From Selaginella tamariscina (taxonomy: Eukaryota; Streptophyta; Lycopodiopsida; Selaginellales; Selaginellaceae): a DNA stretch of 64,000 nucleotides. Below are positions 1-64,000 of the stretch, in pieces; the first letter of the stretch is position 1, and each line of letters opens with the position of its first letter. The stretch is taken from NCBI GenBank assembly GCA_003024785.1, contig PUQB01000201.1, positions 348,726 to 412,725 of the forward strand, written 5' to 3'. The translations under genes were made by a program, and so were the position numbers. A model generated the notes under the pieces. The model worked only from the letters and a program-made list of their open reading frames with translations. It was not told where the DNA came from and ran no database searches.

Positions 1-700
1 AACGCTACAACATTTAACCCTAAACTTGTAAATCCTATCATCCAACATCATTTCCTTATGGCTTATTGCAGTATGGGATGCCACTAGTGCAACTAACAAA
101 ATGATAGATGACTTTTTTGTGCGGTTAGAATTAATATGTGTGAGTCTCGACTATAGCTATTCTAATGTTTTTGGCACACTCTTTCAATTTCTGAACATTC
201 CTAAGTAAATTGAATGTGATTTGTAAAAAACTTGGGACCAAACCACCCTCTTAATCTCCCTAATAATGTCGTTGTGTTTCTTCAATAAGAGTTAGGACGA
301 TTGCTTCACTTGTGAATATTCTGTGTTGTAAAGCAATATCTACTGCGAATACACACTTACTCGATGAGTATTGAAATTTTCAAAATAAACATCTAATTGG
401 ATTCCCTCCATAAATGGGCTTTTATTTAGTTGAAGAAGAACTCTACGGTCGACATCATTAGTGAACATGTGAACGTCATAATCCACAAGCAGACATAACC
501 ACCCGAGGTTCTTGTCGTATTTGGTGTTCTTTGGATCCAAAAATGTGACATTGGATGGAACAAGGTATATATTTCGAACATTGTCTAATCTTGGTTCGCA
601 GCCTGCCCTTGGGTGTTTGATTGGTGAATTTAGTTTCCATTGTTTTGCTTGTCCACATGATGTGACAGACTATTTTGACAGCAACTATGATTGATCCAAT
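1..700 (-). pseudogene. Unidentified minus-strand coding relic (5' part, cut by window edge)
   Basis: The most protein-like stretch reads leftward from about 690 to 340 and includes the segments NVTFLDPKNTKYDKNLGWLC and LLVDYDVHMFTNDVDRRVLL. Downstream of about 330 the frame is lost to stops and shifts. The copy at 46,443-47,125 is nearly identical and shows that the reading continues to 44.4 kb. I do not recognise the family. It has the look of a decayed mobile-element gene, since it sits in a transposon nest and is multiply broken. Copy 1 has about 19 bases near 360-380 that are missing in copy 2. Confidence 0.45.
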
Positions 701-1224
701 ACACTTCTTATTTATTTTGAAATATGGCCAAATTGATTTTAGAATCCCCTAGCCCATCTCATCTCCTCCTCTTGTCTTTAATCTTACTTCAATTCCATAT
801 TTAAATACAAAAATGATAAGTTCTTCAAGCACATATCCGAGTATAGCAAATTTTATTTTAATTCTTACTCAGAATTTAATGACAACTCCATACTAATGGC
901 TGAATTAGTTCATTTGATCCAACTATTTATCTGTAGAATACTACACTATAAATACAATTCATATAAAAACGCACACACATTTATATAAACCCGAATATAC
1001 AAATACATTATTAAAACTTTACAAGGTATAATACATATTTTTCTTTAAAGTGCTCATACTAATTAGATGGGGAGGAATTATAATATACAAACAAACATGT
1101 ACTTATTTATATTAATACACTAGTACATTCAAATACACCCTTCTTTATCTCATAAAGAAGTGAATGAAATTAAGTGTCTAAAGCTCATATTTGTGATAGT
1201 GCAAAAAATTGGTATCATTTGGTT
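700..1224. other. AT-rich spacer with no visible gene
   Basis: Low-complexity AT-rich sequence between the coding relic and the retrotransposon. I see no open frame or RNA gene. The five bases just before the retrotransposon (1,220-1,224, TGGTT) are the left target-site duplication, one base different from the right-hand CGGTT. Confidence 0.6.
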
Positions 1225-2933
1225 TGTTAGAGTTTTAACCCAAAGGGCCAACACATGGCAACACGTGGCTGCCAGGTGGCCATTCGACATCATCACCCTG
1301 TGTGAGCAACACTAAGTTTCCCAGAACAACCTCAACGACCCTTAGGGTTAGACTCTAATGCCCAAGTGGACATGAGACTTCAGGGTTTAGCCTAAGTCTC
1401 CCTAGAATGTCTACCCCCAAAACCCTTGAGGGATAACCCTAGTTGACTTAGGGTCTTGCCCTAGAAGACCTAGACAGGCTCATGCCCCAACTCCCATTAA
1501 GGAGACGTGTGTTCCACACATACCCCCGTGACAAAGCTAAGGCATCGTCACTTACCCCTTGAGGAATCACCCTCATTCGGGAGTACAACCTCTTTAGGGT
1601 GACAAGGGGTACCCTGAACCACAACTAACCCCTAAGGGTTTGAGTGGCCAAGTCATACCTTAGACCTAGGGCTAATACTTAGTGAGGACACGAGTGTGCG
1701 CCGTAGGCGAACACGAGTGTTTTGCTAAGCAAACTCCCTAAGGCTAGGTTTGGGATAACCTTAAGCACATGACCTTGCGAGTGCCTCACGAAAGGGCTCC
1801 TGCTAACACGCTTAGGTTGTTCAACCCTTGAATTCCAAGGAGAACACTCCCCTAGCCAAGTGTGCCAAAGCACACCTAGTTATGAGACCTAACTTCCCTT
1901 GAGCGGATGCCCAAGGCTTAGCACCCTAGTGCAAGCACAAGCATGTCTGTTTGCTAAAGTATCCAACCCTTGGCGACAAGCCTATGACATAACCCCAAAG
2001 GGCGTGCCTCGAGCGTTGTACCATGTGACGTTTAGCCCAGTGTCACATCTCCATGTGACACTACCTTTCCCGATGTGGGTATCATGCCATAGCCCTTAGA
2101 TTCAAGAGTTGCACCAAGTGCCACAAATGTGACTTCTAAATGCCAACTCTAGAATCCCTCAATTAACCCTTAGGAACCAGGTAACGTGAACTTGTCAAAC
2201 AAGATCCCACGCCCGCAGTTGGACAAGGACACGGATGTGCCTTGCTTGGTTATGAGTGCTACACCTAGCTTGATGTGGATGAGGAGGCTGGAGACAAGCC
2301 TCAACCTCTGCCTCTTGGAACGTGCATTCCGACAAGACCTCCCAGGCATGAATTCGCCAATGTTGGTAAGCTACCCCGAAGGTGGGACGTACCCCTGGCA
2401 TCTGGAAGTTAGGGCGGCACAACAGAGGGTTGTACCTTAACGACACAAGTTAAAGTTTGCACCGGCAGAAGAGCAACGAACTCAGTCATGAACCCAGGAG
2501 CTCTCCTACTACATACTACTTTATTTATGTGACAGAGCCCCCCCCCCCCTATTTTCCTGTTTACAACAGTGGGCTAGCACTGAAATCTCATTCCCAAAGG
2601 GAACATACTTGGTGAGTTATCCATCGACCCCTAAACCCTAACCTGTCAAACCTGGGGGTATTTCTAAGCATATCTAACATGCCGAACTCACCGGAACTAG
2701 CCATTAATCCAACCGGGACATAGAAAACCAAGGTAAGAGTTTTCTAAATGGAAGTGCTAGCTTCACCTAGAGTTTCTTGTAAATACCTAATGACACCCGG
2801 CCGGACCATCACTAAATATCCAAGTGCACTAAGCGGGCCTGTTTCTTCTACACCTAGGGCTTATCAACATAGTACATTAGGTAACAACAATCAACATCCA
2901 AAGTAAAGAGGAGTCATAGTAAAAACTATGACA
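1225..2933 (-). repeat. LTR (3' LTR in element sense), copy 1
   Basis: Runs from TGTTAGAG to ATGACA on the plus strand. It contains many telomere-like pieces (CCCTAAACCCTAA at about 2,630; several AACCCTAG or CTTAGGG motifs at 1,330-1,660) and a poly-C run of 12 at 2,538-2,549. Short open frames in it are not genes. Confidence 0.92.
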
Positions 2934-5900
2934 CACTCCCCGCCTTTGAAAATGTCAACGTCCTTGTTGAAGTCCAACTCCAAGACTAGATAATGTTAGA
3001 GAAAACTAACCAAAACTAACATATCACTCTATGCGGAGTCAACCAAAAGTTCACATAATTTTTATTACCCCCCTTGCATTACGCGAAACCAAGTACTTCA
3101 GAACCGTCGTTCACTAAGTCGTAAACCTAGCTGCCGGAGGCACCACCTGCGACATGAAGTCACTTGGAAACCTTTTGCACGTCTGCAAAGTCTGTCACCC
3201 GACGCACACAACACAATGGTTAATTTCTTTACTTGACTAGAATTTATATTGGAGGCCTCTAGTTAGTGTTGTTGCCGACCCCTTGGTTAACAAGAAATAA
3301 ATGCTTGCTTTATTCCTTAATATCAAATGCTGTTGACGACCTCTGTCATCTAGCGCACAACAAGCACTTTTCAAATGCTTGACCAAAACACCTTCGCATT
3401 TCTTTGATTTTCCAATGATCCCACATGTCCACATGTTACGATATTATAGCTTACATCTATGCATCCCTCGGTGTTTCTCATTACCCCTTTTCACGAGGGT
3501 CCGCTACTATACCTATCTCTCGTTAGTATATAGCTACGCCAGACTAAGTATGAGACTTTTATCGGAATCAAGCTCTTTTCCGATACAAGAGTACAATTCG
3601 TAAAACCTGTTCTTTGTAAACATGTTAATCTGGCCAGAGGCAATCACAGAGGCGCATGGTTGTACACATGTATACAACAAGGTCTTGCCAACTTGCCAAC
3701 TACCATCCACTTGGTGTGTTATTAACATAAATTTATTCCGGATAGGAATCAACTTCAGTCAAATCCGCGACCAAGTGTGATAGCCTTACCATTCGTCCTT
3801 CGCAACCATCTTTGTACTCTTTCATAACACCGACCAGTTCAAGGACCAGATAAGCTAACATACCTTTCTTACAAACTAATGTGAAAGCCAGGAAATTCAA
3901 CCCATCTCTAGTGCCTCAATCGACAATCTTTAGATAACACGTCTCTTAATTGTCACTCTCATTGTACTCATTCCCCAAAGAGCACATCATACTAGATGCC
4001 GTTCAATACTTCCTAACTCTTTATCTCACTAAGTTCAAAATACCAAATTTTAAGACTTAGTTTCCACGATAAGAGTCTTTCTGAATTCAGAATACTGCAC
4101 GCCTCCATAACATTATATTTATTTCCAACTCTTAAATTGATTTCATAAATGTTTCTCAACACTATACCAAAGTATAGCATTTTCACTAATTGAAGCAGCT
4201 AGTGTTTTTGATAAACATCTTTTAAAACTAATCTTATTCTATAAATCGTCGCAATTTCGATATTGATACTCTCGAATGGATAATGATCGTTTTAACGTTT
4301 AAATCCTAAGCTTATCAACTAGTTGTTATACTAGTGGATATAAACTAACAATCATATCAATTTATCGAAATGCTATAACTACATTATAGATATGGTCTTA
4401 GTTTACATGAACCGAACTTCAATTTTGAGACGAAAATATAATGTTACGACAGTATTTCGAGGAACTTTATTCAAAGACTAAGAAGAATCATGAACTAGTG
4501 TTTGGTTCATCTAACTGATTTAGTAAATATCAACCTTTACATAAATGTTATCATAAGTTCCGTGATTGACAAAATTGATTTTAAACCATGATTTCACTAT
4601 TCATGAATAGTAAAACCAAAATTTAGGGTTAAATATATATTATTAATATAAATAATTAATAAATTAATACTATATATTCATAATATTAAAGAATATAAGA
4701 TTTAATTTATGTATTTTATATAATTAAAGATCATCAAAATCATTAAATATATTGAGTTAAATTTTTTTGATCTAAGCCATCATGGTTTTTTTAGTGGTCT
4801 AGGTCATGGTCTAAGTCAATTTTGTCAATCTATGCGATCATAACACTGAAGTGTTATATCAACTTCATGTTTCGTCATACCTTATAATTCAATAGATCTC
4901 CCCAAAAATGAATAAGATATTTAGTTCAGTATGTCGAACTAAGATACATTATTCATTCTAGACACCTAGTAATCCAGAAAGTACTACATTGCCCCTCAAG
5001 CAATGTATTGAGAAATGCTTCATTTCTCAACTAACTTGAAAACACGTTTCAAGTTATAACACTAAGGTAGTGCCTTACCAAAGTGTTGAACTCAAGTCTG
5101 CTTGAGTCTTTATATTTCATGATTATGGCCACCTCATGTGATCATAACCAAGTCTTAATATTGAGCGCTCCAAACTCAATATTAAAAAGATACCATATTA
5201 TACTTTGACAAGTCATTTATAATCAATCTTAAAAGACTGTCATAAATACTTTCAAAGTTTAAGATATGAATATCTCAATGAATGAGGTGATAGGAAACCT
5301 CATATTTTTGTATCGAATATTGGACTATACGTTATGGACATTGTATCACAATCATCAAGAAGGGAGACCATCTTCTTGAATTAATCCCGCTACTTCACTT
5401 TCAAGAATATTGAACCAAGGTCAAGAAACACCATCAAACCTTGAGATAGAACCAAAGACTAACCCAAGGAATACAATCAAACCTTGAGTCAAGAATAGTT
5501 CTAATTTTCAATATTCTAAAGAACTGAAGATACCTACTTTATAAGTTCTTTGAGTCCCCACATTTGCGACCATGATGCAAAGTCAAGAAACCGTCTTTTG
5601 AATAATCGTATTCGACTCTAAAATGAAATCGTTATTGAAAAGCAATACCAACTTCTGATCCTCATCGAATACCGACTCTTTGAGGAGGCACATGCACTTA
5701 AACCTCCAATGGAAATCCGACTGTTACTAGCTCATTTGTAATTCTCAACATAAGTTATCAAACTTAGCAAGTTTCCTTACTTAGTTGATAAACAAACTGG
5801 AGAACCTCAAATCATGCTCTTCTTAACCAAGGAATCACCCTTGTTCAAGAGCTTATGCCCACATTGCAAACAACGTTACAGATTTTAAGATTAAAAAGTT

Positions 5901-7050
5901 AATAATGAAAAATGCACAAGTGTGTGCCGAACGCCTTCACTATGCAAGTCCTTCATTACTCAGTAAGCTGAAAATGTAAACGTATGTTTCCAGCATTTCT
6001 TTGTGATAGATCACGCCATCCATCCAAAAAGCTGCATTGATAGGGATGCAACATTAAATCCGTCTACTGCCAAAATCTATTATTCTATCTCATTCTTATG
6101 ATCCCATATGAGATAATTTCATAATCAAGTTAACCGAGCTAGCTAACTTGAATACAGAGTGCGCGCTTACAACTAACTAAGGTTTCAAGTTGTACATGTT
6201 CAAATTAGGTAACTTGAACTTAGTAAACTATTTTACCTAATGTTACTTGTAGCTAGCATCATCAAAATATTACGAACATTGGACAATATTTTGATTACAT
6301 TAGATGTTCAAACCAACTGCTTAACATATTCATCATATGTTAATATTTGACATTTCGTTGTATTACAAGTTCAACACCATAATCTGCTTCTAGAGTTACA
6401 CTCTCAAAAACATGCACTATAATGAGAGCTTATTTACACTTTTATGTCAAAATGTAGTGTTCACTCTTATGTTTGAATATGCCCCTTCTTCCGAAGTCAA
6501 AGACGCACTTTCGAACATAAGTCTTTCCCCATTTGAACACTATTGCTGGAAATGATATTGAATCTTGACCTAAGCCAAAACTCAATGGACACTATATGTT
6601 TTCAAATCATGTGTTATCCCAAATTCAGACACCTTAAAGAAAAAAGAAAAATTTTCAATAATGTGTAAACTTAGCATATCACATAATCCACTTCACAAGA
6701 CTTAGTTTGTAAGCCAGAACAAACTAACACGCCACGTCTTGTGGAAGTATATGGTAAAATAACCTGAACATTCATAAGATAAAGTAACCTAGAGAAAACG
6801 TAACCTGGCATGCAACTTGGAAGTTGCCTTCCAAGTACTACTTTTAACATTGGTGTCCATAACCCAAACCCACTTATGAAGTAAGTGTACTCTGAAGAGT
6901 TATAAATCTCAGGACCAACTCCCCACGCAGAATTCAGACGTTAGCCGAAAGTGATAAAGTACTTCAAGAACTTAGAACTAACTAAACCCTGAAACACCTT
7001 ACAACTTTAGGTAGTCCTACTGACCGTAGAGAATAGGCTCCGCTACCAAT
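2934..7050 (-). other. Retrotransposon internal region without open reading frames
   Basis: About 4.1 kb of AT-rich sequence between the LTRs. No frame on either strand reaches meaningful length, and I find no reverse transcriptase, integrase or protease motif. The ends carry the polypurine tract (left) and primer-binding site (right) for minus-strand transcription. The copy-2 equivalent is 49,337-53,437. Confidence 0.85.
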
Positions 7051-8759
7051 TGTCAGAGTTTTAACCCAAAGGGCCAACACATGGCAACACGTGGCTGCCA
7101 GGTGGCCATTCGACATCATCACCATGTGTGAGCAACACTAAGTTTCCCAGAACAACCTCAACAACCCCTAGGGTTAGACTCTAATGCCCAAGTGGACATG
7201 AGACTTCAGGGTTTAGCCTAAGTCTCCCTAGAATGTCTACCCCCAAAACCCTTGAGGGATAACCCTAGTTGACTTAGGGTCTTGCCCTAGAAGACCTAGA
7301 CAGGCTCATGCCCCAACCCCATCAAGGAGACGTGTGTTCCACACATACCCCGTGACAAAGCTAAGGCATCATCACTTACCCCTTGAGGAATCACCCTCAT
7401 CCGGAGTACAACCCCTTTAGGGTGACAAGGGGTACCCTGAACCACGACTAACCCCTAAGGGTTTGAGTGGCCAAGTCATACCCTAAACCTAGGGCTAATA
7501 CTTAGTGAGGACACGTGTGCGCCGTAGGCGGACACAAGTGTTTTGCTAAGCAAACTCCCTAAGGCTAGGTTTGGGATAACCTTAAGCACATGACCTTGCG
7601 AGTGCCTCACGAAAGGGCTCCTGCTAACACGCTTAGGTTGTTCAACCCTTGAATTCCAAGGAGAACACTCCCCTAGCCAAGTGTGCCAAAGCACACCTAG
7701 TTATGAAGACCTAACTTCCCTTGAGCGGATGCCCAAGGCTTAGCACCCTAGTGCAAACACAAGCATGTCTGTTTGCTAAAGTATCCAACCCCTTGGCGAC
7801 AAGCCTATGACATAACCCCAAAGGGCGTGCCTCGAGCGTTGTACCATGTGACGTTTAGCCCAGTGTCACATCTCCATGTGACACTACCTTTCCCGATGTG
7901 GGCTATCATGCCATAGCCCTTAGATTCAAGAGTTGCACCAAGTGCCACAAATGTGGCTTCTAAATGCCAACTCTAGAATCCCTCAATGAACCCTTAGGAA
8001 CCAGGTAACGTGAACTTGTCAAACAAGATCCCACTCCCAGTTGGACAAGGACACGGATGTGCCTTGCTTGGTTATGAGTGCTACACCTAGCTTGATGTGG
8101 AGGAGAAGGCTGGAGACAAGCCTCAACCTCTGCCTCTTGGAACGTGCATTCTGACAAGACCTCCCATGCATGAATTCGCCAACGTTAAGGGTAAGCTACC
8201 CCGAAGGTGGGACGTACCCCTGGCATCTGGAAGTTAGGGCAGCACAACAGAGGGTTGTACCTTAACGACACAAGCTAAAGCTTGCACCGGCAGAAGAGCA
8301 ACGAACTCAGTCATGAACCCAGGAGCTCTCCTACTACATACTACTTTATTTATGTGATAGACCCCCCCCCCCCCCCTGTTTTCCTGTTTACAACAGTGGG
8401 CTAGTACTGAAATCTCATTCCCAAAGGGAACATACTTGGTGAGTTATCCATCGACCCCTAAACCCTAACCTGTCAAACCTGGGGGTATTTCTAAGCATAT
8501 CTAACATGCCGAACTCACCGGAACTAGCCATTAATCCAACCGGACATAGAAAACCAAGGTAAGAGTTTTCTAAATGGAAGTGCTAGCTTCACCTAGAGTT
8601 TCTTGCAAATACCTAATGACACTCGGCCGGACCATCACTAGATATCCAAGTGCACTAAGCGGGCCTGTTTCTTCTACACCTAGGGCTTATCAACATAGTA
8701 CATTAGGTAACAACAATCAACGTCCAAAGTAAAGAGGAGTCATAGTAAAAACAATGACA
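7051..8759 (-). repeat. LTR (5' LTR in element sense), copy 1
   Basis: Starts TGTCAGAG and ends AATGACA. It differs from the left LTR at scattered sites, for example GTGATAGAC instead of GTGACAGAG before the poly-C run, CTAGTACTG instead of CTAGCACTG, and ACTAGATATCC instead of ACTAAATATCC. All of these variants are shared with the LTR at 53,438-55,149. Its poly-C run is 15. Confidence 0.92.
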
Positions 8760-8910
8760 CGGTTCTAGAACCATTACAAATGTGAGCTTTGGACAGTTTT
8801 ACATAGTTTACTGGCTTTTACTCAAAATATTACGATAAGATTATAGAAGTAAATAAAATGAGATAAAGAACTTATATATACTAATACACATGTACATTCA
8901 CATAAAGGAT

Positions 8911-9782
8911 GGCAAGATTAATCCCACTAAGTGGGGGCCATTAATCTCGCCCATCATTTTAAGAGGTAGGGAAGGGGTGGCAGGATTAATCCTGCCACCA
9001 CTTCCTTACTTCCTAGATTGTGTTTTTGAAAGAGAGATATATAAAAATTATAATATATAGATAGATACATATATATAAATACATGTGTGTGTGGGAGCTA
9101 AAGGTAAAGGAGTTGTTGGCGGGATTAATTTTGCCCAAACTCTCTCATATGGATAAGGGTGGCGAGATTACTCCCTCCACCCATGCCATGCTTGGTGGTC
9201 GAGATTAATCCCGTCCTTCACTCTTTAAGACATAAAGGGTGGCAGGATTAATTCAACCACCCCTTTCATGCTTGGTGGATGGGATTAATCTTCCCACCAC
9301 CTCCACGCCTCTTTGAACGGTTGGCGAGATTAATCTTGCCCGCTAGGCATAGCATCGGTCGTGGGATTAATTTCACTCACCAACCTTATTCATATGAGAG
9401 AGTTGTGGACAAGATTAATCCCATTCACCATGCATGGCAAGGGTGACGGGATTAATTTTGCCACCATTTATGTCTCAAAGAGTGTGGAACGAGATTAATC
9501 CCGCCCACCAAGCATGGTATGGGTGTCGGATTAATCTTACCCACCCACCATGTAAGGGGTGGGGTGTTAATCCCACGCATTAGATATGGATGTGGTGATG
9601 GGATTAATCTCGCCACCTCCTTTTCTGTCTCAAAGAGTGATAAGTGAGATTAATCCCGCCCACCAGGCAGGGCATGGGTGGCGGGATTAATCCCTCCACC
9701 CTTTCATTCTGCACTATAGTGGGCGGGATTAATCCCACCCACCTAGCATGGGAAGGGGCAGCTGGGTTAATCCTATCAATGG
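8911..9782. repeat. Palindrome array A (about 20 cores)
   Basis: About twenty copies of a palindrome with consensus GGCGGGATTAATCCCGCC. ATTAAT centres lie near 8,917, 8,940, 8,985, 9,124, 9,167, 9,204, 9,247, 9,284, 9,329, 9,366, 9,414, 9,451, 9,494, 9,530, 9,566, 9,603, 9,649, 9,686, 9,728 and 9,766. From 9,204 on, spacing mostly alternates between about 37 and 43-48 bp, with two recurring spacer types (one with CATGG, one with TCTCAAAGAGTG). The core at 8,977-8,998 is a perfect 22-bp palindrome. Function is unknown. It could be the subterminal region of a mobile element or a set of dyad protein-binding sites. Confidence 0.88.
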
Positions 9783-10310
9783 GATACAAATACACACGTA
9801 CATATACATATAGTTGTGTGTGTGACAGAGAGAGATAAAGAAATTACATATATAATAAAAGTGTGTTTGATAAGAGATATAAAGTAATTTCTAAGAAAGA
9901 GAGATAAATAAATAAAATTATATGTGTGCATGCGTGTGCCAGAGATAAATTAAATAAAATTATACAGATGCACACACATATATATGTATATGTATATATA
10001 TAGGAGTGTGTATGTGTGCGAGAGATAGATACAAAAAATTAAATTATACAAATACACACACACACATATATATGTATATATAGGAGTGTGCGTGTGTGTG
10101 CCAAAGATAAATAAATTTATATAAATACACACACACACACACACATATATATATACAGGAGTGTGCGTGTGTGCGAGAGATAGATAAAAAAAAATTATTA
10201 TATAGATACACACATATAAATGTATATGTATATACAAATAAATAATAAATTATCTATCTCACGCAAATATATATGTATATGCATATACGGGAGTGTGCAT
10301 GTGAGAGAGA
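9783..10310. repeat. Minisatellite of about 78 bp rich in CA/TA/GT
   Basis: At least four units, each containing an (AC)n-(AT)n run followed by AGGAGTGTG(C/T)GTGTGTG and a GAGAGATAGATA-like tail. Unit anchors lie near 10,001, 10,080, 10,157 and 10,288. Open frames across it are repeat artefacts. Confidence 0.75.
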
Positions 10311-11388
10311 GATTTCACCTGTGTGAATGTGCCTTCAAACCCTACTACACTGCCATGCCTTTTTAGATCGCCATGCCTTGCGAGAGTGGATCTTTCGATT
10401 TATTGCACTGCCACTCTCATATTCCACCGTTGCCACGTCTTTCTCCTCCGCCACCTTAAAACCCTAAGAATATACCTTAAAAGGAATAAAATATATATAC
10501 CATAAACAAATATTCTTTCATTATATTATCATAATCTCTAATCTGTGTGTGGGCATATTACATACACCCCAAAAATATAGATCATGCAGGGATTTAACAT
10601 ATGTGTGTCTACAAGAGTGTTAAGTTTTCATGTGCAACAATACATACATACACACATATAATATACACATAGACATACATACATAGTACTTAATATATGT
10701 GAATGTGTCATGTCAGTACATATGGATTGTGCATGTGTGTGTGTGAGAGAGAGAGAGTGTTGAAAAATTAATTTCACACACATTGCATACATTAGTACAC
10801 ATATATACATACACACATAAACATACATATATATTACATGTGTGAATTCAATGTGTTACATACACACAGACTAAGTACATATGGATCATACATGCATTTA
10901 ACATGATGTTTTCGATAAAGAAGTAGTATATCCCCCCAATTTGATAGTTAAGTAGCTAAACATAAAATCACAAATCATTCTAGTGATTTTGTAAATTATT
11001 TTAAAAAATGTAAATTATAATTTGCTCATACTTTAATATTGTATGCATATATTTGAATTTTATCCTGTTTTAACTTAAAATGACATAGTGATATTAAAAC
11101 ACATTTGAAAGCAATCATATCACATATATATATATATATAATGTATAGTATAAAATCTTTAAGACATAGAAATTAAATCCATGCACATTTTTCTAATTAT
11201 TTAATATAAATTTACTCTAAACCCTAAACATAGATATGTGGATGTTTTTAATAATGTGTATTAAATCTATAAATATTTTGTGAATTATTAATAATTTAGG
11301 TTTAGTGTTACATGTGTAAAGATAAGTGCTTAAAAATTTCTTAGGTTAAGGGTTTTAAGTGAAATGCAAGTTTAAATTTGAAATTAAC
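10311..11388. other. Non-coding spacer with CA/TA microsatellites
   Basis: 10,630-10,860 is rich in ACACATA or TACATACATA runs. The rest is AT-rich unique-looking sequence with a TA run near 11,122-11,142. I find no supported gene. Confidence 0.6.
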
Positions 11389-11665
11389 AAGGGATAAATA
11401 CATTGGATTTTGTTGGATTGTCAATTAGGTTCATAATAACTAAGGGAAATGCATCTAATGAGGGATAAATACTTTGGATTTGATTGGATCGTCAATTAAG
11501 CCCGTGATAACTAAGGGAAATGCATTTAAAGAAGGATAAATATCTTGGATTTTGTTGGATCCTCAATTAAGCACGTGATAACTAAGGAAGATCGAGGAAT
11601 AAATACCTTAGATTTTGTTGGATCCTCAATTAAGTCCTGATAACCAAAGGAGATGCATCATTTGC
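11389..11665. repeat. Tandem repeat, about 72-bp unit, four copies
   Basis: Units start at GGGATAAATAC-like sequence near 11,390, 11,462, 11,534 and 11,596. Each continues with TTGGATTTTGTTGGATC, then TCAATTAAG, then TGATAACTAAGG. Period is 72, 72 and 62 bp, with growing divergence in the last unit. The repeat is conserved in copy 2 at about 57,781-58,055. Confidence 0.85.
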
Positions 11666-11689
11666 CATAATGCCTAAACCTTAAACCTT

Positions 11690-12255
11690 GTAAACCCCAC
11701 AGTGTAAAGATAAATGCTTGGTTTGGGGTATAAACCATAAACCCTAAACACAAAGCTATATGTTAGATCCCTAAATATTATTTATATCGTGATCCACTCA
11801 TATATGTATGTGCATATGTGTCTTTATGAGTTTAGGGTTTAAACCCTAAACACTAAGCCCCACAATTGTTTTGTGTATATATGTAAGTCTTAGTGTAGAG
11901 TGTGTTTATCAATAAATGCTTAGTTTGGGTTTTAAACCCTAAACCCTAAACACAAAGCTAGATGCTAGACCCATAAACATTTAATTATTTGTATTGTAAA
12001 TTCACTCATTGGTGTGTGTGCCTATGTGTCTTATAGGTTCTTTTAATGCATATTGTGGGATGCTTTTAATGGGTGTGCTATGTGCATGAAGAAGTTTATA
12101 AATATTTTATATATGGTTTGGGATTTAAACCCTAAACTATGAATACAAAATTAGATCCTAGACCCATGAACATTTATTTATACTCATTGGCATGTGTATG
12201 TGTGTGCATATGTGTATGTACATGTGTGTGCATGTATATGTAATTTCTTTTATTG
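11690..12255. repeat. Degenerate tandem repeat carrying plant telomere-like CCCTAAA motifs
   Basis: Three to four degenerate units of roughly 200 bp. Each has a TTTAAACCCTAAACCCTAAA-like core, then ACAAAGCTAGATG, then AGACCCATAAACAT, then a TGTGTGTGCATATGTG-like stretch. Cores lie near 11,735, 11,835, 11,935 and 12,125. The telomere motif is never present in more than about two perfect copies, so this is interstitial repeat, not a telomere. The copy-2 equivalent is about 58,083-58,640. Confidence 0.75.
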
Positions 12256-13198
12256 TGTTTATATATGTGCCAAAGAAATATTGAATTAAAGTGAAAATAA
12301 TATTAATATACACACTATGAACATATTTTAAATTATACATAATAATATATCATTTTATCTAATATATAGTTTTAATAATATATATTAATATAATATTGAT
12401 AATAAGGTTTAATATTGAAATATTCTTGAAATAAGAAGAAAATAATTGAGAAAATTCCATTAATATAAACAAATGTAGAATAATTACTCGAATAATTAAG
12501 AATATATACTAATTTAATTTTGATAATAAGGTTTAATATTAAAATATTCTTGGAATATTAAGAAAATAATTAAGAATATCCCATTAATATAACAAATGTA
12601 GAATAATTACTCAAAAAATTAAGAAAATAATATCAATATACACACTATGAATATATTTTAAATGATACATAATAATATATCATTTTATCTATTGTATAAG
12701 TATATATTAAAATATATACTTAGTAATATATATTGGAATAATAAAAATGTAGAATAATTACTAAAATTTCGTATAATTAAACAGTTTGAATCACTTGCTA
12801 ATGCTAAATACATTAAATGCAATTTATAAAAATCATTAGAATCAGAGAATATATATGTTAAAGAGTTAGTTATTTGTGTCAACTCATTTTAAGTTTTATT
12901 TTCTTATTAAAAATTTGAAATTTGACAAAAGTATTGTTAGTCTAATATATAAATTTAAAAATACTTTTAATTTCTCACTCAAATTCAAATCTTTGAAAGG
13001 GTTTCTTTCTTTTTATAATTTTCTTTATTCAGATTTTCTTTTTCTTTGATATTGATCACCTCAAAACCGATGCTAAATTGGGTGCTATCATTTCTAAAAA
13101 AGTATGACACTCTCTGTTATGTTTACAAGTATTATATATAAATTTAGAAATGCTTATAAAGATTCACTCTCTTACATTCTCTCTTAAAATTAAAATTT
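12256..13198. repeat. AT-rich nested tandem repeats
   Basis: A unit of about 123 bp (GATAATAAGGTTTAATATT) recurs at about 12,398 and 12,521. It lies inside a larger 330-bp duplication: a segment with ACACTATGAA at about 12,301 recurs at 12,631. The remainder to 13,198 is AT-rich with no gene seen. Confidence 0.65.
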
Positions 13199-13768
13199 AG
13201 GGTTTAAGAATCCATTAGGATTGCATTATAATTTATTAGGGATTTATCATGTTTACGCATCTTCTTTACTTAAAATTCTCAGTTAGCCGAGATCTTAAAG
13301 AGTTCACGATGGAGTGGCATGATTAATCCGACCATTTCTTTTCCGCCTTTTAGAATGGTCAGCAGGATTAATTTCGCCCACAACTCTCTAAAACGGGGAA
13401 GGGGTAGCAGGATTAATTCAGCTAATGCTTCTCCGCCTCTTAGAAAAGGTGACGGGATTAATCCTGCCCACAACTTTCTAAAACGATGAAGAGCTAGTGA
13501 AATTAATTTTAAAGAGTTGTGAGCGGGATTAATTCCGCCACCACCCCTTCGCTGTTTTAAAGAGTTGTGGGCAGGATTTATCCCATCGATTAGTTTAACA
13601 AACAAAAAAGCATTGGTAGGATTAATCCCATCACCCCATCGAGATTTTTATGAAATCTTGGTTAATCAAAAATTCTAATTAAAAGGGATATGTGAATGAG
13701 AAAAATCCTTAATGGATTCTAATGCAATCCTAATGGATTTTAGTGCAATCCTAATGGATCCTAAACCC
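13199..13768. mobile_element. Candidate small fold-back element bounded by inverted repeats
   Basis: The left end AGGGTTTAAGAATCCATTAG (continuing GATTGCAT) is matched in reverse complement at 13,743-13,768, and a second, tandem inverted match lies at about 13,702-13,740. Between them lies the first half of palindrome array B. Size is about 570 bp with no open frame. It could be a MITE-like unit or simply an ancient inverted duplication. No clear target-site duplication is visible. Confidence 0.5.
13316..13640. repeat. Palindrome array B, first half
   Basis: Cores of the same palindrome as array A. ATTAAT centres lie at 13,322, 13,367, 13,412, 13,457 and 13,502 (exactly 45 bp apart), then less regular ones near 13,528, 13,568 and 13,621. 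Spacers carry AAAACG or TTTTAGA pieces. Confidence 0.85.
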
Positions 13769-13829
13769 CTAAAGTAGTTTCATCAAATGGCACATCACAA
13801 CAAGCTAATATGTAATCACGTCCACCATT

Positions 13830-14310
13830 TTAAGGAGTGAATTAACCCAGCCAATGCTTCTCTGTCTCCTAAATGGTGGGCGGGCTTAATCTCGCCCCCA
13901 ATTCTAAGAGGCGAGGAAGCATTGGTGGGATTAATCTCACCACCTCTTCTCCATCGGAAAGAGTTGTGGGCAGGATTAATCTCGCCACCTCTTCACCGTT
14001 GGAGAGAATTATGAGTGGGATTAATCCCGCTGACCTTTTTCCCTCGGAGAGAGCTATGAGCAGAATTAATCCCACCAATCTCTCCCTCGTCGGAGAGAGT
14101 TGTGGACATGATTAATCCCGCCACTTCTTCCCTATCGACAACAGTTGTGGTCAGGATTAATCTCGCCGACCTCTTCCCTGTCGGAGAGAGTTGTGGGTGG
14201 GATTAATCCCGCCACCTCTTCCTCGTCGGAGAGAGTTGTGGGCGAGATTAATCCTGCCCACCATTCTAGGAAGCAGGAAGGGGTGGTAGGATTAATCTTA
14301 CCACTACTTG
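13830..14310. repeat. Palindrome array B, second half (45-bp unit, 11 cores)
   Basis: Centres lie at about 13,841, 13,885, 13,930, 13,975, 14,020, 14,065, 14,111, 14,156, 14,202, 14,247 and 14,291, spaced 44-46 bp. The spacer is ACCTCTTCCCTGTCGGAGAG followed by AGTTGTG. Because 45 is a multiple of three, open frames run through on both strands and yield a repetitive GINPA/VGLI-type peptide. I regard these as artefacts. Some core variants keep symmetry, for example the core at 14,283-14,304, where two base pairs are changed on both arms. Confidence 0.9.
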
Positions 14311-14453
14311 TATTAATCAAGCATGAGAATCTATACTTATATATAAATATATATTATTGCACACATATATATTAAGCACCCTCGATTTAGATTTTATTGC
14401 ATATTGCATAAACAAATATCATAAATGACACAATTATTTATTTGCAGGATAAT

Positions 14454-16531
14454 ATGTTTAATACTGGAGATAAAGTATATCTTTTTTGGAATAACAAGAT
14501 AATTGGCACTGGAACTATGGAAGTTCGAGATGATAATGCATCATGTCACAATATTACTCAAGGATCTTGTGTATATTATGGAATGTGGATGAAGTCAAGG
14601 TTAACATATAGAATGTAGAGTCACAAACAAATATTAGTGCGAATTCACAAGATGATGGCTTACATACTATGATGGATGAGGTAATTCTCTTTCTTTATGA
14701 GATTGAGGTTGGGAGAGGCATCATCTCAATTGTTAATTCAATGGAAGCTGTATCTGAAAATAAACTAGGGGCCTACTTCATGGGTGTAGTTGTGACAGAG
14801 GTTTCATTTAATGGCACATTGCATTCTAGATCCCTCGTGAGGTCGTGAACATTTGAATTAAAATGGCCAGAGGTTGTTGAATTTCAATAATAACAACCCG
14901 AAAGGGCAACCCATGTTTGAAGAGGTTCTTGCATTGGTCCTATAGTAAGAAAAAGGTGATTCATGGGCTACAAATTTACCCTAACAAATTTCGGCAAGAG
15001 GGTCAAGATGAATCTCACATCTTCGGAAAGCGTTGCTAGCATCTTCCTGATTGACTTCTGCAAGAAGAAGTGTTGTCAAATGGCGAGCCGGAATGACCCA
15101 ATGTAGACATGTCTTTCGTATGCTCATTCAAAAGCAAAGGCATGAATTTGTATATGCTGCACTAATTGGGTGTATTGATGGAATGGCATTGGACACAGGT
15201 TATCAGAGTATGTCCATGGTATTTAATAAGGTGGCACTCTACTTCAAAGTTTGGTACACTATATATGGAATACTAAAGACCACATTTTACTGTCGGAGAG
15301 ATATGTACTAACATACTTGTCAATGCTTGTTGCCAAAGGTGTGTTTAAAACAATCACGCTTAGTTTTCTTATGGTTGGTCACACTCATGAAGATATTGAT
15401 GCATTCTTCAACAAGATCTCCAACTTTACAAAAAAGAACAAGTGCACTTACCTTAGCACATATAATGAATCATTTTGAAAATTGCATCTCCAAAAATAAT
15501 TGTGCTTTGCTCGTGACTAAGGTGTTAGACTTCAAAAAGTTTCTTGAGTATATTAAAGAGGAGAGTGATTATTTAACTAGTCAGCTTGTGCCACTATAAT
15601 TATTTTTCTCCACAAGAGATGATATACCTATTATGCAGTACAAGTTAGGGCCATCAAAGCAGGAGTGGTTATTAAAAGAGGGCTTAATGCTCTTCAAAAG
15701 TGGAGATGATGGAAAGCCACTTTTCCTAGAAGGACAATTAGACCCTATTTTATTGAGTGCCCAACTCAAAGAACAAAAGTTTATTATTGACGGTATCAAA
15801 AAATATGTGATATGGGTTCAAAAATCAATGCCAAAGAATTTTGATAAAGCAACTAGTTACTAAGCATGTGGCTAACTATTGGGAGACTGTTATTCGAGAG
15901 TTAGAAGAGCCTACTGTCACAAGTACAAAATTATACCAATCGATTATCTAAGCAAAGTGCCGGCACCAGGATTCTATGGAAAATGAATGTACAATGATGC
16001 CTTGGGGAATGAGGAGTATGTACAACAGATGATGTGGTTTTGCCCAAGAGATTCAGGGTGTTTCACGTGGCCAAACGGAAAAATTCTTCAGTCAAGAATT
16101 CCAACACCACCAACGGTTTGGCCCGCGCTCATGGAAACGAAGTTGACAAGTGAGGAGGTCAGAGAACTATAGGATGCAGGCTTTGTTTTGGAAGGTTTAT
16201 AGGGGATGGCAGGAAGAGTAGATGATGGTCAGAAGGACAAAACACCATCACCACCACATGGAGCTGGATTTACAATGGGCCCATGGTCCGGACTCCAACA
16301 AAAATGTCTAAGGAACAAGAGAAGAATTTCCACAAGGCCAAGACGTTTTTAGGTCGAGTGAGAAATGTTGAAATGACAGTTAGAGGACGGAAGAAGGCTT
16401 TCGTTGTGTTGGTAGGAAATGACTCTGCAAAGGTGACTATCAGTACTTCAGTTGTTCTACCTTTCAGAAGAGCAAAAATTGGAGCCCATGTGTACACATG
16501 TATTTCGTCTACAGCCGTGTATTTGGCTTAA
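14454..16531 (+). pseudogene. DUF7869-like mobile-element gene, broken (copy 1)
   Basis: A series of plus-strand coding pieces in at least two alternating frames. 14,454-14,618 encodes MFNTGDKVYLFWNNKIIGTG and more, directly after a possible splice acceptor (TTGCAG). At 15,100-15,290 there is a segment with TGYQSMSMVFNKVALYFK. At 15,290-15,475 there is YVLTYLSMLVAKGVFKTITL, then SFLMVGHTHEDIDAFFNKIS. Further pieces run 15,480-15,863 and 15,987-16,531. The GHTHxDIDxxF motif (15,376-15,408) is what I know from DUF7869-type proteins abundant in mobile elements of seed-free plants and some animals; assignment is by motif memory only. Several frameshifts and stops make it non-functional as read. 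Confidence 0.6.
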
Positions 16532-16794
16532 ACCCAGACGTCACATACTTTCTACAAAGGTGATCGCTCAGTGAAATGGAGGTCCACCGTTTGTTGGTGA
16601 ATTGCAGTAGAGTCCATGACCCGTGCTACAAGGATAAATGATATATAAAAATGCTTTGTTTGAATAGTAACTTATTGAACTTTTTTATAAAGTATTAAAA
16701 AAAAAAATTTAAAATTTAAAAATGATTTATTTGTTGGTCAACAAATATTAAGCCAGTCAGCATATTAAAAAAATTTATATTAAAAAATATTCTT

Positions 16795-16820
16795 GAGAAT
16801 ATTCTAGAATATGCTAGAAT
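16795..16820. promoter_or_regulatory. Heat-shock-element-like GAA/TTC array
   Basis: GAA at 16,797, TTC at 16,802, GAA at 16,807, TGC (one mismatch to TTC) at 16,812 and GAA at 16,817 sit on an exact 5-bp grid. This is the nGAAnnTTCnnGAAn arrangement bound by heat-shock factors. It lies between the DUF7869-like relic and the truncated P450 exon. The sequence is also a short AT-rich repeat (CTAGAATAT recurs to 16,855), so a chance origin is possible. Confidence 0.35.
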
Positions 16821-16891
16821 ATACCTGGATATCCACAAATATACTAGAATATTTCAAAGCCTCCCGAGCCGCAGCCTCCTTTTGGCCGAGA

Positions 16892-17316
16892 CCCTACTTG
16901 TGTATGCAACAAGCCAAGACTGTAAATTTGGCAAGTATTTCATCCCCAAAGGAACAAGGGCAATAGTGAATGCATATGCGATCGGGAGAGATGAGAACAC
17001 ATGGAAGGATCCTCTCAAGTTTGACCCAGAAAGGTTTATGCAGGGTGACATAGATGTTCAGGGCCAGCATTTCCAGGTACTCCCATTTGGGACTGGGAGA
17101 CGAGGTTGCCCTGGGACTCAGCTTGGTACGACCATGGTGCAATTTATGTTGGCAAACTTGTTACATGGCTTCGATTGGGAGATGCCCAATGGGATGAGTT
17201 TTGAGGACATTGATATGAACGACGGTTTTGGATTAACTCTTTCCAAAAATGTTCCTTTGAAGGTTATCCCTGTTGCACGCTTAAACCCACGAGCCTATAG
17301 ATTAGATAAGGCTTAA
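16892..17316 (+). pseudogene. Cytochrome P450 last-exon fragment, 5'-truncated (copy 1)
   Basis: Open to the stop at 17,316 and equivalent to the C-terminal 140 residues of P450-A. It begins abruptly at PLLVYATS-equivalent sequence directly after transposon-derived DNA. It has the FDPERF motif and a complete haem-binding loop FGTGRRGCPG with the Cys ligand. The N-terminal anchor, I-helix (AGGTDTS) and K-helix ExxR are all missing, so it cannot form a P450. The 3' flank (17,317 onward) is homologous to that of P450-A. The truncation at the mobile-element edge suggests loss of the 5' part by insertion or recombination. Confidence 0.9.
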
Positions 17317-20300
17317 TGGATGAATCCCTGTCGTCCTTGGTTAATAAACTAGACTACATTATATTAATGATGTTATTAATATTAAATTTTATTATCAAGA
17401 TTTTAATTTCAAACTTAGAAATACATTTCATTAGTACATGTGGAATCTTGTTATTAAAAAATAAAGTGGTTTAACGTTTCGGCAAATTTCAAAAAGGTGG
17501 AATTACTTTACCCTCAGTAGGAAGACTCAAATGGTGCCTGCGTAGACTTTGCTAGAAACTGTAGAGGAACAGTACTTTAGTGACTTTTTAAATTTCACCC
17601 AGTGTAAACCTGTTGTTTAAGATGCTTCTTAAGAGTGCCACATGTGTTGGCATCAAATACAGACACAATAACGATTAAATGCCTTAATGAAACAGTCGTG
17701 TATAGAACACTTTCACAGTCTAGTCTTTCTTTTTGAATTTAATTGTTGACTAAGCGTATCACCTAATAAATTAATGATTCATATTATAAAAAAATTTAAT
17801 GATTGAGATTAAACTATATCATTAATTAGATCCAATAATTATGTTGCATTATCACCAACTTAACCATTAATAAGTTCATAAGTTATATTGTTTTTGATAT
17901 ATCTTTATTAGTTTATTTTTCTTTCTTTATTATTATTATTATGTTTTAACTTTTTTATTTTATCTTTTTATTGTATTCTTATTTTCAGTGCCTTTTAATA
18001 ATGTTAATGCTCCCAATATTTCTAACATGATGAAATTAATTATAGTTTAAATAATAAATTATTAGTTTTTACAATTTTGTATTTAAAGTAAGATTAATTA
18101 AAGATGCTCAACTTTATAATAAGTGTGAACATGTCATGATTGATAATCATGATTATAAATATGGTATTACATAAAAATGTAAACACTATGATAATACATA
18201 ATCAATCATGTATTAAAATGTCATCGGAAAGAGCTATAGTTAAAACATACATTAAATATTATAATATGATAATTAATTGATATAGCTTTTATCATAGTAT
18301 ATGTGGTATAAGTGTAATTAAAAAATAAGTTGGCGTGGGGACATAGAGTTACACGTCCATAAGTTTTAGTGTAATAGAAAGATGTACAAACAAGATGTTT
18401 TTAATTATAGTACTAAATAAAAATAGAGATACAGTTATTAATATTATATGTCAATATATTATTTTAAATATAATTATTTTTTAGATAAATGAGCTAGTTA
18501 TGATACTGAGTGATTTATACAACTTAGTTATAAACATTACATAATAAAACTATTTTATTAATTTTAAAGATTCTGTATAGAATTAGCATGTCAAATAATA
18601 AAAAATTATCACATAGATGTGAAATTACAAAGGTAATGTATAAGTCATATTTTAATTCTATAGAATCAACATATCAAGTAATAAAAAAAATTGTTACCTA
18701 AAGGTGATATATAAGTCATAGTTTTAAGAATATATATAATGAAAAAAGTTTATTCAAAATCAATAGGAGAGGTTTAATATTTTTTCTTGAACATATAAAT
18801 TTTACAACAATGAAATTCTTCTAGTGTAGTAAAATAAATATTATTTTAATTTTAATTTAAAATAAAGACTTATTAACTTAAAGTGTATAATAAATATATT
18901 ATGGTTATATTTTATATCATGATACTTTTATATATGAGATTACTATTTAATTATTTTATTAAATAATTTTAATATTTTTTAATTAATAAATTATTACTTA
19001 ATTAATATTTTAAACCTCAAAATTTAACTGTTCAGGGTGGGCTTGAAGTTAAATTTTGAAAAGGAAGGTTGAATTGTGAATACTAACCCATATCAGTTAA
19101 TCTAGTTTTATACCTAAAAGAATATATATATGTATCTGAGTGCGCGTGTGTGTGAAGTGCAGGTGTCATACAAAACCACAGGCACCTCAAGAATCCGCTA
19201 GACCTGAAATCTTGGTACACTGGAATGTCGCCTTTGAAACAACCTTCTTTAATTTTCCCATCTAATCCGACATTGATCGCGGCAAGAAGTGTAGATTGTG
19301 TATGTATGCACCTGCTTAGAGATCCTACTTATCTGCAGAAGAAAATGCCAGGGTTCGTTAGATCAATAAAAATATTCTATATTTAAATGTTGGCTTTTCA
19401 AATTTAAACATTAGAATAGAAAATGCATAGCTGAATAGTATGAATTTATTTATAAAATGCTAATCGTTTTAATTTATATATTAATAAAAATTTAATAATA
19501 TATAAATAATATTAATAAATTATTAATATTATTTTTATATATTGTTTTACATTGAAGAGGTACTAGATAAATTCGGAAACACAATTTTATGAACAAGAAT
19601 ATTCGTCCAAAGATATATAAAAATGCATGTAAATATGTGCAAAAGAAATATCATATGCTTCTGTTTAAGCTTAACATTATTAAAATGTATTGATTGGAAT
19701 TTTTATTTATTTATCTTTATCGTTATATTCGTTATATCGCTCATCTTCAATGTGTTTGTTTACTCTACGTGAATACCTAATGTATAGTATGTAATACACA
19801 TAAATAATGCATCCAATCCTACAGTAAAGTTGCATATGTACTCAATTATATAGTTATATAGTGTAAATATTTGATCAATTATAAGTTGTACAGTAACAAT
19901 GGTGGATTAATTATAACATAAAGCATTGAAATGTATTTAAAATTAAAGCCTAACACATTTAAACACATTAATCTTATTAAAATGTTATTGCCACGCTAGA
20001 TCACATGAAGATATTATATGAATATAATCATATATTAAAATAAAAAATTTCTAATAATGTTAAAAACCAAAATTATTATATTTGTTAGAACTTCATGCCT
20101 AGAACAAAACGGAAAAAATACAAATGATATTGCAACACAAGGTCTTTACAGGTTATATGGTTAAGAAATAAGTCACAATCAAGTATACAATTTCCAGTAA
20201 TTCTTTGTCCCACTTGTAGTGCCACAGAAGTCATAATAAGTATATATCCTGCCGCTGGTGACATTAACACACGTCATTAGGTGTGTTTATTCATTCATTC

Positions 20301-21079
20301 CAGTGCGCTTGAATAAGATAAATTCAACATAGTTTCCCAGTGTAGGGTGGATAATATTCTCTTCATTGAATATAGAGGCTAATTTATAGCACCATTAGAA
20401 CTTCCCACAGTTGGGCATATGCATTTAAGAGTTAAGTGTTTATGTGTTTCAAGTGTGGAAGAACGTAATTACCAAAGTGATGTCACTAGTTCACCTTTCT
20501 AATTGCACAGGAGTTTTACAACGGTATGCATCTGTTGTCAGGGATGTTAATCGAGTCTTGAAGCGAAGTCAGCCAATGGCAAAAGACTCATTATTGTCCG
20601 TGGTTAACACTCAGAGGAGCCTGAGAAGGGGAAGGGCCAATGGGAAAGACCCTTCATGAGCTACCAAAAAGACCCTAAACCCTCTGGTCAAATATGTACC
20701 TATATAACCATATAAACCTCCTCCACCTGGCTCAATCCCCTCGGTCTCCTACGTGGTCCAATCTCCCTGGCCGTGGAAGTATGGTAAATGTCCCCATCTA
20801 GGCTCCACGTTCGGCAGATATCTACCTTCTAGGTCTTATCGGTTGTCGGGATCCGGACGTCTATAACCTTATGCGAAACTACGGAAGGGCGCATTCGATC
20901 GCGATTTTTGTTTGATATGAGGGTAAACGAAATAAGAAAAATATGAATAATATAAACAAGTTATATGGTGAAGAAATTAGTCAACAATGCCCGAAAGAAA
21001 TGCCCGTAATAAGTATATACCCGACATTAAGTTCATTCGGATCAGTGATCAAAAAGGGTATGTAAGTTGAGCCCTTAAC
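17317..21079. other. AT-rich P450 3' flank and spacer with no gene seen
   Basis: 17,317-19,020 is homologous to 31,949-33,700, the 3' flank of P450-A. 19,560-20,085 is a dispersed AT-rich repeat also found at about 34,255-34,835 (same orientation) and 29,205-29,640 (inverted). Short open frames at 20,085-20,270 and 20,444-20,659 lack any family resemblance. Confidence 0.6.
20590..20900. repeat. GC-richer block of unknown origin (copy 1)
   Basis: About 300 bp that stands out from the AT-rich surroundings, starting GAGCCTGAGAAGGGGAAGGG and ending near TATGCGAAACTACGG. It recurs at 35,583-35,880. It may be an old solo LTR or other element remnant; no ends could be defined. Confidence 0.5.
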
Positions 21080-21530
21080 GGGCAATTGTATACTTACACT
21101 CTTCATTGCATACTTAATCTGGAGGCTAATTCCATAAGATCCTAAAGCGCCATGCCATACTTTGGCATCTGCATTTTAAATTACCGCACCAGTCTCTGAC
21201 TAAACTCACATCAAAATATGGTCCCTGCATGTCTTTAAGGTTCGGATGGTATAAAAGTCTGGTTATTTCTTTGCCAGAATTGATGTTGTCTTCTCATGCA
21301 TACATATCTATTTATGTACGCACGTGTACATGTAAACATGCCTCTGCATGTGTGTATGTAAGACTGGTGCTTGTATTTATGTACATATATACCCTATGCT
21401 ATATAAGGGGTGTTTGCTAAATAATCAACCATTACAAATATACACAGAGTGTCTTTTCCTACCATCGTAATGGAGCAATATGGTCACCGTACAGAGAAAC
21501 AAGGAGGAACCTGCACAAGCTTTGGTGTTT
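21080..21530 (+). pseudogene. Cytochrome P450 exon 1-2 remnant
   Basis: 21,080-21,300 aligns with P450-A exon 1: the codons around the LHTLHCILNLEA-like region, GPCMS..FGWYKSLVIS and the position of the conserved hinge are recognisable but interrupted by gaps and stops. 21,300-21,450 corresponds to intron 1. 21,450-21,530 matches the start of exon 2 (WSPYRETRRNLHKL-like) and then stops. There is no ATG at the P450 start. A degenerate TATA-like GGGTATGTAAGTTGAG precedes it at about 21,055. Confidence 0.75.
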
Positions 21531-21779
21531 GATCAATATGGTTGATCACACTTGGTCATGATCGTTATGAAATCACTAATATGTGAAAATTTTAAATTAA
21601 CATCATTTAATACTAGATAATAATTTTTAATTTACATTCTAATTAAAATATTTACATTATATAACTTATAATTGATTAATATACAACTTTATTGCTGTCA
21701 CTTATTTGACTAGGATGTTTAAAAATATGTGGATACACTATTATAAGTGTTCAGATAACATATATATGGCTCGAGTTGT

Positions 21780-22740
21780 TTATATATATATAATGTTATA
21801 AATACATTATAATTATATCTAACTCTTAAGAGGAGAATTCTTATATCTCCAGACCTTCACACAGAGAAAGGCCAGCGATTAGCTTTCTTTAATAAAACAT
21901 AAATTCAACTAATACATTTTAATTTTAAAGAAGCATAAGATATTTCTTTGCACATATTTGAATCGTATTTGAAAATTTGTGCATTTTCATATAATTTTTT
22001 TAATTTGAATATATTATACTTTCATTTATACCAAAATACATTAAGAACATGCTTGTAATGTTCTTATATTTATTTCTTTTCAAATTTTTTTTATTTCTGA
22101 ACTCGATACCTCTTTCATATAATAAAGATATATATTAATTAGTAATATAATTAAAATAATTACTGTTTGTATATAATTTATACAATTCAGGTATGCATTT
22201 CCAGGTGTTCTAATGGAAAGCGATTGGCATTATATGCCTTAATTTTTGTGCGCAGCAGGCGGTAGAGGGAGAGGCGCTCTGCAGATACAGATACTCGAAT
22301 TCTGAGGATCTCTAAGCAGGCGTGTACAAACATAACAATCTACACTGTTCCGTATAATCTTCTTCTTGCAGCGAGCAGTGCCCAGATGAAGAAAGAAAAA
22401 ACGGTGGCTAGGGTCATTTTAGATCCGGGTATTTAGAAGATTCTTAAGGCGCTTGTTGTGTATCTGCAAGCTGGAAAAATCTAGATGAGGGTGCTGTTAT
22501 ATATCGGAGGGCAGTTCTACATATGGCATAATGTCTTCCTTTTGGTTATGTGAAAGCTATGGGTGAATGTATTCAATGTATATAGCAGCTGCAATCGAAA
22601 GAGAGAAAGTAAATAATGGCTGGGGCTAGAGAAGCTACAGACAGATCTTGAGCAATCTAGGAAGAGTTTGTCTGCGTGCTTCGGAGCATTTGAGAGCTTA
22701 TTTTAACGCACTTCTTCCTGCAGGCTTGAAGATAGTTTTG
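21780..22740 (+). pseudogene. CLASP: CLASP N-terminal fragment, strongly decayed (first of tandem pair)
   Basis: 22,560-22,735 retains the nucleotide pattern of the CLASP exon found at 24,494-24,796 (GCAGCTGCAATCGAAAGA, then GAGAAGCTACAGACAG, then a TTTTAACGCACTTCTTCCTG end) but with internal deletions and stops. The upstream leader (22,190-22,480) and AT-rich part (21,780-22,190) also match the stretch before the second copy, so the unit is a tandem duplicate with a period near 2 kb. No protein could be made. Confidence 0.7.
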
Positions 22741-23094
22741 TATGAGACATGCACTTCACATACATACACGCCAGTAGATGGTTTCATTAAGGCATTTAGC
22801 TGTTATTGTGTCTGTATTTGATGCCAACACATATGACACGATATCATGATGTTTATAATATTTGAGTTTACAGACGTTTATGTCACTCTTTAGAAGCATC
22901 TTAAAATTTATGCGAAATCAGTAAAGTGCTGTTTCTCTACAGCTTCTAACAAGCCTATGCAGGCACTTCTAATTAAAGGTAAAGTAATTCCACTAAACGT
23001 TAAACCACTTACATATTTTAAATGGATTATAATATATATAAAAAACGAAAGATGTCGTTCATCGTGTGTTGAAACACGGCTGGGACATTAATAA

Positions 23095-23300
23095 TTCTAA
23101 AAGGCATATTCACTGGGCAAAGCATAGGTTTGGATAACTTTCAAAGGAACATTTTTGGGAAGAGTTAATCTGAAACCGTTGTTCATATCAACGTCATCGA
23201 AACTCATCTCATGGGGAGCCATGTAACATGCTTCCCAACATAAACTTTGTTTCCAACTGAACCCTACCTCGGAGTCCCAAATGGGAGTACTTAAAAGCAC
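23095..23300 (-). pseudogene. Cytochrome P450 C-terminal tail, minus strand, haem Cys lost
   Basis: Read leftward, it keeps the LLHG-like and MSFDDVDMNNGFRLTLPKNV residues and VPLKVI of the P450 C-terminus. The segment encoding GCPGTQ of the haem loop is missing, so the thiolate ligand is gone. 22,770-23,010 to its left is the reverse complement of the P450 3' flank, showing this was once the end of a minus-strand P450. The same deletion is seen at 41,540-41,700. Confidence 0.8.
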
Positions 23301-24179
23301 CTTAATAATGTAAATGCTTCATATATATAATTATTTTTAGTTACATGATTATTGTGAATAAATTATAATTATACGAAAATAAAGTTAATGATCATCATCA
23401 CTGTCAGTCCGTCCAATGTAATTTAATAATTTTTTAATTTAATTATTAATATTAAATTGTAACCAGTTTCTGTTACGTCTAGTTTCACTCACAAAAGGGT
23501 ATATACCTAATATCACTCATGAAGCAGCATTACACGAGACATTTACTTGCAGCAAAAGTCAGAAACATTTTTGTGTTTCATTTGAAATTGTCTACTTGAT
23601 TTTGATTAAATCTTAATCATGTAGCTTTTTATATTATAGTAAACATTTGTTTTGCAAATATCATTCATGCTTTTGTTACTTCTGGAAAAATTAACGGCAT
23701 GAATTTATAACAAATATAATAATTTTGACTTTTACATAATGTTTAGTGATAAAGACATATAACTTCTGGTAAAAGAACGAAGTTAAGGATTATATTTAAT
23801 TGATTAAACTAACAATAAACATATTCACACACAATAATAATACAGTATAATATAAATTTAAACCACGGCACCCACCGTAGTCCTTCGGCCCAAAACCCAT
23901 GACTTTTTAATAACAATTTTGTTTGTGAATGCATTATAATCATATATATAACTGATAGAGGAGAATTAATCTAGACGGTGGGTGATATGTGACTCTCTTT
24001 AAATATAAAATCTAACTAATACTTTCTAATTATTTTAAACTTATACAGATGCATATGATACTTCTTTTGATTTGAATAGTATTTGCATTTTTATGAATAT
24101 AGACCCAGATACATCAAGAATATTCTTGTTATGTTCTATTATGATAAATTGTTGTCATAAACCTTTATTTCTGTTGACT

Positions 24180-24493
24180 TCAATATAGTGCTCCTCCACC
24201 TGACTTCAATTTTCGTGTAGAGAGGAGGGTAAGCAGGTGCGTACAGAAACTAAACTCTTCGGTGTTCATAATCTTCTTCTCTCCGCGAGCAATGCCGGAT
24301 TAGATGAAGAAAAGATAGTGTCGTTTTCAGATGCATTCCACAATGTACCAGACTTGAGGCGCTTGTTGTGCATCTGCAAGAAAAAGAGGCGCTTTGGATT
24401 AAAAAAAATAAAGAGCTCTAATGAGGTGCTTGTTCTAAATGTGGCATTCTGCAATGTCTTTATAACAATCCGCTATTTGGGTATCTGCAAGCT
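24180..24493 (+). other. Leader segment upstream of CLASP fragment
   Basis: Contains a short open frame from 24,237 with no recognisable domain. The same leader, more decayed, precedes the CLASP remnants at 22,190, 40,690 and 42,480. Repetition of leader plus CLASP exon as one block suggests they were duplicated as a unit. Confidence 0.5.
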
Positions 24494-24796
24494 GTGGATG
24501 AATGTTTGCAGCAGCTGCAATCGAAAGATACAAAGGAAAGAATGGCCGGAGTTGAGAAGCTACAGACAGTTCTTGAGCACTCTATGAAGGGTTCGTCTGC
24601 GATTGAAGCGAGTAACCTTGTGGATGCCGCACTGTTTCAGGGTTTTAAGGAGCTTTGCACGCTCTCGATTGTGCTTCGGACATTTGACAGCCATTTTAAC
24701 GCTCTTCTCCCTGCCGTTGTTGAGAGGCTTGGAGATGATAAACAGGCTGTTCGAGATGCCTCTAGGCGTTTGCTACTTGCACTTATACGGATGTAA
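24494..24796 (+). pseudogene. CLASP: CLASP N-terminal TOG fragment (best copy)
   Basis: Open frame of 100 residues from ATG at 24,494 to a stop at 24,796. It opens with MDECLQQLQSKDTKERMAGV and includes LLPAVVERLGDDKQAVRDAS, then RRLLLALI. This matches the start of plant CLASP, a microtubule-associated protein whose first TOG domain begins with KDTKERM and contains NALVPAVVERLGD..QPVRD. Relative to the family about 12 residues are missing after LVDAAL, and the frame ends where the second half of TOG1 should follow. Full CLASP is over 1,400 residues, so this is a captured or duplicated gene fragment. A role as a short peptide cannot be excluded but has no support. Confidence 0.85.
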
Positions 24797-24809
24797 CATA
24801 AAAAAATAA

Positions 24810-26139
24810 CTGTATATATTTCTACTCAGATACCGGTCAGATACATATATAATATTCTTTTAGGTATAAAGTTGAAATGGAGTAGATAGCTGTTTCATTA
24901 ATGTATTGAACTGTTTAATGCAATTTAATGTCTGTTTTTTCATACGCATTACATCACACATCCATTCAGATACATATACTTAAATGTATACATATATATT
25001 CATCTGCACACACGTCCACACACACACAAATGTTAAATAAATTTATATACAATTAAAGAAACTAAATTATAATTATAGAAAAAATATGTAAATGCAAGGG
25101 CAATGTATTAAAACCCTTAACTATTTAAAAGAATTTCCTGCACATTGACATAGAACCTAGATGGTTTTTATTTATAAATGGTATTGATATTCTTAAAATC
25201 AGTTCACATCAAATATATAAATATATTCATACAAATTCACTTAGAATCAAAATTAAATTAACATGTTTTAATGTGAGTTAAATTTGTCTGTTAATAATGT
25301 TATACTCGATATAGTTAATCTCGACCTGACTTAGTAAAGATCAAATGAAGCACCATAAATACTGATCAAAGGGTTTGAATAGTGTGTTCTAATTAATTAT
25401 TAGATTCTCGATGATAACCAAAAGATAATGACTTTTTAATATTGAGTAACTCCAAAAGTTGTTGTTAAAACTTGGCAATAAATTAAATCATGATTATTGA
25501 CAATGTTGTTAAAGAGTCGTGTAACCAAAATGTCCTTCATAATTAAGTCCATTGTCTCTTAACTAGAGATAGTCTTATGAACACAAATTAATGACAACAT
25601 AAAATAAAAGTTATTTCAATTTATGTCAAGTTCTTTTTATGTAAACATTCTCTTCCCTTTTTTGAACAAAACAAATAAATTTTGGTGAAATTCTATTCAC
25701 AATAGTACACTTTAGACTTATAAATATCCTCGTCACTGAAGATTATTTTTCGTTATGTTATAACAAAATTGTGAATTAAGTATGGTAATTTTTTAGAGCG
25801 AAAGTTCAAAATGTTGGGTTAGTTAAAGGAATATGCAAAAATATGACGTATAATAAAAGGTTAAATCTCATATTTCTATTTTGTTAGTATTTACATCTTA
25901 GGTGTATAAGACATTATGCTCAAGCTTACAAGGTGGCAAGTATGTTTCTTACTTCACTTACTCATCCTAGGATGTTATGGTCTTAATAAGGGCCACATCC
26001 TTTACTTGATTTGATTCTTATTTTGATCCAATTTTTAATGTCAAAGACATGTTGATGCCATATTTAGCCCCTAAAATAGGGTCTCTTTACTAATCTTTTT
26101 TTTATACTACAAAAAAGGCCATCTTGTTTGTCATTATTG
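24810..26139. other. AT-rich intergenic region with no gene seen
   Basis: No open frame, RNA gene or repeat family member recognised. The homology shared with 42,930 ends just before this region. Confidence 0.6.
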
Positions 26140-26638
26140 AGTTGTAGTCATCCTCAATGCTAAGGATGAGAATGATTTTATATTTGGCATTGAAGACTTG
26201 CATTAAAAACTTCCTCGATGTAGAGGATGTGAATGGCCCCGTATTTAGCATAAGGACCGGTTCATTTTTGTGTTCTAGAAGGAATGACCCACATTTGGCA
26301 TGGAGGACATATTCATATTTGCGTTCTAGATGTCATTGGCACCTAAGGATTAAAAATCGTGAATATCTTAATGCCAAAAACAATTGGATCCTCATCCTTG
26401 GTGTCAAAAATAGAAATGACTCGATAGGATCATCATCTTTGGCTCTTGGTGCCAAAATGAGAACAACTCAATAAGACCATCATCCTTGGCACTCGATGTT
26501 AAGAACGGACATGATTTACGACCATCATTTTTGGTGTTGAAAATCGATTTCTCAAGAGAATGACCTTCATCCTCGACATTAACGATGGATTTCTTGAGAA
26601 AAGAACTTTCATCCTTGGCGAGGACTTGGTGACTAACA

Positions 26639-26640
<2 letters not shown>
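26140..26640. repeat. Degenerate minisatellite (CATCCTTGGC core)
   Basis: Repeated degenerate units of roughly 55-70 bp with a core resembling CATCATCCTTGGCACTCGAT followed by GTTAAGAACG..ATGA. The clearest units lie between about 26,390 and 26,620. The open frames across it are artefacts. Confidence 0.65.
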
Positions 26641-26730
<90 letters not shown>

Positions 26731-26731
26731 C
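26641..26731. repeat. Compound (TA)n-(AAT)n microsatellite
   Basis: Two TA runs separated by a single phase slip, then (AAT)n of about eight units. It directly follows the minisatellite. Confidence 0.95.
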
Positions 26732-28150
26732 ATAGTATTTATGGAATGATGTAATGATATTTATTTGTTCAATTATGTTTTTAAGATTCAAATACACTTT
26801 ATGTCAAAACCTTGTATTACATAGTGTGTAACATCTTGGCAATAGATGTGGAGAAGAATATTTTCATTTAGTCCAACAGTGTTCTCAAAATACAAGTTAA
26901 CATTATGTTCTCCTACATAAAATTTGAATATTAAATAAATTAATATTCCATACTTGAATAGACGTGTTTTCTTTTTTTATATAAAAGAAATCATGTTCGT
27001 TTCCTTTTATAAATTAAAGGTGCTTTTTGCTGCTTAGGCGATGGGATGGCTTGGACGGGGTGAGCGGTTCCTCAGCACATCAAAGAAATTCTATAGTGGT
27101 AATAAAGAGACATTTGAATGTTAAATAAAAAAAATTATGTTTAACAAACGTGTTTTCTTCTTTTATGTAAAATAAACTTTAATAGTAATAAAGAATGCAT
27201 ATTTTAGATATTAAATTATTATTTATGAATCATTTATCATTATTATACACGTTTGGTTGTCTTTGTACAAAATTAGCTATCCTTCCGCCAAAGACATTTG
27301 TAAAATATATATAACACTATAACATCTTAGTGAAGCAAATTTTAACGCGATGAACATGCTTTTGGCATCGACGACGGTATTTTGGATGCTGAAGACAAAA
27401 TTTTGTATGAAAGTAACACATTTCATCTCGAAGCTATATGGTCATGTATGGAATAGTGGTGCACATTACGGCCGAGCGCGTTAACTAGCCCTCCTCATAT
27501 GGACTGTATATTTTATATTTTTCATTACTTCAATCTCCAAGATGTCAATTGGATGGAGGAGCAAGGATTATTCTCACTCCTTTCCTGTGTTGGATCAATA
27601 AATTGGTAGATATATGCATTATTCAACACATCATGAACCTGTACGAGTCCTTAAACTAGCTTCATGTCTTACATAGGGTCAAATGTATTTAATATCAGTA
27701 ATGTACAACGTGTAATTCTTTTACCTTTTTAAAAAAATTGTCAAAAACCTTAAACCTCCTTTTTAAATTTTAAATAAATTCTTTTTATTCAGTAATGAAA
27801 TATTTCCAACATTATTTTTGGGATAATCCATATTACAGTTTCAGATATAATTTCATATTATGAGTACGTTTGAAATGTTATGTTCTTTTTTTAAAACGAT
27901 TGGTTACTATTATTGTCCTTAGTTGAATTCTTCTACAACAACTCCAAACATGCATCAACTACTCTTATATGCATTAACATGTTAACATCCACAATGGAGT
28001 TTTGATACACATAGAAGATGTTTGTCGAAGATTAACTTACCATCTCTAGTTTACTAAATTACATTTCATCAACATCTTTTTGGAGGCACATAATATAGCT
28101 ACCAATCAATATCATAAAAACAATCTAGTTTATCATGTTGGACTATGTGA
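26732..28150. other. Intergenic region with no gene seen
   Basis: AT-rich sequence without supported coding, RNA or mobile-element signal. Confidence 0.6.
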
Positions 28151-28153
28151 CCT

Positions 28154-28472
28154 TCACGTTCATTCAGTATTTCATGTTTATCTTCTTGAGCCGTACCACT
28201 CAAACACGCTCCTTGATTAAACTTTACCACCTCCAACTCTGGTTATAATTGACAATGATTTAAAATATAAATTAATAAAATTTTAAATTCCAAGTTCCTT
28301 TCCTACGAGGATCCACGTTCATTCGATATTCCATGTTTCTCTTCTTGATCCGTACCACTCAAACACGCTCCTTGATTAAACTTTATCACCTCCAACTTTG
28401 GTTACAATTGACAATGATTTAAAATATAAAATTAATAAATTTTAAATTCCAAGTTCCTTTCCTACCAATTGG
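28154..28472. repeat. Tandem duplication of a 159-bp unit
   Basis: CGTTCATTC starts at 28,157 and again at 28,316. Both units contain CGTACCACTCAAACACGCTC and end in AAATTCCAAGTTCCTTTCCT. Identity is high (a handful of substitutions), so it is fairly recent. Confidence 0.9.
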
Positions 28473-28779
28473 GTTGGCTACTTTTTTAAGTGAACGTTTT
28501 TAGGAACCTGCAAAAATCTATAACACACTCGCGACAATGTCACCGAGTTTTATTGTAGGTATCCGAATAAGCCTGGCGAGTCGTGTGACATTTTGACGGA
28601 CACGAAGACATACAGATACGGATAATAATATAGATAAGGATATGAATAAAGATAAGAGTCATTATTTTAGCTAACACTAGATTTGGCTTCCCTTATAATA
28701 TATAAGAATAAATATAATTAGGGTTAAGTATTTATCAATAGTTTAGGAGTTAATCTTCTTATTTTGTTTTGATATTATT

Positions 28780-29190
28780 TCATGCTTCTGTGACATTAGG
28801 CTATGCACATAGTGCATGGCTTAGAAAGTTGCAACTTCATTTCCTTTTTTAATGTGACCTTGGTTCAAACTTGCAACTTTTTAGGATACAATGTTTTATG
28901 GATGGTGCATAAGTCAGATCATTGTGAGTTAGAACCTCACCAAGGCAACCTTGTAAAAGAAATTCAATTTACAACCTTTTAATTCATGCACCATATTAAA
29001 CATTCAAAATGTTGCATGGCTAAGAAAGTTGAGAGTTCAATTTTTTTTAAGAAACAATATTAACTTTGCCCTAGTAAAGTTTTATCTTGTAATTTATACA
29101 CTATGCACCATTCTTGATATAAAAATGGTGCATGGCTAAGAAGGTTAATAATTCAATTTTTTTTTAAAGATACAATATTAATGATTCTCA
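28780..29190. repeat. Degenerate repeat with GCATGGCTAAGAAAGTT motif
   Basis: The motif occurs near 28,815, 29,015 and 29,128, each followed by a T-rich run and AATATTAA. Reverse-orientation copies of the TGCACCAT part lie between them. It looks like an old tandem or inverted repeat; no gene seen. Confidence 0.5.
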
Positions 29191-29204
29191 ACATTAAGCA
29201 CAAT

Positions 29205-29640
29205 GCATGACGCTAATAATTTTAAATATAATAATTTTGGTTTTTAACATTATTAGAAATTTTTATTTTAATATATAATTATATTCATATAATATCTTCA
29301 TGATCTAAGCATATGATAAGAACAAGAATAATGACACATTTTAATTAGTTAAATTACACATGTTTAAACTTTGTTAGGATATTTTAACACTTTAATTTTA
29401 AATTTTTAACTTAACATTTCAATGTTTTTATGTTATAATCAATCTTTAATTTCCATCATTGTTACTATACAATTATAATTGATCAAATATTTAGTATATA
29501 ATTGAGTGCATATGCAACTTTACTGTAGTCACAATATGTTCATACACATTATTTATGTGTATTACATTATACATTTAGGTATTCACATAAAGTAAATAAA
29601 CACATTGAAGATGAGGGACATTTTCTTTAAAATTCAAAAG
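29205..29640. repeat. Dispersed AT-rich repeat, inverted relative to 34.3-34.8 kb
   Basis: The stretch ending in CAACTTTACTGTAGTCAC..ATGTTCATACAC is the reverse complement of 34,430-34,830. Partial copies lie at 21,640-21,740 and 39,960-40,090. It precedes P450-A by 0.6-1 kb. Confidence 0.65.
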
Positions 29641-30170
29641 ACTGAGAGGAAGTGTACATACGGAGTGTACTGAACTGTATGAAAGCACAAGCTTCAACGC
29701 GCCATCTAGCCGCCCCAGTTTACTTTTATTGAACTAATTAGAATTATATCATTAATTATCACATGTTTTAAGTATTCTATCGTTAATACCAGATGACATT
29801 AATATATTATGTGAAAAAACAAACTTCATGCCTTTATTTGTTTATTTTACTTAAGATAAGAACACTAAGTTAACATATAATTAATTTAGGAACATATAGG
29901 ACCTTTCCTAGAATTAAACAAAATAATAAAAATATAAACCTATATGGTCAGGAAATTAGTCAAAATCACGTGTACGACTTTCAGTAAATTTTTTTGACGA
30001 AGTATTACCTTGCCACATCGATTGGGTGACATTAACACAAGTCGTTAAATGGGTCCAGGTACACTTTAATATTCAATTTTCATTCAATCAGACCAGTAGT
30101 TAGTTTTGAACAAGATACCAAATACAGCACATAGGAGCGAGAAGATGCTTCTAAACTCCTTGTATAAAAA

Positions 30171-30190
30171 AGGGTATATAAGTTGAGACT
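30171..30190 (+). promoter_or_regulatory. Putative TATA box of P450-A
   Basis: GGGTATATAAGTTGAG lies about 46 bp before the ATG. P450-B has GGGTATATATGTTGAG in the matching place (39,096-39,112). Conservation between the two copies, in otherwise drifting upstream sequence, supports a core promoter. Confidence 0.55.
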
Positions 30191-30226
30191 TGAGTTAATT
30201 TCTATATAGTTTAGTTTCCGTGTAAG

Positions 30227-30585
30227 ATGGATAATATACTGCAATGGTGTATACTTACACTCTTCATTGCATACCTCATCTGGAGTCTAATTTCATACGA
30301 TCCTAAGGCGCCATTAGCACTTCCCATAATCGGGCATTTGCATTTACTGGGCAAATCTCCGCACCAGTCTCTGGCTAAACTCGCACAAAAGTACGGTCCC
30401 TGCATGTTTCTAAAGTTCGGATGGTATAAAACTTTGATTATTTCATCGCCAGAATGGGCAAAAGAAGCTCTCAAGACACATGATCTTGTCTTCTCATCCA
30501 GGCCGAATCTTACTGCCGTGGTATGTTCGTGTGTATGCAACATGCCCTGCATGTCTGTATGTAAGACTGCTTGCTTGTATTTCTG

Positions 30586-30616
<31 letters not shown>

Positions 30617-31948
30617 ATATTATGTCATATGCACCATCAAGGGTTAATGTGATACAGAGTGTATTTTCGTACAATCACAATGGAGTAATATGGTCACCGT
30701 ACGGAGAAACATGGGGAACCTGCGGAAGCTTTGCAATTTGGAACTGCTCTCACCTAAGCGTGTAGCGTTTTTCACTCCAGTGAGAGCTAGTGAGATGCAC
30801 TTAACCATGTCTAGACTGTTAGATTGCTCAGGAACTAAACAAGTCGTTAACCTCGCGGATATTCTCTCGGATCTCACTTTTTAACACCATGACCCAGATG
30901 ATCATGAGCACCAGCTATTCTGCAGGAAAAGATGAAGAGGTGTGTTTATGTGTCTCTGTTATTCTTTAATAAGTTGTTTCAGGCATGGACGTACAAGGTG
31001 TTTATTCGGAAATCATCGATTGCAATAGGAGAGGTTTTATTTGGGAGATTATGTTCCCTGGCTGGGATGGCTGGACTCAAAGAAGGTGTCTACGATGAAC
31101 TACTACCTAAAGCATATGGATCAGTACGTACAGAAGCAGATTGATATGCACCGCAGTAACCCCGAGAAGTTTAACGATTTCATAACGATCATGCTTGCTA
31201 ACAAACAAGTGTGCAACTCAGATGTTGCTATGAAATCTGTCATTCTGGTACTAGTATATATCTTTTCTTTTAATAGTACGTATAGAAGTATATTTTGATC
31301 TTACGTATTCCAGGACTTGCTTGCTGGAGGAACAGATACAAGCTCGGCAACTACGGAATGGGCAATCTCCGAGCTCTTGAAGAGCCCAGAAGCAATGAAA
31401 AAGGTGAAAGACGAGCTTGATACTATAGTTGGAAGAGAGCCATGGTCAGAGAGGAACACCTTGAGAATCTGAAGTACCTTGCAGCAGTAACGAAGGAGAC
31501 ACTGCGGTTGCATGCTCCAGGCCCTCTACTTGTGTATGCGACAAGCCAAGACTGTAAATTTGGCGAGTATTTCATCCCCAAAGGAACAAGGGCAATAGTG
31601 AATGCATATGCGATTGGGAGAGATGAGAACACATGGAAGGATCCTCTCAAGTTTGACCCAGAAAGGTTTACGCAGGGTGACGTAGATGTTCAGGGCCGGC
31701 ATTTCCAGGTACTCCCATTTGGGACTGGGAGGCGAGGTTGCCCTGGGACTCAGCTGGGAATGACCATGGTGCAGTTTATGTTGGCAAGCTTGTTACATGG
31801 CTTCGATTGGGAGATGCCTGATGGGATGAGTTTTGAGGACATTGATATGAACGACGGTTTCGGATTAACTCTTCCCAAAAATGTTCCTTCGAAGGTTATC
31901 CCTGTTGCACGCTTAAACCCACAAGCCTATAGATTAGATAAGGCTTAA
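30227..31948 (+). pseudogene. Cytochrome P450-A (A-type, CYP71 clan), four exons, four frameshifts
   Basis: By alignment to P450-B the exons are 30,227-30,520, 30,658-30,939, 30,983-31,247 and 31,314-31,948, giving about 491 residues if read through the shifts, which is normal length. Seen in order: N-terminal hydrophobic anchor (about residues 5-23), Pro-rich hinge PLALPIIGHLHLLG, WSPYGETW, PWLGWLD, I-helix AGGTDTSS, K-helix ETLR, FDPERF, haem loop FGTGRRGCPG. Such enzymes are ER-bound mono-oxygenases fed by NADPH-P450 reductase; the substrate cannot be told. Breaks: one base missing near 30,714, one extra T at about 30,878-30,882, one extra T at about 31,035-31,038, one base missing near 31,440. 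Two lie in T runs, so assembly error is a real alternative to pseudogenisation. Subfamily not assigned. Confidence 0.9.
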
Positions 31949-33801
31949 TGGATGAATCCCCTGTTGTCCTTGGTTAATAAACTATGAATAAAGAGACTAC
32001 GTTATATTAATGATGTTATTAATATTAAATTTTATTATCAAGATTTTAATTTTAAACTTAGAAATACATTTAATTAGCGTACATGTGGAATCTTATTGCT
32101 ATTAGAAAGTACAAGTGGTTTAACGTTTCGGCAAATTTCAAAAAAGTGGAATTACTTTACCCTTAATAGAAGACTCAAATGGTGCCTGCGTAGACTTTGC
32201 TAGAGACTGTAGAGGAACAGTACTTTATGACTTCTTAAATTTCACCCAGTGAAAGCCTGTTGTTTAAGATGCTTCTAAAGAGTGGCATATGTGTTGGCAT
32301 CGAATACAGACACAATAACAGTTAAATGCCTTAATGAAACAGCCATCTACATAATCTTTTACAATCCAGCCTTTTTTTTATTTAGCCGTTGGCTAAGCAT
32401 GGCCACCAAATAAAATTACAGTTCATATTATAAAATAGATTTAATAATTGAGATTAAGTTTTATGAATTAATAGTTAATTAAATTTAATAATTAAGCTGA
32501 GTTATCACCAACTTAATAGTTAATAAATTTTTAAAAAATGGTTAGGTTATATTGTTTTCATATATCTTCATTTATTTATTTTTCTTTCCTTTTTATTATT
32601 ATTATTATTTTACTTTTCTATTTTATTATTATTTTAATGTCTTTCAATAATGTTAATGTTCTTAGTGTTTCTAACACATGATGGAATCATATAATTAATT
32701 ATAATTTTAAATAATAAATAATCAAATTCATAAATTTATATTTAAAATAGGATTGATTAAAGAGGTTCGACTTTATAGTAAGTGTGAACATTTAATGAAA
32801 TTATGCAATCATAATTATAAAAATGGTATTAAATGAAATTGTAAAAATTGTGACACTACATAATCAATTCATTATAATACGTAATTTTTAAATAATAACC
32901 TTGTTTTTCTATAGATATTGAGAGTAATATATTATTGATGTATTAAAATGTCATAATTGAAATAGATATTAAAAATTATAATATAATGATTAATTGGTAT
33001 AATTTTTGTTATGATATATGTAGTGTAAGTGTTGAGAAGGGTAATTAAAAAAATAAGTGAGTTAGGTATAATAATAAATGATAAAGTTAAATTTGATAAC
33101 ATAAATATCATAAGGGACATAGAATTACAAGTCAATAGGTTTTTGTGAGATATAAAAGGTATAAACAAGATGTTTTTAGCTTTAATATTAAATAAGAACA
33201 AAAATACACTTATTAATATTAAATATTAATATATTACTTTAGACACAATTATTTTTTAAATAAATGAATTGATTATAATATTTAATAGTTTATACAACCT
33301 AGTTATAAACATTACATAATAAATTATTTGATTCATTTTAAAGATCTAGAAACAAAAATTCATATCAATTGTATAAAATCAACATGACAATTATTAAGAA
33401 ATTATTAGTTAAATGTGAAATTACCAAGGTAATATATAAATTAATTTTCAAAAATACATATGATGAAAATCTTTTTTTCAAATCAGCATAAACGTTTAAT
33501 GTTTTTTCTTTAACATATAAAATTTTCATGTGTAGTAAAATAAATATTATTTTAATTTTTAATTTAAAATAAAGAATGATAATAAATTAAATATTATTAT
33601 ATATATATCATGATATAAAATATAATATAATTATTTATATATAAATAATATTGATATTTAAAAAAATAATAAATTATTACTTAATTCATATTTCAAACCT
33701 CAAAATTTAATTGTCAAGTAGCGTTGAGGTTAAATTTTCGAAAAGAAAGATTGAATTGTAAAAACTAATACATATCAGTCAATTTAACTTTATACCTAAA
33801 A

Positions 33802-33876
<75 letters not shown>

Positions 33877-35582
33877 CGTGTGTGTATCTGAGTGCATGTG
33901 TCATACAAAAGGCACCTCAAGAATCCGCTATACCTGAAATCCTGGTACATTGTGGAATGTCCCTCTAAACAACCTTCTTTAATTTTCTCCATCTAATCCA
34001 GCATCGATCGCGGCAAGACTGTAGATTGTGTACGTATGCACCTGCTTAGAGATCCTGCCAGGGTTTGTTAAATCAATTGATATTTAAATGTTGACTTCTT
34101 GAATTTAAACAATAGGATAGAAAATGCATAGCTGAATAGTATGAATTTATTTATAAAATGCTAATCGTTTTACTTTATATATTATTATAAATTTAATAAT
34201 ATATAAATAATATTAATGAATTATTAGTATTATATATATATATAATATATTGAAGAGGTACTAGGGTCGTAAAGATATGCTTGGAAATACAGTTTCATGA
34301 ACAAAACATAACAAGAATATTCCTTCAAAGATATATCAAATGCACAAGTTTTTTCAAATACTATGTAAATATGTGTATGTATAAGCTTAACATAATTAGA
34401 ATGTATTGTTGGAATTTTTATTTATTTATTTTTCTTTATTAAAGCATAAATAATGTGTATGAACATATTTTTTTTCAAACATCAAAGTGACTACAGTAAA
34501 GTTGCATACGTATCAATTATATAGTTGTATAGTGTAAATATTTGATCATTTATAAGTTGTATAGTAACAATGATGAAAATTATAGATTGATTATAACATA
34601 AAACATTGAAATGCTAAGTTAAAAATTTAAAATTAAAGTGCTGAAATATCCTAACAAGTTTAAACATGTGCCTATTATGCTTATTGCTAGTTTAACTAAT
34701 TAGAATGTGTCATTAATATTGTTCTTTTATCATATGTTTTAAAATGTCATGACATGAAGATATTATATGAGTATAATCATATATTAAAATAAAAATCTTC
34801 TAATAATGGTAAAAACCAAAATTATTATATTTGTTATGTATTTATCTGTTTTATTTAACAAAAGAATTGATGTGAACATCTAAGACATTTCCTACGAATG
34901 ATATTGTAACACAAGGTCCTTACAGGTTGTATGGTTAAGAAATAAGTCAAAATGTACAATTTCCAGTAATTCTTTGTCCCACGTGTAATGCCACACAAGT
35001 CATAATAGGTATATACCTGCGACATCGATCATGGTGACGTAAACACACGTCATTAGTTGTGTAATCTAGAGGCTAAATTATAGCACCATTAGCACTTCCC
35101 ATAGTTGGGCATACGCACTTAACAGTGATAGGTGTTTATGTGTTTTAAGTGTGAAAGAACGTCATCACCAAAGTGATGTCACTAGTTCTCACTACTTGCA
35201 CCGGAGTTTTACAACGTACGCATCTGTTGTCAAGTCTTAAAGGGAAGTTAGTCGTAGGTTTTGAAGGGAAGTTAGCCAGTGACAAAAGACTCACTATTGT
35301 CAGTGGTTAACACTCAGAAAAAGACGATGATGTTGACCATGAATGCATTATACAAATTTATACAAATTGACTACGCCTCTAGGTGGCTCTAGGTGGAGGC
35401 CGTATAGTATTCAAGATTCATGCATGCAGAAGAAGTAGTATCCATTGTCGTACGCTTACTCCGCGAGGGTCTGGCTTAGTAGGAAGGGTGGTGGATGGAA
35501 CGCCTGGCTGTCACCAACACTAGCGAGTTGCAATATACAGAACAAAAAAAAGTGAATTATTCGTTTAGTGAGAAGTACATGG
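31949..35582. other. P450-A 3' flank and AT-rich spacer
   Basis: No coding signal. 33,805-33,866 is a long (TA)n run followed by a short CA/TG run. 34,255-34,835 is the dispersed AT-rich repeat. 35,318-35,588 is a segment absent from the other duplicate. Small open frames here are noise. Confidence 0.6.
33805..33890. repeat. (TA)n microsatellite with short CA/TG tail
   Basis: About 30 TA units followed by GACACACACACGTGTGTGT. The equivalent site in the other duplicate (about 19,125) has only a few TA units, so it expanded after duplication. Confidence 0.95.
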
Positions 35583-35880
35583 ATCCGAGCCTAAGAAGGG
35601 GAAGGGCCAATGGGAAAGACCCTTCATGAGCTACCAAAAACCCTAAACCCTCTGGTCAAATATGTACCTATATAACCACTCCTCCCCTGGCTCAATCCCC
35701 TCGGTGGTCCAATCTCCCTGGCCGTGGAAGTATGGTAGATGTCCCCATCTAGGCTCCACGTTCGGCAGATTTCTACCTTCTAGGTCTTATCGGTTGTCGG
35801 GATCCGGACGTCTATAACCTTATGCGAAACTATGGAAGGTTCCGACCTTGGGCGCATTCGATCGCGATTAAGAGACGCGA
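35583..35880. repeat. GC-richer block of unknown origin (copy 2)
   Basis: Matches 20,590-20,900 at high identity, with an internal deletion near 35,700. It predates the P450/CLASP duplication. Confidence 0.5.
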
Positions 35881-35987
35881 GGGTAAACGAAATAAGAAAA
35901 ATATGAATAATATAAACAAGTTATATGGCGAAGAAATTAGTCAACAATGCTGATCTTGTCGTGGAAAGAACCGCATTAAGTTGAGCC

Positions 35988-36915
35988 TTAACGGTGGATA
36001 ATATACTGCAATGGTACGTACACTCTTCATTGCATACTTAATCTGGAGGCTAATTACATAAGATCCTAAGGTTTGGAGATAGAAGCTTTCAGTAAGGGAA
36101 GGGTGGCACATTAAGTCATAATAGGTATATACCCCGCATTAACGGTGGATAATATACTGCAATGGTGTATACGTACACTCTTCATTGCATACTTAATCTG
36201 GAGGCTAATTTCATAAGATCCTAAGGCGTCATTAGCACTTCCCATACTTGGGCATCTGCATTTGAATTACCGTACTAGTCTCTAATTAAACAAACACAAA
36301 AATATGGTCTCTGTATATCGGATGGTATAAAAGTCTGGTTATTTCTTTGCCAAATTGATGTTGTCTTCTCACACAGACATATCTATGTATGTATGCACGT
36401 GTACATGTAAACATGCCCCTGCATGTGTGTATGTAAGACTGTTTGCGTTAATATGCTTGTATTTATGTACATATATACCCTATGTTATAAGGGGTGTTTG
36501 CTAAACAAGGAGGAACCTGCACAAGCTTTGCAATTTTTTCATTGAAGCTTGTAGCGTTTTTCAGTCCAGTGAGAGCTAGTGAGATGTACTCATGTCTAGA
36601 CTCTTAGATTGCTCAGGGAATAAACAAGTATTTAACCTCGCAGATATTAATACTCTTGGATCTCACTTTTATGAGCTAAGACGAAGATGTGGTGTGTGCG
36701 TGTTTATGTGCATCTTTAATATATAAATAAGTTGTTTCAGGCGCGGACATACAAGGTGATTGCAATAGGGGATGTTTAGCTGGAAGATTATCTTCCGTGG
36801 GGGTGGCAGGACTCAAAGAAAGTGTCTAAAATGGCCTACTACCTAAAGTGTAGAGATGAGTACCGTAGTAACCCTGAGAAGTTAACGATTTCATATATAA
36901 CGATCATGCTTGGCA
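35988..36915 (+). pseudogene. Cytochrome P450 remnant, exons 1-3 without exon 4
   Basis: The exon-1 start is duplicated in tandem: GATAATATACTGCAATGG occurs near 35,995 and 36,147. Exon-1 remains run to about 36,370, exon 2 (around NLHKLCNF, ARSVRASEM) about 36,500-36,690, exon 3 (ARTYKV..IAIGDV) about 36,735-36,910. The sequence then jumps straight into P450 3'-flank sequence, so exon 4 with the haem loop has been deleted. Numerous stops and gaps. Confidence 0.8.
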
Positions 36916-37326
36916 ATTTCAAAAAAGGTGGATTTACTTTAAGAAGACTTGCTAGGAACAGTACTTTTGAAACCCTTTTGGCACATTTCAACATCTTGTA
37001 ATATTTTTAAAGTCTGTGCAAGTAAGAAAAAAAGTTTAACTATGCGCTGTTACACTCATAATTAAAGAATAGTTTCAAACTTGGAACACAGGTCCAAGAC
37101 ATCTTATTCACACAAATGCTTTTGCATTTCCATTTAATTAATAAGTTACAAAGACCACTTGCATTTTTCAATTATAATATATACAATAAAATATATACAT
37201 GTATGCTAATGTTCTAAGTTTAAAATCAAAATCTTAATAACAAAATTAATAGTAGTAGTCTATTTATTCATAACAAAATTAATAAAAGTAGTCTCTTTAT
37301 TCATAATATATTCATCAGGGACAACA
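36916..37326. other. P450 3'-flank remnants between convergent genes
   Basis: Begins with GCAATTTCAAAAAAGGTGG, a piece of the conserved P450 3' flank, and ends at the P450-B stop codon. AT-rich; no gene. Confidence 0.6.
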
Positions 37327-39042
37327 TCAAGCCTTATCTAAACTATAGGCTTGTGAGTTTAAGCGTGCAACGGGGATAGCCTTCAAAGGAACATTTTTGG
37401 GAAGAGTTAATCCGAAACCGTCGGCCATATCAATGTCCTCAGAACTCATCCCAGGCATCTCCCAATCGAAGCCATGTAACAAGCTTGCCAACATAAACTG
37501 CACCATGGTCATTCCCAGCTGAGTCCCAGGGCAACCTCGCCTCCCAGTCCCAAATGGGAGTACCTGGAAATGCCGCCCCTGAACATCTACGTCACCCTGC
37601 ATAAACCTTTCTGGGTCAAACTTGAGAGGGTCCTTCCAAGTGTTTTCATCTCTCCCAATTGCATATGCATTCACTATTGCCCTTGTTCCTTTGGGGATGA
37701 AATACTCGCCAAATTTACAGTCTTGGCTTGTCGCATACACAAGCAGAGGGCCTGGAGCATGCAACCGCAGTGTCTCCTTTGTTACTGCTGCAAGGTACTT
37801 CAGATTCTCAAGGTGTTCCTCTCTGACCATGGCGTCTCTCCGACTATTGTATCAAGCTCGTCTTTCACCTTTTTCATTGCTTCTGGGCTCTTCAAGAGCT
37901 CGGAGATTGCCCATTCCGTAGTTGCCGAGCTTGTATCTGTTCCTCCAGCAAGCAAGTCCTGGAAATACGTAATATCAAAATATGTACTAGTAAAAGGAAA
38001 AGACATATACTACCAGAATGACAGATTTCATGGCAACATCTGAGTTACACACTTGGTTGTTAGCAAGCATGATCGTTATGAAATCGTTAAACTTCTGGGG
38101 GTTACTACGGTGCTCATCAATCTGCTTCTGGATGTACTGATCCATATGCTTTACGTAGTAGTTCATCGTAGACACCTTCTTTGAGTCTAGCCATCCCAGC
38201 CAGGGAACATAATCTCCCAAATAAACATCTCCTATTGCAACCGATGCTTTGCGAATAAACACCTTGTACGTCCATGCCTGAAGCAACTTATTACAGAGAG
38301 ACACACAAACACACAAACACGCACCTCTTCGTCTTTTCCTGCAGAATAGCTCTTGCTCATGATCATCTGGGTCATGGTGTTAAAAGTGAGATCCGAGAGA
38401 ACATCCGCGAGGTTAACGACTAGTTTAGTTCCTGAGCAATCTAAAAGTCTAGACATGGTTAAGTTCATCTCACTAGCTCTCACTGGAGTGAAAAACGCTA
38501 CACGCTTCGGTGAGAGCAGCTCCAAATTGCAAAGCTTGCGCAGGTTCCTCCATGTTTCGCCGTACGGTGACCATATCACTCCATTGTGATTGTACGAAAT
38601 TACCCTCTGTATATATTTTTAATCACATTAACCCTTGATGGTGCATATGAAATAGAAGTACATATATGTATGTACAGAAATACAAGCAAGCAGTCTTACA
38701 TACAGACATGCAGGGCATGTAACATATAAGTGCATACACACTACATACCACGGCAGCAAGATTCGGCCTGGATGAGAAGACAATATCATGTGTCTTGAGA
38801 GCTTCTCTTGCCCATTCTGGGGATGAAATAATCAAAGTTTTATACCATCCGAACTTTAGAAACATGCAGGGACCATATTTTTGTGCGAGTTTAGCCAGAG
38901 ACTGGTGCGGAGATTTGCCCAGTAAATGCAAATGCCCGATTATGGGAAGTGCTAATGGCGCCTTAGGATCGTATGAAATTAGACTCCAGATTATGTATGC
39001 AATGACGAGTGTAAGTATACACCATTGCAGTATATTATCCAT
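37327..39042 (-). CDS. Cytochrome P450-B (A-type, CYP71 clan), four exons, single frameshift
   Basis: Best-preserved gene of the window. Exons (minus strand): 39,042-38,749, 38,606-38,325, 38,277-38,014 and 37,958-37,327; introns are 142, 47 and 55 bp with GT..AG ends. About 490 residues. Seen: N-terminal anchor, hinge PLALPIIGHLHLLG, WSPYGETWRNLRKLCNLEL, DYVPWLGWLDSKK, I-helix AGGTDTSSATTEW, K-helix KETLRLHAPGP, FDPERF, haem loop FGTGRRGCPG with Cys. It would be an ER-anchored mono-oxygenase; substrate unknown. One base is missing near 37,839 (between DELDTIVG and MVREEH), the only break. One codon is also lost at EMP-GMS relative to P450-A. It faces P450-A tail to tail. If the missing base is an assembly error the gene is intact. 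Confidence 0.9.
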
Positions 39043-39095
39043 CTTACACTGGGAACTGTAACTTAAAACAACACTATATAAAAATTAACTCAAGG

Positions 39096-39112
39096 GCTCA
39101 ACATATATACCC
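39096..39112 (-). promoter_or_regulatory. Putative TATA box of P450-B
   Basis: On the minus strand GGGTATATATGTTGAG lies about 60 bp before the ATG and matches the P450-A element. Confidence 0.5.
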
Positions 39113-40690
39113 AGTTCCGAAACATCTTTTCATTTTAAAAGTCCATATCAAAATGTGTGTTGTATTTGATGTCTTCTTCAAAACTACTGGTCTGAATATT
39201 AAAGTGCCTGGACCATATGTTACTCGATGTGAGGGTATATACCATGACTTGCACGTGCCGTTTCTAAAAGTCATACACGTGATTTAGACTAATATCTGAC
39301 AATATAACTTGTGTATATTATACTAAAGACTAATATGATACGTGTTTTGCAATATCATTCAAATTTTTTATTCTTTTGATAAATACTAGAAAATGTCCTG
39401 GTTTTAACATAATTAAAATATTTAGTTTATGTGAGCGATTTCATTTTTTAATAGTTTATAAATATAATATATTGATATTGATGTCATCTAGTGTGGTAAA
39501 AGAATAACGGTGGGTGGTTTAAAATATTTGATAATTAATGACATACTTCTAATTAAGTAAAAATACGTTATGTTCTGCATTACACACTAATAATAATAAG
39601 TACGATGTAAAACCACAATATGATTAAATCAAATATTTAACGGCGAAGAAAGTTCTGAGAACTATTATGTTATACAGACACTCTTTTATTAGTGATAATT
39701 AATTAAAATTTAATTAATTGATAAATAGTAAAAATTAAGAAAAAAACATGTATTTGAGAAAATTTATATACCAAATGATGAATTAAAGGTCGTTTTTATT
39801 TATATCTCTAAATGCATATAAATAAATTTAAATTAATTAATTATAATTAACTGAGACGCTGTATAATAGAACCTACCGGAAAATTCTTAGCGCACTTGCA
39901 CTGCACGCACCATTCTGCTAAATTTTTCAGCATTATTAATTAAGGTTATGCATCTTTTTAATATTAGATAATCTTTAATTTACATCCTAGTTAAAATATT
40001 TACACCATACAACTTATAATTTATTAAATATACAACTTTACTGCAGTCACTTTAGGATGTTTAAAAATATGTTCATACGCGCTATTATGTGTGTCACATA
40101 TTATAAGTGTTCACATAACATATATATGGATAGAGTTGTCTCTCTTTTATTTTTTATTTTCATTTTCTTAAATCTATTATATATCTATTATGTATGTATA
40201 TATAAACATTTATACTGTATTACACATTTTCTTTTCTTTTAGGTTCGGGTATTTCTCATTGCGACCTCAAACTAAGACAATATAAATTGTCCACAATTTA
40301 ATGCAATGTGCACACCTTTCTTAGGGCTTTTTAATAACGCTTTTGTTTGTAAATACATTATAATTATATCTAACTCTTAAGAGGAGAATTATTATTATCT
40401 ACAAACCTTCAGATAACCCGCAATTAGCTTTCTTTAATGAAACATAAATCCAACTAAGACATTTAAATTATAAAGAAGCATATGTTTTGCACATATTTGA
40501 ATAGTATTTAAAAATTTGTGCATTTTCATATAATTTTTTAAATTTGAATATATTATAGTTTCATTTATACCAAAATACATTAGAAACATGTTCTTATATT
40601 TATTGTTTTTCAAACTTTTTTATTTCTGAACTTAATACCTCTTTCATATAATAAAGATATATATTAATTAGTAATTTAATAAAATGATTA
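39113..40690. other. P450-B upstream region and AT-rich spacer
   Basis: 39,130-39,250 is the inverted counterpart of the region upstream of P450-A (30,050-30,140). 39,950 onward is collinear with 21,590 onward. No gene seen. Confidence 0.6.
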
Positions 40691-41205
40691 TACAATTCAG
40701 GTATGCATTGATTGGCATTTTATGCCTTAATTTTCGTGCGCAGCAGGCGGTAGAGAGAGGCGCTCTGCAGATACAGCTACTCGAACTTTCAGGATCTCTA
40801 AGCAGGCGTGTACCAACATAACAATCTACACTGTTCCTTATAATCTTCTTCTTGCCGCAAGCAGTGCCCAGATGAAGAAAACAAATCCGGCATTCCCTAA
40901 TGTACCAGGATTTCAGGTATTTAGCAGATTCTTGAGGCGCTTGTTGTTTATCTGCAAGTTGGAAAATCTACATGAGGGTGCTTGTTATATATCGGAGGGC
41001 AGTTCTAGATATGGGATAATGTCTTCATTTTGGTTATGTGCAAGCTATGGGTGAATGTATTCAATGTTTATAGCAGCTGCAATCGAAAGAGACAAAGTAA
41101 GTAATGGCTGGGGCTAGAGAAGCTACAGACCGGTCTTGAGCACTCTAGGAAGAGTTTGTCTGCGTGCTTCGGAGCATTTGAGAGCTTATTTTAACGCACT
41201 TCACA
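40690..41205 (+). pseudogene. CLASP: CLASP N-terminal fragment, strongly decayed (third copy)
   Basis: Collinear with 22,190-22,735. The leader GTGCGCAGCAGGCGGTAGAG and then GCAGCTGCAATCGAAAGA at about 41,075 are kept, with the same internal deletion. A small open frame at 40,872-41,054 in the leader has no known domain. Confidence 0.65.
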
Positions 41206-41536
41206 ATGTTCACATACATACACTCCAGTTTCATTATTAAGGCATTTAACTGTTATTGTGTCTGTATTTGATGCCAACACATATGACATGATAGCATCGA
41301 CGCTTATGTCACTCTTTCGAAGCATATTAAAATTTATGCGAAAGGGATTAAAAATCAGTAAAGTTCTGTTCCTGTACAGCTTCTAGAAAGTCTATGCAGG
41401 CGCTTCTTATTAGGGTAAAGTAATTCCACTTTTCCTAAACGTTAAACCACTTACATATTTTAAATGGATTATAATATATATAAAAAGTATATAACAATAT
41501 GATTGTCTCGTTGTTCATGGTATATTCATGGGGCAA

Positions 41537-41700
41537 AGCATCATTAAACCTTAATATTTAAACTATAACCTTCAAAAGAACATTTTTGGGACCATCAGGA
41601 GCCATGTAACAAGCTTGCCAACATAAACTTCATTCCCAGCTGAACCTCGCCTCCCGGTCCCAAACGGGAGCACCTGAAAGTGCAACATCTACGGGTATAT
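41537..41700 (-). pseudogene. Cytochrome P450 C-terminal tail, minus strand, haem Cys lost
   Basis: Counterpart of 23,095-23,300. Read leftward it keeps HFQVLPFGTGRRG-like sequence, then skips the codons for CPGT and resumes at QLGM, LASLLHG, then a second gap before PKNV. 41,215-41,420 is the inverted P450 3' flank. Confidence 0.78.
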
Positions 41701-42479
41701 ACTTAGTACGATTTATGTAGCATTACACGAAACATCTCTTTGTCAGAAACATTTTTGTGTTTCATTTGAAATTGTCCACTTGATTTTGGTTAATTCTTGA
41801 CCATGTAGCTTTTTTATATTATAGTAAAGACTACTTCGACATTTGTTTTAAATTATTCATGTTTTTGTTACTTCTGGAAAATTACCTACATGAATTTATA
41901 GCAAATATAATAATTTTGACTTTTACATTTTATAATATAAGATTAATGTCGTTTTGGTGACAAAGACATATAACTTCTGGTAAAAAACGAAGTTAAGGAT
42001 TATATTTAATTGAATAAACTAACAATAAACATATTCCACACAATAATTATACAGTATAATATAAATTTAAACCACGGCAGCACCCACCATAGTCCTTCCT
42101 CGGCCCAAAACCCATGACTTTTTAATAACAATTTTGTTTGTAAATGCATTGTAAATATATATATAACTGATAGAGGAGAATTTATTGTATAATCTAGACG
42201 GTGGGTGATATGTGGCTTTCTTTCAATAAAAAAATCCAGCTAAACATTCAAATATTTTAAACTTATACAGACGCATATAATACTTCTTTTGATTTAATTA
42301 GTATTTGAATTTATACGAATATAGACTTTTATGCCAGATACATCAGGAATATTCTCGTTATTGTTGTCATAAACCTGAGCATATCTTGACTTCCATATAA
42401 TAAAGATATATATTAATAATATTAATAACTATCAACATCCTAATGGTTCAAATGCCGAGTAGAATCTTAAATAAGGCAT

Positions 42480-42984
42480 TTTGTTCCCCAATTTTCGTGT
42501 AGAGATAGAGGCGCTCTGCCGATCGCATTCTGAGGATAAGCAGGTGCGTACAGAATCTAAACGCTTCGATGTTCATAATCTTCTTCTTCCGCGAGCAATG
42601 CCGGATTAGATGAAGAAAAGATATGCCGCATTCCACAATGTACCAGACTTGAGGCGCTTGTTGTGCATCTGCAAGAAAAGGAGGTGCTTTGGTAAAAAAA
42701 AAGAGCTCTAATGAGGCTCTTGTTCTAAATGTGGCATTCTGCAATGTCTTTATAAAAATCTGCTATTTGGGTATCTGCAAGCTATGGATGAACGTTTGCA
42801 GCAGCTGCAATCGAAAGATACAAAGGAAAGAAAGGCCAGAGTTGAGAAGCTACAGAAGCACTCTATGAAGGGTTTGTCTGCAATTGAACCAGTGACCTTG
42901 TGGATGCCACATTGTTTCAGGTTTATCTATGGTCTGATCCATGTTATAACTCAAATGGGCGTGATACAAAAATTAAATCATTAA
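42480..42984 (+). pseudogene. CLASP: CLASP N-terminal fragment (fourth copy)
   Basis: From ATG at 42,784 it reads MDERLQQLQSKDTKERKARV, then EKLQKHSMKG, so the TVLE part is deleted. It shifts frame at TLWMPHCF and leaves CLASP sequence at about 42,925. Leader and exon are collinear with 24,180-24,650. Non-functional. Confidence 0.75.
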
Positions 42985-44429
42985 TCGAATAATTTTAATT
43001 AATATCTTTATATTATTATTATCACTTAACACTCTCACGAATACAATTAAGAGTTGCAATATGTAATTTATGATAAAAATAAAAGTGCATATAGGTTTAT
43101 TTATAAAATGAAGTTTTTTAATAATAATATTATAAAGCATTGGGTTGCTCTTCTTTAATTTATAAAATTCAAAAAGAAAAGCATTAGGGTATATTTATAT
43201 TATGAATATTGTTCACAAAAATTTTTAAGATTATTTTTTCTGAGGCACATATCCAAGTAGTTCACTAGGTCATTTATTATATTAATATAAAAATATAAAT
43301 TAAAAGTGATTAAATGAATATAAGCAATGTTTTAGTTGAGCATAATTTTTGGGGAGAGTTGTTTATTACTAAGATATGTGTGTTCTTCATTATTCTTAAC
43401 TGATTGATTTCCTAATGTCCAATTAATTTTTCATTCTTGAAGAAGTATGACTTGTTTTCCTTTCTTAAAAAGGTTTATAATATATTCACGTGTTAAAAAT
43501 CTAATCTTTACGAATCATTTCTTCTACAACACTACAATTTTTGTTAAGCAAATTCAACAACAATGTTAAGTTGTGAACTTGCATGCATGATTAAATTCTT
43601 ATAAGTGATTCATCTTCTTAAGTTTTTAAAAGAGACAATCCAACCCCGGACAAAAAATAATATCGTGTTGAAATTTACTGTGACAACGAATGAAATCTTC
43701 ATGTTTTATTTCTTTTTTTCTGTCCTAAAGCCTTTGTCGATGAAGCAAAACACCATTGATATCCAACAATACAATATGGCCATAGGTAATAAGGGGTAAT
43801 GTTGTCTCTTAAATGCTTTGCAACACACTTGTTTGGTTCCTTTTACATTTATCTTTTGATGCTATATTATTGTTAATCCCTTTATCATTTACTTGTACAT
43901 CATCCTTATAAATTCAAATATTATAAACGTTGGAGAAAGTGATTCGAGAACTGAAGGTAATAGAAATAATGATGTAGAAATTGAAGTGGTCCCTATAGTA
44001 ATGATGTTTTGAGTTGCATTATTATTCATTTCTTACATGAACTCTATCATTTTGACATATGGCATAAGAAATTTTCGCCATACTCATCTCTTACCTCATG
44101 TCGCTATTGAAAATTCATGTTCTCAACTGTTTATAAAATGATTACCTTGTTAATGTGTGACCCATATTTGAATTAAAAGCTTCTTTAATCCTTATTTTTT
44201 GTATAAATATAAACTAAATATATACAAAAATGCCTTATGTCACACTCATTTACAGTTATTTGTCACTCTATCAACACTTCTTTGTTGTTACCTTCTAAGT
44301 AAGGCAAATAAGGTTTTAGCCGCTTAGAAGATCGTTCAACATCTTTCATTTCTTTTGTTGATATTTACATAGTCAATGGAGTAATGTCTGTACTCCTTGA
44401 GATAACTTTTGGTGTAATATTTGGTTCAA
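42985..44429. other. AT-rich intergenic region with no gene seen
   Basis: No supported gene. A 64-residue open frame at 43,605-43,799 has low-complexity content and no family resemblance. Confidence 0.55.
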
Positions 44430-47125
44430 GATCGTTCTTAGATTTTGACATTTAAACCAAATTCCTCTTCATAACTATTGCACTTCTTGGGAAGGAACTT
44501 TCCCAAATACTCATGTATGGGTTTGTTAAGATAGTCAGTTGAGAGCCTCTCTATCCATTTGTTCAAGTCTTCAACTATGATCTTATCTTTATCAATAGCA
44601 AACACATATGTATCCCGAAGGTAACACTCCTTCAAGACATATCCCCTAGTGTAATAATAAAAAAACCCATACATCACTGTGAGGAATTAAATTGACGAAG
44701 CTCTATGCAACTTAACTTGTAATGTTTGGATAACGTACATTACGAATACGGCCCTCTCAACTATCGGTGTATCGAATGGAGGTTTAGGTCTATTGAAGTG
44801 AAAACAGATGCTTAACCAGTCATTTTGAAATTTGAAATTGTTTGATGCATTCCTAACAACCAAGTGAACAATCATATCAATATACATAGAATCAGTATCG
44901 TTTTATAAAATCCAGTTCAATGATGTCTATTCTTCTTGGCAAAGATATCGGTGACATGAGCAAAAATCAAGAAATAAGTACCTTAAAACGTAGGTATTAG
45001 CTAAGTGTGTAAAAATTAGATAATAAATACCTTCTTTGTACATGCTTGCACGACTAAGCTTCTTCACCAGTGGCTTATTTGAAGGATTTTTTGACACCTG
45101 TCGAATCCATCACAAACATTTGAAACGGTTTTCTATAGGCAGTGATGTTACTCCATAAAGTCTTTGAATTCGACAACAAACATTTATAGGGCTTATCATG
45201 ATTTGTAGCGTCCTCATTTATAAGGTTCAACTCAGTTCTTTACTACTGAAGGATTGTCATAAGAGAAGGCGTCATTATGATGTTCTCCTTTCTGGCGTTG
45301 GCATGCAATAGATTCTTGCCCAAATCTTCCGATTGGTTCACCTATTGGAGAAGCATATCATCGTCTGTCACATGTAGATATTTGTTAACCTCCTCATATG
45401 CTGAAGCCAAGGTCCAACCTAGTTTGTGACAGTGTATTCCTAACCACTTCTTGAAGTGGCTAATTGTTTTCAGCTCCATTGCCTTGAGATGAAAAGGAAA
45501 GGTGGGGTTACTGTTATTAATCTGTAGTTTGTCATCAGCCACTAAATTAGTTAACACATCCATCTCCTCCACTGTTATTTCGTTTAAAGGCTTCAACCAT
45601 GTAAGCTTGAAGTTGTTATTTACATCCTTTGTAGTTTAAACAGACTTAGCCTTGGGAGTCTTATTGAGCTTCTTTGCAAACTTTTTCAAGGGCTCCCCTT
45701 CACTTGTCTGCTTCTTTTTCAGTGTTCCTTTCACGAACGATTCCATGATCCTCACCCATTTGACGAAGACATTGTCATTAGGGTAAGAAATCAACATCAT
45801 CAAGAAGGATGTTCCCTTCTCGCCCATGGGCAAAATCAACTATTGTAATTTCTTTGACTCTTTATAGATGAAAAAGTAATAAATTAATATACTGGCGAGA
45901 TAAATCCTGCCAAAACAATTTCCTTACCTAGTATTCTGCACTTTGTTCATTCCCTACAGTAGCTCTTTGCAGCCACCTAAGAGTTTCCCACATGGATTGT
46001 GTGTGTTTGAACTTCTCTCATATTTTGCTGTTGTAGTGGTTGGTGTCAGCAGTATCCCATTTCACCGATAGCTTATGGTACTGCTCAGTTATAAGATTTG
46101 GCTTAGTTAAAACCACTGATCTTTTTGTCAACTTCTCACGAGTATGCTCAGAAAGTTTTGTTACCATTGTTCCTTTATTATGTTTATCAAGAAGTCGTTG
46201 GGTTGCTGTTATTATGTGTTGGACATTAATAATGTAATACCTTATTAATTTTTTATTCTTTATTTGATCTTCATGATTTGTTCTCATGTTGTCACCCACA
46301 CTATCTTAGTGCTTTTCTTTCTTTGATAATATGTGTATAAAATAACATTATGTGGAACGATGTAAGAATTGTCATTCTTCATCTTCTTCATGAGCTCAGC
46401 TACATGTTCATGGTAAAGTGGCATGTAATTAAAATTGGGGTTAACGCTACAACACTTAACCCTAAACTTGTAAATCCTATCATCCAACATCATTTCCTTA
46501 TGGCTTATTGCAGTATGGGATGCCACTAGTGCAACTAACAAAATGATAGATGACTTTTTTGTGCGGTTAGAATTAATATGTGTGAGTCTCGACTATAGCT
46601 ATTCTAATGTTTTTGGCACACTCTTTCAATTTCTGAACATTCCTAAGTAAATTGAATGTGATTTGTAAAAAACTTGGACCAAACCACCCTCTTAATCTCC
46701 CTAATAATGTCGTTGTGTTCTTCTTCAATAAGAGTTAGGACGATTGCTTCACTTGTGAATATTCTGTGTTGTAAAGCAATATCTACTGCGAATACACACG
46801 AAATTCAAAATAAACATCTAATTGGATTCCCTCCATAAATGGGCTTTTATTTAGTTGAAGAAGAACTCTACGGTCGACATCATTAGTGAACATGTGAACG
46901 TCATAATCCACAAGCAGACATAACCACCCGAGGTTCTTGTCGTATTTGGTGTTCTTTGGATCCAAAAATGTGACATTGGATGGAACAAGGTATATATTTC
47001 GAGCATTGTCTAATCTTGGTTCGCAGCCTGCCCTTGGGTGTTTGATTGGTGAATTTAGTTTCCATTGTTTTGCTTGTCCACATGATGTGACAGACTATTT
47101 TGACAGCAACTATGATTGATCCAAT
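44430..47125 (-). pseudogene. Unidentified minus-strand coding relic, fuller version
   Basis: A run of coding-like pieces, all on the minus strand: about 47,120-46,783 (DPKNTKYDKNLGWLCLLVDY), 46,541-46,284 (PLYHEHVAELMKKMK), 46,299-46,018 (INVQHIITATQRLLDKHNKG), 45,839-45,636 (MGEKGTSFLMMLISYPNDNV), 45,596-45,342 (HFKKWLGIHCHKLGWTLASA), 44,887-44,687 (NDWLSICFHFNRPKPPFDTP) and 44,677-44,438. The consistent strand and order over 2.7 kb imply one decayed multi-exon or frameshifted gene. The last part carries a Lys-rich stretch (KGTLKKKQTSEGEPLKKFAK). I recognise no domain. It stands divergently to the DUF7869-like relic beyond the retrotransposon, so it might be a second gene of the same mobile element, but this is conjecture. 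Confidence 0.5.
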
Positions 47126-47648
47126 ACACTTCTTATTTATTTTGAAATATGGCCAAATTGATTTTAGAATCCCCTAGCCCATCTCATCTCCTCCTCTTGT
47201 CTTTAATCTTACTTCAATTCCATATTTAAATACAAAAATGATAAGTTCTTCAAGCACATATCCGAGTATAGCAAATTTTATTTTAATTCTTACTCAGAAT
47301 TTAATGACAACTCCATACTAATGGCTGAATTAGTTCATTTGATCCAACTATTTATCTGTAGAATACTACACTATAAATACAATTCATATAAAAACGCACA
47401 CACATTTATATAAACCCGAATATACAAATACATTATTAAAACTTTACAAGGTATATACATATTTTTCTTTAAAGTGCTCATACTAATTAGATGGGGAGGA
47501 ATTATAATATACAAACAAACATGTACTTATTTATATTAATACACTAGTACATTCAAATACACCCTTCTTTATCTCATAAAGAAGTGAATGAAATTAAGTG
47601 TCTAAAGCTCATATTTGTGATAGTGCAAAAAATTGGTATCATTCGGTT
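47126..47648. other. AT-rich spacer before retrotransposon (copy 2)
   Basis: Same as 700-1,224. The last five bases, 47,644-47,648 CGGTT, are the left target-site duplication. Confidence 0.65.
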
Positions 47649-49336
47649 TGTTAGAGTTTTAACCCAAAGGGCCAACACATGGCAACACGTGGCTGCCAGG
47701 TGGCCATTCGACATCATCACCCTGTGTGAGCAACACTAAGTTTCCCAGAACAACCTCAACGACCCTTAGGGTTAGACTCTAATGCCCAAGTGGACATTCA
47801 GGGTTTAGCCTAAGTCTCCCTAGAATGTCTACCCCCAAAACCCTTGAGGGATAACCCTAGTTGACTTAGGGTCTTGCCCTAGAAGACCTAGACAGGCTCA
47901 TGCCCTAACCCCCATCAAGGAGACGTGTGTTCCACACATACCCCTGACAGAGCTAAGGCATCGTCACTTACCCCTTGAGGAATCACCCTCATCCGGGAGT
48001 ACAACCCCTTTAGGGCGACAAGGGGTACCCTGAACCACACTAACCCCTAAGGGTTTGAGTGGCCAAGTTATACCCTAGACCTAGGGCTAGTACTTAGTGA
48101 GGACACGAGTGTGCGCCGTAGGCGGACACGAGTGTTTGCTAAGCAAACTCCCTAAGGCTAGGTTTGGGATAACCCTAAGCACATGACCTTGCGAGTGCCT
48201 CACGAAAGGGCTCCTGCTAACATGCTTAGGTTGTTCAACCCTTGAATTCCAAGGAGAACACTCCCCTAGCCAAGTGTGCCAAAGCACACCTAGTTATGAG
48301 ACCTAACCTCCCTTGAGCGGATGCCCAAGGCTTAGCACCCTAGTGCAAGCACAAGCATGTCTGTTTGCTAAAGTATCCAACCCCTTGGCGACAAGCCCAT
48401 GACATAACCCCAAAGGGCGTGCCTCAGCGTTGTACCATGTGACGTTTAGCCCAGTGTCACATCTCCATGTGACACTGCCTTCCCGATGTGGGCTATCATG
48501 CCATAGCCCTTAGATTCAAGAGTTGCACCAAGTGCCACAAACGTGGCTCCTAAATGCCAACTCTAGAACCCCTCAATTAACCCTCAGGAACCAGGTAACG
48601 TGAACCTGTCAAACAAGATCCCACGCCCCAGTTGGACAAGGACACGGATGTGCCTTGCTTGGTGAGTGCTACACCTAGCTTGACGTGGAGGAGGAGGCTG
48701 GAGACAAGCCTCAACCTCTGCCTCTTGGAACGTGCATTCCGACAAGACCTCCCAGGCATGGATTCGCCAACGTTAAGGGTAAGCTACCCCGAAGGTGGGA
48801 CGTACCCCTGGCATCTGGAAGTTAGGGCGGCACAACAGAGGGTTGTGCCTTAACGACACAAGCTAGAGCTTGCACCGGGAGAAGAGTAACGAGCTCAGTC
48901 ATGAACCCAGGAACTCTCCTATATACTACCTTATTTATGTGACAGAGCCCCCCCCCCCTGTTTTCCTGTTTACATAAGTGGGCTAGCACTGAAATCTCAT
49001 TCCCAAGGGAACATACTTGGTGAGTTATCCATCGACCCCTAAACCCTAACCTGTCAAACCTGGGGGTATTTCTAAGCATATCCGACATGCCGAACTCACC
49101 GGAACTAGCCATTAATCCAACCGGGACAAAAACCAAGGTAAGAGTTTTCTAGAATGGAAGTGCTAGCTTCCCAGAGTTTCTTGCAAATACCTAATGACAC
49201 CGGCCGGACCATCACTAAATATCCAAGTGCACTAAGCGGGCCTGTTTCTTCTACACCTAGGGCTTATCAACATAGTACAGTAGGTAACAACAGTCAACGT
49301 CCAAAGTAAAGAGGAGTCATAGTAAAAACTATGACA
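47649..49336 (-). repeat. LTR (3' LTR in element sense), copy 2, divergent
   Basis: Shares position-specific variants with 1,225-2,933 but also has some twenty private transitions, for example AACCTGTC, TGACGTGG, CTAGTACTTAG and CATATCCGACATG. Confidence 0.9.
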
Positions 49337-52300
49337 CACTCCCCGCCTTTGAAAATGTCAACGTCCTCGTTGACGTCCAACTCCAAGACTAGATAATGTT
49401 AGAGAAAACTAACCAAAACTAACATATCACTCTATGCGGAGTCAGCCAAAAGTTCACATAATTTTATTACCCCCTTGCATTACGCGAAACCAAGTACTTC
49501 AGAACCGTCGTTCACTAAGTCGTAAACCTAGCTGCCGGAGGCACCACCTGCGACATGAAGTCACTTGGAACCTTTTGCACGTCTGCAAAGTCTGTCACCC
49601 GACGCACACAACACAATGGTTAATTTCTTTACTTAACTAGAATTTATATTGGAGGCCTCTAGTTAGTGTTGTTGCCGGCCCCTTGGTTAACAAGAAATAA
49701 AGCTTGCTTTATTCCTTAATATTAAATGCTGTTGACGACCTCTGTCATCTAGCGCACAACAAGCACTTTCAAATGCTTGACCAAACACCTTCGCATTTCT
49801 TTGATTTTCCAATGGTCCCACATGTCCACATGTTACGATATTATAGCTTACATCTCTGCATCCCTCGGTGTTTCTCATTACCCCTTTTCATAAGGGTCTG
49901 CTACTATACCTATCTCTCGTTAGTATATAGCTACGCCAGACTAAGTATGAGACTTTTATCGGAATCAAGCTCTTTTCCGATACAAGAGTACAATTCGTAA
50001 AACCCTGTTCTTTGTAAACATGTCAATCTGGCCAGAGGCGATCACAGAGGCGCATGGCTGTACACATGTATACAACAAGGTCTTGCCAACTTGCCAACTC
50101 CATCCTTGGTGTGTTATTAACATAAATTTATTCCCGATAGGAATCAAATTCAGTCAAATCGCGACCAAGTGTGATAGCCTTACCATTCGTCCTTCGCAAC
50201 CATCTTTGTACTCTTTCATAACACCGACCAGTTCAGGGACCAGATAAGCTAACATACCTTTCTTACAAACTAATGTGGAAACCAGGAAATTCAACCCATC
50301 TCTAGTGCCTCAATCGACAATCTTTAGATAACACGTCTCTTAATTGTCACTCTCATTGTACTCATTCCCCAAAGAGCACATCATACTAGATGCCGTTCAA
50401 TACTTCCTAACTCTTTATCTCACTAAGTTCAAAAACCAAATTTTAAGACTTAGTTTCCACGATAAGAGTCTCTGAATTCAGAATACTGCACGCCTCCATA
50501 ACATTATATTTATTTCCAACTCTTAAATTGATTTCATAAATGTTTCTCAACACTATACCAAGTATAGCATTTTCACTAATTGAAGCAACTAGTGTTTTTG
50601 ATAAACATCTTTTAAAACTAATCCTTATTCTATAAATAGTCGCAATTTCGATATTGATATCTCGAATGGATAATGATCGTTTTAACGTTCAAATCCTAAG
50701 CTTATCAACTAGTTGTTATACTAGTGGATATAAACTTACAATCATATCAATTTATCGAAATGCTACAACTACATTATAGATATGGTCTTAGTTTACATGA
50801 ACCGAACTTCAATTTTGAGACGAAATATAATGTTACGACAGTATTTCGAGGAACTTTTCAGAGACTAAGAGGAATCATGAACTAGTGTTTGGTTCATCTA
50901 ACTGATTTAGTAAATATCAACCTTTACATAAATGTTATCATAAGTTCCGTGATTGACAAAATTGATTTTAAACCATGATTTCACTATTCATGAATAGTAA
51001 AACCAAAATTTAGGGTTAAATATATATATTATTAATATAAATAATTAATAAATTAATACTATATATTCATAATATTAAAGAATATAAGATTTAATTTATG
51101 TATTTTATATAATTAAAGATCATCAAAAATCATTAAATATATTGAGTTAAATTTTTTTGATCTAAGCCATTGGTTTTTTTAGTGGTCTAGGTCATGGTCT
51201 AAGTCAATTTTGTCAATCTATGCGATCATAACACTGAAGTGTTATATCAACTTCATGTTTTCGTCATACCTTATAATTCAATAGATCTCCCCAAAAATGA
51301 ATAAGATATTTAGTTCAGTATGTCGAACTAAGATACATTATTCATTCTAGACACCTAGTAATCCAGAAAGTACTACATTGCCCCTCAAGCAATGTATTGA
51401 GAAATGCTTCATTTCTCAACTAACTTGAAAACACGTTTCAAGTTATAACACTAAGGTAGTGCCTTACCAAAGTGTTGAACTCAAGTCTGCTTGAGTCTTT
51501 ATATTTCATGATTATGGCCACCTCATGTGATCATAACCAAGTCTTAATATTGAGCGCTCCAAACTCAATATTAAAAAGATACCATATTATACTTTGACAA
51601 GTCATTTATAATCAATCTTAAAAGACTGTCATAAATACTTTCAAAGTTTAAGATATGAATATCTCAATGAATGAGGTGATAGGAAACCTCATATTTTTGT
51701 ATCGAATATTGGACTATACGTTATGGACATTGTATCACAATCATCAAGAAGGGAGACCATCTTCTTGAATTAATCCCGCTACTTCACTTTCAAGAATATT
51801 GAACCAAGGTCAAGAAACACCATCAAACCTTGAGATAGAACCAAAGACTAACCCAAGGAATACAATCAAACCTTGAGTCAAGAATAGTTCTAATTTTCAA
51901 TATTCTAAAGAACTGAAGATACCTACTTTATAAGTTCTTTGAGTCCCCACATTTGCGACCATGATGCAAAGTCAAGAAACCGTCTTTTGAATAATCGTAT
52001 TCGACTCTAAAATGAAATCGTTATTGAAAAGCAATACCAACTTCTGATCCTCATCGAATACCGACTCTTTGAGGAGGCACATGCACTTAAACCTCCAATG
52101 GAAATCCGACTGTTACTAGCTCATTTGTAATTCTCAACATAAGTTATCAAACTTAGCAAGTTTCCTTACTTAGTTGATAAACAAATGGAGAACCTCAAAT
52201 CATGCTCTTCTTAACCAAGGAATCACCCTTGTTCAAGAGCTTATGCCCACATTGCAAACAACGTTACAGATTTTAAGATTAAAAAGTTAATAATGAAAAA

Positions 52301-53437
52301 TGCACAAGTGTGTGCCGAACGCCTTCACTATGCAAGTCCTTCATTACTCAGTAAGCTGAAAATGTAAACGTATGTTTCCAGCATTTCTTTGTGAATAGAT
52401 CACGCCATCCATCCAAAAAGCTGCATTGATAGGGATGCAACATTAAATCCGTCTACTGCCAAAATCTATTATTCTATCTCATTCTTATGATCCCATATGA
52501 GATAATTTCATAATCAAGTTAACCGAGCTAGCTAACTTGAATACAGAGTGCGCGCTTACAACTAACTAAGGTTTCAAGTTGTACATGTTCAAATTAGGTA
52601 ACTTGAACTTAGTAAACTATTTTACCTAATGTTACTTGTAGCTAGCATCATCAAAATATTACGAACATTGGACAATATTTTGATTACATTAGATGTTCAA
52701 ACCAACTGCTTAACATATTCATCATATGTTAATATTTGACATTTCGTTGTATTACAAGTTCAACACCATAGTCTGCTTCTAGAGTTACACTCTCAAAAAC
52801 ATGCACTATAATGAGAGCTTATTTACACTTTATGTCAAAATGTAGTGTTCACTCTTATGTTTGAATATGCCCCTTCTTCCGAAGTCAAAGACGCACTTTC
52901 GAACATAAGTCTTTCCCCATTTGAACACTATTGCTGGAAATGATATTGAATCTTGACCTAAGCCAAAACTCAATGGACACTATATGTTTCAAATCATGTG
53001 TTATCCCAAATTCAGACACCTTAAAGAAAAAAGAAAAATTTTCAATAATGTGTAAACTTAGCATATCACATAATCCACTTCACAAGACTTAGTTTGTAAG
53101 CCAGAACAAACTAACACGCCACGTCTTGTGGAAGTATATGGTAAAATAACCTGAACATTCATAAGATAAAGTAACCTAGAGAAAACGTAACCTGGCATGC
53201 AACTTGGAAGTTGCCTTCCAAGTACTACTTTTAACATTGGTGTCCATAACCCAAACCCACTTATGAAGTAAGTGTACTCTGAAGAGTTATAAATCTCAGG
53301 ACCAACTCCCCACGCAGAATTCAGACGTTAGCCGAAAGTGATAAAGTACTTCAAGAACTTAGAACTAACTAAACCCTGAAACACCTTACAACTTTAGGTA
53401 GTCCTACTGACCGTAGAGAATAGGCTCCGCTACCAAT

Positions 53438-55149
53438 TGTCAGAGTTTTAACCCAAAGGGCCAACACATGGCAACACGTGGCTGCCAGGTGGCCATTCGA
53501 CATCATCACCATGTGTGAGCAACACTAAGTTTCCCAGAACAACCTCAACAACCCCTAGGGTTAGACTCTAATGCCCAAGTGGACATGAGACTTCAGGGTT
53601 TAGCCTAAGTCTCCCTAGAATGTCTACCCCCAAAACCCTTGAGGGATAACCCTAGTTGACTTAGGGTCTTGCCCTAGAAGACCTAGACAGGCTCATGCCC
53701 AACCCCCATCAAGGAGACGTGTGTTCCACACATACCCCCGTGACAAAGCTAAGGCATCATCACTTACCCCTTGAGGAATCACCCTCATCCGGGAGTACAA
53801 CCCCTTTAGGGGACAAGGGGTACCCTGAACCACGACTAACCCCTAAGGGTTTGAGTGGCCAAGTCATACCCTAGACCTAGGGCTAATACTTAGTGAGGAC
53901 ACGAGTGTGCGCCGTAGGCGGACACGAGTGTTTTGCTAAGCAAACTCCCTAAGGCTAGGTTTGGGATAACCTAAGCACATGACCTTGCGAGTGCCTCACG
54001 AAAGGGCTCCTGCTAACACGCTTAGGTTGTTCAACCCTTGAATTCCAAGGAGAACACTCCCCTAGCCAAGTGTGCCAAAGCACACCTAGTTATGAGACCT
54101 AACTCCCTTGAGCGGATGCCCAAGGCTTAGCACCCTAGTGCAAGCACAAGCATGTCTGTTTGCTAAAGTATCCAACCCCTTGGCGACAAGCCTATGACAT
54201 AACCCCAAAGGGCGTGCCTCGAGCGTTGTACCATGTGACGTTTAGCCCAGTGTCACATCTCCATGTGACACTACCTTTCCCGATGTGGGCTATCATGCCA
54301 TAGCCCTTAGATTCAAGAGTTGCACCAAGTGCCACAAATGTGGCTTCCTAAATGCCAACTCTAGAATCCCTCAATGAACCCTTAGGAACCAGGTAACGTG
54401 AACTTGTCAAACAAGATCCCACGCCCACAGTTGGACAAGGACACGGATGTGCCTTGCTTGGTTATGAGTGCTACACCTAGCTTGATGTGGAGGAGAGGCT
54501 GGAGACAAGCCTCAACCTCTGCCTCTTGGAACGTGCATTCTGACAAGACCTCCCAGGCATGATTCGCCAACGTTAAGGGTAAGCTACCCCGAAGGTGGGA
54601 CGTACCCCTGGCATCTGGAAGTTAGGGCAGCACAACAGAGGGTTGTACCTTAACGACACAAGCTAAAGCTTGCACCGGCAGAAGAGCAACGAACTCAGTC
54701 ATGAACCCAGGAGCTCTCCTACTACATACTACTTTATTTATGTGATAGACCCCCCCCCCCCCCCCTGTTTTCCTGTTTACAACAGTGGGCTAGTACTGAA
54801 ATCTCATTCCCAAAGGGAACATACTTGGTGAGTTATCCATCGACCCCTAAACCCTAACCTGTCAAACCTGGGGGTATTTCTAAGCATATCTAACATGCCG
54901 AACTCACCGGAACTAGCCATTAATCCAACCGGGACATAGAAAACCAAGGTAAGAGTTTTCTAAATGGAAGTGCTAGCTTCACCTAGAGTTTCTTGCAAAT
55001 ACCTAATGACACTCGGCCGGACCATCACTAGATATCCAAGTGCACTAAGCGGGCCTGTTTCTTCTACACCTAGGGCTTATCAACATAGTACATTAGGTAA
55101 CAACAATCAACGTCCAAAGTAAAGAGGAGTCATAGTAAAAACTATGACA
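53438..55149 (-). repeat. LTR (5' LTR in element sense), copy 2
   Basis: Groups with 7,051-8,759 at all diagnostic sites (GTGATAGAC, CTAGTACTG, ACTAGATATCC, CACCATGTGTGAG). Confidence 0.92.
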
Positions 55150-55300
55150 CGGTTCTAGAACCATTACAAATGTGAGCTTTGGACAGTTTTACATAGTTTA
55201 CTGGCTTTTACTCAAAATATTACGATAAGATTATAGAAGTAAATAAAATGAGATAAAGAACTTATATATACTAATACACATGTACATTCACATAAAGGAT

Positions 55301-56165
55301 GGCAAGATTAATCCCACTAAGTGGGGGCCATTAATCTCGCCCATCATTTTAAGAGGTAGGGAAGGGGTGGCAGGATTAATCCTGCCACCACTTCCTTACT
55401 TCCTAGATTGTGTTTTTGAAAGAGAGATATATAAAAATTATAATATATAGATAGATACATATATATAAATACATGTGTGTGTGGGAGCTAAAGGTAAAGG
55501 AGTTGTTGGCGGGATTAATTTTGCCCAAACTCTCTCATATGGATAAGGGTGGCGAGATTACTCCCTCCACCCATGCCATGCTTGGTGGTCGAGATTAATC
55601 CCGTCCTTCACTCTTTAAGACATAAAGGGTGGCAGGATTAATTCAACCACCCCTTTCATGCTTGGTGGATGGGATTAATCTTCCCACCACCTCCACGCCT
55701 CTTTGAACGGTTGGCGAGATTAATCTTGCCCGCTAGGCATAGCATCGGTCGTGGGATTAATTTCTCACCAACCTTATTCATATGAGAGAGTTGTGGACAA
55801 GATTAATCCCATTCACCATGCATGGCAAGGGTGACGGGATTAATTTTGCCACCATTTATGTCTCAAAGAGTGTGGAACGAGATTAATCCCGCCCACCAAG
55901 CATGGTATGGGTGTCGGATTAATCTTACCCACCCACCATGTAAGGGTGGGGTGTTAATCCCACGCATTAGATATGGATGTGGTGATGGGATTAATCTCGC
56001 CACCTCCTTTTCTGTCTCAAAGAGTGATAAGTGAGATTAATCCCGCCCACCAGGCAGGGCATGGGTGGCGGATTAATCCCTCCACCCTTTCATTCTGCAC
56101 TATAGTGGGCGGGATTAATCCCACCCACCTAGCATGGAAGGGGCGGCTGGGTTAATCCTATCAAT
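55301..56165. repeat. Palindrome array A, copy 2
   Basis: Same order of cores and spacers as 8,911-9,782, with a few single-base gaps (for example GGCGGATTAATCC near 56,067). Confidence 0.88.
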
Positions 56166-59100
56166 GGGATACAAATACACACGTACATATACATATAGTT
56201 GTGTGTGTGACAGAGAGAGATAAAGAAATTACATATATAATAAAAGTGTGTTTGATAGAGAGATATAAAGTAATTTCTAAGAAAGAGAGATAAATAAATA
56301 AAATTATATGTGTGCATGCGTGTGCCAGAGATAAATTAAATAAAATTATACAGATGCACACACATATATATGTATATGTATATATATAGGAGTGTGTATG
56401 TGTGCGAGAGATAGATACAAAAAATTAAATTATACAAATACACACACACATATATATGTATATATAGGAGTGTGCGTGTGTGTGCCAAAGATAAATAAAT
56501 TTATATAAATACACACACACACACACACATATATATATACAGGAGTGTGCGTGTGTGCGAGAGATAGATAAAAAAAAATTATTATATAGATACACACATA
56601 TAAATGTATATGTATATACAAATAAATAATAAATTATCTATCTCACGCAAATATATATGTATATGCATATACGGGAGTGTGCATGTGAGAGAGAGATTTC
56701 ACCTGTGTGAATGTGCCTTCAAACCCTACTACACTGCCATGCCTTTTTAGATCGCCATGCCTTGCGAGAGTGGATCTTTCGATTTATTGCACTGCCACTC
56801 TCATATTCCACCGTTGCCACGTCTTTCTCCTCCGCCACCTTAAAACCCTAAGAATATACCTTAAAAGGAATAAAATATATATACCATAAACAAATATTCT
56901 TTCATTATATTATCATAATCTCTAATCTGCGTGTGTGGGCATATTACATACACCCCAAAAATATAGATCATGCAGGGATTTAACATATGTGTGTCTACAA
57001 GAGTGTTAAGTTTTCATGTGCAACAATACATACATACACACATATAATATACACATAGACATACATACATAGTACTTAATATATGTGAATGTGTCATGTC
57101 AGTACATATGGATTGTGCATGGTGTGTGTGTGAGAGAGAGAGAGTGTTGAAAAATTAATTTCACACACATTGCATACATTAGTACACATATATACATACA
57201 CACATAAACATACATATATATTACATGTGTGAATTCAATGTGTTACATACACACAGACTAAGTACATATGGATCATACATGCATTTAACATGATGTTTTC
57301 GATAAAGAAGTATATATCCCCCCAATTTGATAGTTAAGTAGCTAAACATAAAATCACAAATCATTCTAGTGATTTTGTAAATTATTTTAAAAAATGTAAA
57401 TTATAATTTGCTCATACTTTAATATTGTATGCATATATTTGAATTTTATCCTGTTTTAACTTAAAATGACATAGTGATATTAAAACACATTTGAAAGCAA
57501 TCATATCACATAATATATATATATATATATAATGTATAGTATAAAATCTTTAAGACATAGAAATTAAATCCATGCACATTTTTCTAATTATTTAATATAA
57601 ATTTACTCTAAACCCTAAACATAGATATGTGGATGTTTTTAATAATGTGTATTAAATCTATAAATATTTTGTGAATTATTAATAATTTAGGTTTAGTGTT
57701 ACATGTGTAAAGATAAGTGCTTAAAAATTTCTTAGGTTAAGGGTTTTAAGTGAAATGCAAGTTTAAATTTGAAATTAACAAGGGATAAATACATTGGATT
57801 TTGTTGGATTGTCAATTAGGTTCATAATAACTAAGGGAAATGCATCTAATGAGGGATAAATACTTTGGATTTGATTGGATCGTCAATTAAGCCCGTGATA
57901 ACTAAGGGAAATGCATTTAAAGAAGGATAAATATCTTGGATTTTGTTGGATCCTCAATTAAGCACGTGATAACTAAGGAAGATCGAGGAATAAATACCTT
58001 AGATTTTGTTGGATCCTCAATTAAGTCCTGATAACCAAAGGAGATGCATCATTTGCCATAATGCCTAAACCTTAAACCTTGTAAACCCCACAGTGTAAAG
58101 ATAAATGCTTGGTTTGGGGTATAAACCATAAACCCTAAACACAAAGCTATATGTTAGATCCCTAAATATTATTTATATCGTGATCCACTCATATATGTAT
58201 GTGCATATGTGTCTTTATGAGTTTAGGGTTTAAACCCTAAACACTAAGCCCCACAATTGTTTTGTGTATATATGTAAGTCTTAGTGTAGAGTGTGTTTAT
58301 CAATAAATGCTTAGTTTGGGTTTTAAACCCTAAACCCTAAACACAAAGCTAGATGCTAGACCCATAAACATTTAATTATTTGTATTGTAAATTCACTCAT
58401 TGGTGTGTGTGCCTATGTGTCTTATAGGTTCTTTTAATGCATATTGTGGGATGCTTTTAATGGGTGTGCTATGTGCATGAAGAAGTTTATAAATATTTTA
58501 TATATGGTTTGGGATTTAAACCCTAAACTATGAATACAAAATTAGATCCTAGACCCATGAACATTTATTTATACTCATTGGCATGTGTATGTGTGTGCAT
58601 ATGTGTATGTACATGTGTGTGCATGTATATGTAATTTCTTTTATTGTGTTTATATATGTGCCAAAGAAATATTGAATTAAAGTGAAAATAATATTAATAT
58701 ACACACTATGAACATATTTTAAATTATACATAATAATATATCATTTTATCTAATATATATTTTAATAATATATATTAATATAATATTGATAATAAGGTTT
58801 AATATTGAAATATTCTTGAAATAAGAAGAAAATAATTGAGAAAATTCCATTAATATAAACAAATGTAGAATAATTACTCGAATAATTAAGAATATATACT
58901 AATTTAATTTTGATAATAAGGTTTAATATTAAAATATTCTTGGAATATTAAGAAAATAATTAAGAATATCCCATTAATATAACAAATGTAGAATAATTAC
59001 TCAAAAAATTAAGAAAATAATATCAATATACACACTATGAATATATTTTAAATGATACATAATAATATATCATTTTATCTATTGTATAAGTATATATTAA

Positions 59101-59591
59101 AAATATATACTTAGTAATATATATTGGAATAATAAAAATGTAGAATAATTACTAAAATTTCGTATAATTAAACAGTTTGAATCACTTGCTAATGCTAAAT
59201 ACATTAAATGCAATTTATAAAAATCATTAGAATCAGAGAATATATATGTTAAAGAGTTAGTTATTTGTGTCAACTCATTTTAAGTTTTATTTTCTTATTA
59301 AAAATTTGAAATTTTGACAAAAGTATTGTTAGTCTAATATATAAATTTAAAAATACTTTTAATTTCTCACTCAAATTCAAATCTTTTGAAAGGGTTTCTT
59401 TCTTTTTATAATTTTCTTTATTCAGATTTTCTTTTTCTTTGATATTGATCACCTCAAAACCGATGCTAAATTGGGTGCTATCATTTCTAAAAAAGTATGA
59501 CACTCTCTGTTATGTTTACAAGTATTATATATAAATTTAGAAATGCTTATAAAGATTCACTCTCTTACATTCTCTCTTAAAATTAAAATTT
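56166..59591. repeat. Minisatellites, telomere-like and AT-rich repeats, copy 2
   Basis: Equivalent of 9,783-13,198: the 78-bp CA/TA minisatellite to about 56,695, spacer to 57,780, 72-bp tandem repeat at 57,781-58,055, telomere-like repeats at 58,083-58,640, AT-rich nested repeats to 59,591. No gene. A 77-residue open frame at 59,270-59,503 exists only through a one-base difference from copy 1. Confidence 0.75.
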
Positions 59592-60160
59592 AGGGTTTAA
59601 GAATCCATTAGGATTGCATTATAATTTATTAGGGATTTATCATGTTTACGCATCTTCTTTACTTAAAATTCTCAGTTAGCCGAGATCTTAAAGAGTTCAC
59701 GATGGAGTGGCATGATTAATCCGACCATTTCTTTTCCGCCTTTTAGAATGGTCAGCAGGATTAATTTCGCCCACAACTCTCTAAAACGGGGAAGGGGTAG
59801 CAGGATTAATTCAGCTAATGCTTCTCCGCCTCTTAGAAAAGGTGACGGGATTAATCCTGCCCACAACTTTCTAAAACGATGAAGAGCTAGTGAAATTAAT
59901 TTTAAAGAGTTGTGAGCGGGATTAATTCCGCCCACCACCCCTTCGCTGTTTTAAAGAGTTGTGGCAGGATTTATCCCATCGATTAGTTTAACAAACAAAA
60001 AAGCATTGGTAGGATTAATCCCATCACCCCATCGAGATTTTTATGAAATCTTGGTTAATCAAAAATTCTAATTAAAAGGGATATGTGAATGAGAAAAATC
60101 CTTAATGGATTCTAATGCAATCCTAATGGATTTAGTGCAATCCTAATGGATCCTAAACCC
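59592..60160. mobile_element. Candidate small fold-back element, copy 2
   Basis: Same inverted-repeat-bounded unit as 13,199-13,768, containing the first half of palindrome array B (about 59,708-60,025). Confidence 0.5.
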
Positions 60161-60224
60161 CTAAAGTAGTTTCATCAAATGGCACATCACAACAAGCTAA
60201 TATGTAATCACGTCCACCATTTTA

Positions 60225-60696
60225 AGGAGTGAATTAACCCAGCCAATGCTTCTCTGTCTCCTAAATGGTGGGCGGGCTTAATCTCGCCCCCAATTCTAAG
60301 AGGCGAGGAAGCATTGGTGGGATTAATCTCACCACCTCTTCTCCATCGGAAAGAGTTGTGGGCAGGATTAATCTCGCCACCTCTTCACCGTTGGAGAGAA
60401 TTATGAGTGGGATTAATCCCGCTGACCTTTTTCCCTCGGAGAGAGCTATGAGCAGAATTAATCCCACCAATCTCTCCCTCGTCGGAGAGAGTTGTGACAT
60501 GATTAATCCCGCCACTTCTTCCCTATCGAAACAGTTGTGGTCAGGATTAATCTCGCCGACCTCTTCCCTGTCGGAGAGAGTTGTGGGTGGGATTAATCCC
60601 GCCACCTCTTCCTCGTCGGAGAGAGTTGTGGGCGAGATTAATCCTGCCCACCATTCTAGGAAGCAGGAAGGGGTGGTAGGATTAATCTTACCACTA
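60225..60696. repeat. Palindrome array B second half, copy 2
   Basis: Eleven cores at 45-bp spacing as in copy 1. Small gaps here join the open frames into longer ones on both strands (60,265-60,813 plus; 60,755-60,261 minus), which illustrates that they are by-products of the 45-bp period. Confidence 0.88.
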
Positions 60697-60837
60697 CTTG
60701 TATTAATCAAGCATGAGAATCTATACTTATATAAAATATATATTATTGCACACATATATATTAAGCACCCTCGATTTAGATTTTATTGCATATTGCATAA
60801 ACAAATATCATAAATGACACAATTATTTATTTGCAGG

Positions 60838-62912
60838 ATAATATGTTTAATACTGGAGATAAAGTATATCTTTTTTGGAATAACAAGATAATTGGCACTG
60901 GAACTATGGAAGTTCGAGATGATAATGCATCATGTCACAATATTACTCAAGGATCTTGTGTATATTATGGAATGTGGATGAAGTCAAGGTTAACATATAG
61001 AATGTAGAGTCACAAACAAATATTAGTGCGAATTCACAAGATGATGGCTTACATACTATGATGGATGAGGTAATTCTCTTTCTTTATGAGATTGAGGTTG
61101 GGAGAGGCATCATCTCAATTGTTAATTCAATGGAAGCTGTATCTGAAAATAAACTAGGGGCCTACTTCATGGGTGTAGTTGTGACAGAGGTTTCATTTAA
61201 TGGCACATTGCATTCTAGATCCCTCGTGAGGTCGTGAACATTTGAATTAAAATGGCCAGAGGTTGTTGAATTTCAATAATAACAACCCGAAAGGGCAACC
61301 CATGTTTGAAGAGGTTCTTGCATTGGTCCTATAGTAAGAAAAAGGTGATTCATGGGCTACAAATTTACCCTAACAAATTTCGGCAAGAGGGTCAAGATGA
61401 ATCTCACATCTTCGGAAAGCGTTGCTAGCATCTTCCTGATTGACTTCTGCAAGAAGAAGTGTTGTCAAATGGCGAGCCGGAATGACCCAATGTAGACATG
61501 TCTTTCGTATGCTCATTCAAAAGCAAAGGCATGAATTTGTATATGCTGCACTAATTGGGTGTATTGATGGAATGGCATTGGACACAGGTTATCAGAGTAT
61601 GTCCATGGTATTTAATAAGGTGGCACTCTACTTCAAAGTTTGGTACACTATATATGGAATACTAAAGACCACATTTTACTGTCGGAGAGATATGTACTAA
61701 CATACTTGTCAATGCTTGTTGCCAAAGGTGTGTTTAAAACAATCACGCTTAGTTTTCTTATGGTTGGTCACACTCATGAAGAATTATGCATTCTTCAACA
61801 AGATCTCCAACTTTACAAAAAAGAACAAGTGCACTTACCTTAGCACATATAATGAATCATTTTGAAAATTGCATCTCCAAAAATAATTGTGCTTTGCTCG
61901 TGACTAAGGTGTTAGACTTCAAAAAGTTTCTTGAGTATATTAAAGAGGAGAGTGATTATTTAACTAGTCAGCTTGTGCCACTATAATTATTTTTCTCCAC
62001 AAGAGATGATATACCTATTATGCAGTACAAGTTAGGGCCATCAAAGCAGGAGTGGTTATTAAAAGAGGGCTTAATGCTCTTCAAAAGTGGAGATGATGGA
62101 AAGCCACTTTTCCTAGAAGGACAATTAGACCCTATTTTATTGAGTGCCCAACTCAAAGAACAAAAGTTTATTATTGACGGTATAAAAAATATGTGATATG
62201 GGTTCAAAAATCAATGCCAAAGAATTTTGATAAAGCAACTAGTTACTAAGCATGTGGCTAACTATTGGGAGACTGTTATTCGAGAGTTAGAAGAGCCTAC
62301 TGTCACAAGTACAAAATTATACCAATCGATTATCTAAGCAAAGTGCCGGCACCAGGATTCTATGGAAAATGAATGTACAATGATGCCTTGGGGAATGAGG
62401 AGTATGTACAACAGATGATGTGGTTTTGCCCAAGAGATTCAGGGTGTTTCACGTGGCCAAACGGAAAAATTCTTCAGTCAAGAATTCCAACACCACCAAC
62501 GTTTGGCCCGCGCTCATGGAAACGAAGTTGACAAGTGAGGAGGTCAGAGAACTATAGGATGCAGGCTTTGTTTTGGAAGGTTTATAGGGGATGGCAGGAA
62601 GAGTAGATGATGGTCAAGAAGGACAAAACACCATCACCACCACATGGAGCTGGATTTACAATGGGCCCATGGTCCGGACTCCAACAAAAATGTCTAAGGA
62701 ACAAGAGAAGAATTTCCACAAGGCCAAGACGTTTTTAGGTCGATGAGAAATGTTGAAATGACAGTTAGAGGACGGAAGGCTTTCGTTGTGTTGGTAGGAA
62801 ATGACTCTGCAAAGGTGACTATCAGTACTTCAGTTGTTCTACCTTTCAGAAGAGCAAAAATTGGAGCCCATGTGTACACATGTATTTCGTCTACAGCCGT
62901 GTATTTGGCTTA
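60838..62912 (+). pseudogene. DUF7869-like mobile-element gene, broken (copy 2)
   Basis: Copy of 14,454-16,531. In this copy two bases are lost inside the GHTHEDID codons (near 61,782), destroying the motif. Further one-base gaps occur near 62,500, 62,742 and 62,777. It is thus more damaged than copy 1. Confidence 0.6.
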
Positions 62913-63182
62913 AACCCAGACGTCACATACTTTCTACAAAGGTGATCGCTCAGTGAAATGGAGGTTCCACCGTTTGTTGGTGAATTGCAGTAGAGTCCAT
63001 GACCCGTGCTACAAGGATAAATGATATATATAAAAATGCTTTGTTTGAATAGTAACTTATTGAACTTTTTTATAAAGTATTCAAAAAAAAAAATTTAAAA
63101 TTTAAAAATGATTTATTTGTTGGTCAACAAATATTAAGCCAGTCAGCATATTAAAAAAATTTATATTAAAAAATATTCTTGA

Positions 63183-63206
63183 GAATATTCTAGAATATGC
63201 TAGAAT
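63183..63206. promoter_or_regulatory. Heat-shock-element-like GAA/TTC array, copy 2
   Basis: Same 5-bp-phased GAA/TTC units as 16,795-16,820, unchanged. Confidence 0.35.
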
Positions 63207-63275
63207 ATACCTGGATATCCACAAATATACTAGAATATTTCAAAGCCTCCGAGCCGCAGCCTCCTTTTGGCCGAG

Positions 63276-63700
63276 ACCCTACTTGTGTATGCAACAAGCC
63301 AAGACTGTAAATTTGGCAAGTATTTCATCCCCAAAGGAACAAGGGCAATAGTGAATGCATATGCGATCGGGAGAGATGAGAACACATGGAAGGATCCTCT
63401 CAAGTTTGACCCAGAAAGGTTTATGCAGGGTGACATAGATGTTCAGGGCCAGCATTTCCAGGTACTCCCATTTGGGACTGGGAGAGAGGTTGCCCTGGGA
63501 CTCAGCTTGGTACGACCATGGTGCAATTTATGTTGGCAAACTTGTTACATGGCTTCGATTGGGAGATGCCCAATGGGATGAGTTTTGAGGACATTGATAT
63601 GAACGACGGTTTTGGATTAACTCTTTCCAAAAATGTTCCTTTGAAGGTTATCCCTGTTGCACGCTTAAACCCACGAGCCTATAGATTAGATAAGGCTTAA
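63276..63700 (+). pseudogene. Cytochrome P450 last-exon fragment, 5'-truncated (copy 2)
   Basis: Copy of 16,892-17,316. A single base missing at about 63,485, inside the codons of FGTGRRGC, shifts the frame. The C-terminal part is readable again in another frame from about 63,518 to the stop at 63,700. Confidence 0.9.
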
Positions 63701-64000
63701 TGGATGAATCCCTGTCGTCCTTGGTTAATAAACTAGACTACATTATATTAATGATGTTATTAATATTAAATTTTATTATCAAGATTTTAATTTCAAACTT
63801 AGAAATACATTTCATTAGTACATGTGGAATCTTGTTATTAAAAAAATAAGTGGTTTAACGTTTCGGCAAATTTCAAAAAGGTGGAATTACTTTACCCTCA
63901 GTAGGAAGACTCAAATGGTGCCTGCGTAGACTTTGCTAGAAACTGTAGAGGAACAGTACTTTAGTGACTTTTTAAATTTCACCCAGTGTAAACCTGTTGT
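63701..64000. other. P450 3' flank, to window end
   Basis: Homologous to 17,317-17,616 and to the P450-A 3' flank. AT-rich with no gene; cut by the window edge. Confidence 0.7.

Follow-up and report, generated by a model that had tools for sequence, protein, structure and literature searches.

CACTA/En-Spm transposons, which end in CACTA and duplicate 3 bp of target sequence, carry a short subterminal site, repeated many times, to which the element-encoded protein TnpA binds. VANDALs are Mutator-like transposons. In the excerpted accounts of the Arabidopsis VANDALs, short motifs are tandemly repeated within introns and upstream of the element genes, in numbers that vary by copy (PMC5735166, PMC10398659). 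The VANC21 motif YAGTATTAY is nine bases long, and the same excerpts report VANC binding and methylation loss as demonstrated (PMC5735166, PMC10398659). The Sola superfamily, likewise from partial accounts, has 4-bp target-site duplications (TSDs), short terminal inverted repeats (TIRs), some members above 15 kb and a DDD transposase, and is known from a moss (PMC10741241; Sola2: PMC3627910).

We analysed a 64,000-bp stretch of Selaginella tamariscina DNA (the window) in which a degenerate 18-bp palindrome, with the core GGCGGGATTAATCCCGCC, forms two arrays around a spacer of about 3.5 kb, a layout repeated in a second window copy. At up to three mismatches the core matches 40 places in the window, compared with none in 100 dinucleotide shuffles; copies 1 and 2 account for 20 and 19 of them, and the remaining match, a stray at 45,894, falls inside a degenerate coding relic of the left gene described below. 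The exact core is absent from the window, where the best matches carry one mismatch. The core is not local. It occurs at 59,903 places in 300.7 Mb at up to two mismatches (reversed control, 0). A preliminary description that saw no similar cores elsewhere in the window holds there, bar the stray match, but the genome has tens of thousands more.

The paired layout recurs as well. Six of nine genome stretches, fetched around the first-listed core places, contain both a left and a right array; the L014 stretch has two arrays of right-array sequence in opposite orientations and no left-right pair. Across the nine stretches, with overlapping sequence counted once, 154 of the 261 core-to-core spacings below 200 bp measure 44-46 bp, so that the arrays can be called phased, as first described, in a loose sense. 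The 261 spacings leave remainders of 0, 1 and 2 modulo three in 98, 80 and 83 cases. They are therefore not multiples of three, which rules out repeats of a protein-coding kind (the core would translate to GGINPA on either strand). Satellite DNA, understood as a long array outside any mobile element, is also rejected, since the arrays recur inside an element with TIRs.

Comparison of copies places the true boundary of this element at a 27-bp TIR, ATGCAMGTTGTAACTAAARTGGGCATG, which does not contain the core. Boundaries are sharp and flanks unrelated in two copies, and the ends read ATGCAMGTTG. The inner 21 bp of the TIR occur at 4,674 genome sites (control, 0), and 100 listed TIR places include 23 adjacent plus/minus pairs no more than 25 kb apart, 18 of which span 13.8-15.4 kb. 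Of 20 elements, 10 have identical 4-bp flanks, compared with a mean of 0.58 and a maximum of 4 across 2,000 shuffles. The offset was picked after a scan in which the next best 4-base offset outside the TIR matched in 2 of 20; the exact duplication is missing in the other 10 elements. TGCA, which would fit 14 of the 20 elements, was rejected as the duplicated target. The offset that yields it lies inside the TIR, where the two sides agree because both ends contain this self-complementary tetramer; the independent matches fall outside the TIR. A nested insertion, finally, has its empty site, with ATAA once, intact in another copy. Copies inserted at unrelated sites carry a TIR at either end, which together with the TSDs marks a class II element, and the arrays belong to a large TIR DNA transposon of about 14-15 kb. 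The mobile-element reading of the preliminary description is thereby borne out: the arrays are not confined to this locus, and their pairs recur elsewhere with common outer boundaries and short target duplications.

The young type copy (T), 14,601 bp long, consists in order of a left gene on the minus strand, array L, the spacer, array R and a right gene on the plus strand. The open frames are divergent, with their 5' sides facing the two arrays. Some 5.2 kb separate the left end from the start of array L, and some 3.7 kb lie between the stop of array R and the right end. T, U, C1 and C3, the four full-length copies compared, agree in where the two arrays stand. Long terminal inverted arrays form the ends of fold-back elements. 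The arrays had initially been likened to such ends, or to subterminal repeats bracketing an element. Neither comparison survives, given TIRs of 27 bp and arrays that are internal, lie between divergent genes and have a core absent from the TIR.

Pfam scans of 10 open reading frames (ORFs) each from C3 and T assign to the left gene a NIF/FCP1-like phosphatase domain (PF03031; E 3.8e-8 in C3, 5.1e-9 in T) and to the right gene DUF7869 (PF25273, a domain of unknown function; E 2.5e-27). No DNA-binding domain was recognised in the left protein; for the right protein, a helix-turn-helix match is limited to a sub-threshold Psq hit (E 0.14 in C3, 0.096 in T). The right protein contains the Asp motifs DKMDHSK, MDNCAGENKNR and GHTHEDID, a triad picked by eye, and is probably the transposase, which would give DUF7869 a likely role. 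Two loci picked from the highest DUF7869 scores in search of subfamilies with another core, L092 and L093, proved to belong to the same family as the array element. A DUF7869 search was silent in 14 control genomes, at least 11 of them prokaryotic, and thus says little on eukaryotes. The literature searched yielded no mention of DUF7869 and no occurrence of the 18-base core by sequence (GGGATTAATCCC occurs in one paper and GGATTAATCC in six, all with unrelated titles), and no title on this element stood among the matches listed for Sola and Selaginella.

The element shares with Sola the 4-bp TSD, short TIR and size, and its right protein has three Asp motifs; we classify it provisionally as Sola-like. 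Its paired palindrome arrays and NIF-phosphatase gene go unmentioned in the excerpted Sola accounts (PMC10741241, PMC3627910). Like VANDALs as described in part in PMC5735166 and PMC10398659, it carries non-coding tandem arrays of a short putative target motif beside its genes. The VANC21 motif, in contrast, is no 18-bp palindrome. Nor does the element resemble VANDALs in its transposase, as no Mutator-like transposase match and no MULE domain appeared in the 20 ORFs scanned with Pfam. One right-gene ORF of C3 matched Transposase_23 (TNP1/EN/SPM) below threshold, with E 0.14 and 12.4 bits where 21 are required, but the element differs from CACTA/En-Spm in its termini, its 4-bp TSD and its central arrays.

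Both array pairs of the window belong to old, decayed copies that were duplicated along with their neighbourhood. Their features are as follows (L and R, left and right array).

1 to 823, minus strand: copy 1, left-gene relic with stops, running past the window edge (tblastn with the type-copy ORF, 62-68% identity)
1,225 to 8,759, no strand: copy 1, LTR retrotransposon inside the left part of the element and foreign to it (LTRs 1,224-2,934 and 7,050-8,760, 97%)
8,911 to 9,739, no strand: copy 1, array L (18 sites of the degenerate 18-bp palindrome, relaxed finder)
9,740 to 13,315, no strand: copy 1, spacer, AT-rich (GC 0.27), with simple repeats
13,316 to 14,302, no strand: copy 1, array R (16 sites, relaxed finder)
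14,301 to 15,933, plus strand: copy 1, degenerate right-gene relic including the DUF7869 region (tblastn with right-gene frames of the C80 copy; domain assigned from better-kept copies)
42,937 to 42,963, plus strand: copy 2, degenerate left TIR (21-bp part at 42,943-42,963 with 3 mismatches; outer 6 bp assumed)
42,980 to 43,858, minus strand: copy 2, left-gene relic, NIF/FCP1-like phosphatase part (tblastn; PF03031 in the type copy)
44,510 to 47,282, minus strand: copy 2, relic of the remainder of the left gene (tblastn)
47,648 to 55,150, no strand: copy 2, the same LTR retrotransposon insertion, foreign to the element (TSD CGGTT/CGGTT)
55,301 to 56,125, no strand: copy 2, array L (core matches and relaxed finder)
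59,709 to 60,692, no strand: copy 2, array R (core matches and relaxed finder)
60,738 to 62,367, plus strand: copy 2, degenerate right-gene relic (tblastn)

The retrotransposon in copy 1 is flanked by TGGTT/CGGTT, and element homology picks up again at 8,762. In copy 2, homology to the type copy picks up at 42,980, just inside the left TIR, with 78% DNA identity across 42,980-47,428; neither the TIR search nor the type-copy alignment found its final ~1 kb or right TIR. Array limits and site numbers were set by a relaxed finder that prefers an intact ATTAAT centre, and it gives 18 + 16 sites in copy 2 as in copy 1. The two arrays first described for copy 1 are confirmed. The 'about forty' cores ascribed to that copy are slightly too many. 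Symmetry of 22 bp or more, reported for some cores, is found at one of the 34 copy-1 sites (24 bp, perfect), the other 33 reaching at most 12 bp when no mismatch is allowed. Further tandem repeats are present in the spacer.

We interpret the arrays, with a probability of about 0.55, as paired internal control regions of the transposon, predicted to act as dimer-bound platforms at two divergent promoters. A dimeric protein may bind the 18-bp palindromes; it would occupy many of them at once and drive or protect transcription of both genes. Protection would most likely come from counteracting host silencing, as with the VANC target motifs of VANDAL transposons. Candidate binders are the left-gene product, the N-terminal half of the right protein or a host factor. 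The arrays would thus offer a testable handle on gene control in such an element, and perhaps on escape from silencing outside the Mutator lineage. A bolder version, which we hold to be rather unlikely, is that a DNA transposon outside the Mutator lineage, in a presumably early-diverging plant, independently evolved a system of anti-silencing or self-tagging: the phosphatase-like left protein, which may include a strongly diverged clamp-like domain, would load on the arrays and spread, keeping both promoters open.

Transposition of many TIR elements requires several transposase sites, internal or subterminal, and the arrays might accordingly be transposase-binding enhancers of transposition itself, placed far inward of the ends, instead of gene-control regions. 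The presence of both arrays in all four full-length copies is consistent with this doubtful alternative, but they lie 3.7-5.2 kb from the ends, the TIR has no core, and the L093 copy keeps left-end and right-gene sequence although most of array L and the left gene is missing. Somewhat less probable still is that host transcription factors use the arrays as enhancers, for example through E2F/DP-like (GGCGGG) or GGATTA-type sites, tying expression to cell state. They do adjoin two divergent sets of open frames, and the core half-sites presumably resemble E2F and GARP/homeodomain-type motifs; the 18-bp two-fold core, however, exceeds the length of one such site. Passive, functionless minisatellites hitchhiking in the transposon are the least probable reading, for although site number and spacing differ from copy to copy and the spacer has tandem repeats of its own, subfamilies share the core but differ in most array-L linkers, and two arrays stand at the same positions in four full copies.

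Judged by eye, the core is identical in young and old subfamilies and most array-L linkers differ; the array-R linkers of T and of the window copies are in part similar, so that conservation of core over linker is clear for array L only. Homogenisation, instead of selection, could account for upkeep of the core. CpG transitions in the old copy are rarer in the aligned array (27/124) than outside it (81/226; Fisher p 0.008), a weak comparison, since the alignment may pair non-homologous repeats; non-CpG transitions are equal inside and outside. The idea that whole arrays are protected at CpG sites was rejected, as the linkers of young arrays are not CpG-rich (0.54-0.79) and the high CpG content of these arrays comes from the core sequence.

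Clustered palindromic sites and an SGQH motif in the left protein, noted by eye, recall bacterial ParB-parS. This reading was not supported by Pfam, NCBIfam, PHROGs, phage records or PDB sequences: Pfam, NCBIfam and PDB profile searches found no ParB in the left-protein region, PF02195 (ParB_N) has no match in the genome, and a single weak ParB-like PHROG match (E 0.1) was absent when seven rows of the same region were rescanned.

Large coding DNA transposons seldom reach thousands of copies, and abundant plant DNA elements are usually short and non-autonomous. If our inference from core, TIR and length figures is right, this family amounts to about 1,700-2,300 element equivalents, or about 8-10% of the genome. 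Loading and spreading of the left protein on the arrays would explain such high numbers of a 14-15 kb element. The element also appears to have spread recently: all 130 scored left-gene places, the best of 5,719 candidates, have 100% identity and no stop, which suggests recent activity.

The palindrome arrays seen in the window are internal parts of a DNA transposon of about 14-15 kb that is spread throughout the Selaginella tamariscina genome. The 18-bp core GGCGGGATTAATCCCGCC has 40 matches in the window at up to three mismatches and none in 100 shuffles. Twenty of these fall in the two arrays that the preliminary description reported at copy 1, which are thus real, 19 fall in the equivalent arrays of copy 2, and a single stray match lies at 45,894, within a degenerate coding relic. 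A relaxed finder, biased towards an intact ATTAAT centre, places 34 sites in each copy. The observation that the window has no other cores holds except for the stray match, and a search of the 300.7-Mb genome recovers the core at 59,903 places with at most two mismatches (reversed control, 0).

The paired layout also recurs at other loci. Ten 10-kb stretches were sampled around the first core places listed, and one (L012, with 2,500 N and one array) was set aside. A left and a right array with a few kilobases between them are present in six of the remaining nine (L009, L013, L015, L016, L017 and L018, of which L015 and L016 overlap). L010 and L011 carry a single array each, and L014 has two right-type arrays in opposite orientations. 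Neighbouring cores within the arrays are mostly 44-46 bp apart (154 of 261 spacings), and the spacings do not follow a step of three. We further note two successive array-spacer-array units in contig C2 (~144.9-156.3 kb; L015:1888-7182 with L016:1474-6839), with terminal inverted repeats (TIRs) 22 kb apart, reflecting either a centre duplicated in tandem or a nested insertion.

Shared outer boundaries and target-site duplications (TSDs), which the preliminary description had proposed to look for, are both found. Alignment of two copies, in contigs C1 and C3, gives sharp ends with unrelated flanks beyond. GTTGTAACTAAARTGGGCATG stands at both ends, and at most ends ATGCA plus a C or A comes before it. 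A search for this 21-bp inner part of the TIR gives 2,383 hits in forward and 2,291 in reverse orientation (none for the control); among 100 places listed, 23 adjacent forward/reverse pairs lie within 25 kb, and 18 of these span 13.8-15.4 kb. Offsets 0-11 were scanned on either side, and at the one chosen, which takes the four bases immediately flanking ATGCA/TGCAT, 10 of 20 elements (18 of 20 fetched TIR pairs, plus C1 and C3) have the same tetramer left and right, compared with a shuffled mean of 0.58 and maximum of 4 (2,000 shuffles). The only other four-base offset exceeding 2/20 is TGCA inside the TIR itself (14/20). The ten elements without an exact TSD may have mutated or recombined. 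One element, in contig C80, is nested within another copy, and the C3 copy shows the empty site, where ATAA occurs a single time:

C80:563737-578788 (L068, L069, L090, L091), nested pair, insertion about 250 bp inside the end of a same-family copy

The young type copy T, in contig C46, is 14,601 bp long with the TSD CGTT, and its centre is arranged as follows:

5,224-6,615, array L, 22 sites, 13 exact
between arrays L and R, spacer, AT-rich
10,170-10,926, array R, 15 sites, 5 exact

The arrays lie 3.7-5.2 kb inward from the ends and are therefore not element ends, a reading that the preliminary description had considered. Two sets of open frames diverge from the arrays, with their 5' sides towards them. 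The left set (minus strand) consists of several overlapping frames in T, probably one spliced gene; a NIF/FCP1-like phosphatase domain (PF03031, E 5.1e-9) lies in the outermost frame. On the right (plus strand), the C80 copy has a 699-codon open frame, one stop and then 392 codons in an unchanged frame. The stop, at an equal position in T and C3, sits in a 54-bp stretch that starts with GTAAAT and ends with TTCTAG, which from its sequence we read as a putative intron. DUF7869 (Pfam, E 2.5e-27; two pieces in T) spans this stretch; it is matched at least 300 times genome-wide, with no match in 14 control genomes, of which most are prokaryotic. Three Asp motifs picked by eye in the right protein (DKMDHSK, MDNCAGENKNR and GHTHEDID) suggest a DDD catalytic centre. 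Short telomere-type CCCTAAA/TTTAGGG motifs occur in the spacers, 9 in window copy 1 (9783-13315) and 11 in T.

Since T holds 35 cores at up to two mismatches, the genomic total corresponds to about 1,700 element equivalents, and the 4,674 TIR ends allow at most about 2,300 elements. If most are near full length, at 14.6 kb each, the family makes up 8-10% of the genome. The best 130 of 5,719 candidates for a 302-aa left frame, all those scored, match at 100% identity with no stop, which suggests recent spread.

Judged by eye, T and the diverged window subfamily share the same core, most array-L linkers differ between them and array-R linkers are partly alike. The 34 copy-1 sites, from a finder that favours an intact centre, carry 113 substitutions, of which 95 are C>T or G>A and 51 lie at the four CpG positions, a pattern that methylated cytosines could leave as they decay. 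Aligned pairwise to T, CpG transitions number 81/226 outside the arrays versus 27/124 inside (Fisher p 0.008), and non-CpG transitions do not differ (306/1,551 versus 49/252). In young arrays, it is the core and not the linkers that accounts for the high CpG content. These patterns point to maintained cores that are most likely protein-binding sites; a putative core-binding protein would activate transcription or counteract silencing. The nearest working analogue would be the VANC system of VANDAL transposons, where, according to PMC5735166 and PMC10398659, an element protein binds short tandem-repeat motifs in non-coding parts and induces methylation loss.

In its 4-bp TSD, short TIRs, size and DDD-like triad, the element matches the description of Sola transposons in PMC10741241, and its TSD agrees with those of Sola2 in PMC3627910. 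We regard it as provisionally Sola-like and stop short of placing it in the superfamily. Readings as a Mutator, CACTA or fold-back element or as a satellite each conflict with features that were tested; a TNP1/EN/SPM domain matches one ORF below threshold (E 0.14). A ParB reading failed its tests, and 'transpos' and 'plant' are absent from the main text of a ParB-fold survey (PMC12704722).

The two window copies are old. One duplicated stretch holds both (window 1-17,616 versus 46,443-64,000, 98.7%), and the match extends 660 bases beyond the left window edge. The left part of copy 1 is truncated outside the window. In copy 2 the left gene survives as a phosphatase relic and a remainder, both arrays are kept, and so is most of the right gene; its aligned parts are ~70-87% identical to T. 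In both copies a 7.5-kb LTR retrotransposon lies between the left gene and array L, with the TSD CGGTT in copy 2 and TGGTT/CGGTT in copy 1; it is older than the duplication, because its insertion site is identical in both.

42,943-42,963, degenerate left TIR of copy 2
1225-8759 and 47648-55150, LTR retrotransposon, LTRs ~1.7 kb, 96-97% identical

The right TIR was found in neither window copy. The alignment of the young right gene ends at 15,933, and coding-like sequence lies beyond it at 16040-16530, with a 101-codon open frame (16226-16531) that has no Pfam match; the right end of the old subfamily may thus be a different one. Immediately outside the left window edge lies an inverted relative of the retrotransposon (L039:3966-7341 versus window 3540-7196 and 49937-53583, 89-95%), which adjoins the point where copy 1 is truncated on its left. 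Several fragments of cytochrome P450 genes (Pfam p450; 16894-18206, 30172-32868, 37184-39112 and 63279-64000) lie in direct and inverted copies around the duplicated element, forming a locally expanded P450 cluster.
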